A stretch of DNA of 64,000 nt from positions 69,848,984 through 69,912,983 of the forward strand of contig NC_088300.1 of assembly GCF_032854445.1 (NCBI RefSeq), given 5' to 3'. The DNA comes from Liolophura sinensis. Its lineage: Eukaryota > Mollusca > Polyplacophora > Chitonida > Chitonidae. The notes beneath the pieces were generated by a model that ran no database searches, was not told where the DNA came from, and saw nothing but the letters and a program-made list of their open reading frames with translations. The stretch's first letter is position 1. Each line of letters begins with the position of its first letter. This document shows, piece by piece, positions 1 through 64,000 of the stretch. The position numbers and the translations under genes are program-made.

Positions 1-208
1 GGAGTGAAGCTGAGAGCTGAGTAAAGAACATCACGACTAATCCTATATTGCTTAACTGGATTATCGGAAAGTGAATAGAGCTCATAGATTAACTCATATT
101 TCTGCAGACTGTCTCTTTCAAACAATCTGGAGATGACATGAATTTCTGTTGGCCGTTGAAATACAACTCCAGCTAGGTTTAACGACGGGGGAACTTTTCC
201 CCAGCGAG

Positions 209-217
209 ATATATATA
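209..217 (+). promoter_or_regulatory. TATA-like element of CDC25 copy 1
   Basis: The run ATATATATA lies about 70 bp before the ATG at 288, a plausible TATA position with a short 5' leader. The same sequence recurs at +3354, +6617 and +9971, so every copy has the core promoter. The transcription start is not visible. Confidence 0.6.
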
Positions 218-287
218 CCAGAATTTAGTCCACTCAACCTAAGTCCCAGTATTTACTGAAACCAACAGTTCAACAAACATATCTATC

Positions 288-1755
288 ATGGCATCTTTAC
301 TTGCTAAGAAACTTTTTGATGACGACTCCTTCAATTTCCGCAGCCCACTTAAGCAATGTGATGATGCAGAGGAAGACAATAGCTTTTCCCCAATGATGGA
401 TTATTTTTCAACCAAGGGAAGCTCGTCCTTTGTGGCAGAAGACGAAGATTCCAGAGATAGTGGGATAGGCCTCGACGACAGTTTTAGCAACGATGACTGT
501 CCGCTTTCCCTTCCTAGCAGACCTTTTGTACAGCTAAATAAGGTAACAATCACCTATTTTCTTCACCTCATTTCCCAGTTACTTTACTACCTTATTCATT
601 TTTAGTAGTCAGTTCCAGCATTTTCTGTAAAATCATTTTGGATAACAGTATTCATTGCATGATTTTCCAGTACACTGTAGCAATAAATCATAACATTTTT
701 TACGCCGCAGGTGTGCGAAGAAGTGAAAATCCACAGCCAAAACATTCGAAAGCGAAGCCGTTCTCAAAGCGACCAGGATGATTCACCTGTGCAGAAGAGA
801 AAGAGACCCGACGCCATTCCCGAGCCAAGCAAATGTCCACTCAGGCTGTCCAATCTCCATTCGGAACATGAAATTAAAACTGCCCTAGACAGAGGTAATT
901 ATCAAATCTCAGCTGAATTTTACTCATATATTTATAATAAACATTACAACCGCCAGTAAGCCTAAATGAAATCTGTCTAGTATATTTGTAAACGTATGCA
1001 CGTTCATTTCTCCTCGGCAGTGTCGGAAAATCCAGACCTGATCAGTGACGGCAGCGTGGCCTACTGTCTGCCAACTGTTCCAGGCAAGCATCAAGATCTC
1101 AAGTCCATCACGCCGGAAACTTTGGCGCGGCTTCAAAAGCACGAGTTTGATGACATAGTAGACGAATTCCTCATTGTGGACTGCAGATATCCCTATGAGT
1201 TTCAAGGCGGCCACATCAAAGGAGCTGTCAACTATTACACCAAGGACAGTATTGTGGAAAACCTTATTTCCAAACCAGTCATTACCAGGAGTAGTGCAAC
1301 GAAAAGAAGCATTCTAATATTTCACTGTGAATTTTCATCCCAAAGAGGTCCAAAAATGTCTCGATTTTTAAGGAGCCAAGACAGACAGATGAACAAGGAT
1401 CGATATCCGCAGCTGTGTTATCCTGAGATTTACTTACTTCACGGCGGATACAAAAACTTCTTTGAGAAAGAAAAGGTAGGCGCATAAGCATTTTGTTGAT
1501 ATAGGCTTTTGGTAACCAGCAAGACTATATGCAAAAGTAATCACCAGAAACTTTGAGTGCGTGTACTTGGTATTATGCACAGGCACAATTCAGTGATGTT
1601 GTTTATTTTTTTCTTTCTAGGAGCTCTGCACGCCACAGACCTATCTGCCGATGCACCATGAAGATTTCAAGAAGGACATGCGAACATTTCGTTGCCAGTC
1701 TAAGAGCTGGGCTGGGGAAAAGAAGAGTCGTTCTGCGTTGAGATTATTCCTTTAG
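288..1755 (+). CDS. CDC25: M-phase inducer phosphatase CDC25, copy 1
   Basis: Dual-specificity phosphatase that removes inhibitory phosphates from CDK1/2 to drive cell-cycle entry (family knowledge). Exons 288-542, 711-894, 1021-1475 and 1621-1755 have GT/AG borders and matching phases, giving 342 aa. The N-terminal regulatory half has SP sites (S19, S34, S110), an acidic DSG motif at 57-59 (EDSRDSGIGLDDS) like the beta-TrCP degron of vertebrate CDC25A, and a basic RKRSRSQS...QKRKR stretch around 98-117, a likely NLS. The C-terminal rhodanese-fold domain has VDCRYPYEFQGGHIKGA and the catalytic loop HCEFSSQR (His248, Cys249, Arg255, the HCX5R signature). The tail SWAGEKKSR matches the conserved CDC25 C-terminus. 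At 342 aa it is shorter than vertebrate CDC25s, mainly in the N-terminus. The intact frame and key residues suggest function. Confidence 0.97.
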
Positions 1756-1956
1756 GCGTGAAAGTCAGCCATTTCTTATGTTTAAAGGTGGATGTTGACC
1801 TCATTCAGTTTAAAAATACATCTGTTTTGTTTTTTACCTGGAATTTCTACTGATTTGTGTACATATGATCTTTTTGAAATCCTCTCATCTTTGTTTTCTT
1901 TCTTTACATATTATCCCAGTGCTGTCGTTTGTGTACGAATCAAATATATGTGCGCC

Positions 1957-1962
1957 AATAAA
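1957..1962 (+). terminator. Polyadenylation signal AATAAA of CDC25 copy 1
   Basis: AATAAA lies about 200 bp after the stop codon, following a T-rich 3' UTR. It is conserved in all four units (5311, 8574 and 11928 by offset), so each copy can make its own mRNA end. Confidence 0.6.
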
Positions 1963-3641
1963 TGATCCACGTTGAATATTATCTCAGTTTTCTTCCTAGT
2001 TTCTGCCATGATGTGGCGTGCCCTATGTGCATGATAACATGACTGTTACATCGTAAACATAAACCTTGAAAAGTTGCGCATGAAACGTAACATTACACAA
2101 AGGAAACATTCGAAACTGATATCTAGTGCTGTTGACTTAAACCCTTATTGTACAAACAGGACTGCCATGCCCGGAGCCCAACCCCAAGCTTACTTTAAGT
2201 GGCAGTTGTACATAGTGCTTGAAAGGTACGAGTAACGCTTGACACTCATAATGAAAATTATTGCTTGATGAAACAACATGAGATTCTCACGCAGTCGAGT
2301 ACCAATGATTATGCACAGCATGTGGTACAGTTTCCACACCATTTCGCCTCGCACAACAGGTAGCAGGTTCGCTTCCGTTTTGAACAAAATTTAGCGCTTG
2401 ATCTGTGTCCACATCTGAATTTAGAAGGATGGAGAGAAAATCCTGCGATTTAAAGTACACCGAGAATTTGTATATGCTGACGTTTCCGAGAACCTATCAA
2501 AAGCCATGTGTGGAGTAGTTCCCTTTCTCAAACGTTGGTCTCCCTTAATATGGAAGACGAGTTTAAGCAGAATGTTGACACTCAAGCTGAAATATTTGAA
2601 ACAAGTGTAAAATTCAAATGCATCCATGCATGTGATAAGGCAATTACGGATATGAACTGATCTCCTTTGTAAACGACATATTCCCAATATGCTGTATCCT
2701 GTGCCAACAATTTACTTCTTGTAGAAAAGCAACAATGTGCACGCGAGATATAATACAAACGTACTATGTGCACTGTCACCATACACGAAACCTAATGAAA
2801 AGTGTAAATAGGTCGCTAAGGTAAACACAACGTACACATATGTATTGTGGAAGAAGTGTACCATGCAAGTGGTGAAAATTATGTCTGACAAGGTTTCTTT
2901 CATCGAAAAATGGTGTGTGCAGCCAACATCTCTCCAACTCGCTTCTTGCTGACAAACTAAATTGTCTCCCACCGTTTTGGTGTATGTATATGTATATGGT
3001 AGACTTCCCACTGGAAAGAAGTGACAGTGACAAACTATGTTGAGTGAAATGCAAATTTCAACGCATTCTACTTAAACAAATGACGCGTGTAGCTGTACGA
3101 TTAGGGGAAAATAGACTTACCGAGGTAAAAAATATTTAATTTGTACACCGTGAACAATGTTATCTTTCTGACAGCGGCCTCTTGTACTGACAATGAGTGC
3201 CTTATACAAAGCCCTTTACATTTCCATGCCCATATACAGCCTAGTTCATTCTGCCGTCTTTAAAGAAGCTGACTATGATTCCTTCTCACCTCCGGCGGCC
3301 TTTTGTTTACGTGGTATCTTCCACACGACCTACAGATAACAACACCAGCGGCATGGAGTGAAGCTGAGAGCTGAGTAAAGAACATCACGACTAATCCTAT
3401 ATTGCTTAACTGGATTATCGGAAAGTGAATAGAGCTCATAGATTAACTCATATTTCTGCAGACTGTCTCTTTCAAACAATCTGGAGATGACATGAATTTC
3501 TGTTGGCCGTTGAAATACAACTCCAGCTAGGTTTAACGACGGGGGAACTTTTCCCCAGCGAGATATATATACCAGAATTTAGTCCACTCAACCTAAGTCC
3601 CAGTATTTACTGAAGCCAACAGTTCAACAAACATATCTATC

Positions 3642-5109
3642 ATGGCATCTTTACTTGCTAAGAAACTTTTTGATGACGACTCCTTCAATTTCCGCAGCCC
3701 ACTTAAGCAATATGATGATGCAGAGGAAGACAATAGCTTTTCCCCAATGATGGATTATTTTTCAACCAAGGGAAGCTCGTCCTTTGTGGCAGAAGACGAA
3801 GATTCCAGAGATAGTGGGATAGGCCTCGACGACAGTTTTAGCAACGATGACTGTCCGCTTTCCCTTCCTAGCAGACCTTTTGTACAGCTAAATAAGGTAA
3901 CAATCACCTATTTTCTTCACCTCATTTCCCAGTTACTTTACTACCTTATTCATTTTTAGTAGTCAGTTCCAGCATTTTCTGTAAAATCATTTTGGATAAC
4001 AGTATTCATTGCATGATTTTCCAGTACACTGTAGCAATAAATCATAACATTTTTTACGCCGCAGGTGTGCGAAGAAGTGAAAATCCACAGCCAAAACATT
4101 CGAAAGCGAAGCCGTTCTCAAAGCGACCAGGATGATTCACCTGTGCAGAAGAGAAAGAGACACGACGCCATTCCCGAGCCAAGCAAATGTCCACTCAGGC
4201 TGTCCAATCTCCATTCGGAACATGAAATTAAAACTGCCCTAGACAGAGGTAATTATCAAATCTCAGCTGAATTTTACTCATATATTTATAATAAACATTA
4301 CAACCGCCAGTAAGCCTAAATGAAATCTGTCTAGTATATTTGTAAACGTATGCACGTTCATTTCTCCTCGGCAGTGTCGGAAAATCCAGACCTGATCAGT
4401 GACGGCAGCGTGGCCTACTGTCTGCCAACTGTTCCAGGCAAGCATCAAGATCTCAAGTCCATCACGCCGGAAACTTTGGCGCGGCTTCAAAAGCACGAGT
4501 TTGATGACATAGTAGACGAATTCCTCATTGTGGACTGCAGATATCCCTATGAGTTTCAAGGCGGCCACATCAAAGGAGCTGTCAACTATTACACCAAGGA
4601 CAGTATTGTGGAAAACCTTATTTCCAAACCAGTCATTACCAGGAGTAGTGCAACGAAAAGAAGCATTCTAATATTTCACTGTGAATTTTCATCCCAAAGA
4701 GGTCCAAAAATGTCTCGATTTTTAAGGAGCCAAGACAGACAGATGAACAAGGATCGATATCCGCAGCTGTGTTATCCTGAGATTTACTTACTTCACGGCG
4801 GATACAAAAACTTCTTTGAGAAAGAAAAGGTAGGCGCATAAGCATTTTGTTGATATAGGCTTTTGGTAACCAGCAAGACTATATGCAAAAGTAATCACCA
4901 GAAACTTTGAGTGCGTGTACTTGGTATTATGCACAGGCACAATTCAGTGATGTTGTTTATTTTTTTCTTTCTAGGAGCTCTGCACGCCACAGACCTATCT
5001 GCCGATGCACCATGAAGATTTCAAGAAGGACATGCGAACATTTCGTTGCCAGTCTAAGAGCTGGGCTGGGGAAAAGAAGAGTCGTTCTGCGTTGAGATTA
5101 TTCCTTTAG
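3642..5109 (+). CDS. CDC25: M-phase inducer phosphatase CDC25, copy 2
   Basis: Second tandem copy with exons 3642-3896, 4065-4248, 4375-4829 and 4975-5109, the same splice sites and 342 aa. Relative to copy 1 I see C24Y and P118H, the latter at the end of the basic QKRKR stretch. The catalytic HCEFSSQR loop, the rhodanese motif, the DSG degron-like motif and the WAGEKK tail are unchanged. The downstream spacer is 91 bp shorter. No inactivating change is visible, so it should encode an active phosphatase like copy 1. Confidence 0.96.
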
Positions 5110-6904
5110 GCGTGAAAGTCAGCCATTTCTTATGTTTAAAGGTGGATGTTGACCTCATTCAGTTTAAAAATACATCTGTTTTGTTTTTTACCTGGAATTT
5201 CTACTGATTTGTGTACATATGATCTTTTTGAAATCCTCTCATCTTTGTTTTCTTTCTTTACATATTATCCCAGTGCTGTCGTTTGTGTACGAATCAAATA
5301 TATGTGCGCCAATAAATGATCCACGTTGAATATTATCTCAGTTTTCTTCCTAGTTTCTGCCATGATGTGGCGTGCCCTATGTGCAAGATAACATGACTGT
5401 TAAACCCTTATTGGACAAACAGGACTGCCATGCCCGGAGCCCAACCCCAAGCTTACTTTAAGTGGCAGTTGTACATAGTGCTTGAAAGGTACGAGTAACG
5501 CTTGACACTCATAATGAAAATTATTGCTTGATGAAACAACATGAGATTCTCACGCAGTCGAGTACCAATGATTATGCACAGTATGTGGTACAGTTTCCAC
5601 ACCATTTCGCCTCGCACAACAGGTAGCAGGTTCGCTTCCGTTTTGAACAAAATTTAGCGCTTGATCTGTGTCCACATCTGAATTTAGAAGGATGGAGAGA
5701 AAATCCTGCGATTTAAAGTACACCGAGAATTTGTATATGCTGACGTTTCCGAGAACCTATCAAAAGCCATGTGTGGAGTAGTTCCCTTTCTCAAACGTTG
5801 GTCTCCCTTAATATGGAAGACGAGTTTAAGCAGAATGTTGACACTCAAGCTGAAATATTTGAAACAAGTGTAAAATTCAAATGCATCCATGCATGTGGTA
5901 AGGCAATTACGGATATGAACTGATCTCCTTTGTAAACGACATATTCCCAATATGCTGTATCCTGTGCCAACAATTTACTTCTTGTAGAAAAGCAACAATG
6001 TGCACGCGAGATATAATACAAACGTACTATGTGCACTGTCACCATACACGAAATCTAATGAAAAGTGTAAATAGGTCGCTAAGGTAAACACAACGTACAC
6101 ATATGTATTGTGGAAGAAGTGTACCATGCAAGTGGTGAAAATTATGTCTGACAAGGTTTCTTTCATCGAAAAATGGTGTGTGCAGCCAACATCTCTCCAA
6201 CTCGCTTCTTGCTGACAAACTAAATTGTCTCCCACCGTTTTGGTGTATGTATATGTATATGGTAGACTTCCCACTGGAAAGAAGTGACAGTGACAAACTA
6301 TGTTGAGTAAAATGCAAATTTCAACGCATTCTACTTAAACAAATGACGCGTGTAGCTGTACGATTAGGGGAAAATAGACTTACCGAGGTAAAAAATATTT
6401 AATTTGTACACCGTGAACATTGTTATCTTTCTGACGGCGGCGTCTTGTACTGACAATGAGTGCCTTATACAAAGCCCTTTACATTTCCAGGCCCATATAC
6501 AGCCTAGTTCATTCTGCCGTCTTTAAAGAAGCTGACTATGATTCCTTCTCACCTCCGGCGGCCTTTTGTTTACGTGGTATCTTCCACACGACCTACAGAT
6601 AACAACACCAGCGGCATGGAGTGAAGCTGAGAGCTGAGTAAAGAACATCACGACTAATCCTATATTGCTTAACTGGATTATCGGAAAGTGAATAGAGCTC
6701 ATAGATTAACTCATATTTCTGCAGACTGTCTCTTTCAAACAATCTGGAGATGACATGAATTTCTGTTGGCCGTTGAAATACAACTCCAGCTAGGTTTAAC
6801 GACGGGGGAACTTTTCCCCAGCGAGATATATATACCAGAATTTAGTCCACTCAACCTAAGTCCCAGTATTTACTGAAACCAACAGTTCAACAAACATATC
6901 TATC

Positions 6905-8372
6905 ATGGCATCTTTACTTGCTAAGAAACTTTTTGATGACGACTCCTTCAATTTCCGCAGCCCACTTAAGCAATGTGATGATGCAGAGGAAGACAATAGC
7001 TTTTCCCCAATGATGGATTATTTTTCAACTAAGGGAAGCTCGTCCTTTCTGGCAGAAGACGAAGATTCCAGAGATAGTGGGATAGGCCTCGACGACAGTT
7101 TTAGCAACGATGACTGTCCGCTTTCCCTTCTTAGCAGACCTTTTGTACAGCTAAATAAGGTAACAATCACCTATTTTCTTCACCTCATTTCCCAGTTACT
7201 TTACTACCTTGTTCATTTATAGTAGTCAGTTTCAGCATTTTCTGTAAAATCATTTTGGATAACAGTATTCATTGCATGATTTTCCAGTACACTGTAGCAA
7301 TAAATCATAACATTTTTTACGCCGCAGGTGTGCGAAGAAGTGAAAATCCACAGCCAAAACAGTCGAAAGCGAAGCCGTTCTCAAAGCGACCAGGATGATT
7401 CACCTGTGCAGAAGAGAAAGAGACCCGACGCCATTCCCGAGCCAAGCAAATGTCCACTCAGGCTGTCCAATCTCCATTCGGAACATGAAATTAAAACTGC
7501 CCTAGACAGAGGTAATTATCAAATCTCAGCTGAATTTTACTCATATATTTATAATAAACATTACAACCGCCAGTAAGCCTAAATGAAATCTGTCTAGTAT
7601 ATTTGTAAACGTATGCACGTTCATTTCTCCTCGGCAGTGTCGGAAAATCCAGACCTGATCAGTGACGGCAGCGTGGCCTACTGTCTGCCAACTGTTCCAG
7701 GCAAGCATCAAGATCTCAAGTCCATCACGCCGGAAACTTTGGCGCGACTTCAAAAGCACGAGTTTGATGACATAGTAGACGAATTCCTCATTGTGGACTG
7801 CAGATATCCCTATGAGTTTCAAGGCGGCCACATCAAAGGAGCTGTCAACTATTACACCAAGGACAGTATTGTGGAAAACCTTATTTCCAAACCAGTCATT
7901 ACCAGGAGTAGTGCAACGAAAAGAAGCATTCTAATATTTTACTGTGAATTTTCATCCCAAAGAGGTCCAAAAATGTCTCGATTTTTAAGGAGCCAAGACA
8001 GACAGATGAACAAGGATCGATATCCGCAGCTGTGTTATCCTGAGATTTACTTACTTCACGGCGGATACAAAAACTTCTTTGAGAAAGAAAAGGTAGGCGC
8101 ATAAGCATTTTGTTGATATAGGCTTTTGGTAACCAGCAAGACTATATGCAAAAGTAATCACCAGAAACTTTGAGTGCGTGTACTTGGTATTATGCACAGG
8201 CACAATTCGGTGATGTTGTTTATTTTTTTCTTTCTAGGAGCTCTGCACGCCACAGACCTATCTGCCGATGCACCATGAAGATTTCAAGAAGGACATGCGA
8301 ACATTTCGTTGCCAGTCTAAGAGCTGGGCTGGGGAAAAGAAGAGTCGTTCTGCGTTGAGATTATTCCTTTAG
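6905..8372 (+). CDS. CDC25: CDC25 copy 3, catalytic-loop His replaced by Tyr
   Basis: Third copy, exons 6905-7159, 7328-7511, 7638-8092 and 8238-8372, open over 342 codons. Relative to copy 1: V49L, P76L, I97S and H248Y. H248 is the histidine immediately before the nucleophilic Cys in HCX5R; here codon CAC is TAC (7940-7942), giving YCEFSSQR. Cys249 and Arg255 remain. In protein tyrosine phosphatases this His tunes the Cys pKa, so activity may be reduced. This is inference; the protein could also be a substrate-binding competitor. All splice sites and the stop codon are intact, so it is not an obvious pseudogene. Confidence 0.95.
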
Positions 8373-10258
8373 GCGTGAAAGTCAGCCATTTCTTATGTTT
8401 AAAGGTGGATGTTGACCTCATTCAGTTTAAAAATACATCTGTTTTGTTTTTTACCTGGAATTTCTACTGATTTGTGTACATATGATCTTTTTGAAATCCT
8501 CTCATCTTTGTTTTCTTTCTTTACATATTATCCCAGTGCTGTCGTTTGTGTACGAATCAAATATATGTGCGCCAATAAATGATCCACGTTGAATATTATC
8601 TCAGTTTTCTTCCTAGTTTCTGCCATGATGTGGCGTGCCCTATGTGCAAGATAACATGACTGTTACATCGTAAACATAAACCTTGAAAAGTTGCGCATGA
8701 AACGTAACATTACACAAAGGAAACATTCGAAACTGATATCTAGTGCTGTTGACTTAAACCCTTATTGGACAAACAGGACTGCCATGCCCGGAGCCCAACC
8801 CCAAGCTTACTTTAAGTGGCAGTTGTACATAGTGCTTGAAAGGTACGAGTAACGCTTGACACTCATAATGAAAATTATTGCTTGATGAAACAACATGAGA
8901 TTCTCACGCAGTCGAGTACCAATGATTATGCACAGTATGTGGTACAGTTTCCACACCATTTCGCCTCGCACAACAGGTAGCAGGTTCGCTTCCGTTTTGA
9001 ACAAAATTTAGCGCTTGATCTGTGTCCACATCTGAATTTAGAAGGATGGAGAGAAAATCCTGCGATTTAAAGTACACCGAGAATTTGTATATGCTGACGT
9101 TTCCGAGAACCTATCAAAAGCCATGTGTGGAGTAGTTCCCTTTCTCAAACGTTGGTCTCCCTTAATATGGAAGACGAGTTTAAGCAGAATGTTGACACTC
9201 AAGCTGAAATATTTGAAACAAGTGTAAAATTCAAATGCATCCATGCATGTGGTAAGGCAATTACGGATATGAACTGATCTCCTTTGTAAACGACATATTC
9301 CCAATATGCTGTATCCTGTGCCAACAATTTACTTCTTGTAGAAAAGCAACAATGTGCACGCGAGATATAATACAAACGTACTATGTGCACTGTCACCATA
9401 CACGAAACCTAATGAAAAGTGTAAATAGGTCGCTAAGGTAAACACAACGTACACATATGTATTGTGGAAGAAGTGTACCATGCAAGTGGTGAAAATTATG
9501 TCTGACAAGGTTTCTTTCATCGAAAAATGGTGTGTGCAGCCAACATCTCTCCAACTCGCTTCTTGCTGACAAACTAAATTGTCTCCCACCGTTTTGGTGT
9601 ATGTATATGTATATGGTAGACTTCCCACTGGAAAGAAGTGACAGTGACAAACTATGTTGAGTGAAATGCAAATTTCAACGCATTCTACTTAAACAAATGA
9701 CGCGTGTAGCTGTACGATTAGGGGAAAATAGACTTACCGAGGTAAAAAATATTTAATTTGTACACCGTGAACAATGTTATCTTTCTGACAGCGGCCTCTT
9801 GTACTGACAATGAGTGCCTTATACAAAGCCCTTTACATTTCCAGGCCCATATACAGCCTAGTTCATTCTGCCGTCTTTAAAGAAGCTGACTATGATTCCT
9901 TCTCACCTCCGGCGGCCTTTTGTTTACGTGGTATCTTCCACACGACCTACAGATAACAACACCAGCGGCATGGAGTGAAGCTGAGAGCTGAGTAAAGAAC
10001 ATCACGACTAATCCTATATTGCTTAACTGGATTATCGGAAAGTGAATAGAGCTCATAGATTAACTCATATTTCTGCAGACTGTCTCTTTCAAACAATCTG
10101 GAGATGACATGAATTTCTGTTGGCCGTTGAAATACAACTCCAGCTAGGTTTAACGACGGGGGAACTTTTCCCCAGCGAGATATATATACCAGAATTTAGT
10201 CCACTCAACCTAAGTCCCAGTATTTACTGAAGCCAACAGTTCAACAAACATATCTATC

Positions 10259-11726
10259 ATGGCATCTTTACTTGCTAAGAAACTTTTTGATGACGACTCC
10301 TTCAATTTCCGCAGCCCACTTAAGCAATGTGATGATGCAGAGGAAGACAATAGCTTTTCCCCAATGATGGATTATTTTTCAACCAAGGGAAGCTCGTCCT
10401 TTGTGGCAGAAGACGAAGATTCCAGAGATAGTGGGATAGGCCTCGACGACAGTTTTAGCAACGATGACTGTCCGCTTTCCGTTCTTAGCAGACCTTTTGT
10501 ACAGCTAAATAAGGTAACAATCACCTATTTTCTTCACCTCATTTCCCAGTTACTTTACTACCTTATTCATTTTTAGTAGTCAGTTCCAGCATTTTCTGTA
10601 AAATCATTTTGGATAACAGTATTCATTGCATGATTTTCCAGTACACTGTAGCAATAAATCATAACATTTTTTACGCCGCAGGTGTGCGAAGAAGTGAAAA
10701 TCCACAGCCAAAACAGTCGAAAACGAAGCCGTTCTCAAAGCGACCAGGATGATTCACCTGTGCAGAAGAGAAAGAGACCCGACGCCATTCCCGAGCCAAG
10801 CAAATGTCCACTCAGGCTGTCCAATCTCCATTCGGAACATGAAATTAAAACTGCCCTGGACAGAGGTAATTATCAAATCTCAGCTGAATTTTACTCATAT
10901 ATTTGTAATAAACATTACAACCGCCAGTAAGCCTAAATGAAATCTGTCTAGTATATTTGTAAACGTATGCACGTTCATTTCTCCTCGGCAGTGTCGGAAA
11001 ATCCAGACCTGATCAGTGACGGCAGCGTGGCCTACTGTCTGCCAACTGTTCCAGGCAAGCATCAAGATCTCAAGTCCATCACGCCGGAAACTTTGGCGCG
11101 GCTTCAAAAGCACGAGTTTGATGACATAGTAGACGAATTCCTCATTGTGGACTGCAGATATCCCTATGAGTTTCAAGGCGGCCACATCAAAGGAGCTGTC
11201 AACTATTACACCAAGGACAGTATTGTGGAAAACCTTATTTCCAAACCAGTCATTACCAGGAGTAGTGCAACGAAAAGAAGCATTCTAATATTTCACTGTG
11301 AATTTTCATCCCAAAGAGGTCCAAAAATGTCTCGATTTTTAAGGAGCCAAGACAGACAGATGAACAAGGATCGATATCCGCAGCTGTGTTATCCTGAGAT
11401 TTACTTACTTCACGGCGGATACAAAAACTTCTTTGAGAAAGAAAAGGTAGGCGCATAAGCATTTTGTTGATATAGGCTTTTGGTAACCAGCAAGACTATA
11501 TGCAAAAGTAATCACCAGAAACTTTGAGTCCGTGTACTTGGTATTATGCTCAGGCACAATTCAGTGATGTTGTTTATTTTTTTCTTTCTAGGAGCTCTGC
11601 ACGCCACAGACCTATCTGCCGATGCACCATGAAGATTTCAAGAAGGACATGCGAACATTTCGTTGCCAGTCTAAGAGCTGGGCTGGGGAAAAGAAGAGTC
11701 GTTCAGCGTTGAGATTATTCCTTTAG
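10259..11726 (+). CDS. CDC25: M-phase inducer phosphatase CDC25, copy 4
   Basis: Last copy, exons 10259-10513, 10682-10865, 10992-11446 and 11592-11726, 342 aa. Relative to copy 1: L75V, P76L and I97S, the last two shared with copy 3. The HCEFSSQR catalytic loop and the rest of the rhodanese domain are unchanged. Silent or non-coding differences are more frequent here than between copies 1 and 3, as expected for the array edge. The sequence after its poly(A) region follows the unit to about 12650 and is then replaced by diverged DNA. Confidence 0.96.
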
Positions 11727-12650
11727 GCGTGAAAGTCAGCCATTTCTTATGTTTAAAGGTGGATGTTGACCTCATTCAGTTTAAAAATACATCTGTTTTG
11801 TTTTTTACCTGGAATTTCTACTGATTCGTGTACATATGATCTGTTTGAAATCCTCTCATCTTTGTTTTCTTTCTTTACATATTATCCCAGTGCTGTCGTT
11901 TGTGTACGAATCAAATATATGTGCGCCAATAAATGATCCACGTTGAATATTATCTCAGTTTTCTTCCTAGTTTCTGCCATGATGTGGCGTGCGCTATTTG
12001 CAAGATAACATGACTGTTACATCGTAAACATAAACCTTGAAAAGTTGCGCATGAAACGTAACATTACACAAAGGAAACATTCGAAACTGATATCTAGTGC
12101 TGTTGACTTAAACCCTTATTGGACAAACTGCACTGCCATGCCCGGAGCCCAACCCCAAGCTTACTTTAAGTGGCAGTTGTACATAGTGCTTGAAAGGTAC
12201 GAGTAACGCTTGACACTCATAATGAAAATTATTGCTTGATGAAACAACATGAGATTCTCACGCAGTCGAGTACCAATGATTATGCACAGTATGTGGTACA
12301 GTTTCCACACCATTTCGCCTCGCACAATAGGTAGCAGGTTCGCTTCCGTTTTGAACAAAATTTAGCGCTTGATCTGTGTCCACATCTGAATTTAGAAGGA
12401 TGGAGAGAAAATCCTGCGATTTAAAGTACACCGAGAATTTGTATATGCTGACGTTTCCGAGAATCTATCAAAAGCCATGTGTGGAGTAGTTCCCTTTCTC
12501 AAACGTTGGTCTCCCTTAATATGGAAGACGAGTTTAAGCAGAATGTAGACACTCAAGTGAAATATTTGAAACAAGTGTAAAATTCAAATGCATCCATGCA
12601 TGTGGTAAGGCAATTACGGATATGAACTGATCTCCTTTGTAAACGACATA

Positions 12651-13231
12651 TTACAGATATGAAGTGATCCTCGTTGTGAACGGCATATTATCAATATGCT
12701 GTATCCTGTGTGCAGGGTTTACTTGAGCAAGGGGTCAAGAGACATTATACACGGGGCATGTGATGCAATATAGTCGAATTCGGTAAATTGTGAATACAGG
12801 GCAAATGACGATTTTGCTATGCCCACACATGAATGTATTTGCACAAGACCCGCGTAGCACATACATGAATGTATTTGTTTAAGACTCAAGCAAACCGAAA
12901 AGAATTGTCCTAAACATCCGTGAAAAGATAGAAAACACTTTTCATCGGAAAATAATTTTTAGCAAGGGGATGGCTGCTCGGAGTTATAGAAATATAAAAC
13001 AAATAATAATGTAAAACGTTATGTGACAGGTATATCTCTCGCGCAAGCTACATGTATGTTTCTCTGCATGTGTTGAGGGTCGCCTGAGCCATCAGGGTTT
13101 TTAAGTATTTCCGTGCTTTCCATATATAAATCCCCCCCCCCCCACAAAAAACATTAATATTTAGGACGAAATGTTAGGCTGAAATATTAAAACAACAGCG
13201 AAATTTGAACGGAGCCAAAGATGTAGCAAAA

Positions 13232-13311
<80 letters not shown>

Positions 13312-14070
13312 TGAAGCAATTCGTGTGGCGAAAGCACCATGTGGCCCGTTACGAGATATAATATAACTGTATTTTGTGGATTATGACACACAAGGCAAGC
13401 AACAATTTTACTGTGCACATGCATGAAAGTATTACTACAACACACATGCAGTCGAAAAATAAGTTTCCTGCAAGCCGTGAAAAGAGGCAGATGCTGACAC
13501 AAGTACACAAAACACTATGTCGTTTTCATTGCAGAAGAGTTTTTGATAAAGAGTTGAGAGTTTCGAAAGTATAAAGCACGTAATAAATGAACTATAGCTG
13601 AAAGGCAGACGAGTCCCTTGAGCAATTTACCTGTAAGTGCAGCCTGTACTTTCTCTATATGTACCAAGCTTCTAGGGTGCCGTCAGTGTTTTAAGCGATT
13701 CTGTGGTTTCCATAGATTATCTACACGCTACCAATCAAAAGTGTTAAGTGATCCCTAAACGAAACAAAATATTCCCAAAATATTGGTGTAAGTGGTCTAA
13801 ATTAAGCCTAAGAATGTTTTGATAGAGAAAAGGTGGCGTGTGCAGCCTATGTCTTTCAAAGCCGTTTGTTCGTGACAAAGTCAGCCGTCTCTTAATATTT
13901 TCGGTCTATGCACGTGTTTGTAACGGAGACTTGTACCTCTATGAGAATGGCAATCTAAATAGAAATGTTCTGTTTAAGATAAGACATTGGTCACTTAATT
14001 GGGAGGAAATAGTATAATATTTTGTAATAAAACATTAATAACTAAATTATTAAAGTGAACATTTTTAATT
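12651..14070. other. Non-coding flank with diverged CDC25-spacer relics
   Basis: No gene is visible. Segments resemble the spacer of the CDC25 units at low identity. Around 13830-13960, GTGTGCAGCC followed by CTTTCAAAGCC..GTTCGTGACAAA parallels the unit's GTGTGCAGCC..CTCCAACTCGC..GCTGACAAA in the same order. Near 12640-12720 a piece ending ATATGCTGTATCCTGTG is duplicated. This looks like an older, decayed part of the array. A C-run lies at about 13132-13143 and a TA microsatellite follows. Confidence 0.55.
13230..13312. repeat. TA dinucleotide microsatellite
   Basis: Uninterrupted AT/TA run of about 80 bp next to an A-rich stretch. The isoleucine/tyrosine-rich reading frame across it is an artefact of the repeat. 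Confidence 0.95.
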
Positions 14071-14082
14071 ATTAAACCTTGC

Positions 14083-14152
14083 CCATAATGCTGGTCGCCG
14101 TCGTATAAGTGAAATATTCTTGAGTACGGCGTAAAACACCAATAATAAATAA
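14083..14152 (+). mobile_element. 5'-truncated SINE tail with target-site duplication
   Basis: Only the last ~70 bp of the window's main SINE is present (CATAATGCTGG..CGCCGTCGTATAAGTG..ACACCAATAATAAATAAA). ATTAAACCTTGC occurs exactly at 14071-14082 and 14153-14164, a 12-bp target-site duplication. This indicates a genuine, severely 5'-truncated insertion rather than later decay. Confidence 0.85.
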
Positions 14153-15007
14153 ATTAAACCTTGCGCTGGTATTATGTTTATGTGTTGTGTAGTACCACAT
14201 GCCCGATGATTGTACTATACGTGTAGGGTACATAAGGAAGGTCAAGGTTGGAAAAAAGGGTTCGCCGATTTGAGAAATAAAGCCTTGCTCCGTTGGTTTT
14301 ACACCCATTTGTACTTCATGGTTTCCTATGAGTCTCACGCCGTCAGTAGTGGACAGATGTGGACAGAATGCGTCCATACGTTCCACATCACCTACGTCAT
14401 TCTGTGGGATAGAATAGACAGAATACAATGGCAGTGGAAGACGTCACACACACGTCCATGTAAAGTTGGGGACTTTGACACCAAAGAAGTTCACCAATAT
14501 TAAGACTGTGATTTGTATTCAGTCACCTTATCAAAGACAGTCTGCTAGTAGTCAAATACATGACCCGTGTATGGCATCTCGTGACTCAATGCACACATTA
14601 ACCTTGATCATCTTTCATCCCATCAACTTCAACAGGTCGTTCACTGTCACTTTTCGCATTTCGATTCCGTGACAGCCAACTGTTTGTCCCTTCACAACAG
14701 GTATCACTATGTAAGTACATCTTCTCCGCTTGACACCACAAATGATGTTTGCAACTGATGTGCTTAAACGTGAACATCAACTGATCCCGGTCGTACTTGA
14801 GAGTGCCTCGTCTAACACATGCGCTGCATATGTAGACGACGAGCAACATTCAACGATAAATATACCTTTATTGACTATCCATCAGGACATCATGCAAGCT
14901 GTCGGATGGGCCGAACCCTGCTAGTGTGGATTTCAAGCTCTCCTCCAAGACAAGCTCCTTCTCCACCATGGCGTTACCTTAGAATTAGGCCATCCCTAAA
15001 ACAGTAC

Positions 15008-15265
15008 CATCAAAAAAATAATTTTAATTAATTTTAACATAAAGTCTGTTGTCTGAGTGATGCTAAAATGTATTCTGCTACTGCAGCAGTGTTCTGTTAA
15101 ATGTAACTCATGTATTCCATTAATTCAAAATAACAGATTCTATTAAACTAACATGATATTATGCTGAGTATGACACAGTATTATGTTATAATAACAGAAT
15201 ACATTCTAGCATCACTCAGACAACAAATTTTCTGTCAAAATTAACAGATTAATTTTTTGAGTGCA
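15008..15265. mobile_element. Fold-back MITE-like element
   Basis: A long inverted repeat. The left arm contains TGTTGTCTGAGTGATGCTAA (about 15048-15067). The right arm contains its complement AGCATCACTCAGACAACA (about 15208-15225). Pairing continues outward through TTAATTTTAACA/TGTTAATTTTGAC-type sequence to CATCAAAAAA on the left and TTTTTTGAGTGC on the right. It has no coding capacity and is about 250 bp long. It matches the architecture of a non-autonomous DNA transposon; its family and target duplication were not resolved. Confidence 0.7.
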
Positions 15266-15393
15266 ACAAGACTCCTGGTGCTGAGACAGCCATCCATGAA
15301 CTAGAGGCAGAGCCGTGTCGTGGATCACCTCAGGGTGGTCGTCTTACGTTCCTTCCTCCGGGTTAAATTCCAAAAAGTGATCCAGACATTATA

Positions 15394-15614
15394 TGACCCA
15401 GGAGCCCCTCACCAATGCGCTCCCTGTGAGTTCAAGTCCAGCTCATGCTGGCTTTCTCTCCAGCCTTAAATGGGAAGGTCTTCCAGCAACCTGCTGATGG
15501 TCGTGGATTTCGCCCAGGCTGTGTCCGGTTTCCTCCCACCATAATGCTGGCCGCCGTCGTACAAGTGAAATATTCTTGAGTACGGCGTAAAACACCAATC
15601 AAATAAACAAATAA
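15394..15614 (+). mobile_element. tRNA-derived SINE, head partly truncated
   Basis: Plus-orientation copy with a B-box-like GTGAGTTCAAGTCC near 15426, the conserved core GGTTTCCTCCCACCATAATG and the tail GTAAAACACCAATCAAATAAA. It starts inside the tRNA-like head at GACCCAGGAGCC. The 14-bp duplication ATCCAGACATTATA flanks it at 15380-15393 and 15615-15628, showing target-primed insertion. Confidence 0.92.
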
Positions 15615-15703
15615 ATCCAGACATTATAAGTATACGACGTTCCCAGCGAACAGCCAAACACAAACACAGCAACAAATCTGTGTCCCAAAGATACCTTGCC
15701 CAC

Positions 15704-15705
<2 letters not shown>

Positions 15706-15792
<87 letters not shown>
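15706..15792. repeat. TA dinucleotide microsatellite
   Basis: Uninterrupted TA run of about 87 bp, the second long TA tract within 2.5 kb. Confidence 0.95.
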
Positions 15793-15797
<5 letters not shown>

Positions 15798-15869
15798 TGA
15801 AGACCAGGTGTATTTGAACGCCGACCAGTACAAACACCGCCCTCTTGACCTCCACAATATCGTGTCTGT

Positions 15870-16400
15870 CGGTGGTAGGTCAGTGAGATTCAGGCGCCAT
15901 TCAGACGACAGCGCGAGATTTGGTGAATATTAACTCGCCATTCGAATGGGCGAGATCAGGTTAAAATGCTTCCGTCCCGACTGAATGTGGTCTAAATCTC
16001 GCGTGCATTTCGCACTGTCGGCTAAATATCGTCCAAATGCCGCGATGTCGCCTGCATGTCGCTCTTGAGACTTCTCGAGTTATTACTGCAAAAAGTAGTG
16101 TGTCAAGGTTATTCCACAAAACGCCTTCACTCCAAGTTTCTTAAGTTTTACAACGACAGTTTGACGAGGATTGAACGAGAGAGGCGATATTCACTCGACA
16201 ACGGGAGATTCTGGTGAGGACGCGAAATTCCAACGCGATTCTCGACCTAATTTTAGCTGGAATCTCGACTGAATCTCGCTCTGTCATCTGAAGGTAACTG
16301 GAATCTAGTCTAAATTTCGCACTGTCGTTCGAATATCGCTGTTCTTGTTTTGTGGTAAATGTATAAGCGAGCATGGTCACAACCAATAAGAAGTGTTATA
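15870..16400. repeat. TCG-rich, partly palindromic repeat
   Basis: CpG-rich stretch unlike its AT-rich surroundings. Motifs such as TTTCGCACTGTCG occur near 16006 and 16314. GACGACAGCGCGAGAT near 15904 resembles the reverse complement of ATCTCGCTCTGTCATC near 16272. This suggests a diverged fold-back element. There is no supported coding sequence and the boundaries are approximate. Confidence 0.4.
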
Positions 16401-16959
16401 GTCTAGAAGGTTGTAACTGAAAGTAATAATTATAGAATAATCTGTTTGGACAAAACTTCTACATGTATTCTATATAGAATGAAGTCCTTGATCCAGCTTT
16501 CTCCAACACTCGCTTTACCACTAGATACAAGTTGGCAGAAGCCTTGCACAAAGCCAGGTGAAGAATCAGGTTTATTGAAGAATATCGATTACAGCTCCGA
16601 GCAGTATAGGCATATGGATATATATGGACATTTGATATTGATTCGATGCAGGGATTCGACATTGATCGGATATTGATATGGTGACACTGGTATGACATAG
16701 GCTAGGTCATTCGCGATCGTGTGTGAAGACAGAGCCATACAGGTATCTTTTTCACATGGTGGTCGATCCCTTATGGTTCCTTATAGTTGCTTCTGAGATC
16801 TTTTTGGTAGATTGTTAGTGTAGATATCGCAGTGATCGAGACATTTGATTTGTAGATCGGGCATTTTTTCTAGGCTTACGCCTGAATTGTGTCAAACCCT
16901 GCACGGGCTGCAGGCTTGGGCCAGGCAGTTCGACCGGTTCAGCTGTTTCTCCCCCAATT

Positions 16960-17160
16960 CCCCCTTACATCTCTGGGTCCCAGTTTTTGATCGCTGTGTT
17001 TGTACAGGCGTTGGTCCGTGGAAGTAGGCATTGTTCCCAACCCCACTTTTTCTTTTTTTTTATCAGTTTTTGATACCAGTGCTTTGTACAGGCATCGGCC
17101 TGTTATGAAGTCTGTCCCCAAGCCACCTTTTCTGCATATCTCTGGGTCAATTATTTTGAC
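16960..17160 (+). repeat. Two imperfect ~110-bp repeats in the LINE leader
   Basis: CTCTGGGTCCCAGTTTTTGA..TTTGTACAGGCGTTGGTC..TTCCCAACCCCAC is followed by TATCAGTTTTTGATACCAG..TTTGTACAGGCATCGGCC..CCCCAAGCCACC. The order is kept with substitutions, which resembles repeated promoter modules in LINE 5' UTRs. Promoter function is inference. Confidence 0.55.
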
Positions 17161-17492
17161 CTGCAGTATATGCGCCTGGCCACATCCTTGTATGTGTACA
17201 TGTACATGGGCACACGGATATAGATATACCTACATCGTATACCTATAATCTAGTGGAAATACCATTTGCTAGTTTATAATATAGTTTACATTAGTATATA
17301 TATATACATATTGTGAGCCATAGTTGTCTATACTTTAGGTGTAGACTGTATTACTCTATTAGAGTAGTAAATCCTGTATTGCAAGGTGACTCAGCACCAT
17401 TAACAAGAGCATCTTTCTGTCTCTCCTTCTTAGAGTCGCTCCTAGGGATCCCTTATTCTAAATAACAGTCTTTTGTAATAACCTATTGTCTG

Positions 17493-18755
17493 GTGCACTT
17501 GCACCTAATCACCGGCCTAGCCGGGTTTCAGGTCGCGCCATGGGCGACTCCAGCCAAGCCATGGAGGTGGTGGCTTGTCAGATCGTCAGGGAAAAGAACG
17601 CGCGATTTTTCCGCCGAACGTAAAGACGAAAAGAAGTCTAGGCCAACTATAAGATCTTCAGGTACGAATACCAAACTTAACGTCGTGATTACCTCCCTTG
17701 GTGGCCTCCCGGTTTCGGATTGGAACCCAGTTAAATTTGGCCAAAGTCTACATCAGGCCATTGGTAAAGTAAAATTTGTGAAGAAAACAAACAACAGAGA
17801 TATGTTAGTTACCTGTGCTTCCCAGGACCAAGTAAAAAAATCATTGGCCCTCTCTACCCTTATGGGGAGAGACATTACTTGCAAGCTTCAGTCTAGTCAG
17901 AATATTTCTCGTGGGGTCATTTATGGGTTGGGTGAAGAAATTATTGAAGAAGAAGTTCTTGAAGCTCTGAAAAAATATAAAGTTGCCAAAGTGAAAAGAT
18001 TATTAAAGGAGAGGGATAATATTCCTACTAAATGTTTTCTATTATATTTTGATGCTGATAAATTACCAGAAGAAGTCACCTTAGGATCTGAATTATTTAC
18101 AGTGAAAACATATATACCTTCAGTAATTCGTTGTTTCAAATGTCAATCCTTCAGCCATGTTGCAGCAGAATGCAGAGGGAAGCAAAAATGTTCCAGGTGT
18201 GGAGGGCATCACGAATACGACTAGCGCTATAGTTATAACAGTGCAGCATATCTGCGCTGCCAAGCACGCAAAACCGTTAGTAAGGCCCAGTATGTTCGCG
18301 TAACCCAGAAAATCTCTTTTGCGCAGGCACTAAAGCAAGTAAAGGAAGATGCGAAGAAAGCTTCCCCAGAATCAGACACAGAACGGGCCCTGCTTGAAGG
18401 TCCCCCATATGAGACACCCACTCCAGACCCCTACACTATTGTACAAACCCTATCCCAGCCGTTATCTCAGCCCAGAACTCAGCCAACACCTATCCCCGTT
18501 AAGTCCGTAAAACCTACAGTTAAAAGTGTATCTACCCAAACCTATGTTTCTGCAGGTACCCGGTCGGAAGACCCGCCCGCCCCAATAGTGTCCAAGATAA
18601 TTGTCATTTTTACCCCAATTTTACTTAGGATCTGCGCTACTGAGGACCCAGTTAAACTGGTTGAATTTGTTAATGAGGTCACCAAAGAGCAACTGGGATC
18701 GGAACAGCTGGACGTCAATCGATTCATGATTAAAATTCCCAACCCCCAAGACTGA
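17493..18755 (+). pseudogene. LINE ORF1 (gag-like, zinc knuckle), one internal stop
   Basis: Nucleic-acid-binding ORF1 protein that would coat the retrotransposon RNA. The first open part ends at 18224 with CFKCQSFSHVAAEC (CX2CX4-5HX4C zinc knuckle) and the start of a second, CSRCGGHH. The TAG at 18222-18224 is the only block. The same frame continues to TGA at 18753-18755 with YLRCQARKTV and a Pro/Ser-rich region, as in I/Jockey gag proteins. The true start may be the ATG at 17540, which has good context but lies in a shifted frame, implying a small indel early in the ORF. One stop plus a possible early frameshift make it a recent pseudogene. Confidence 0.8.
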
Positions 18756-18825
18756 CGATGAAGAAAGTTCATAAGATCGATTATTCCCCTGTATAACATA
18801 TATTTCTTTCTGCCCCTATTCAAAA

Positions 18826-21800
18826 TGCCTTTAAATATTTTACATTCCAACATAAATAGTATAGTGTCCCATGGACAGGAGTTCAAGTTTTATTTATCAA
18901 ATGTTACACCTGCTCCTGATGTTGTTTGTATACAGGAAACTTTTTTAAAGGCACATCTGAAGTTTACCTATCTGGGCTACTATATATCTAGGGAGAATCG
19001 TTAGGGGGAAAGGGTGGGTTGGCTATGTTTTTAAGGGAAGGATTATGCTACTCTGAAATTAAATTCCCTGAGTTCATATCTGTTGAATGCCAGGGGTTTA
19101 ATATATCTGATCGTAATGGCCGTTCTATTTCAGTAGTTAATCTATACAACCCGTGTAAAAAGCTCTTTATTTCACATTTTGAAAGGCTTGTTGCGTCCTG
19201 TCAGAAGTCTTATATTATATGCGGGGATTTTAATGTTCATAATGTCATATGGGTGGGGTAAGTACAGATCTAAATGGTAGGGTTGTAAATTCCTTTATCC
19301 AAGATAATGATTCAGTAATTTTAAATGATGGCACGGGTACCCGTCTAGACCCTCGTACCTCAAAGTTATCTGTTTTGGATTTAATCATTGTACCCCTGAC
19401 CTTGCCTTACAGTTCGACTGGTCTGTGGATTTGTCCTCTCCCTGTGGGAGCGATCATTACCGTGTTCATGCTAGATGTAGTTTTACCCCTCATGTCAATG
19501 ATACTGCCCGGCGTCCTAGGTGGAAAGTTGAGAAAGCAGACTGGTATCTCTACAAGTATGAATGTGGGAAATCATTTGACAATATTGACATTATTAATGA
19601 TGGTATTGATATATTCCATGACAATGCAATTAAGGTTATATCTGTCGCAGCTAACAACTCTTTAAATAGATCGTCGGGAAATATACCCTCTAAAATGCCA
19701 GTCCCCTGGTGGACAGATGCCTGCTCTGCCGCTATTAAGGAGCGTAAACGTTTAAAAAATCGTGCTCGTCGCTTTCGAATGTATGATGATATTATTTTGT
19801 TTAAGCAGGCGAAAGCCGTCGCCCAACGTGTTATTAAAGCAGCCCAGAAGGATTACTGGCGACAATTTTGTTCTAACTTAAATTCCCGTACTTCTATTAA
19901 ACAGGTCTGGGCACAGGTCAACGCTATAAATGGGAAGGGTAAAGCTGGGAGTATACCCACTATTGTATCAGATGGTGTTAACCATGCTACTAACACAGAC
20001 AAGGCCAATATATTAGCCTACAATTTCTCATTTGTTTCTAGTTCAAAGAATTATAATCCTGACTTTATTCCCCGTAAAACTGAAATGGAGAAGATAAATC
20101 CTTTTGATAATATCCAGTTTGATGAAATACCTATAAATGATAATTTCTCTCTATCTGAATTAAAACAGTCTATTTCAACAGCATCAGATTCATCTCCTGG
20201 CGAGGATGGAATTTCGTATTCTATGATCCATAACCTACCAGATAAATGCCTAAATGTACTTTTGTTACTTTACAATACTATATGGAATAATATGAGATTG
20301 CCTGTTACCTGGAAGAGGGCTGTTGTCGTACCCATCCCTAAGCCTGGAAAAGATCATTCTGTACCTACTTCATATCGGCCTATTGCCCTAACGTCTATCT
20401 TGTGTAAGGTTATGGAAAGAATGATTAATTCTAGGCTTAATTGGTATTTAAATAAAAATAATTTATTTTCCCATGTACAGAGTGGATTCAGACATGGCCG
20501 TTCGACGGCCGACCATGTAATTACCCTGGAAACAGCAGTAAAGAATGCACTAATGAATAAGGACTACCTATTTGCAGTTTTTCTGGATATCGAAAAAGCC
20601 TATGACATAGTTTGGCGTACTGGGGTTTTGTTCAAAATGGAAAGTATGGGTATTGGTGGGAAAATGTTGGAGTGGAAAAAAGATTTTCTAACGGGGCGGT
20701 TTATTAAAGTACGGGTGGGTAGGGATTACTCCCGATCGGTTGCTGTGGAGAACAGTGTGCCCCAGGGGAGTGTTTTGTCACCCACGTTATTCAATACTAT
20801 GATAAATGATTTACCTGAGGCAATATCACCTACACTTAACTCCACTCTGTTTGCAGATGACAAATCTATGTGGTACCAATCAAAGAGCCTTAAACTCTGC
20901 ACGAAACGTATTCAAGAGGGACTAAATGATATAATGAAATGGGGTTTATTGTGGGGTTTTAAATTCTCATCTGCCTAGACAGAAGCAGTTATATTTACTC
21001 GTAAAGCCGTTAAAGATGTTGTCATAACCTTAAATAATGTTGATGTCAAAATATCTACTTCCTTCAAATATCTAGGGGTAATTTTTGACGAGCGGTTAAT
21101 CTGGTCAAAACATATTGAGTATATTATCACGAAATGTCAGAAGGTATTGCATTTAATGCGTTGTGTTTCAGGGAAATCCTGGGGAGCTGATAGAAGATGT
21201 CTGTTATTATTATATAAATCATTAATCCGTTCTCATCTTGATTACCGTTGTGAGGCATACGATTCTGCCTGTAACAAGTTGAAGTATAAACTCGATTCTG
21301 TTCAGTGCGCAGCCCTGGGGGTGTGTACAGGAGGCATAAAGTCCACACCACTGACTGTTTTCCAAGTTTTTTGTAATGAGTGGCCTTTGTACATTTGTAG
21401 GCGTCTGCGTACTCTTAAATTTACTCTCAAACCACAACCTGATATGAACAATTCTGCCTCAGTTCTTTTGAAACCTTCGTATTGTGATGTTCTATATCAT
21501 GATGCCAATACTTACATGTTGCCCTTCAGCTTGAGATCTAAAGAAGTACTCCATCATTTTTTCCCTGATGGTATCAATGTACAACCTTCCTTTACACCGG
21601 ATTTCCCCCCATGGCAATTACATAACCCACCTATATCTTTAGAATTAATAATAGAATTTAAAAATCTGATACCTCTTCCTTATCTCTACTGATCGTTAAG
21701 TAACTGGTCGGAATATATGCAAGTGTATACAGATGCGTCTAAATGCCCGGAAAATAATCATGTTGCCATTTCTTTCTGTGTTCCAGAAATACATTATTCT

Positions 21801-22577
21801 AAATCAGCCAGAATGTCCAATTTCGCATCTGTATTTACAGCTGAATTTACAGCTATTATTTGCTGTCTCCACTTTCTTATAGATCTTAAACCTACCCGTT
21901 CTGTTATTTTCACAGATTCTTTGTCTTCATTACAGGCTATTATAAATTACTCCTGGACAAAGTCCTCGTCCCTTATCTATGAAATACTGCATTTATGCAC
22001 TTTACTGTATTATGAAGGTCTCTCTGTTTCATTTGAATGGGTGCCAGCTCATATCGGTGCTCCCGGTAATGAACTGGCTGACTCCTTGGCCAAGCAAGTT
22101 CTTTGTAGTTCTGAAATCTCTCACCATGTCTGTTTATCTATTGATGAAGCATTAAGCTCTATTATGCCTGATTTCCGTGATTTATTTCAGAGAGACTGGA
22201 CCGACTCTGATAAGGGCAGGTTCTTTTTCATGCTTAATCCGTTAATTCCCCCTAGTTACAGTCTTGATTTGAATCGTCGTCATGATGAAATTCTTGTATT
22301 TAAATTATTATCTGGGCATTTCCCTACAAATTCTTACTTACATCGTATTCATTCACATGATTCGGGTCTCTGTGAGGAGTGCCTTGTAGAGGACTCCATA
22401 CCTCACCTTTTACTCCATTGTTCCCGCCATACTGATGCTCGACTCGTTTTATATCATGATTTGCGTCGTCTTGGCATTCGTAACTTTAATGAACACACCA
22501 TTCTCAATCCTTTGGAAAACCACAATAAAGTTTTTCATGCAGTTGCCAACTTTCTTACCCAATGTCACAGATTCTAA
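18826..22577 (+). pseudogene. LINE ORF2: endonuclease, reverse transcriptase, RNase H (broken)
   Basis: Polyprotein for target-primed reverse transcription. The endonuclease region has LHSNINS, VVCIQET, ICGDFNVHN and, after frameshifts, GSDHYRVH. It is broken by TAG at 19002-19004 and by frameshifts near 19005-19012, 19250-19262 and 19390. The reverse transcriptase is open from about 19425 to 20975, with SYRPIALTS, GFRHGRST, FLDIEKAYD, PQGSVLSPTLFN and the catalytic FADD. TAG at 20976-20978 and TGA at 21690-21692 interrupt the frame, which then continues unchanged. The RNase H domain shows YTDAS, FTAEFTA, FTDSLSS and WVPAHIG..NELAD. The end has CEECLVEDS..HLLLHC, a zinc-binding-like motif. 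Catalytic residues of RT and RNase H survive, so decay is recent. Confidence 0.85.
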
Positions 22578-24760
22578 TATCTTGATACCTTCATTCTGCA
22601 GATAAGGGGAGATAAATTAGGCGTGTGTGTGACCTGTTGTCTCTCTTGACTGGTGTTTGAGAATGGTACCTGTGTAATTCTTGGTAAGCATACCTATTGA
22701 TTTTACGCAGTTGCCTATTCTTTGACTTGAGGTATGTGTGTGTATATATGTATGTGTGTATATATATGTAGGTGTATATGTGTATGTATATGTATGTATA
22801 TCTTGATAAATATATTTTTTTAGGAAGTTGTTTTTCGAGTGTAGTTGTTTTATATGCATGTTTAAGCCCTGAGCGACACTTTTACTCTGTCTTCAATGCT
22901 TTTATCTATACTGTCTCTCAGACCAATTGCTATTTATCTACCTATATCTTCCCCCATGTGTATAATAACATGGCGCTACATACTAATACCCCAGCCTTTC
23001 CCCTCAACTATCTGCATAACAATATTCAGCCACCTTCCACTCCATCCTGAATTCCGATATCTTGAGTGCTGATGGACGAGCCTTTAAATACATTGGGATA
23101 ACAAATACTGTTTTTTGCCAGGCATGTGTGTGTGCACTGCATACCTTGCGTGTTTCATGCATGTGTGTACATAGGCCTATACATGTCTGATAATACTGTT
23201 GTTCATATATCTAAGTCGTGGAACACTTAAGTCAGATGGTATTGTTTTCAGTTACGTTTCTATTTGAAACGATACTTTGATATCACCTTTTCCCCTCTTT
23301 GAATATAGATATGTGCACTTTGTGTATTGTATATATTTATATATTGTTTTTCACCCAGCTATATATACACCTACTCTGTGTAGTGTGTATATTTACATAT
23401 TGTGTTTTGCCCAACTATGGATATATACATGCACGTACACGGTATTGTATATATTTATATAATAGTTTTGATACCCTGTCCCAGTTTTTCCCTACACTCA
23501 ATACATGTTTGGTATGTTACATACACATACATGTACATGAGTGTGGGCTTTTTATATTACCCAAGTCAACTGTTGAACTGGTTTTTTCTTACCTTAACAC
23601 ATAGCTCAACTACATATATTAGTAGAAATTGAGTCAATCTAATAAATCTCAAGTCTAACCTAATCACTTTAACTAGTTTCTCTAAAGTGTAAATTCAGTA
23701 CATTAGCTACAATACCCCAACAATATTCCATCCTGATACCTGAAAAGATTTCAGAGACAACTTAAAATTTAGGAACTGTGGCGTAAATCGTTCCCTGGAA
23801 CGGGTAAACACCACGTTAAACTTCTAATACCCGCACCCTCCCCCCCCCCCCCCCCCCAACACACACACACACAGCTCCGAGTACCTACATGTACATGGTA
23901 AGGCAGAGCCTAAACAACATCGAAAGGTCGATCATGTCAGTCTTTCATTGAAAACGAATGCAGTGTACATACAAAGCGACACACGGGGAGCAGAGCAGTA
24001 TGCACCCATTAATTATAAAACATTGTTAGAAATCTCAAAGGACACAACGAGGTCAGGTGAAACGTGTGTATAAAAGGCTACACCATAGGCCTAATACACA
24101 TATAGTGCATGCTGTGGAATGGAATATCAAAAATTGTAGATCGAGAGAGGTGTAATTCAACGGCCTGCTCGACTGGTACTTTAAATCGCTAAATTTGTTC
24201 GTCGATAGTGGACCCAGTCATCGTCCGGTTGTTTATACAAACTAGCAGAAATCAAAGTCCACACGAATGGAAGTAATTGTGGTGGAATAAACGGACGTGA
24301 TCTTTGGATATTGCTACTTTTGAGCGTGATTCTGCTTTGCTTCGGCTTTCTACGTGTACGTAATGTTTTGCGAAGTATCACGTGATCGTGCTATATCAAT
24401 GTCTTATTAGGAACCTGAATTTGTGGAAAGCCTTAAAGTATGATGACAGAAGGGATGGAGGGATGGAGCTACGCTGTGGTGGCCTCGTCCTTTGATCACT
24501 GCGTCGCATTTTCAGTTCATGTCCCGTTAGGCAGAAGGCGATGCCATCACTCCATCCCCACTGGAATAGTCCATCAGAGAAAGGAAATTAAATGTTTCGT
24601 TTTAATGATGGCTTAGAGGTGCATTTGCCCTTCCACCAGTTATACAAAAGTCGAAACAGCGGTAGAGCATGCAAGCTGGCTATAGAGGAATGCTTCGAAG
24701 AGTTCCATCACATTCCCCTAAATGGGATAAAAAGCGATGGCCTTTCTAATCGGCATCACG
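22578..24760. other. Non-coding: LINE 3' region and flank
   Basis: Contains a TG/TA-rich tract at 22735-22800. A ~65-bp motif with TATATTTATATATTG and CCCAGCTAT/CCCAACTAT is repeated about three times at 23320-23470. A poly-C run of about 18 followed by ACACAC lies at 23841-23873. No gene is supported; the short frames are low-complexity. Confidence 0.6.
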
Positions 24761-24762
24761 CA

Positions 24763-24834
24763 TTATTTATTTATTTGATTGGTGTTTTACGCCGTACTAA
24801 AGAATACACATGTATTTCACTTATATGACGGCGG
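24763..24834 (-). mobile_element. SINE tail fragment
   Basis: Complement of the SINE 3' tail (TTTATTTATTTGATTGGTGT..CGCCGTACTAAAG) with a small internal insertion. Similar CATCACGCATTA and CATCATACATTA flank it, probably a decayed target duplication. Confidence 0.75.
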
Positions 24835-27800
24835 CATCATACATTATAGCGTATATAAAAAGAAAGGCAGTGTAGTTGCAGTGTCTACATATTTCAGAAA
24901 ATTTCATATCAAGAGCTTGCATATCTGATAATAAATGAAAAAGTTATGACTGAGTTCATTATATTCTGGAACCGAATTCCGTCTGTTTTACCACTGTGGC
25001 AAGCTTTGTATGGCGTATATGGTTAGCTCCCTTGTCAGCTACACTGGATATATAATATATTCTACCTCCATGGTCATGTTAAAGTAGAATATATATTCAG
25101 GGCTGCAGTTTTGTTAAACAATGCTCTGCATGGTAGGGTTATAAAAATAATAAGTAACCTTTTCACAGAAATGTATTTTTCAGTATAAGAGATGTACTAC
25201 ATTTGCATTAGAGCTGTTCAAATTTCCTTATCTTTCAAGACATTTTGGCGGAAACATGACTGATATTTTCATTTCACCGAGTCCAAAAAGACAACTAAAA
25301 CAAAGTCGTCGCTCAGTGTTTTGTTAACTCTTGACGATGTCTCCACATTTCTAGCCTACTTTCACAGAATAAATACGACCCAGGCTATACATCAGGGCAT
25401 TGGCTGAAGGATATCGAAAGTGAACCAGCACAAATAGAAAAACCCGGGTCCAGGAGACGCTATAAACAATCACACACATAAATTTCAGTGAATCGGGAGC
25501 TTGATGGGGTAGGAAGTGAGCATATCCATCATAAGATGCTGTAGTATAGCGGTGGCGTTGTTTCTTGAAATAGCTATTAGTCCATTGACTCGCACCGGTA
25601 GGGGAAAGTATAGCTTGTTAAGGAAGTAATAAGGGCGCTAGTACGTTAAGACGAAAAATCGGCTCCAGAGAGGTAAAGATAAGAAAGAGCAAATTTCAAA
25701 ATCCGAGCCCAATTCTGTAAATTTAAAATCAGAATTATAAAACGTGGTTGAAGCCTCAGTAAAGTAATATGAGCATTAAATAGATGTTTGCTTAGTAATA
25801 ACCCACCAAAAATGTACTCCCAATCAAAAACGCCATTTTGGTTCAAACGTGGCATTAAGTGTTTACTTTACTGTAAGGAGATCGACTTTAGCATATCCCA
25901 TGGGCTCCACTTCGGGTTCCTACTGAAAAAAAAACAACAACAAATAACACAACGTGAGTTATTTAGGTAGATAGATGAAAACAGACCTAAAGGGTCACAG
26001 ACATGTTTTTCCTGACGTGCTTAGTAAGTCAACTTCTAATAAAGAATTCTTACGAGACTATGGGGTGCGCCGTGTTGTAGTCCAGTTAAAACGCAACAGT
26101 TCTCGAGTTACAGAAATAACCTGATCCTAAATGGGTAGAATTGATAACATGGCAGAGCTTTTTAAACTTCCTGTTGGATACTTTCTCGATGCATATGTAC
26201 ATTTTGTCCCGTGCATGTTGTCTCTTCTTTTAGCCCTGCTTCCCACTTTACATTGCCATTGAAAGAAGTTAAAGGCTTTGGTACATACAAAAATAAGGTA
26301 TTCTCTTTCACGGCTGAATGTATATATCTACAAGTTTCGACCCCAGCAGCACTTTCAGACATGGGTAGGCAAATATTTATCTTCAGTTTAGCTGGTTCTA
26401 AACCCTTTATTTGGTCTGAATCATGAAATCGATACTATAAATTCTGGTGAAAAAGGCTTCTTTCTTCAAATTCCATCCTGAACATAACAGCTGATTAATC
26501 CAAAACATTAAAATTTTAAAACATTCAGTCCAGCATTAAAAAGCAAACTTGGCTAGGACGGTTATATCATCACAAGGCGAATTTGGACGCTCGTCATGGC
26601 GAATTTGGACACTGGTCATGGCGCATTTGGACACTCATCGTGGCCATTTTGCGACTGCCACAGTGGCGATTGCCGGTATCAGAACACGTTTGATATTTCG
26701 GAACTAAAATGATTCTTCGTGTAGTGTGCCCAGGATTTCGACCGCGATTTGGAACGATCGCAGATTATTATAATAGTAACGAGAACTTGGTCATGCCATT
26801 TTAGATATTCGTCAATGTGGAAACCATGCAGCTTACCACGTGATACTTTCAGAATAGGCACTCCGCCAATTTAGAGAGATGTGCTTTGTTTCATTCGCTG
26901 GCATCCTTTTTTTCTTTTCTTGTGCGGACATGACAGTGTGCTTCGTTAATACATAGAACCTGGTCCTTTAGGATCAGAATAAACAGCAGACTTACAAGTT
27001 GGTACATCATACTTGGAATAAAGACAAGGACAATTTCCTGTCACGGAGGCTTTATGGCAAAAGCCCCGGGATCATAAAGGCAATCTCAGACTTAAGTCAA
27101 AATTTCAAATCATTTAAAAATTGTTATTTCTTACGTAACAAATGTTGCTCGACAGCATAAATTCTGGACAAGCTATTGTACAACAAATTTCAGCTAAAAT
27201 GACGGAAAAGAAAATATCAAGTTTAATGATTGAAGTTTTGACTTCAGTCTAAGAACGCCTCGTGATCCCGAGCCTGGTCTTCCAGCATCTGTTAGATTCT
27301 GTGTGGTGTCTTGACGATTTCATCGTCGGAAGTATTATTACTACAAGTGCTAGTGAATCAAGGACATTCCACCAAACGCCTTTAGTCTAGTTCATAAGCC
27401 TAACTCATTCGCCTAGATCATTCCTTTTGTCTTTCCGTCGTCATTGCAAACTGTTGACACGAAACTTTTCATGAATCCACCCAGATTTCTTACTTTATAT
27501 ACTTTCTTATTTCTTTTGAGAGTTTTGTGCCTGTTACGGTACCTGTGAAGTTTTGTGCTAGTTACCTGTATAGTCTAGGAGAGCTTTGTGCTAGTTACGA
27601 TGCCTGTAGGCCTACAGCGTAAGAGAGTTTGTGCTAGTTACCCGTATAGCCTAAGAGAGCTTTGCATGTGCTATCTACAGTACCTCTACAGCCAAGAGAA
27701 ATTTGTGTTCTTTGGCGCTTGTAGTAGCTACGTGGTCTATTCCTCACAATCTCATGGTTTTTACGTCACGTCGAGTATACTAGTACATGACCAGATATTG

Positions 27801-28506
27801 TAAAGATGAATGTGTAGTATAGACCTCACTGTGCACCCGGTCACAGTTCCAGGCTTTGCTGGATACTCCGTAGAATTCACTTCTTGAGTCATGGAGATGA
27901 AAATGTCCGGGGTCTTTGAGACTAATTTTGCGTTAATGAATTGATAATACATGCTAATAACAGGGTGTGCTCGGTTAAGTCTGAGGAAATTGTGGCGTTC
28001 ATTCAGATACAATCATCCTACGTGTGTTTTGTCGCGGTGTTTTACGATGGTCCTCTTAGCACAGAAACAAGCTAATTCAGAGGCATTCCAATATAAACGT
28101 TAAGTTATGTATGAATCAAGCTGGTTTTTGAAGTGTATCTCAGGGGGGCCAATGAATCGGCACACAAAATTTTATCAAATCTGACATTGTTTGATGCAGT
28201 TATGGTACGGAAACCAACGACAATTGTTCAGGAAACAGTTAAATACGAAAGTTATCCGCGAACCTGGCAATTTTTCCAGCTTTATATGCGGTTGCATAGA
28301 GTGACATGTCAATCTCGACACAATATTCCTCAACTATTTCGCAGATGAAAGAACAACTTTCAGCGCAATTTAGGCACATCTTTTATTTCATTTTGGTGAC
28401 AAAATTACATTGGTTGGATTGGCCAATGTTAGGAGAATGAAAAGGTAACATACACTGCCGCTTGTATACGAACAGAAGGGAAGTTTCATTGTTGCAGCCT
28501 TACTTA
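24835..28506. other. Intergenic DNA without a recognised gene
   Basis: Both strands show only short unrelated frames. I see a short hairpin at about 25048-25098 (ATATATTCTAC with GTAGAATATAT). A ~26-bp degenerate repeat (GCGAATTTGGACACTGGTCATG type) occurs three to four times at 26576-26665. A ~50-bp degenerate repeat around GAGAGCTTTGTGCTAGTTAC lies at about 27515-27710. Confidence 0.5.
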
Positions 28507-28585
28507 ACTTTATTTGATTGGTGTTTTACGCCGTACTCAAGAATATTTCACTTATACGACGGCGGCCAGCATTATGGTGGGTGGA
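28507..28585 (-). mobile_element. SINE tail fragment
   Basis: Well-preserved complement of the SINE 3' end (GGTGTTTTACGCCGTACTCA..CGGCGGCCAGCATTATGG), truncated before the tRNA-like head. Confidence 0.85.
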
Positions 28586-28697
28586 CCCTTACTTAAATAG
28601 CTTCATGTCAAACAGGCACTCCCTCGAGACATGGTCCCTTTACATTGTTTTAATACTGTCATGTGTTAAATGTGAAGACAGTACAACATTTTTTATT

Positions 28698-28932
28698 CAT
28701 TTATTTATTTGATTGGTATTTTACGACAACAGTTTTTCACTTATACGACGGCGGCCAGCATTGGGAGGAAATCACTCTGAGCCCAGGGGAAACCCACGAC
28801 CATCCGCAGGTTGCGATCGGAGGGTAAGCCAGCATAAGCTGGACTTGAACTCACAGCGACCGCATTGGTGAGAGGCTCGAGGGACATTGCGTCGCGCTGG
28901 CGTGCGAACCCCGTGTCACGGAGACCCCCAGC
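28698..28932 (-). mobile_element. Near full-length tRNA-derived SINE
   Basis: Reverse-oriented SINE from the TTTATTTATTTGATTGG tail to the tRNA-like head (GGACTTGAACTCACAGCG as B box, CCCGTGTCACGGAGACC at the 5' end). Core bases are lost near 28728 and 28765. Older than the other copies by its number of differences. Confidence 0.88.
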
Positions 28933-29364
28933 ATTTTCTAGACCTTTTGTATATTGCAGTTAACATCACTGCGTGTATTTTATTCCTAATTCTGCTTAAG
29001 CCATGGTGGGACATGTAAGTTGCTACTATTTAAAAATTTGCATAAATTTAGAATAAAACCCTAACTCAGGTAAACCGACAGGAAGGCATACTTCCGCGGT
29101 TACGTGTGACCATTTGCAAACTATAACAACTGTTGACGTTACTCTGATTTTACTTTGTATCCCGTAGTTTTTATATATTGTATAGAAATTAGGGGGGAAA
29201 ATTAGATTTTTATCTTTGAATATTGAGAGGTTGGAATTCAGGAATATGTCCAACTTTTTATTTCCGAAAGTGACTGAAGGGGTGGGGGTGGGGGTGGGGG
29301 GGTTCGTGGCCAATTGGGTTAGCCTAGTACGCGGGCGAGGCGCTATGACGCAGAAGCCTCCCAT

Positions 29365-29472
29365 CCCCAGGGTCTGCCCGCTTTCCTTGCAAAATAATGC
29401 TGGAAGTCATCGAATAACTGAAAAATTCTTGGGTACGGCCTTAAGCGCCTATCAAATACTCAAATAAATATT
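29365..29472 (+). mobile_element. Degenerate SINE 3' half
   Basis: Diverged plus-strand core and tail: AATAATGCTGG..AAAAATTCTTGGGTACGG..CAAATACTCAAATAAATA. Preceded by a G-rich GGGGTGGGGGTGGGG tract at 29278-29300. Confidence 0.5.
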
Positions 29473-31277
29473 TAAAATGATAGACTTTTCGTACTTTGTC
29501 AATGACTGCCTGTCCAACAATGTTCAGGAATTAGAGTTACCAAAATTCGAAAAAGGCAAGACACAGACGGGCATTCATCGACATGTCTGAAGAGTTAGCA
29601 AGCATACTATACGAACTTGAGCTTTGATTCTATATTTTATATGAAATAAATTATTTATTGTTCAACTGAATGTGATATATACAGTATATACAGTACTGTA
29701 TACAGCTTAGACAAGGGCATGCCGAGCCAGGTGGAGTCAGACAGAATAGTTTCTGTGATAAGTATGATTACATATATTAAACGCAGTTTAATCTGTTTGG
29801 GAACCGAAGTTACCGTGTCTAGTTGTAAATAAATTACACAGCTGTCGCATGTATATAGTAATGATTCAACTGTTCGCAAAGGCTGCAACATGTCAGTTTT
29901 AAATTTTCATTCTTTGAACAATCGTAATGCGTTTTTATAACCATTCTACATACGTGTTACTCATAATAAAACATTGTATGGCTGTATTGTGGACAGGAAG
30001 ACGGCACATATATATAAATTGTTAAATTGTCTGTTTTCCAATGTTTCTATGGTTGTACGGGGGACAGGAAAAAGGCACGTATATATGTGTTGTTTAGTTA
30101 TCCGTTTTTCCTTGTTTTTTTTGTATATGTGTTTATTTGTTCGTTTATCCACGTTTCTATGGTTGCAGTGAAGAAAAGAAAAGAAAAGGGCACGTGTATA
30201 TGTGTTGTTTTTGTGAGTGGTTCTGAGGTGCTCGAGAAGCCAAGGCTATCATTACCGGTGGTGGATCAATCCGGTGGGTATTTGTTGGCTGGAATTTCTT
30301 CATGCCTACGGTACCTAAGGATTTTGATCGCGTGATCCGTCCCATGCATATTCGTTGGATGGAATTTCGTCTGGTTTTACTAAGGATTTTGATGGCGTTA
30401 TCCGTCCCATGGTAGTAGCCCATATGCTGGAGGCTTATCATGTTGTAGTAGCCCATATGCTGGAGGCTGGATAATTGTAGAGTGGTAACCTAGACTGGCA
30501 ATGCCTTATGAAGAGTTCAAACAAAAGTGATCACTTTTTGATACATATTGTGTAATTCACTCACATGAAACTAACTTTACAAATGACTCGATTTTTGGCA
30601 GCTTTCCTACACAACTAACAGTTCTTTAATGTAATTAATTTCTGCAAACATTTTCAAACAGAATCTGTCCCAGGATAACACTTTCAACAAGATGCAATAC
30701 ACTGAAAATCAATCGGCCTTTTCATCGGACTCAGTGGGCAAGAGCTTCCATCATCTCAATAAGCTTTCAAGTTCTGACCTGAAAAGCAGAGAAGACAAAC
30801 ATGTGACAAGATGAGAGTCTCTACTTTTAACCTGAAATCAAGAAAAATGTGTTCAATGTCCCTGTTTTTTGGTTTTAACATCACAGAAGGACTTCTTACA
30901 GTTATTGGTAACACCTACTCGAACAAGTGTACCCTTCTGTATCGACTAGACCACTGATCCTATACAATTTCAGTATGGATAGTTTAATTTTTTTATCTAC
31001 TTTACGAAAAATCTCATTTTGCAATTCTGTACCACTCAGATGAAAACAGACCTGATACTTTATCCACTTCTATAACCTTTTCATGAAATATGACACAATG
31101 GTACATTCTACACTACAATGGCACCCACGTGAATGACAGCATTTCACAACAACCTTGTAATCATTTAAAATTATGGTAACTCATGATGTTTATAAACAGA
31201 TTTGACTTTAACACATCAGTTCCCCTGCTCTGAATGCTAACATTTATGTCTATCAGGGGTATTGTACCATGATGAAG
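29473..31277. other. Intergenic DNA between LINE region and PTCD3
   Basis: No gene is recognised. About 29985-30212 holds three imperfect ~85-bp repeats (TTTCTATGGTTG..GACAGGAA..GGCACGTATATATGTG). About 30285-30480 holds a two-copy repeat with AAGGATTTTGAT..CCGTCCCATG and a short TAGTAGCCCATATGCTGGAG duplicate. Confidence 0.5.
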
Positions 31278-31549
31278 GCTGTACTGTAGGATGCTTTACC
31301 ACTAGCAATCTGGCATCCTAAATCTGTACTGTAGGATGCTTTACCACTAGCAATCTGGCATCCTAAATCTGTACTGTAGGATGCTTTACCACTAGCAATC
31401 TGGCATCCTAAATCTGTACTGTAGGATGCTTTACCACTAGCAATCTGGCATCCTAAATCTGTACTGTAGGATGCTTTACCACTAGCAATCTGGCATCCTA
31501 AATCTGTACTGTAGGATGCTTTACCACTAGCAATCTGGCATCCTAAATC
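31278..31549. repeat. 45-bp minisatellite, six copies
   Basis: Six essentially identical 45-bp units, each containing CTGTACTGTAGGATGCTTTA and CTAGCAATCTGGCATCCTAA. Because 45 is a multiple of three, the minus strand stays open as a 15-residue repeat beginning DLGCQIASG. There is no start context or homology, so I do not call it coding. It lies about 290 bp past the PTCD3 stop and could be in its 3' UTR or flank. Confidence 0.95.
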
Positions 31550-31838
31550 CACAGGCATGACCAAAGTTGTACAGATGCAAAATTCTGATGTACAGTGTTG
31601 GAATATCTACAGCACTTTTCATATTGCAAATTATTAATTTTGCAATAACAAATTTTAATTTCAAATTATAACATTTATCTGACAAGCCTGTCTATAAATA
31701 TCTACAAATGCATCTCCCAAATATAAATTCTATTCAATTAACCTTTGCGATGTAGCATGTTTGCAGGAAATCAACATATTTGTATCAATATAAATATGCA
31801 GTGATCTGACAAATTGATAAAATACATTTCAGGTTAGA

Positions 31839-34800
31839 TTATACTTTATCTGAACCATTACGACTTAAAAGTGACCTTTGTAGCTCTGTCAGTTGAAGCT
31901 TTTCCAAGGTTTTCTCCACAGCCTCTTTAAGATCAGGGAGTCCTTGGTCTGACAGCTCTCTGATACATTCCTGAATGACAAACACAGAACATGGCACAAT
32001 AATGGTATCACAAACCCGACTAAAGTAGAAAGTTGCTCGACGATCTAAAATATGACAATCAACTGAAGTGTTTAAGTACTGGGAACAATACACACTTCTG
32101 GATTATTTAGGTATCTTAGTTACTTTGTAACAAAATGAAGAGAACAAAATCTAACCATGGCTTTTGTTGCATCTCCTCTAGCTATACTGGCATCCAGTAG
32201 GCAGGTCAAAGCAGGGCCACTGCAAGACAAGAAATAGAATGCACAAATATTATCTATGCAGCAGCACCCATATTTCATATTCTCCTGACACTATTAACAC
32301 TCCATTAGCAGGCTTGTCACATGATTTTACCATTCCACTAGCTTTCCGTCTGTACAGACAACAGAGGAATAAGGACAAAAAGTTGTGGGTGTGCAGCATG
32401 ATTTACAAAAATCAGCACTGGGTCAAGTTTTCTAGAGTGTACCAGGTGGCTAAAAGATGGGTGCCTAAGTGCAAGCCATGCATCCTTCATTTCAAACCCT
32501 GAAACATATGGGCACTCCAACAGTAATCTTCCTCAATCAATTAAGGTAAATTTTATTTACTTTCTCTATTGGCATACAGAGATACTAGCATGGTCTAAAC
32601 ATGTACCTCAAGACTCCTGCAATCTTTTGGCTCTCCTTTTTCATGATTTCCATTTTCTCCCTGTAACATAAAGAAATAGGTTCAGTGATGGGAAAACTAA
32701 TAACAGCAATGGAGGATAACAATCAGCTTTGTACACTCAGATGTGACAAGACAAATGGCTTAGATTACCCTTTTTTAAAAATTAGCTTTCTACACTTAAT
32801 GAAAAGATTTTTTTTCCTTCACTTCATGGAGAGATTAGCTCCCTTCACTTCATGAAGAGATTAACTTTCTTCATTTCATGAACAGATTAGCTCTCTTCAC
32901 TTCAATAACAGATTAGCTTTCTTCCTGAAAAGATTAGCTTTCTTCACTTCATGAAGAGAGAAGCTTTTTCAGTTCGATAGTAGATTTAATAGCCTTTTTC
33001 ACTTCATGAAACGTCAGGCTTTTTTTAACATCTAAAACAGTTGAAATCTTAGCACCAATCCAAACAGATACGTTTGAGAATGTAGCAAGCAAAAAAAAGC
33101 ATGAGGGTGAGACTGCAGATTACTATTGATGGAAAAAAATATTGATGGAAACACAATATAATCCAATGAAATACACATATTCAAGTTCATATCAACTGCA
33201 ATTAACAAATCTATGAAGTATGTTACTGCTGCCAGACAAACCACATACCAGGCAAGGTCAAAATCGTCTGCTCTCACAGCTACTGTGATTAGGTCACTCA
33301 TCATCGGGCCAGTAAGTCTAAAACAAAGGTCATGGACAAGGGTATAGAGTCTTCATTTACTTGAATCTTTATTTGTCATTACTTAATTTTATCTGAGAAT
33401 AGCCAGCTTTATCTGTGATGAAAACCAGGCAGAACAAGAGAGAGAGAAAACTGTCTTGCTAAGGGGCAGAGGGGGTGAGGGGATTTCAATAAGTATCCAA
33501 TGCCTGGCACTTCAAGCTCACTACATGACAGGCTGGAATATATACAATGAAACATATTCAAAACAGGTTTATAAGTCCTCAAACCAAACAAGAATTTTGT
33601 CTGGACCAGAATATGTTCTTACCACTCATAAATGTTATGTTTGTCTCAATATGTTCTTTGCCTGGGTTACATTTTTATGAAAACTTCCCAACTTACATGT
33701 TTTACCCTTAAATGTGTGTCAATATGTGTCAAATATATGGTATTTCATATTTTTTAAAAGAATACAGCTGCCACACTTAAATACTTGGGCCACAACATTA
33801 CTGTCATTTTGGATTCCTCAGTAGTAGCTCAATACAGTACACATGCATTTTCAAAACTGAACTGTAAAAGTGTCTTTGAACAATACCCTTGTGAGAGTCG
33901 CAATGACTTACACTATACTTATCCTTGTGAGACGCACAATGACTTACACTATACTTATCCTTGTGTGAGTCACAATGACTTACACTATACTTATCTTGTG
34001 AGAGTCACAATGACTTACACTATACTTATCCTTGTGAGGCTTGCAATGACTTACACTATACTTATCCTTGTGAAAGTCACAATGACTTACACTATACTTA
34101 CCCTTGTGAGAGTCGCAATGACTTACACTATACTTACCCTTGTGAGAGTCGCAATGACTTACACTATACTTATCCTTGTGAGGGTTGCAATGACTTACAC
34201 TATACTTATCCTTGTGAGAGTCACAATGACTTACACTATACTTATCCTTGAGAGTCACAATGACTTACACTATACTTATCCTTGTGAGAGTCGCAATGAC
34301 TTACACTATACTTATCCTTGTGAGAGTCACAATGACTTACACTATACTTATCCTTGTGAGACGCGCATTGACTTACACTATACTTATTCTTGTGAGACGC
34401 GCAATGACTTACACTATACTTATCCTTGTGAGAGTCACAATGACTTACACTATACTTATCCTTTTGTGAGTCACAATGACTTACACTATACTTACGCTTG
34501 TGAGAATTGCAATGACTTACACTATACATATCCAGAACACTAGAGCTATGAAGCCATGAAATGAACATTCAATTATCCTAACACTTTCACTTTCAATAAA
34601 TTTGTCATATTAAAATTTATGGTAACAAAGATGAAAATATCACTGATTTCCAAAGCAATCTAGTGAAGCTTAGAATTGTTATACAAGAATATCAAGTTTC
34701 ATGTCCACAAATTTAGCAGATGATGTATAAATTGTAAATTGAAGACAAATGCCAGGGGGTTCAAGAATTGGAGGTAATAATTTCTGATCTACCTGAGTAC

Positions 34801-37800
34801 AGAGCACTTAACAAACCAGTGGCACTACAATACAAGTACATGTAGGTACAATATCGTTCTGATCTACCTGAGTAAATGTCCACAAATTTAGCAGATGATG
34901 TATAAATTGTAAATTGAAGACAAATGCCAGGGGGTTCAAGAATTGGAGGTAATAATTTCTGATCTACCTGAGTACAGTGCACCTTACAAACCATACATAC
35001 AAGTACATGTAGGTACAATATCGTTCTGATCTACCCGAGCGCAGTGCACCTTACAAACCAGTGGCACTACCATACAAGTACATGTAGGTACAATATCGTT
35101 CTGATCTACCCGAGCACAGTGCACCTTACAAACCAGTGGCACTACCATACAAGTACATGTAGGTACAATATCGTTCTGATCTACCCGAGCACAGTGCACC
35201 TTACAAACCAGTGGCACTACCATACAAGTACATGTAGGCACAATATCGTTCTGATCTACCCGAGCACAGTGCACCTTACAAACCAGTGGCACTACCATAC
35301 AAGTACATGTAGGTACTGATACTCTCTTATGTACTTTCCAGTGGCACGATATCATTCTGACACTGACAAAGTTTCACGAATGGCAGCTCCTATATCATAA
35401 GCGTTTTTGTTGTAATGCTAGAGGAGAAACATCTACATGTATTGTACTAGATATACTGGTATGTTATACAACAGGCCATAAGTGGGAAGGTCTGCCAACA
35501 ACCTGCGGATGGTCATGGGTTTCCCATGGTCTCTGCCCCGTTTCCTCCCACCATATTAAACACTGGCCTCTGTCCGGCGTACAACATCAATCAAATAAAC
35601 ATTATACAACAGACACCAGGGTTTTCCTACTCACTGCATGGGTCTGAGGTAACTACTTTCTTGTTCCTTAACCCAACGGTCCTTCACAGATCTTGCCACT
35701 TCAGCTAACTGTCTCTGAAGCTAAAGATAAAGTCATATAAGTTTATCTCCTAAAACAATAATAATTCACTGGTGCTTAAATACTTGTGACTCATGATTGT
35801 TTGTCATTGGTCATTATTAGTTCCAAACCTTAAAACCAGCCTCAACAGCCTCTGTGGCCAAGTGGCTAGTGCAGCACAATGTCTCCCGAGCCTCTCACCA
35901 AATCGGTCACTGAGTTCAAGTCCAGCTTATGCTGCTTCCTCTCTAATCGGACCTGATCTACCAGAAACCTGTGGATGGTCGAGAATTTCCCCTCGGGTCT
36001 GCCTGGTTTGCTTCCACCACAACCACCAGGCTAGTCAGACACCCGTCCACCCGTCCAACTGGACGGGCAATCCAGCCAAAAGGGGTATTTTGGACGGGCA
36101 AAATTTTGAATCAACATTTTTTGGGGGGTTACAAACAAAATAAATATATTCAAGATCGTTCCATCGAAACATACGTGAGGTTGTGTTGTTGTTGTTGTCT
36201 GCATTAGCGCTCGTAATCAGTGAGAGTGACGGCGATGAAGAATTTGTAGACGACCCACGAGACAGGAGTCCCATTAAGCGCGCGGCAGGCACGGCTAGTC
36301 CCGGCCCACAGACCAGTACACTGTTTCAGAGTGTATTAACATTATATGTATGTATACTAGATTGTGAATATTTTTCTAACATGTAAGTTTTCAAAGTGTA
36401 TTCATATATGTATTCAGGTGACAGAAATGATGTTTGACATGCACTACTGTGTCACTGTGCCAAAAGTTAATTTCTTGACATAGATATGTGACTGATAGTA
36501 CATGTATTTGAATTGTTTCTGGTTTTGTTTTTTGTATTTTACAAAGTTTATTTCTACCTACTGTGACTTAGCTGCTCAAATCGTATGGTGATTGGCGCCA
36601 CTACTCTTTTTAGTGACAGTCACAGATTCAGTGGTGATAATTTTGCCTGTTCTCAGTCTCAGTTGTAAGAGCTATGTATACTGTATTCTGATTTGGTTCC
36701 GTTGCATTTTAATGTGAAGTAGTGTAACTGTGAGTGACATGCGCCTGCTGTGCCAAATTACCATGCATTTTGATTGTTTTCCTTTTATATGTATTTTTGT
36801 GTATTTTATTGTTCACAGTTTATTTATTTCTACCTCCTGATTCACAGCATTCACACTTGAACTGTCAGAACTGCTGTGCCAAATTGCCATTGTTTTCCTT
36901 GCATCTGTATTGAATTGTGTATTTTACAGTTCAATTTGTTTTTCTATCTCCTGTTTCACACTTTGGTTGTCCAAAGCATAACAGATTGTAACCTTACATA
37001 GTTCAATATAAAATTTATGTACTCTTTTTAGTGATTCGCACTCAGTGTCAGTCATTGGTGGGAAAAGTGTGATATATTGGGTGGCCCTAAAAACAGTCAA
37101 TTTCTGGGGTCCAATAGTAATACATTATTTCCAGTGATATAATGGCAATTAAAGCTATTAAAAGCTCTTGATTTTCAAAGATACAGTGGCGATAAAATGT
37201 CTCCGGCGGCAGACCCCCTGCTTATTTACGGCGGCCCCCAAACCCCCTGCCTTTTTGGACGCCCTATTGTCAGATCCTGGCTAATGCCCTGACCACAACA
37301 TTGGCGGCTGTTTTACAAGTGAAATATTCTTGACTAGCATCAACAACACTGATCAAAAAAAATACATAAATAAATAAATAAAACCATGCTCTGGACAACA
37401 GTAACCTAAATATAAATAGCAGTTCAATTAATTCTTCTTCCAAAGTCAAAAATGAATGCAGTATTATTTAGAGGTCGGCATTTACATTATAGCTTGACAA
37501 AGTAATCAGCCATTGTCTTTGCTGCTCTCCATGCCATACATAATCTGCACAGTCAAAGTAATCAGCCATTGTCTGTGTTGCTCCCCATGCCATACAAAAT
37601 CTGCACAGTCAAAGTAATCTGTCATTGTCTCTGTTGCTCTCCATGCCATACAAAATCTGCACAGTCAAAATAATTAGCCATTGTCTGTGTTGCTCTCCAT
37701 GCCATACAAAATCTGCACAGTCAAAATAATTAGCCAATGTCTGTGTTGCTCCCCATGCCATACAAAATCTGCACAGTCAAAGTAAGTCAAAGTATATAGC

Positions 37801-40800
37801 CATCTACTGCAAAAGCCACACTCACATAATTCGATTGGTCATTTTTTGACTTTTCCACTAGTTGCATGGATATTTTACAAACTCTGTTTGATATGGTGCT
37901 TTTTGTAAAATTCTACCAACAGTGTGAAATAGTGTTGGTCTGCTTTCTGATTAGTCCAATGTGACATATCAACCCTATGCATGTAGCTTAAGTTAGTTTG
38001 ACAACTGGTGCCTATATGTTTCCAGTTTTTTAAACTGGACTACGTGTGACGGTGACCAACCTCAGGCTCTTGCTGTTTCTTTGCCATCACTTTCAAAAGT
38101 GAGCCAAGCAATTCAGAGTTGCGATAATAGGTCAACAACACGAGATCTGGAAGGAAGAGAAATCAGACTGACTAAACATCAAAACACAATGCTGTCTCAG
38201 TGTCTTAAGCACATAACATTAAGGGTTGGTAAGAATGTTTCAGATTCTCACAGAAATAATGTTCTCTACACTGACTGAACTGATCTTAATGCCCCGAAAA
38301 AGTACAAGATTCTCTGTGCTTATGCCGTCTCCAAATGGAAATCATGGCAATTTTTGTGCTCTTACAGCCGATGTATGTACTAGTACTGAAGTGGGGAAAA
38401 AAAAAAAAAAAAAAATCTCCTATATTGTCACATTTCCACAAATGTTAGGAACTGCGTCCTTACAGACGTGAGGTGTACAGCTTAGTGTGCAGGATAGATG
38501 GGGTGTATATGGGGTGTAAGCCTCATATACACCTCAGTGCGAGTGAGTAAGTGCTTGGGGTTTAACGTCATACTCACCTCAGTGTGAGGTGTTAATAACA
38601 TGTACCCCAATTTACACCTCAGCCATATGCCTACACTTCATATATAACTCAGGAACTTAAAAACACTTTTTGCCGGAGCCTTAAATGGGAACGTCTGCAA
38701 CCTCCGGATGGTTGTGGGTTTCACCAGGTTCTGCCCGGCTTCCTCCCACCATAATGCTGGCCACCGTCGTATAAGTAAAATATTCTTGAGTACGGTGTAA
38801 AACACCAATCAAATAAATAAAAAAATAAAACACTTTTTAAATGAGATAATGTACCTCACATACACCTCAGTAAATTTTTTAAAAATCCACATCAAGAAGA
38901 TATATCTCAGGTACATATGAAGTGGGGAAAAATAACAAAAAAATTTCTTCTATATTTTCATTTTTCCACAAATGTTAGTAACTGGCCTCTACCACTGATG
39001 TGACAGTCTCATACCTGACCATATGAGGGGAATGTATTTGTACCCATCATGTAACTCCATAGCCTTGAAAATGTCTTCTAAGGAACTGTAAGTCGGTGAC
39101 CAAATCTACAATGAAAACATCCGTCTCATATCAGGTATGATATATGGTGTTTTTGTCCTGCACTCCAATCAGACTTAGTTATTGGGGAATATAGCTTGGC
39201 CTTGGAGAAAATATTTGATCCCTGGCAAATTGTCAAAGAGGCAACAACGCAGACTTTCTGCAAAAAATCTATATTCGCTAATAAAATCAAATTTTCTCTA
39301 TGAAGCAAAAGTAGCTCAAATTATAGCCTTTTTGATAGCCTAAGATTTGATTGGGTTTGTGCTGATCAATGTTTTGTCATAAAAATTTGTGATCTTTCTA
39401 AGGACAGGTGTCTTTTAAATCATTCAGGTTAATAAGAAATCCCAGGGAAGCACAAGTGTCCTTAATTACACAGAATATATACTTCCTCTTCAGAGATTTT
39501 ACTTACGTTTGGAGCAAATTGCTCATAACTCCTCATGATAGTGTCCATGTCTTCTAGTAAACAAATCAGACGGAAAAAGTTGGTGCTGTGAAATGAGAAT
39601 ACATAAAAACTGTAACTGTTGTACATAGTAAAAACCAGCTCTACTGTCAAGAGCTGTGTTTAAACAAAAAGACACAGATGAACAAGCAGGCAGACATGAC
39701 AGCTATTTTTATATCACTTCCTAATAGGCTAAATTTTAAAAATAATTTTGAGGTGGGGCGCTTCGTCCTCCAGGCTACGTCACATCACACTCAGCTGTTG
39801 ACTGGGATCACATTCAAACACTCATTTAAAGTCATCCTACTTCTATCATTTGCATTGAATATTATCCTTAAAATGTTAAGGGAACAATAATTTATTTATT
39901 TGATTGGTGTTTTACGCCGTACTCAAGAATATTTCACTTATACGATGGCGGCCAGCATTATGGTGGGAGGAAACCGGGCAAAGCCCGGGGGAAACCCACG
40001 ACCATCCGCAGGTTGCTGGCAGACCTTCTCACGTACGGCCGGAGAGGAAGCCAGCATGAGCTTTACTTGCACTCACAGCAACTGCATTGGTGAGAGACTC
40101 CTGGGTCATTACGCTGTGCTAGCGCGCTAACCGACTGAGCCACGGAGGCCCCAGGAAACAATAAGGTCATGGTACAAACAGAACACACATGTACGTGTAC
40201 CATGTGACTATGTTTAAGCTTTGTTACCCAATGAAAGAATACAACTGCCGTACTAGTAGGAGCCTTCCTTGCCACTGTCAGCCAGGAACTGTATGTTATC
40301 TCCAGTCCTCAGCAGGTTATCAAGCTGATAGGCCAACTCCAGGTCTTGTAAATTACTGTAACACTGCCAGCATTACAGCATTGGTTAGTTAATACATGAA
40401 TAACATCTGATAAGCTACCTTTCCTGCGATAATACTAATAGTAGTAATAATAATAATAATAACAATAATAATAATAATAATAGTTGTAATAATAATAATA
40501 GTAGTAAAAACAATAATAGTAATAATACTAGTAATAATAAATATACTTTTTTACTTTCTGAGAAAGATGCCAGAATTGTAGGACGTGAATGTTGACAGCT
40601 CAAGCCCCATTTGACCTTTCTCTTGTAATACAGGAGTATGGTGCTAAGTTACCAGTTCACCTACAAAAAGTCATCACCTTGGACATGTTGGAAGGATTGG
40701 CGAGTGTAGTGATGGAAAGTAGGCAAACTCAATAAGACATACAGTGTCTCAAGCTTGGTTTGAACCCACATCTTGAGTGCCTTTGCCATTAAAAGCTAAG

Positions 40801-43800
40801 CACCATAAGCACTTGACCACACAAACCACACAAACATTCAACAATTCTAAGTTGGTGTTTATAACAGTAAACTACAACATCCTTTATTATTTTTGTCATG
40901 AGGTAAAAACTGTTGACAAAGATCTGTGTATTTCGGTTAACTCAGCCCAGAGTAAACATCTGCACCTGGCTGATCACCAGACAAACACTGAAACCTACTG
41001 AGGTAAGGCCAAAGCCGGATTTGAGCCCTCAACCTCAAGTAGTTGATACATGGCAGTTATTACCTATAAACCCTCCTGTAGCCATCTTACTCAGTCATAG
41101 TATCAAGTAAATGTACATACATGTATACATGAGAACGACAATATATTATGTTTTACCTTCAGCATGGCTGTTGGGAAAAAATCAACTGCAGAATAAAAAA
41201 TAAAAAGAAAATCATTACCATTTTATAGCTGTTATGAAGTATGAAGTTTAATATATGGTTTTACTTAATTGAAAACAGAAAAAATTGGTATTCACACGGT
41301 TCTACAAAAACTTAATATTAAAGGTTCATTATGGCATGAGTAGAATAATTAGTACCCTAATCTCGTCGGCATAAAAGATTAATGTCTAAAGTCCCAATCA
41401 TTATCACTGAATTTACCGATCTCTGGATCACAGAAGTATGCGTACATGATAATGATATTACGCTCTTCAGTTTGGTCCCAAAACTATACGAGCACAGCTT
41501 GTACTTACAATCAGCCTGATCCTGTACAGTGAACTCCTTATCTTTGAGGTAGTTGAGAATCTCTGACAATAATGGCGATTGAGACGCTGAAGAAACAAGC
41601 GGTTAAAATCTGTAATTCTACCAAACCCTTTGACATTATTTATATGAAAAATTATTAAAGCTGCAGCTGATCTTTTTTGTTGTAAGGTTTCAAAATTTAC
41701 TCATTTTTATTGGATTGTAAAATAACTCTGAAGCATCACAAAAGTGAACTTTCTTTTTTCAGCCTTACTGGAATATGCAAATCTTTCCATTTTCCTCTTC
41801 AGTTTCTCGTGAATGCTGATAATCTTATTTTAGATTTAAACACCTGGCACAGAAAGACACAGTTGATGCTCAGTACATAGGTACAGCAATCTGCTCAATT
41901 TCACTCACATTCTGCGTCGTAAAATGTCCTCAGAACATATGTCCAAGAACCCAGAGATGGTTCTGCAAATAGAAGAAAGAAACATGTTAACATGCCTGTG
42001 CTGTTTCCCCACACTACTGAGCTTAGGAATGCTCATCTTACTTGATCCTTACAATGCATAAGTCACATGCCACTTTGGCAAGTTAGAATTTGTTTATCTA
42101 TTTGAATGGTGTTAAACTCGAATTCCTTACTTATTCAAAGGTCATCAGGTTTATGAGTAGACGAAACAGGAGTCTTCAAGACTGAAAGCTTCAGGTAAAT
42201 CAGCAAGAGCTTCTTGTAGATATGATCACGAGTAAAAAAAAAAAAAAAAAGCCAGCAAGCTGAACGAGGGCTGTAGAAAACCCCTGAAAGCCTAAGTGTT
42301 ATGGCATACTATCCATTTAGATGTCAGACAAGACCCTTTAACAAAAATGCCTGAAGATTTTCTCTGGGCTCTGTCTAATTTTCTCCATCAGTATAAAAAA
42401 AAAACACTGTTCAATGCACTCAAACCCCTTCGCCTTAGGTCAAACTATTTAAGAGGAAATGGATGGGCAGAAGAGCAAAACTAGGAAAATGTCACTAAAA
42501 ATCATGACAAACTCCTTACTCAGGACAAATTGTGATGTGGTATACTTTAGGTGAACTTAAGTTCAACTGTTCTTTGGGCTGTTGCCTGATCTCAAGATCA
42601 AAACATAAACTGTACTGGCAACTGACTGGACAGACAAACACAAAGGAGGCCAGACAAACACGCAGGAGGCCAGACAAACACGCAGGAGGCCAGACAAACA
42701 TGCAGGAGGCCAGACAACACCCGGGAGGCCAGACAAACACCCAGGTGGCCAGACGGCGTATCGATTTTCATGAAACATGAATTTTAAATGGGTTCATCTA
42801 CATCTACATGAGTAAACTCTGGTTACAAATACCATGTTAACTTAATACACTTTCATAAAATTTAGTTTTATTGACCCACATGACCTTGAAAATCAAAATG
42901 GTTCTTCTTCATGACCAGGTATAAGTTTGGTGAACTTGAGGTAAACTATTCAGGAAATATCATGTTAATAAGAAAACGGACAGACTGAACAAACAGACGA
43001 ACAGACAGACATAAAAAAAACTGCTACACCTTCACCCCTAGGCTGATATTGGAAGAGGGGTAAACAACTTAGGTCTGTGGCATAGAATTCAATGTTTTGT
43101 TGAGTATGGTAAAAAAGAACAGTCAAGATAAAGAATTCACAGAATCAAATGAGTCTGATGTTGAGATCAGAAAACAAATATAAACAACACATGAAAAAAA
43201 AAATGAATAAAGCACATGTTGCATTACAGAGCACTAAGGCAATCCAGGATGCCACATACCAATTCCACATGTTTTCATCTCAGTCAACGTCTGCAGAGAG
43301 AGCTTCCGACTCTTGGTATAACGACTCATGCGTGACAGACAGAGCAGAACTGCATTGAAGGTACCCAGGTTTGGGGACAGGCCCGAGTGCTCTATGTCCC
43401 TTAAGAGTGTCTGCAAACACAGGAGAGTCAACCGGTTTAATGATCAAAAGCGATGCATGTCAACAGTAGGCTTAGGTTATTCAAGTATCTCAAGATCATC
43501 CCTGCACTTCATATGATATTTTCACTATATCTTACTTTGCGCAGTACATACCTGAATTCTCTCCCATTTCTTCTCATGGGCAATGCTGGCAAAAGGGCAT
43601 ATTCTGATTAAAGAGTTACATGTACCCAGTGAAACTACAACAGAATAACAAACAGTACATTTATTTTACTTATTCATCTATGTTGTGTGGTGGGGGAGCA
43701 AGTGGGTCTAATGGTCAGAGATGCCTGCTTCTCAATCTCCAGGGCCCACGAGAAACAGGTTCAAACCCAGCCTTGAAAAGGTAATTTGAGGATTTCCCTG

Positions 43801-46800
43801 CTATCACTGTATATTGGGACTTGGTGTCAATGAGCCATCAACGGCTTGACCATTTGCACAGTCTTATATTTGTGAAGACTACTTGCAATCCACCAAAATG
43901 GTGTGCCTACATGTGGCTGTATGTCCCATGTCAGAATGTTTGTCAATAGCTTGCCAAAGGTCACTGGTTTAAACCAGATACTGTAGCTTTCTCCACCCAT
44001 GAAACTGCTTGTCATTGCAGAAATTAAAAATTCTGAACAATGGTGTTAAACAACGGTCAAACAAATAGGTGTTGTCATCATACTCAAGAACATCTGTTTA
44101 TTTGATTTGTGTTTTACGCCGTACTCGAGAATATTGTGTTGTCATCATACTTAAAAACATCTGTTTATTTGATTCGTGTTTTATGCCGTACTCGAGAATA
44201 TTGTGTTGTCATCATACTCAAGAACATCTGTTTATTTGATTTGTGTTTTACGCCGTACTCGAGAATATTGTGTTGTCATCATACTCAAGAACATCTGTTT
44301 ATTTGATTCATGTTTTACGCCGTACTCGAGAATATTGTGTTGTCATCATACTCTAGAACATCTGTTTATTTGATTCGTGTTTTACGCCGTACTCGAGAAT
44401 ATTGCACTTAATGATAATTCACTTCTATGACAGTACATGCTTAGGGTGAAGGCATCGGTACTTGACATATCTCATGACTTGGAGCTGCCAGGCATGTCTA
44501 AATCCCAAATCTCATGACTCAAAGCCGCTGTTTGCCAGGCATGTCTAAATCCCAAAACTCATGATTTGGAGCCGCTGTTTGCCAGGCATGTCTAAATCCC
44601 AAATCTCATGACTTGTAGCCAATGTTTGCCAGGTATGTGTAAATCCCAAATCTCATGACATGGAGCTGTAGTTTGCCAGGCATGTCTATATCACAAATCT
44701 CATGACTCAAAGCCGCTGTTTGCCAGGCATGTGTAAATCCCAAATCTCATGACTTGTAGCCAATGTTTGCCAGGTATGTGTAAATCCCAAATCTCATGAC
44801 TTGAAGCCGCAGTTTGCCAGGCATATGTAAATCACAAATCTCATGACTTGAAGCCGCAGTTTGCCAGGCATGTCTAAATCACAAATCTCATGACTTGGAG
44901 ATATGGTTTGCCAGGTACATCACAAAGATTTAACGCCACAACAAAACCAGCAGGGCAAGAATTGAAATCTGAGACCTCAATAATCAAGAGCTTGTGAAAT
45001 TCAGGAAGAAGCCATTACTCTGCATATTTAGCGACGGCCCACAGCTACTCCAAAACTCATCAGCTACTCTCCCCAACCTTCACAAAGAACATTGCATACA
45101 TTATTGCCGTGCAGTTTAAGAGACACTAGGTTCACAAGGGCCAAACCATGAATGATGCCTCACTTCAATAGACTGAGTAGTTCTGGACATCATGTATACA
45201 AGTTAAATAAGAACTCTGACCTCAGAAAATAGGTCAAAGGCCAATCAGATTTAAGAGACCTGCCAATAAATACTAGCATGAAATTTCACTGAATTTGCCT
45301 CAGTACATTTGAAGATGTCATGTTTACAAATCTCACCTTAACAAGTAGGTTAAAGGTTAGGGTCTTCAATAGGAGTTAACCGAGTCAATAACCTGTTCAT
45401 TATTAAAACACAAATTAAAGTTGACTCCCGACCAATTTGTTTATCTCTCCTTTAATAATTGTGTACATCTTCTCTGTTTTAATGTAAGTGTTCTGAGCAC
45501 TGCAGAGAAATCGAAAATGGCCAGTAGAGAAGTTTAGCTTGCTGTGTACGAAGCAAGTACATTTGTGTTAATTGTTAATGACATTATGGTCTTTATTATC
45601 GTGGAAAAGTATATATGAAGTAATAATGTCTGTAGTGTTAAAGGAAACATCTTTTTGTAGAGTACAGATTTGAGCTTTCTGAGAACTAACCTGGAATAAG
45701 GAAACAGATCCCAGACCTACACTTAATACAACTAAGCCAGTGTAGCACTGTACATGTGGAGTTGTCCTCAGACAGTGATACATCTACTTTCTAACTTTCA
45801 AAAATTCTTCATTTTCAAGTTGTGTGGCAAAAGGACATTTACCACATAAAAAAGTAATATTAAAAGTGGACGTCTTTCTCAGATTAGATATCAAATAAAG
45901 AATGAAAGTGGAAGGCAAGCCATGACAAACCTGGTATTTTCTTGTCTTTCATTTCACAGTACAGCTCCCATGCAGTTTCAATACTGCCATACTAAAACAG
46001 AAAAGAACAAAAATACCATTGGATACGTTATGTAAAGTTGCAAAAATGAAGCCAGGGCATTGTTATAAAGCACACAGACATTAACATGGCAGCTTTTTGA
46101 ATGACACTGTTCTGTCAGCAAAATAAGTCAGTTTTGAAATTATGCCTTAACAGGGCCTTCAATACATTTCCCTGAGAAAGGCATATCTCCATCCCCATAT
46201 ACTCATGGAGCTGCCACACTGGAAAAACCACACCAAAGACACCGCACACATCCCCTGCCTAGTGACAGTACATTGACTCCAGGACCCAAATATTTGCACC
46301 TAACATCATGTAAATATGGTTTTAATATGCTTCATAAACTCAGCTCAAAGCCCATGAGTATACACTGTTTTGAAGGTCTTTGAAGGCAGCCTGTGCTCAA
46401 AAAAATTATATATCCTCCACAAATGAAACTTCTTTAGCAGGCTTATATAAGAATGTTCAATTTTATCCAAACATGCATTAGACTGATGTGCAGTTGCCAA
46501 AAAACACCCTCTACACAAATCTGGTAAGCACAAAATCAGCATGGCTGATCTACTCACCTTTGCATAAGCTCTAACAAGACTGCAATAGGCCATGGGACTT
46601 TTCTCTGTTAAGTTTGAAAAGATATCTTCTGCCACAGATCCTTCCCTGAGGCAAACATATAACAAGCATAATTTTGTGAGAGTATAAAGGAGCTTGTATT
46701 CAGGTAGATTCTGACATACTCAGATGCAACTGCTAGGAAGTTTCATATACAATTTTCCATAATTTAAAAATCAACTGAGAGCTCTATTAAAATGTAAAAG

Positions 46801-49800
46801 ACTGCTTGGACAAACTCTGTGGAACAGGTAAATTATACCTGCATTTAAAAATGACCGTAGATTGCTGATGTCTTAGTTTTTCAACATTCCATTGCCTAGG
46901 TCCTACTTGTCACAGTCTGTGAGTGCTGGATACTGACATGGTGAACTATTTATTGTCACATATCATAAAAAAAAAAATACACAAACAAGTAAAATATCGG
47001 ACCTAATGTATGGTAAATGAATTAGCGCTACATTGTTTATATTTGTTTGGCAGTGAACCAGTTTAAGAATCCCAGTCATTGAATTAGGTATAATCTAGAA
47101 TTCAAGGACTTTTGATCACTGCAATATTGAGAGACTAGTATAAAGTACGTACTTCCACACCGGTCTCCTTTTGTCGCCAGCCTCTATATCTCTGCGGTAC
47201 CACATCTCCTCTGCCTCAAGGGGCAGAGGTGGATCTTCACTGTTATAGACACAGACCAGCTGGAGGAGGGCCTCAAGAGCGGTGTCAGATAGAGTCCCAC
47301 CTACAACAGCACTGACTGATAGATTGATGTGACAATTAACAGGTGAAAGAAATCCCCATTAGTTCACCAAAGAAGCACATAAAAATACAAGATGAGTGAG
47401 GAAGATGTGCATTATGATCAACAACAAATTAATAAAAAGGTTCAGTTTTATCAATATGTGTTTCCTGCCAACAATATATATGACCACCCAAACACATTTC
47501 ATATGGAAGAACAGTTTATCTATCACAAAACCCAACCCTCGGGTACAATTTTTACAATGCAACAAAGATAGAAGGTGATGTCAAATGTGCTAATCATTAA
47601 ACCTCAACAAATACAAGGCTGTTGAGCTTTTGACACTCAGTTGTGCAGGCAGAAAATATTGTTCTTCAACAAGAAATTCATTCTTGTTACTGTGTCACAA
47701 GTGAACGCGAGTTCAAAATTCTCATTGTAAGGTTTAGGGATATGCAAATTCTCCCCAACCCCAAATCAAGTTTACCTTCCGCTTGTATAGCTTTGAACAT
47801 TTCTATAGCGTCTACCACCCGTCTCCTGCCCACCCTCTCCAGCAGAGCATCCTCCCCTGGATCTGTGAGTCTGTACTGGTTATCCTTCACCTGGTATGCC
47901 TGGAGAAGAGAACAATACCACAAAATCACAAGTAACACTGTGTACTAGCTGTACTGGTTATCATACACTTGGCACACCTGGAGAACAGAACAATACCACA
48001 CCACAAAATCACAGGTAACACTGTGTACTAGCTGTACTGGTTATCATACACCTGGTACACCTGGAGAACAGAACAATATCACACCACAAAATCACAGGTA
48101 ACACTGTGCACTGTACTGGTTATTGTTTACCTGGTATGCCTGGAGAACAGAACAATATCACACAACAAAATCACAGGTAACACTGTGTGCTAGCTGTACT
48201 GGTCATCATACACCTGGCCCACCTGGAGAATAGAACAATACCACACTACAACATCACAGGTAACACTGTGCACTGTACTGGATACCCTTTACCTGGTACA
48301 CCTGGAGAACAGAACAATACCACACCACAAAATCACAGGTAACAGTGTGCACTGTACTGGTTATCCTTTACCTGGTATGCCTGGAGAACAGAACAATACC
48401 ACACCACAACATCACAGGTAACACTGTGCACTGTACTAGTTACTCTTTACCTGGTACACCCGGAGAACAGAACAATATCACACAACAAAATCACAGGTAC
48501 ATGTAACACTGTGTACTAGCTGTACTGGTTATCATACACCTGGCACATACCACACCATAATGGTAACACTATGCACTGTACTGGTTACCTTTACCTGGTA
48601 CACCTGGAGAACAGAACAATACCATACCACAAAATCACACGTAACAATGTGCACTGTACTGGTTATCCTACACCTGGCACACCTAGAGAACAGAGCAATT
48701 CCACACCACAAAATCACAGGTAACACTGTACTGGTTATCCTTTACTGGGTACACCTGGAGAACAGAACAATACCACACCACAAAATCACACGTAACACTG
48801 TACTGGTTATCCTTTACTGGGTACACCTGGAGAACAGAACAATACCACACCACAAAATCACAGGTAACACTGTACTGGTTATCCTTTACTGGGTACACCT
48901 GGAGAACAGAACAATACCACACCACAAAATCACAGGTAACACTGTATTGGTTATCCTTTACTGGGTACACCTGGAGAACAGAACAATACCACACCACAAA
49001 ATCACAGGTAACACTGTACTGGTTATCCTTTACTGGGTACACCTGGAGAACAGAACAATACCACACCACAAAATCACAGGTAACACTGTACCGGTTATCC
49101 TTTACTGGGTACACCTGGAGAACAGAACAATACCACACCACAAAATCACAGGTAAAACTGTACCGGTTATCCTTTACTGGGTACATCTGGAGAACAGAAC
49201 AATACCACACCACAAAATCAAAAGTAACAATGTGCACTGTACTGGTTATCCTACACCTGGTACACCTGGAGAACAGAACAATACCATACCACAAAATCAC
49301 ACGTAACAATGTGCACTGTACTGGTTATCCTACACCTGGCACACCTGGAGAACAGAACAATACCACACCACAAAATGATAGGTAATACTGTGTGCTGTAT
49401 TGGCTATCCTTAAGTTCACTTGGCACCTGGAGTTCCAATCAGCAGCTAACAACAACATTTGGAACAACTTCTCATGACATCTTTTTAAAACAATCTAATA
49501 TCACATGCCTGAAATCCGAGTCAAAAATGACTATCTATCACTTCACCTATGGCAAGTATTTTCTCCCAGCTCAACCAAGGCCCTGAGTTGTGTTATGTGT
49601 TCTGTTTCTCATAGTGTGAGTTGATTTCAGCCGCTCCGCAGCAAAGTGAAAAGACAGCGTGTGTTGGCTAAGGTACCAGTATTAATTCAAGAAAGGTTGT
49701 CAGGAATGCTCTTCATTGTGATAAACTTGTTATACCGGTATGTTGGGTGGGTATATAGCCTGTCATTTGGTCTCGAAGATGACTACATGTATTTCCATTT

Positions 49801-52800
49801 GTCCCTTTCCATTTGATGAAACATCAGGCCATAAGACATCACACTGGTATAACTTTTTAAGACTCATTAAGACTTTGTATTAATGATCAACATACACACT
49901 ACAGTCCTATTTCAAAAATTTTGCGTGACACAATTCTTCAAATACAACGTTGACATGAAAAACAAATACGTAATGAAAAAGCTTCTGCTTTGGTAGCACA
50001 GGCAAAATGTAAGCAATCCCCAAGTGAAATAGTTCAAAAAGTTCACAGATGGACAAACAAACAGACAGACAGACACCACAACACCATAACACGACCTGCA
50101 ATATCCATAGGCAAATTATAACTGGGCACATCTATGTACGCCATGTAAGTCAGCAGTTTGTAGGAAAATACCTCTATTTTAGGCTCAGCAAAGTCATACA
50201 TCTCTTTCACAAACTTTCCGTATCTTTCCACGAGAAGTTTAGCTGCTTTTCGACCAGATGCCTTCGACAGCGCAAAGCTTTTCTGAAATCAAAAGACCAA
50301 CCTATAAACTACAGAAGAAAGACAAAGATGAGAATTAACATCACTTTACAAAGCTTTCAGAATATAAATCTCTTGGAAAATATAATTTGATTTTCAGCTG
50401 TAAGCCTTTATAGACATGTATGTAGTGTGACGTTGTACAGGACGTCTTGTATGACGTAGTGTCTTGTCACGTGACGTAGGAATATTAAAGTTGACCAAAA
50501 CTTGTATTATGATGTCATCCTGCTGAGTACGCATTGGACTGTCACAAAATATTTCTTCACTGTGTCTGGGTGTGAAATATCAAAATGTAATAGGCAAATG
50601 CAGACACCTTTATGTAAATAATAAATCCACATATCTGTAAAGGTACATGTTTCTCCATTTGTGTAGAAATCCTGTTACAAACCTTGTTGAAGTTGTCCGC
50701 TGGTATGAGATATGGGTCATCCATGTACCTGAATGCTGGTGCTGTGGGGTCCTAAGATAAAATAAACACAAATACAGGTATCCGGTCAAACATCTTACTG
50801 GAACATGATGATCTGATACAAGATTAGACATCATTTTTACAACACTTTGTGATTCTTTATGGGTTGTGCATAAGTTATGCTATCAAATTACACACATAAT
50901 CCAGAATACATAGGAGTATAATCCATCCATAACTGCTAAACTTACCAAACCTTTCATCCTTATTTATTTATTTGATTGGTGTTTTACACCGTACTCAAGA
51001 ATATTTCACTTATATGTCGGCGGCCAGCATTATGGTGGGTGGAAACCGGGCAGAGCCCGGGGGAAACCCACGACCATCCGCAGGTTGCTGTCAGGCCTTC
51101 TGATTTATGGCTGGAGAGGAAGCCAGCATGAGCTGGACTTGAACTCACAGCAACCGCATTGGTAAGAGGCTCCTGGGTCATTACGCTGCACTAGCGGGCT
51201 AACCAACTGAGCCACAGGGCCCCACCCCCACCCGTCTTCATCCTTAACATCCTCATTATTACTACAGAGCAGATGTTAATAGATGACTAAAACCCATTAC
51301 CTTTTTCACAGTTGAGGAGAGAGCTTGGAGAATAGCAATAGCATTTCTGAAACACAGTTGAAGAGAATTGTTAAAAACTGTATGTCTATCATCAAATTTT
51401 AGCAAGTTTGTTACAGGACACATTTTAAATGACTTAAGATTAATTTAAAATGTCATTGGAGGAAGTTAACCATGATACAAAATAAATTGTCCCTGGCTTA
51501 AATTAGTCTCAATGGAATACTCTAAAAAAAAAAAAAAAAAAAACAACACCTCTGGGTGTTTTACAGTCCTGAACAATATAAAACTTGCTTTATCGCCATG
51601 CTGCTACATGTACATCAATAAAACATGAAAGCAAACTACAAACCTCAAAGTAATAGCATGCTAAAATTGGCTACTGTAATTCTTCAACCTTTTTGCATGT
51701 TTGCAAGGTGATTACTCAAGCATATTCTGAAGGCATTATTCTGTGCAGGCTCATAAATTTATATTTTTTGTGACGCCCTGAAATTGGCCAATCCACCCAT
51801 TGTAGTATTGCCTCTAGGATCTAATTATAATATGCATAAATTGCACTGAATGTTGCTCTTTCATGCAAAATTAAATGTTGAGGACTGACTAGTGTTAAAC
51901 ACTAGTCAGGAATTTTCAATTATTATTATATGTCAGTAGTCAGGTTTATTGATGAAATGAACTGGCGTGCCCCAAGTACACCACCGACCATCGTCAGCTA
52001 CTTGACCATTTGACTTACAGCCACAACCAAAACAGCTGGACATAGCTTCAGTGGTCAGGGCCCTGATAGTCACATACAGTCAACACTGTAACCATCTGAC
52101 CCAGTAAGACACCCTAAAACTGGCTGTAATACCACGCACATTTAACACATCCAGTGTGGTCCCCAATGCCACCCTTGGAAGAATGAAAGGTATAGGTCTG
52201 AATGGCCTAATGAACCCTTCAGAATGAGATATTTAATTATCAAATTACACCAAAATGATTTTTTAATCAATGACTACCCACATTCACAGGGTCTTACCGT
52301 TTCTTTCTCTTGGGGATCACAATCTTCTCTATCCAAAGAAAATGAAATATAACAAATGTACATAATATGTCAAGCATATGTCATGTGTCTTGCAAATTCA
52401 AATATAATATCAATTCTGTAATTTTCTTTTGATTCCTTTTATTTAACAATAACTCAATGACTACTGGTATTTATTCCTTTAGTACATTAGATGTCACACA
52501 AAAAAAAAATAAATAAGGTAGAAACTCATGTAAAATGTAATCAAAGTAAATTAGTAAATCTGCCAGCTCTGAAATGACCTCCATCCCATAAAACAATCTT
52601 ACCCTGTGGAACTGACACAGTAGACTCAGTAGAGCTGACCGCTTGTTTGTTACTTATGGGTCCTGTTGTTACAGAAGAGGTCATAAACCTGTTAGACAAA
52701 ACAAATACATGTAAATCCTTATGCAGTTCTTGCAATCCAATTGAAATCCAGTAGATGGCAAGGTTTGGTCAATCTCTGTAAAATGATTCCTAAACCTTGC

Positions 52801-54155
52801 ACCTGATAAAACCAGTTGAAAGTTTTCCTTCCATTCACTTTGAACCACATCCATATCCAAAGTATAGACCCAGTACACTCTCCAAATAGGGATAGACATC
52901 TGAATTTTTTCTGTGAAATTTTCCTTGTAGCAATAGATGATCAAGATATGCTATATTCACATACAAATAACTGTAAACTTCATCCTAGTTTTAACAAGCA
53001 CAGAAATGTCAGAAAGAAATAAGACACTGAAACAATTATATGTCATCACAGCCAAACTATGCCACATTTATTTTCCTTCACTAACTGTGGGAAGCACTTC
53101 AAAAGGCTGCCTCCTATATTCTTGATACAGTTTCACTAGTTTGCTGCAGCACATGTTGATGCCAAGAAAATGTATTGATCAAAAAGAAACTGTTTTCAAA
53201 CTGTACATCTTCCAACTGGATTACAGATATGAAAGAAGCCCCATGATTTGAAGTTATAAAAAGGCATATTAATATGGATTGTATTATAACCAAGTGACCT
53301 ACATTGGTCATTACTTGTTAAGTTTTCCTACATGTATCATTATAATTAAGCCATGTACTTATTCTATGCCATTGATAGAATTACTATTGCATACACACAA
53401 GTCATATCAATGTTAATCCTTTAGTCAGTATTTTAATCCTTTCTTTGTTATATTGGTGCATGTACCTGTTCCTTACCTAGCTCAAACGTGTTCAATCTGT
53501 GTTGGGATTACCTAGGGCAGCCATGCCAGGCATCAAACACATAAATTACCAAAATAAACCTTTTTCAAACTTCACTCTAGAGAGTAAAATGTAGAGTTGA
53601 TACACAGAAGTACAACTTTCAAGATAAGTTTTCAGAGATAGGCATGTCCTAGTTATGCCTTGTTTAAGCTAAATTTTTAGGTATGGTACATTTATTCACG
53701 CCTGGCTACAGCTGCAATATTTAACCCAGGAAACTTTATCTTCAAGGTTACATCATCAAGAAGGGTTACAACATCAAGAAAATGTTGCAAAACAACACAT
53801 TGTTGCCTTGTTCGGTATGTCAGGAATTTAACAAAAATGCCCTCAAAAACATGCTTATTTTAAAGACACCAGGCAGTAATTTTTGGTCAAATGGATTAGA
53901 ACGGGAATACAATTAAGGTGGTTATTCTGTAAATATAATAACGCTTTCGAAAACTGGGCGCCGTATGATACTGTTAGTTCTAAACCTGTGGTGGCACACT
54001 CATTAAAACCAAGCCTTCGAGAAAATTTATAATAAAATACACGTTGTCGTTTTTTTGGAAGTATATCCCATTATATGCGCTGTTACCATCTGAAGTTGCG
54101 GGGCACTTTCTTGCAGAGTGTCGAAGTTACGGCAGCATGTTTGATAACCACTCAT
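31839..54155 (-). CDS. PTCD3: PTCD3 / mS39, mitochondrial ribosomal small-subunit PPR protein
   Basis: Pentatricopeptide protein of the mitochondrial small ribosomal subunit, needed for mitochondrial translation. Exons (minus, 5' to 3'): 52603-52688, 52298-52328, 51301-51346, 50683-50751, 50172-50282, 47776-47899, 47153-47300, 46558-46645, 45931-45991, 43552-43634, 43260-43410, 41909-41962, 41509-41586, 41157-41185, 40254-40363, 39507-39585, 39015-39105, 38061-38146, 35635-35720, 33249-33317, 32607-32660, 32156-32219 and 31839-31970. All have GT/AG borders and agreeing phases, giving 642 aa. Landmarks: EKIVIPKRKKR, MDDPYLIPADNF, LSPNLGTFNAVLLCL, LQDLELAYQL and NFFRLICLLEDMD. The first exon probably ends at donor 54087 and encodes a presequence (..KKVPRNFRW). 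Joining ATG 54155 to that frame needs a one-base shift, so the start is unresolved. The donor at 40253 (GTACGG) is weak, but readthrough meets a stop at once. Confidence 0.93.
32805..33010. repeat. Degenerate ~30-bp repeat in a PTCD3 intron
   Basis: About seven imperfect units on the theme CTTCACTTCATGAAGAGATTAGCTTT, internally palindromic around TTCATGAA. Intronic, with no coding meaning seen. Confidence 0.75.
33888..34533. repeat. 36-bp minisatellite, about 18 copies
   Basis: Units contain CTTGTGAGAGTCACAATGAC then TTACACTATACTTATC, with variable positions around GAGAGTCAC (GAGACGCGC, GAGGCTTGC). Indels in two or three units shift the frame. The array is open on both strands because 36 is a multiple of three and the unit lacks stops; the 252-codon frame over it is an artefact. 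It lies in the intron between exons 33249-33317 and 35635-35720. Confidence 0.95.
34690..35320. repeat. Compound minisatellite: ~170-bp duplication plus 75-bp units
   Basis: A block from TCCACAAATTTAGCAGATGA to TTTCTGATCTACCTGAGTAC is present at about 34700 and again at about 34868. It leads into roughly five 75-bp units at 34985-35316, each with TACAATATCGTTCTGATCTA, GCACAGTGCACCTTACAAAC and TACAAGTACATGTAGG. Units are nearly identical, suggesting recent expansion. Intronic in PTCD3. Confidence 0.92.
35475..35600 (+). mobile_element. Truncated SINE
   Basis: Plus-strand core and tail beginning GGCCATAAGTGGGAAGGTCT and ending CATCAATCAAATAAACA, with a deletion between CCCACCAT and GGCGTACAACA. 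It lies 35 bp from the PTCD3 exon ending at 35635. Confidence 0.8.
35850..37390 (+). mobile_element. SINE split in two by a DNA transposon
   Basis: The left part (35850-36023) has a tRNA-like head (CCTCTGTGGCCAAGTGGCTA, A-box-like; ACTGAGTTCAAGTCC, B-box-like) and core to CTTCCACCACAAC. The right part (37292-37390) resumes at ACCACAACATTGGCGGC and runs to AAATAAATAAATAAA. Together they make one full SINE. The intervening 36024-37291 is described separately. Confidence 0.85.
36024..37291. mobile_element. Non-autonomous hAT-like DNA transposon inside a SINE
   Basis: Bounded by an exact 8-bp duplication, ACCACAAC, at 36016-36023 and 37292-37299. Eight bases is the hAT target duplication length. 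The right end read inward starts CAGGGCATTAGCCAGGATCT, resembling hAT ends; the left starts CACCAGGCTAGTCAG, a weaker match. Both ends then reach a GTCC/GGAC-containing stretch. At 1268 bp it is too short for an intact transposase. A frame at 36183-36386 with SESDGDEEFVDDPRDRSP could be a transposase N-terminal remnant or captured exon, unproven. Confidence 0.75.
37496..37785. repeat. 56-bp minisatellite, five copies
   Basis: Units contain AGTCAAAGTAATCAGCCATT, GTCTGTGTTGCTC and CCATGCCATACAAAATCTGC. Intronic in PTCD3, immediately upstream on the plus strand of exon 38061-38146. Confidence 0.93.
38544..38578 (+). mobile_element. Fragment of a second dispersed repeat
   Basis: GAGTAAGTGCTTGGGGTTTAACGTCATACT resembles a repeat end I associate with molluscan genomes. 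Only about 35 bp is present, embedded in ACACCTCAG-rich sequence. Identification is from memory of the motif and weak. Confidence 0.35.
38672..38828 (+). mobile_element. 5'-truncated SINE
   Basis: Starts at GAGCCTTAAATGGGAACGTC, keeps the core (GGCTTCCTCCCACCATAATG) and ends in ACCAATCAAATAAATAAA. The tRNA-like head is missing. PTCD3 intron. Confidence 0.88.
39891..40152 (-). mobile_element. Full-length tRNA-derived SINE
   Basis: One of the best copies. Read on the minus strand it has head GGGGCCTCCGTGGCTCAGTC (A box TGGCTCAGTCGGTTAGCGCG), B-box-like GTGAGTGCAAGTAAA, core GGTTTCCTCCCACCATAATG and tail AATCAAATAAATAAATTATT. GGAACAATAA on one side and GGAAACAATAA on the other look like its target duplication. 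Use it as the reference for the family in this window. It lies in a PTCD3 intron, about 100 bp from exon 40254-40363. Confidence 0.93.
40437..40545. repeat. TAA trinucleotide-rich microsatellite
   Basis: Imperfect (AAT)n with GTAG and CAA interruptions, in a PTCD3 intron. The leucine-rich minus-strand frame over it is an artefact. Confidence 0.93.
42640..42757. repeat. 20-bp minisatellite, about six copies
   Basis: Units of GAGGCCAGACAAACACGCAG with small variants (CCCGG, CCAGG). Intronic in PTCD3. Nearby GACAGACAGAC-type sequence at 42980-43010 is related in composition only. Confidence 0.92.
43688..44073 (+). mobile_element. Candidate second tRNA-derived SINE family
   Basis: Begins with a tRNA-like head: GTGGGTCTAATGGTCAGAGA as a possible A box, then 40 bp later the B-box-like ACAGGTTCAAACCCAGCC. 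A ~280-bp body unrelated to the main SINE follows, and the end TGGTGTTAAACAACGGTCAA..CAAATAG resembles SINE/LINE tails. Only one copy is seen here, so it rests on structure. Confidence 0.5.
44086..44405 (-). repeat. 67-bp tandem array made from a SINE tail
   Basis: About five units of 67 bp, each containing the main SINE's reversed 3' end (TTTATTTGATTCGTGTTTTA and CGCCGTACTCGAGAATATT) joined to GTGTTGTCATCATACTCAAG. All share CTCGAG where the dispersed SINE has CTCAAG, so one variant was amplified locally by tandem duplication, not by repeated insertion. Confidence 0.9.
44460..44925. repeat. 47-bp minisatellite, about ten copies
   Basis: Units contain TCTCATGACTTGGAGCCGCT, GTTTGCCAGGCATGTCTAAA and TCCCAAA or TCACAAA, with point variants. 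It starts about 55 bp after the SINE-tail array, in a PTCD3 intron. Confidence 0.93.
47900..49385 (-). repeat. Minisatellite derived from the PTCD3 exon 7 splice acceptor
   Basis: About 18 units, 72 bp in the regular block 48720-49190 and longer, less regular elsewhere. Read on the minus strand each unit has TTGTTCTGTTCTCCAG then GTGTACCCAGTAAAGGATAA, almost matching the true intron/exon 7 junction TTCTCTTCTCCAG|GCATACCAGGTGAAGGATAA at 47899. The units thus duplicate about 40 bp of intron end plus about 28 bp of exon start. The regular block is open in the exon 7 frame with a 24-residue repeat starting VYPVKDNQYSV; exon 7 itself starts AYQVKDNQYRL. Confidence 0.9.
50960..51225 (-). mobile_element. 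Full-length tRNA-derived SINE
   Basis: Reverse-oriented, from TTTATTTATTTGATTGG to GAGCCACAGGGCCCC. TTCATCCTTA occurs directly before it and again at about 51237, a probable target duplication. PTCD3 intron, 75 bp from exon 51301-51346. Confidence 0.92.
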
Positions 54156-54386
54156 TTTCAGTTGGAAATAGACCGATTGCAACCACGTTTTTTGTCTCGT
54201 ACGTTTCTACCTGTTAAAGCCTATGCTTAACAAATGTACGAGTCTGTGTATACAGAGCAGCCGACAGTCTATTTTTAGACTAACGTAAATTGATATGACA
54301 GAACAGTCGGTGTTTGGTGTCCAGTGTTTCCAATAATGATTCGACACAAAGCTCTGTGTACTTCACAGAGCTAAGTCATTCTCAAT
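54156..54386. promoter_or_regulatory. Divergent promoter region PTCD3 / KCTD9
   Basis: The candidate PTCD3 start (54155, minus) and the KCTD9 start (54387, plus) lie back to back about 230 bp apart. No TATA box is visible. Head-to-head housekeeping genes commonly share such a region; transcription start sites cannot be read here. Confidence 0.55.
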
Positions 54387-57300
54387 ATGAAGAGGGTCAC
54401 AGTCCTTCAGAAATGGTCTGAAAAAGAATGGAAAGGTAAATGGGATTAGATATCTCAGCTCGCAGTCTGTTCAAGAATCTTTGTTTTGAAACGAAAATTG
54501 GACCTCTTTTAACTGACTTGATGATATTTTATTTTATTTATTTATTTGGTTGGTGTTTTACGCCATACTCAAGAATAGTTCACTTATGCAACGGCGGCCA
54601 GGATTATGTTGAGAGGAAACCGGGCAGAGCCCGGGGGAAACCCACGACCATCCGCAAGTTGCTGCATGACCTTCCCACGTAGGCCTACGGCCGGGGAGGA
54701 AGCCAGCATGAGCTGAACTAGAACTCACAGCGACCGCATTGGTGAGAGGCCTCTGGGTCATTACTATTTTATTTTAAGAATGATGTATGCACAAATATAA
54801 TGTAATCAAATCCAATTGCTGAACATTCGCAATATTCGGTTTTGTGCAAATCCAATACTGTGATTCAGAATAAAGTTGAATTCACTGAAAAAAAGCCTTC
54901 AGGTTACACGTTTAGTGAGCAGCCATAGTTGTCTTTGTAATAGAAAAATCAATTTGATTACCAGTTTAAGATTCCTTAAATGTTTCTAACATGTCTAATA
55001 AATAGGTGGTTCCAGTGACTCAGAATATAGAAGATGTGCTGGGTGAGGCGAGTAGAAAGTTAAACATTCCAGTCACTTGTCTGTACACAGCTGATGGCGG
55101 GGAGATAGATGACCCAGAACTAATACGGTATTAGATAAATTCTTGTCAGACTTTAATGCTGTAATTGTTTAGGGCTGCTTGCGCCATATCTTACACTCCA
55201 CGAAAACAACTTGTCTTTCACCAAGACATAATGATCACGTCATTCTAGGGAAGAAGATATTATTTACATGCAAGCAACAGTCAAATCATTTTCTGTACGA
55301 CAGTGTGTTTTCTGAGTTTATTTGTGTCCAAATTGATTAATTCAAAATATTTTTATTATAGAGCTATTTTTATTCGATTTGTTGTAGGGCATCTTAAAAA
55401 TCCACATAGTTTAAGACACTGCCTCTCTTTCAATCCATGTACAAAAATTTCTGAATTTTCCATGAACCATCTAAGAAGCTAAATGTAGTGTTTTTTTAAC
55501 AGATGTTTTTGAATAAATATTTTATCTTTTTTTTTTTTACATTTTCAGGGATGGAGAAATTTTATATGCTTCCATAGGTGAAGAATTTTTTGGGAGACTC
55601 AGCTCAAGGTAGACAAGGCTAGTAATGAGTTGTTCAGATACATTTACATATATGTGTCATACTTTTATACTATTAATTATGTATTTAAAAGTGGACTGAA
55701 TTTGATGTTGTGTGTTTAGTCAGTCACATTTCATGTAATCAGTGTATTGCTTTGACTTCAAGAGCATGGACATAATTAAAATAGTTGTAATCTCTAATGG
55801 TTACATGTTTTTTCTTTGTGACTTTCCTTCATATAATCCCTTTAGTGTATTTAGCCTTTTCCTAAGAACCCCTTTGTTTATATATGTCTAGGTAAAGTGG
55901 TTCATCCAGTTCAGCCCAGTTATCTTGATCTCGGAGAAGACTTGGACTCTGCCTACAACTCTGTGACGTCTGCGGACATCGTGCTCCCTACAGGAAAGAC
56001 TGACTGGGTTACACTCAATGTTGGTGGGAAAGTTTTCAAAACCACAAGGTAGGTGTAGTTTGAAGTTGGAGGTTATATTGTCAAGTGTGTCAGGTGCCAG
56101 CTCCTCCAATTATAAACCTGAGTACAGTTGTAAGAGGGAAATATTCTTGAGTATAAAGTATAGCTGATTGAAATAAGTAAATAAAATTCATTCATACAAC
56201 TCATGTACCTGCTTACTCCGTACTTTCCACGCGTTATATCAGCGTAGTATTTTAGATGTTAGGAAACTTTTGGAAACTGATGTGATTTACAATGTGACTT
56301 ACAGTGTGACTTATTTGTCATTGGCGTCCAGCATTATGGTGGGAGTAAAGCAAACAGTGCTTAAGGGTAAACTCATGACCATCTGCAGGTTGCTGGCAGA
56401 CATTACCACGTACGACCAGAGAGGAAGCCGGCATGGTCAAGTGAAATACTTGCCTGAATCCAGACCATCGTTGTCTGGTGACAGCTATATTTATTGGACT
56501 TATTTTTTTTTTTTTTTTTTTTTTATTGGTGTTTTACGCCGTACTCAAGAATATTTCACTTATACGACGGTGACCAGCATTATGGTGGGTGGAAACCGGG
56601 CAGAGCCCGGCGGAAACCCACGACCATCCACAGGTTGCTGGCAGACCTTCCCACGTACGGCCGGAGAGGAAGCCAGCATGAGCTGGTCTTGAACTCACAG
56701 CGACCGCATTGGTGAGAGGCTTCTGGGTCACTACGCTGCGCTAGCGCGCTAACCGACTAAGCCACGGAGGCCCCTTATAAGCCTATTGGACTTATAAGCC
56801 TATTGATGCTGGTGAACCTCGTCATGTACGGCCAGAGTTTTCTGCCACTTGAATACATTGTTTTATAGATGTGGCATGAATGTTTCAATTTTATTATTTT
56901 TGTTTGCAGGAGGACATTGACTTCAGATGCTCCAGAAAGTATGCTAGCCAGGATGTTTACAAATGAATGTGGTACATAGTTTCTCACTTGAAAATCATTA
57001 TGATATCTTCTTTTCTTTTCAGTGCTCTTTAGGAGCAGGTTTTGTCCTACCATAATTTACTTGTGCCAAAAAAAAATGAGTGTAAAACCAATCATTCTTT
57101 ATTCCACCAAAAACACCTGTTCACAGTCACAAAATAGTTACATACATGTATATAGCTCCTGGTATGTATGCATGTATTCATGTACATTGTAAAAAGTAAT
57201 AAACTGAAAAGTTTCTGTTGTAACTATTTCACACTCAACTGGCAGAGACAATGTACACATGAATTATGCTTTTATTGTAAATCTTTGCTAAGCCATTATT

Positions 57301-60300
57301 GCTGTGTTATGTTCAACACAGATGTGGCCTGGTCCAGCTCGGTTGATGAGAACGGAGCCTACCTGATTGACAGGTCTCCTGAATATTTTGAACCAATCCT
57401 CAATTACTTACGACATGGGCAGCTGGTTTTAAACAAAGGGATCAATCCACAAGGTGAGTTTTAATATAACAGAACCAAAGCACACAGTAGTACTCAGATG
57501 AATCAGAGGGAGTGCATTGTGGCTCCATGGTTAAATTAAAAGAAAGCTAAAACATGAAGTTAGGTTCATTATACAGACAACTGAAAACTACGTGTAAAAA
57601 TACTTTCATTTGTTTTTTTTTTTAGATTTTTAAGAGTGTTGAAAGGCATTCAAATATTTGAATTCTGTGGTAGGCTTTATGGGCCATATTTAGGAACTCT
57701 TTTTTCTGATGTTCACCAGAAGGAAGGAATTTTTGGGAATCTTTTGTCAGTAATCTTTTACTTTATGGGTTAAAAAAGTTATCACGACATTCAGTGTTGT
57801 GATTAGAGTTGGAAAAACTACCTTTGATGTCAGAGTTCCTAAACTCTGATAGAATGGTTCATAAAGCCCACTTTAGAATTCCAATATTTAAACGGCTTAA
57901 ACACTCTTCATTAAAAACTAAGAAAATAAATGAAAGTATATTTATGCATAGTTTTAAGTATGAATCCGCATAGCGCGAAAAATGCGTGTAGTTGTAACAT
58001 GCAGAAAACTTCTCACCATCTAAATCTTACTGCTTATCCAAGGACAACAGCGTGTATTTTAGACACCAGTTGGAAAGTGATTTTAATCAAACTGGCTTGT
58101 TTTGGCGATGTCACTCGCACTCGGCTATGCATAGCATGTACCCCATTGACTCAGCAAGACTGTCCATGTCCGTGTCACCGGGTGGTCATAGTGAGGTAGG
58201 CACGTCTGTTTTACAGTCTTAATTCCTCCTAGACTATGCACAGAATTTGTACTGATGCCCCTGTTTATGAATGTAATACTGATGAAAGTGGATATACTTA
58301 CAGTGTTCTGATTGTCACATGACATGCCTTCAGTCTATCAGTTCTATTCCTCTCCGGCCGTAAGTGGGAAGGTCTTCCAGCAATCTGCGGATGGTTGTGG
58401 GTTTCCCCCGGGCTCTGCCCGGTTTCCTCCCACCGTAATGCTGGCCGCCGTTGTATAAGTGAAATATTCTTGAGTACGGCGTAAAACACCAATGAAATAA
58501 ATAAATAAATAAGTAAATAAATAAATTTCAGTTCTATTCTCAGAAAAAGTAGTCCCACGTGAGCGTGGCTTTATTTTTTTCGGTTTATTGGAGTATAAAC
58601 GCAAAAATTTGACAAATCAGATTGCGCCTTACATGCGTACATTCAGGAAAATTAAATTATTAATATATGATCTTGTATAATGTATGTGTAAATAATTACA
58701 GGTGTTCTGGAAGAAGCCAAATTCTATGGAATTTCCTCCCTTATTGATGAGCTGGAAGAAACAATTGAGGTACGGTTTTACAAAACGATTTCATGATGAT
58801 GTGTCAGGTGTTGGTAAAGAAAAGTCTTTCTTTTACTGATTATGATTGTTTTATAAAGGTAAATTGATGACTATGTAGTGTTAGTATGTGAAATCTGGCA
58901 GTGTAGCTGGATGGGCGAATAAAGGCTATTTCTGATAGATCTATACACTATGTGGAGGCCTCCGTGGCTGAAGGGATTAGCATGCCAGCACGGCGCAATG
59001 AGCGAGGAGCCTTCTTCCAATGCATTCGCTGTGAGTTCAAGCCTGACTCATGCTGTCTTCCTCTCCTGCAGAACATGGGAAGATCTGTCAGCAACCTGCA
59101 GATGGTCATGTGTTTCCTCCCAACATCATGCTGGCCACCATCATATAATGAAATATTCTTGACTATGGCGTAAAACACCATTCAAATAAATAAATATACA
59201 CTATGTGGCTTTACTTTGCATAGTTTGAGATTTCTTTCACCCTTCAACCTAATCTCTAATGAGCTAATATCATGAAAGGCTGAAAGTTGATCACTCTCTG
59301 GTCAACAGAGAGTGCTAACTCTTACCGATGTAAAGGATAAAGACTTAGTGGTAGCAATAAAAACGAAAGTAATTGAATACATGCACAAAATTTATATTTT
59401 GCTGTAAAGTACATATTTATGAAATGTATTTTTTTTCTTTCTGGTATTCGACAGAAAGATGTTTTACCTAATGATGACACTGCTATCAACAGAAGAGAAA
59501 TGGTCCTAAAGCTATTAGCCGTACCCACAAACTCTGAGCTTCGCTGTCAGGTAAATGTTGTCACCTTAATCATTATACCTGTACCACTAGTATCAAAGCT
59601 TGCATATAATTGTGATACACAGTACTGGCTTCAGCTGATGGATGAATTCACTTTACCTGGCTTCGCATGTACTTTGATTTACATGGATTTAGTAATATGC
59701 AGCAATATTTTCACCTTTAATGGACAAAGTGAATTGTTATATTGTCATGCTGTTGAGAGTGTGAAAGTATTTTCAGATGTAAGGTAAAGCCAGAAGTGTA
59801 TAGATCAGAAATAAAGACAATACCAGCAATAAGTTAGAGAGCATGTAACAAAGGAAATACATATGTGTGGAATTATACTGATTTTCACATGTATAATGAT
59901 TTCTTTCAGGGCATCAATTTCTGTGGAATAAATTTGTCCAAACTGGATCTCCGGTGTATCAACTTTAAGTATGCTGTTCTGCGTAATGCAGATTTGTCAG
60001 GGTCTAATCTGTCCCACTGTAACTTTGAACGAGCTGACATGTCCAGAGCTGTGCTTGATGTAAGTCACCCAAGTGCAAAATTACTTTTGAAATTTGTGCA
60101 ATCTAACTTCAGACTTATGTGGAACGTCCGCCTATAAAAACATATCTCAGTGAAAGAAAATAATTTTCATGAAAGATTCACTGAAATGTGGTGTATGAGT
60201 TACATTTAATGTCAGTAGAATATTAAAAATATATGAAAGTTTACTGCTTTAGTATCAGAATCAAATACACTGTTCAGAATCACTTATACTGTTATTCTAA

Positions 60301-62325
60301 TGAGATTGGTAGATGTCATTCAGAAAGTAGGTTTTAAGTAACAGTAATATCATTTGTGTAATCCCTAATGACCATATTACTGTTACTGTTTCTCTATGCA
60401 TGCTTTGCAGGGTGCCAATCTTCTTGGTGTAAAGATGCTATGTGTTAACCTGGAGGCTGCATCACTAAAGGGATGTAACTTTGAAGATCCTGCTGGTATT
60501 AGGGCTAACATGGAAGGTATGTCAAAATGACTGTTAAGTGCTATAGACAATGTATATGCAGTCCCTTCTCACTGGCACATGCATGCAGAATAGTTTATTA
60601 TTTTCATTAATTTCATATTTTTTGGCCTGGGGCATATTCCACATGGTAATGTTTAGGCCTATTCTGTTTATTTATTTATTTGATTGGTGTTTTATGCCGT
60701 ACTCAAGAATATTTCACTTATACAACGGCAGTCAGCATTATGGTGGGTGTAAACCGGGCAGAGCCCGGAGGAAACCCACGACCATCTGCAGATTGCTTGC
60801 AGACCTTCCCTCTTACGGCCGGATAGGAAGCCAGCATGAGCTGGACTTGAACTCACAACGACTGCATTGGTGAGAGACTCTGGGTCATTACGCTGCACTC
60901 GCGTGCTAACCAACTGAGCCCCCGTTTAGGCCTATTCCACAAGGTAATGTTTAGGCCTATTCCACAAGGTAATGTTTAGGCCTATTCCACAAGGTAATGT
61001 TTAGGCCTGTTCCACAAGGTAATGTTTAGGTCTATTCCACAAGGTAATGTTTAGGCCTATTCCACAAGGTATTAGGCCTAATAAGCCAAAAATGCAAATT
61101 TTTACTCTTATAGTAGTAGTACATGCATCAGACAAAAGCTCTCTTTGGGTGTTGGAATTTCCTCACTTAAATGATACGTTGACAGAAAGATCGGTTCTGG
61201 ATCCGTCAAATATCACTTTCCAATCTGTCAAACAGCAGTATAGTATCATTTACAAAGCTGTTCTTCATGTCACATGTCTCCAGTGAAGGCAGAATTAATG
61301 GTGAAGTGCTGCATTTACAAATTTTGACTGTACAAGCTCATACATACTGCCTTACATATATGTTTTTGCCCAGGGGCTCAGATGAAGAATGTCAATCTAG
61401 AGGGCAGCCACATGGCTGGAGTAAACCTGCGAGTGGCCACACTGAAGAATGGCAATCTGCAAAACTGTGATCTCAGAGGGGCTGTGTTAGCAGGGGCTGA
61501 CCTGGAGGTAAGGGTAAGGGAGGGAGGGTAAGTCTCAACCAAGGAGTGGCCTCACGGAAGAAAGGCAATTTTTAAGCAGTTAACAGCTAACTTCAAATTA
61601 AACTTCACAAGTTTTAAAGGTATACATAATTACAGGCATTATTGGTGCTGACTGGCCAACTTGAGTGATAAATGAATCTAGGGTAAGTGGAATTTTAGAT
61701 ACCATACATTTATTTCAAGGCTAAATGACTAAAAGTAGAAAGCTGTAGCTTGTATATCATCCACTCGCAGCCAATCAGAGTCAGTCCTGTTTTACTTTAC
61801 CTTATAAATTGTTATAAGGTTTGAGATGATAGAGCCAATTCAAATATCAGGTACTAATGTGTTTTTCATGCACTTGAAACTTTTCAATTTTGTTTGCTTG
61901 AAACATCATTTAATACATGTACATGTACCTCCTAAGAATAAATTGGGTACATTTTTTACGTAAGCTCTATACACATGTTGGCAAGAGTTAGCTGTGATAT
62001 TCACCTGAAAAAATACACTTAAACTGGACTTTGAGACAGTGGCCTGTGACAGCGTTGTTTTCAGTCCTGGTAGTTTCTTCACAAACTATGAAGTCCGCTA
62101 TAGAAAAGTAAACAACTTCTTAAGTTGAGTGCAGCTGAAACTTCTCACTTGTTATTAAGAATAACACATATCAGATTGAAAAGTATTTGTGTTTCAATGT
62201 TTTGTCAGAACTGTGATCTCTCTGGATGCGATTTACAAGAGGCTAACTTGAGGGGAGCTAATTTGAAAGGAGCTGCATTTGAGCTGATGTTGAACCCACT
62301 GCACATGTCCCAGGCCGTCCGCTGA
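54387..62325 (+). CDS. KCTD9: KCTD9, BTB and pentapeptide-repeat protein
   Basis: Putative substrate adaptor for cullin-3 ubiquitin ligase. Exons 54387-54435, 55006-55127, 55549-55608, 55892-56048, 56910-56971, 57322-57453, 58702-58769, 59455-59550, 59910-60059, 60411-60516, 61374-61507 and 62209-62325 have consistent GT/AG borders. They encode about 416 aa; the human protein is about 390. Order: N-terminal ubiquitin-like/KHA region (MKRVTV.., LNIPVTCLYTADGGEIDDPE), BTB domain from about residue 113 (TDWVTLNVGGKVFKTT..DRSPEYFEPILNYLRHGQL), then pentapeptide repeats at about 250-400 (A(D/N)LXX units such as NADLSGSNLSHCNFERADMS) and the conserved end PLHMSQAVR. Exon 1 and exon 3 each carry one extra base relative to the expected frame, in GTCCTTC near 54402 and a six-T run near 55586. 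Removing one base from each restores agreement throughout. Confidence 0.94.
54531..54766 (-). mobile_element. SINE, head-truncated
   Basis: Reverse-oriented copy in KCTD9 intron 1. It stops inside the tRNA-like head at CTCTGGGTCATTA. ATTTTATTTTA occurs on both sides as a probable target duplication. Confidence 0.9.
56110..56187 (+). mobile_element. Degenerate SINE tail
   Basis: Weak plus-strand match (GTAAGAGGGAAATATTCTTG..GATTGAAATAAGTAAATAAA) in a KCTD9 intron. Confidence 0.45.
56320..56440 (-). mobile_element. Degenerate SINE core
   Basis: Reverse-oriented, diverged core (CGTCCAGCATTATGGTGGGA..ACCATCTGCAGGTTGCTGGC..GAGAGGAAGCCGGCATGG), 75 bp from a younger full copy in the same orientation. 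Confidence 0.65.
56505..56774 (-). mobile_element. Full-length tRNA-derived SINE
   Basis: Reverse-oriented, with a long T run (tail A run on the minus strand) at 56505-56523, complete core and head ending GAGCCACGGAGGCCCC-like at 56760-56774. Little diverged, so a young insertion. KCTD9 intron. Confidence 0.93.
58351..58505 (+). mobile_element. 5'-truncated SINE with target duplication
   Basis: Starts at CTCTCCGGCCGTAAGTGGGA and ends in ACCAATGAAATAAATAAATA. TCAGTTCTATTC flanks it on both sides (about 58336 and 58528), a 12-bp duplication. KCTD9 intron. Confidence 0.92.
58953..59193 (+). mobile_element. Full-length SINE, older variant
   Basis: Plus strand from the head GGAGGCCTCCGTGGCTGAAG, through B-box-like GTGAGTTCAAGCCTG, to CACCATTCAAATAAATAAAT. 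ATACACTATGTGG flanks it at both ends. A ~25-bp deletion removes the CCCCCGGGCTCTGCC hairpin of the core. KCTD9 intron. Confidence 0.9.
60669..60922 (-). mobile_element. Full-length SINE inserted at a 25-bp repeat
   Basis: Reverse-oriented copy in the KCTD9 intron after exon 60411-60516. GTTTAGGCCTATTC precedes it and recurs directly after it, a 14-bp target duplication that is also part of the neighbouring repeat unit. Confidence 0.92.
60923..61085. repeat. 25-bp minisatellite, about six copies
   Basis: Units of AGGCCTATTCCACAAGGTAATGTTT with few changes. A single partial unit lies on the far side of the adjacent SINE at about 60640-60665, so the SINE landed at the array edge or its target duplication seeded the expansion. 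Confidence 0.92.
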
Positions 62326-64000
62326 CTCTCCAGCCAATCCACTAACACAGGTACACAGAGTATCAGGTACATGTCTCACATAGTCAGTTTGTCATATTAC
62401 TCAAACTATATTCACACTTCTGTCTGTATTTTCAGCCAAGCAAGTCATGTCAGATTTCATTCACATTCAAATGCATGTTCAAGCTTCATTTTTGACCTCA
62501 GTGGGTTTATTGTAGAAGTACTGTGCAACCCAGAAATAACCTTACAAAAATGCAAGCATTGAGTGTTGATTGCTGTCATCCTTGTTAAGGAGACAGGACT
62601 TGAACAAGAAATGGACCTTCACTTATATTATACAGTCGTTTTTTTTATGGCATGTATGCACAGTAAGAGCATGATCGCGATAAAAGTGTTCAGCAGTTGC
62701 AAAGTAATTGCTGTTCGATGTGTTTGGACGGCAGAACAGTTGGAAAAAGGGCCGCAACTTCATTTCATTTTATGCGCTCTGTTTGTCAAGTTATTCCTGG
62801 GCTGTACTGTACAGTGACATGTTTAGCTTGTGCCATGTAAACAACAAGCAGAGGATCCATGGATACTTGTGGCTTTTTTCTTGATGGTAATGTAGTTATT
62901 AGGTCTTGGGCCGTACAGCAACAAGCAGGCCCTCAACTCTGAATCCAGGCATTACATGGTACGTGTCCTCCCTTGACAGTAATGTAATTAGTAGTACTTG
63001 GGCTGTAAAGCAACAAGTAGGCCCTCAACTCTGAATCCAGGCATTACATGGTACTTGTGACTTCTCTGCTTGCTTACCTCAGTTACAGCGCCCAGTAATA
63101 TAAACTGTGAATGGTTAGCATTGGCAAGTCAGGTCACATGTATGGCTTAGCTGTGGTACATCAGGGAGTATCAAGGAGTATCATTTAAACTGAGTGACTG
63201 AAAAAGAATGTTCCCTTTTGATTTACAACAGAACATGCATATTACCTATTTCGATTAGTTCAAACAGTATAAGATATTTGATTTCATTTCATGCTGGCTT
63301 CCTCTTTGGTCATACATGGTACGGTTTGTCAGCAACCTGCAGATGGTCATGGGTTCCTCCAGGCCCTGCCTGATTTCTTCCCATCCTAATGCCGGCAGCC
63401 ATGGTATAAGTGAAATATTCTTGAGTATGGCGTAAAACAAATAAATATTTGTTCATGTATAATAATTGTGTTCAATGCCTTATTCAAGACAACTGGACAA
63501 TTAAATGTGTGATAAATTTGCACTAAATTGGATAAATGATTGGACTTTATTTATTGTTTATTTATTGGCATTTCTGCTGTTTTAGCCTCCCAGATCTCAA
63601 ACAGTGGAAGACAATGAGAACTTGTGGACCATTATTGCACAGTTGTTCACCAGACAAGAACATTAATATTATCAAAGGAGATATTATTAGATATACCAGT
63701 AATAGACTAAAGATGGTCACAACATCAATCCATTTCTTCCCCACCTTTATACATTTTGCTTGTTGCGATTTCATCATGTTCAAATGCCCTAAATGTTGTT
63801 GAGAATATAAATGATTGCTGTATGTAAGCACAATCAACAGAAAGTCACTGACATGATCATATTGAGAGGGGTATATTTGAAGTTGTCTAATATGCTGACT
63901 CATAAGTGTGTTACAATTACTCGCATGCTCATGAACGTTGTCAGGAATTACGTAAACTATTGTTAACCATCAAACTGTGGCCACTGTTGTGTACAGTCAA
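62326..64000. other. KCTD9 3' flank, no further gene recognised
   Basis: Includes the KCTD9 3' UTR of unknown length. A ~92-bp unit is duplicated in tandem (about 62880 and 62972, both ending CTCAACTCTGAATCCAGGCA..ACATGGTAC). A head-truncated SINE lies at about 63290-63440. Reading frames after 63500 are short and lack homology that I recognise. Confidence 0.6.
63290..63448 (+). mobile_element. 5'-truncated, diverged SINE
   Basis: Plus-strand core from CATGCTGGCTTCCTCTTTGG to ATTCTTGAGTATGGCGTAAA..CAAATAAATA, with the tRNA-like head missing and many substitutions. Confidence 0.8.

Follow-up and report, generated by a model that had tools for sequence, protein, structure and literature searches.

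Tandem arrays of CDC25 phosphatase genes in the chiton Liolophura sinensis

We analyzed a 64,000-nt stretch of the chiton Liolophura sinensis genome (NCBI RefSeq assembly GCF_032854445.1, NC_088300.1, here scaffold C6; C6:69848984-69912983), referred to below as the window. CDC25 is the enzyme that switches cells into division, and an initial annotation had described four near-identical, intact CDC25 genes lying head to tail at the left end of the window. All four were confirmed. They occupy plus-strand units A20 (1-3354), A21 (3355-6617), A22 (6618-9971) and A23 (9972-12671), with coding exons at 288-542, 711-894, 1021-1475 and 1621-1755 (A20); 3642-3896, 4065-4248, 4375-4829 and 4975-5109 (A21); 6905-7159, 7328-7511, 7638-8092 and 8238-8372 (A22); and 10259-10513, 10682-10865, 10992-11446 and 11592-11726 (A23). 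In each unit, the four exons encode a complete 342-aa CDC25, the introns are bounded by GT...AG, a TATA-like box lies ∼80 bases 5′ of the ATG (at ∼210 in A20), and AATAAA is found 3′ of the stop codon (at 1957 in A20). Aligned pieces of the four units are 97.9–99.8% identical; identity near 99% over kilobases rules out a chance repeat. Relative to A20, A21 carries C24Y and P118H, and 91 bp of its spacer are deleted. A23 is truncated in the spacer near 12650-12671 and is the most divergent unit of the array wherever sequence can be compared. We also noted a word, TGTANATA, presumably a Pumilio-type site, 3′ of the stop codon in all four genes (at 1858, 5212, 8475 and 11829); as the first 12.7 kb contain 11 instances of the word, this may be chance.

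The annotation had suggested that the array might continue left of the window, and it does. The 609-Mb assembly (632 contigs) was searched, and the left extent was traced in the 70 kb left of the window. The window contains the right end, with the final four units, of an array of 23 head-to-tail units (array A) that spans ∼74 kb on one scaffold (C6:69787687-69861654); the units continuing leftwards rule out an array confined to the window. At the left end is A01, which lacks its 5′ part and starts at C6:69787687. An intact 342-aa frame is present in 17 of the 23 units. All six broken ones lie outside the window, among the 19 units to its left: A01 is truncated, A06 has a 5-bp deletion, A14 has a large internal deletion, A13 and A15 are both broken by a common 29-bp insertion, and A17 has a stop at codon 206.

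Elsewhere in the window, a non-LTR retrotransposon (17466-22577, plus strand) retains fragments for endonuclease, reverse transcriptase and RNase H, scattered over several frames. A dispersed SINE-like repeat occurs at about eleven sites (15393-15615, 28699, 38677, 39890-40153, 50960-51224, 54533-54764, 56509-56774, 58347-58509, 58957, 60667-60920 and 63289); a copy is also listed at L009:8448-8634, and the left edge of array A lies ∼70 bases beyond the end of one copy. Exons encoding a BTB domain and pentapeptide repeats (57156-57464 and 59838-60137, plus strand) belong to what we take, by its look, to be a KCTD9-type gene. Minisatellites are found at 31279-31549 (six perfect copies of a 45-bp unit), 33887-34533 (18 copies of a 36-bp unit) and 47871-49393 (a 72–79-bp unit over 1.5 kb). 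Scanning the window for Rfam families and tRNAs yielded no hits.

A second array, array B, lies ∼29 Mb from array A on the same scaffold and is older than array A. Its 12 B-type units or remnants, mostly ∼3.6 kb each, are minus-strand and span C6:40.49-40.535 Mb. In 8 of the 12, both the reading frame and the splice sites are intact; B06, which has a changed Cys (see below), is among these 8. B01 is rearranged, B05 has lost its exon 4 acceptor, B09 carries a frameshift, and a 200-N gap interrupts B12. Array B (stretches L018-L021) also contains eleven exon-4-like pieces, each ∼1 kb 3′ of a B gene and 84–90% like exon 4 of array A; in the one unit read fully, the usual frame is left near the end of the piece.

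When the assembly was searched at the protein level for the catalytic exon, at least 60 exon-level matches were returned, with 60 of 60 candidates scored, and those listed all lie on scaffolds C6 and C9. Outside the arrays, these two scaffolds hold at least seven intron-richer CDC25-like loci (C6:59.179-59.203 Mb, 58.283 and 50.091 Mb; C9:11.012 and 11.063 Mb), three of them within 24 kb. These loci are a separate expansion in their own right, and the baseline assumed in the annotation, one to three dispersed CDC25 genes in most animals, does not fit this genome. In all seven, the catalytic domain is split by two introns at common positions with GT...AG ends, whereas it is unsplit in A and B. 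A protein tree placed A and B as sisters (98/100), with no settled placement among the seven other loci; the tree pieces of loci g3 to g7 were cut at BLAST match ends, which may have introduced errors of one or two residues at the intron boundaries. The two catalytic-domain introns would have been lost in the common ancestor of A and B. A processed retrogene is ruled out, since three introns are retained, these two being the missing ones.

The catalytic domain of the array A protein matched human CDC25B with E = 6.5e-65, and CDC25A, B and C chains all matched with E = 6e-55 or better. Pfam Rhodanese (PF00581) matched at 3.4e-12, in line with the rhodanese-like catalytic domain of the CDC25 family. 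The array copies resemble animal CDC25 (human CDC25A/B/C) in this domain, in the HCX5R signature (most copies), in the docking arginines and in the WAGE tail region. Arg488 and Arg492 of CDC25B, which we take to be the CDK-docking arginines, both have aligned counterparts, at 264 and 268, and the N-terminal part has a DSG motif that we assume to resemble that of CDC25A. Compared with the human proteins, the chiton copies are 342 aa (A) or 344–346 aa (B) in length and are amplified in arrays. Their loop consensus, in both arrays, is HCEFSSQR (B08 has Lys at the Gln position), where the seven other chiton loci have HCEFS[S/T]ER; this loop and the two missing introns set the array copies apart from their CDC25 kin. 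Gln in place of Glu looks like a derived change, judging from these loci, and a literature search for a Glu-to-Gln change in the loop found none.

Not every copy retains the signature. In the window, HCX5R is present in three of four copies; A22 has YCX5R, with HCEFSSQR changed to YCEFSSQR by a CAC-to-TAC codon change at 7940. The description of the four genes as intact thus holds for their complete 342-aa frames and fails for the signature His of A22. The adjacent units B05 and B06 read HSEFSSQR, i.e. HSX5R, owing to a Cys-to-Ser change (TGT to TCT). Replacement of the catalytic Cys by Ser gives a standard dead or substrate-trapping form, and the solved CDC25A chain 8roz_C reads HSEFSSER. The altered copies A22, B05 and B06 might be in decay, or might hamper the active copies.

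To assess homogenization, we compared units within each array. Mean divergence was 0.16% among the ten central units A03–A12 (broken A06 included), 0.40% among the 17 intact A units, 0.81% among the four window units and 5.0% among B02–B11. Heterozygosity in Liolophura japonica is given as 1.24% in the accessible text of its genome paper (PMC11068029); at 0.16% divergence, the central A units therefore resemble one another more closely than an average pair of alleles does. No difference separates A04 from A08, despite the three units between them. Central units A03–A12 differ by 0–9 bases, whereas A22 and A23 differ by 14–34 bases from other units (A01 set aside), and A01, at the left edge, shows 14–38 differences over a shared 2.2–2.8 kb. 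Hence, the edges of array A are more divergent than its center, as expected under concerted evolution. Divergence within arrays (0.40% for A and 5.0% for B) is also lower than that between them (20–23% in exons 1–2), the exception being exon 3, at only 1.5% between array consensuses. Low divergence, identical distant units and divergent edges are the expected marks of unequal exchange and conversion. Together with the internal deletions and insertions, they lend good support to the earlier suggestion of recent unequal exchange. By these distances, array A is very young or strongly homogenized.

Near-identical units could also appear if haplotigs or read errors had inflated a few copies into many. 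Adjacent units A05 and A06 do differ by the 5-bp deletion only, yet 3 or more bases distinguish the members of every other adjacent pair compared (A14 left out), and divergence is higher at the edges. According to the accessible text of the assembly paper (PMC11068029), the published assembly was built from 14x HiFi data with a mean read of 8.3 kb, which is shorter than three units, but its authors purged haplotypic duplicates. Array B has the 200-N gap, whereas the stretches of array A that were read contain no N. We think it unlikely that array A is a simple assembly artefact, and consider inflation of a few copies into many very improbable indeed; the exact copy number, which comes from one assembly, may still be wrong.

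We next compared consensus sequences of the two arrays (A without A01, A06, A13, A14, A15 and A21; B without B01 and B12). Identity was 80.0% in exon 1, 77.2% in exon 2, 98.5% in exon 3 and 89.6% in exon 4. For introns 1, 2 and 3, the corresponding values were 74.8, 51.6 and 89.0%; the 287 bases upstream were 79.6% identical, and the 3′ flank and spacer 59–72%. Values of dS were 0.53, 0.48, 0.033 and 0.19 for exons 1 to 4, respectively, with 3 synonymous differences per 93.5 sites in exon 3 versus 32.2 per 87.5 in exons 1 and 2 (Fisher p = 6e-9). Likewise, the A–B branch measured ∼0.31 changes per site for exons 1–2 and 0.014 for exon 3. That exon 3 is 98.5% alike, versus 77–80% for exons 1–2, points to exchange of the catalytic exon between arrays. 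Protein-level selection alone is rejected as the source of this likeness, because synonymous sites are alike too. RNA or codon constraint on exon 3 might in principle be the cause, but the adjoining intron 3 is 89% alike, and two other CDC25-like loci show only 67–83% DNA identity in exon 3 stretches. In trees of exons 1–2 and of exon 3 (10 of 23 A units and 10 of 12 B units), A and B formed separate groups in both cases, the exon 3 bootstrap not having settled. Because the arrays remain separate in both trees, the exchange of exon 3 probably preceded the spread of today's A copies, rather than being a continuous process.

The array edges carry reciprocal relics. A B-type spacer relic beside array A (13324-13820 of the window, plus strand) is 82.6% identical to unit B03, and the 3′ edge of array B has A-type pieces (89–94%), implying that the two loci once had sequence types in common. 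At the right junction of array A lies a diverged short spacer repeat (12650-12725, plus strand), 85% identical over 12650-12710 to positions 2643-2703 of the A unit and 74% identical over its full length to a B unit. The sharp difference between exon 3 and intron 2 offers a clean setting in which to study ectopic conversion between arrays so far apart.

The array had been taken to suggest selection for dosage, and we looked for selection at two levels. Between A and B, dN/dS was 0.34–0.51 per exon, and nonsynonymous change was depleted in exons 1 and 2 (p = 2e-4), whereas in exon 4, taken by itself, the shortfall was not significant (p = 0.19). For the nine B copies B02–B08, B10 and B11, splice-broken B05 included, the point estimate of dN/dS was ∼0.38. 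The A–B comparison shows purifying selection since the split, a sequence-level sign that the gene lineage encoded a working protein. It means that the lineage was kept functional; selection for many copies is not thereby demonstrated. Within array A, the 17 intact copies have 16 nonsynonymous and 7 synonymous variants (pN/pS 0.58, p = 0.29), compatible with neutrality. Coding positions are as variable as noncoding ones (25/1029, 2.4%, versus 35/1559, 2.2%) over 19 rows, these being units on the columns of A20, including A13 and A15 without their 29-bp insertion. Dosage selection is therefore not demonstrated.

The equal variability of coding and noncoding positions is what one would expect if copy number simply drifted by unequal exchange and the extra dose brought no benefit, with one or a few copies, or the intron-richer paralogs, doing the work. 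The 6 broken units among 23, and the three copies with changed signature residues, fit such neutral amplification as well. It is less easily reconciled with the purifying selection seen between A and B, with a dN/dS of less than 1 for the B copies and with reading frames still open in 17 of 23 units, and array A may be too young for internal selection to show. We regard neutral amplification as possible but doubtful.

A Cyclin_N control gave no array (of 27 candidates, 15 matched at exon level, spread over five scaffolds), so a general amplification of mitotic genes is rejected as far as cyclins show. Cyclins are also the sole candidate partner looked at for intragenomic conflict, in which the copies would have been amplified through a bias in gamete production or by countering a rival element, in the manner of Slx/Sly, and their lack of amplification counts against it. 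Two arrays on the same scaffold, fast turnover and changed signature residues in some copies would suit such a conflict, and the accessible part of PMC6690552 describes drive-associated gene co-amplification in Drosophila and mouse. On balance, we find it distinctly unlikely.

Among the matches listed, no description of such a CDC25 array was found in the open-licence PMC literature. In Drosophila Sdic, expression reportedly correlates with copy number. A positive correlation with copy number is given for Sdic in the accessible part of PMC10589255, and 18 Y-linked copies for Mst77Y in that of PMC4478544; these families, too, are young and consist of many coding genes with closely similar sequences, but the genes are different. 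The available text of PMC2826372 reports a lineage-specific Cdc25 duplication in the pea aphid, with Cdk1, Polo, Wee1 and Aurora also duplicated. The aphid is thus alike in having Cdc25 duplicated in one animal lineage, but differs in that other mitotic genes were duplicated too and that this text describes no long near-identical array. No mention of cdc25 was found in the accessible parts of the L. japonica genome paper (PMC11068029) or of one other chiton genome paper.

The amplification is real and unusual, was built by ordinary mechanisms, and is wider than first reported. We think it reasonably probable, from the sequence comparisons above, that in the chiton a functional CDC25 phosphatase gene has recently expanded into a tandem array whose units are still being homogenized. 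Inside each array, likeness among units would be maintained by unequal crossing-over and gene conversion, and ectopic conversion would have passed the catalytic exon between them. Open-frame copies may be transcribed from their own predicted TATA-type promoters and may jointly supply CDC25, which would remove the inhibitory phosphate from CDK1; the CDK residues on which this phosphatase family acts are Thr14/Tyr15. The putative site of this supply is most plausibly the gonad, egg or early cleavage. Individual copies would be expendable, with a few broken or missing a signature residue. In a bolder proposal, concerted evolution of the two separate arrays of this rate-limiting mitotic switch would act mostly on the catalytic exon, the regulatory exons diverging, and the His-to-Tyr and Cys-to-Ser members would serve as substrate-trapping brakes alongside active copies, making up a tunable, fast-evolving CDC25 dose system, possibly of the germline; this strikes us as rather unlikely. 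CDC25 is dose-sensitive and normally tightly limited. Two CDC25 arrays, one of them extremely young, would allow a test of whether an animal is able to withstand an abundant mitotic activator or put it to use, and of whether divisions in the germline or during cleavage are tuned by copy number.
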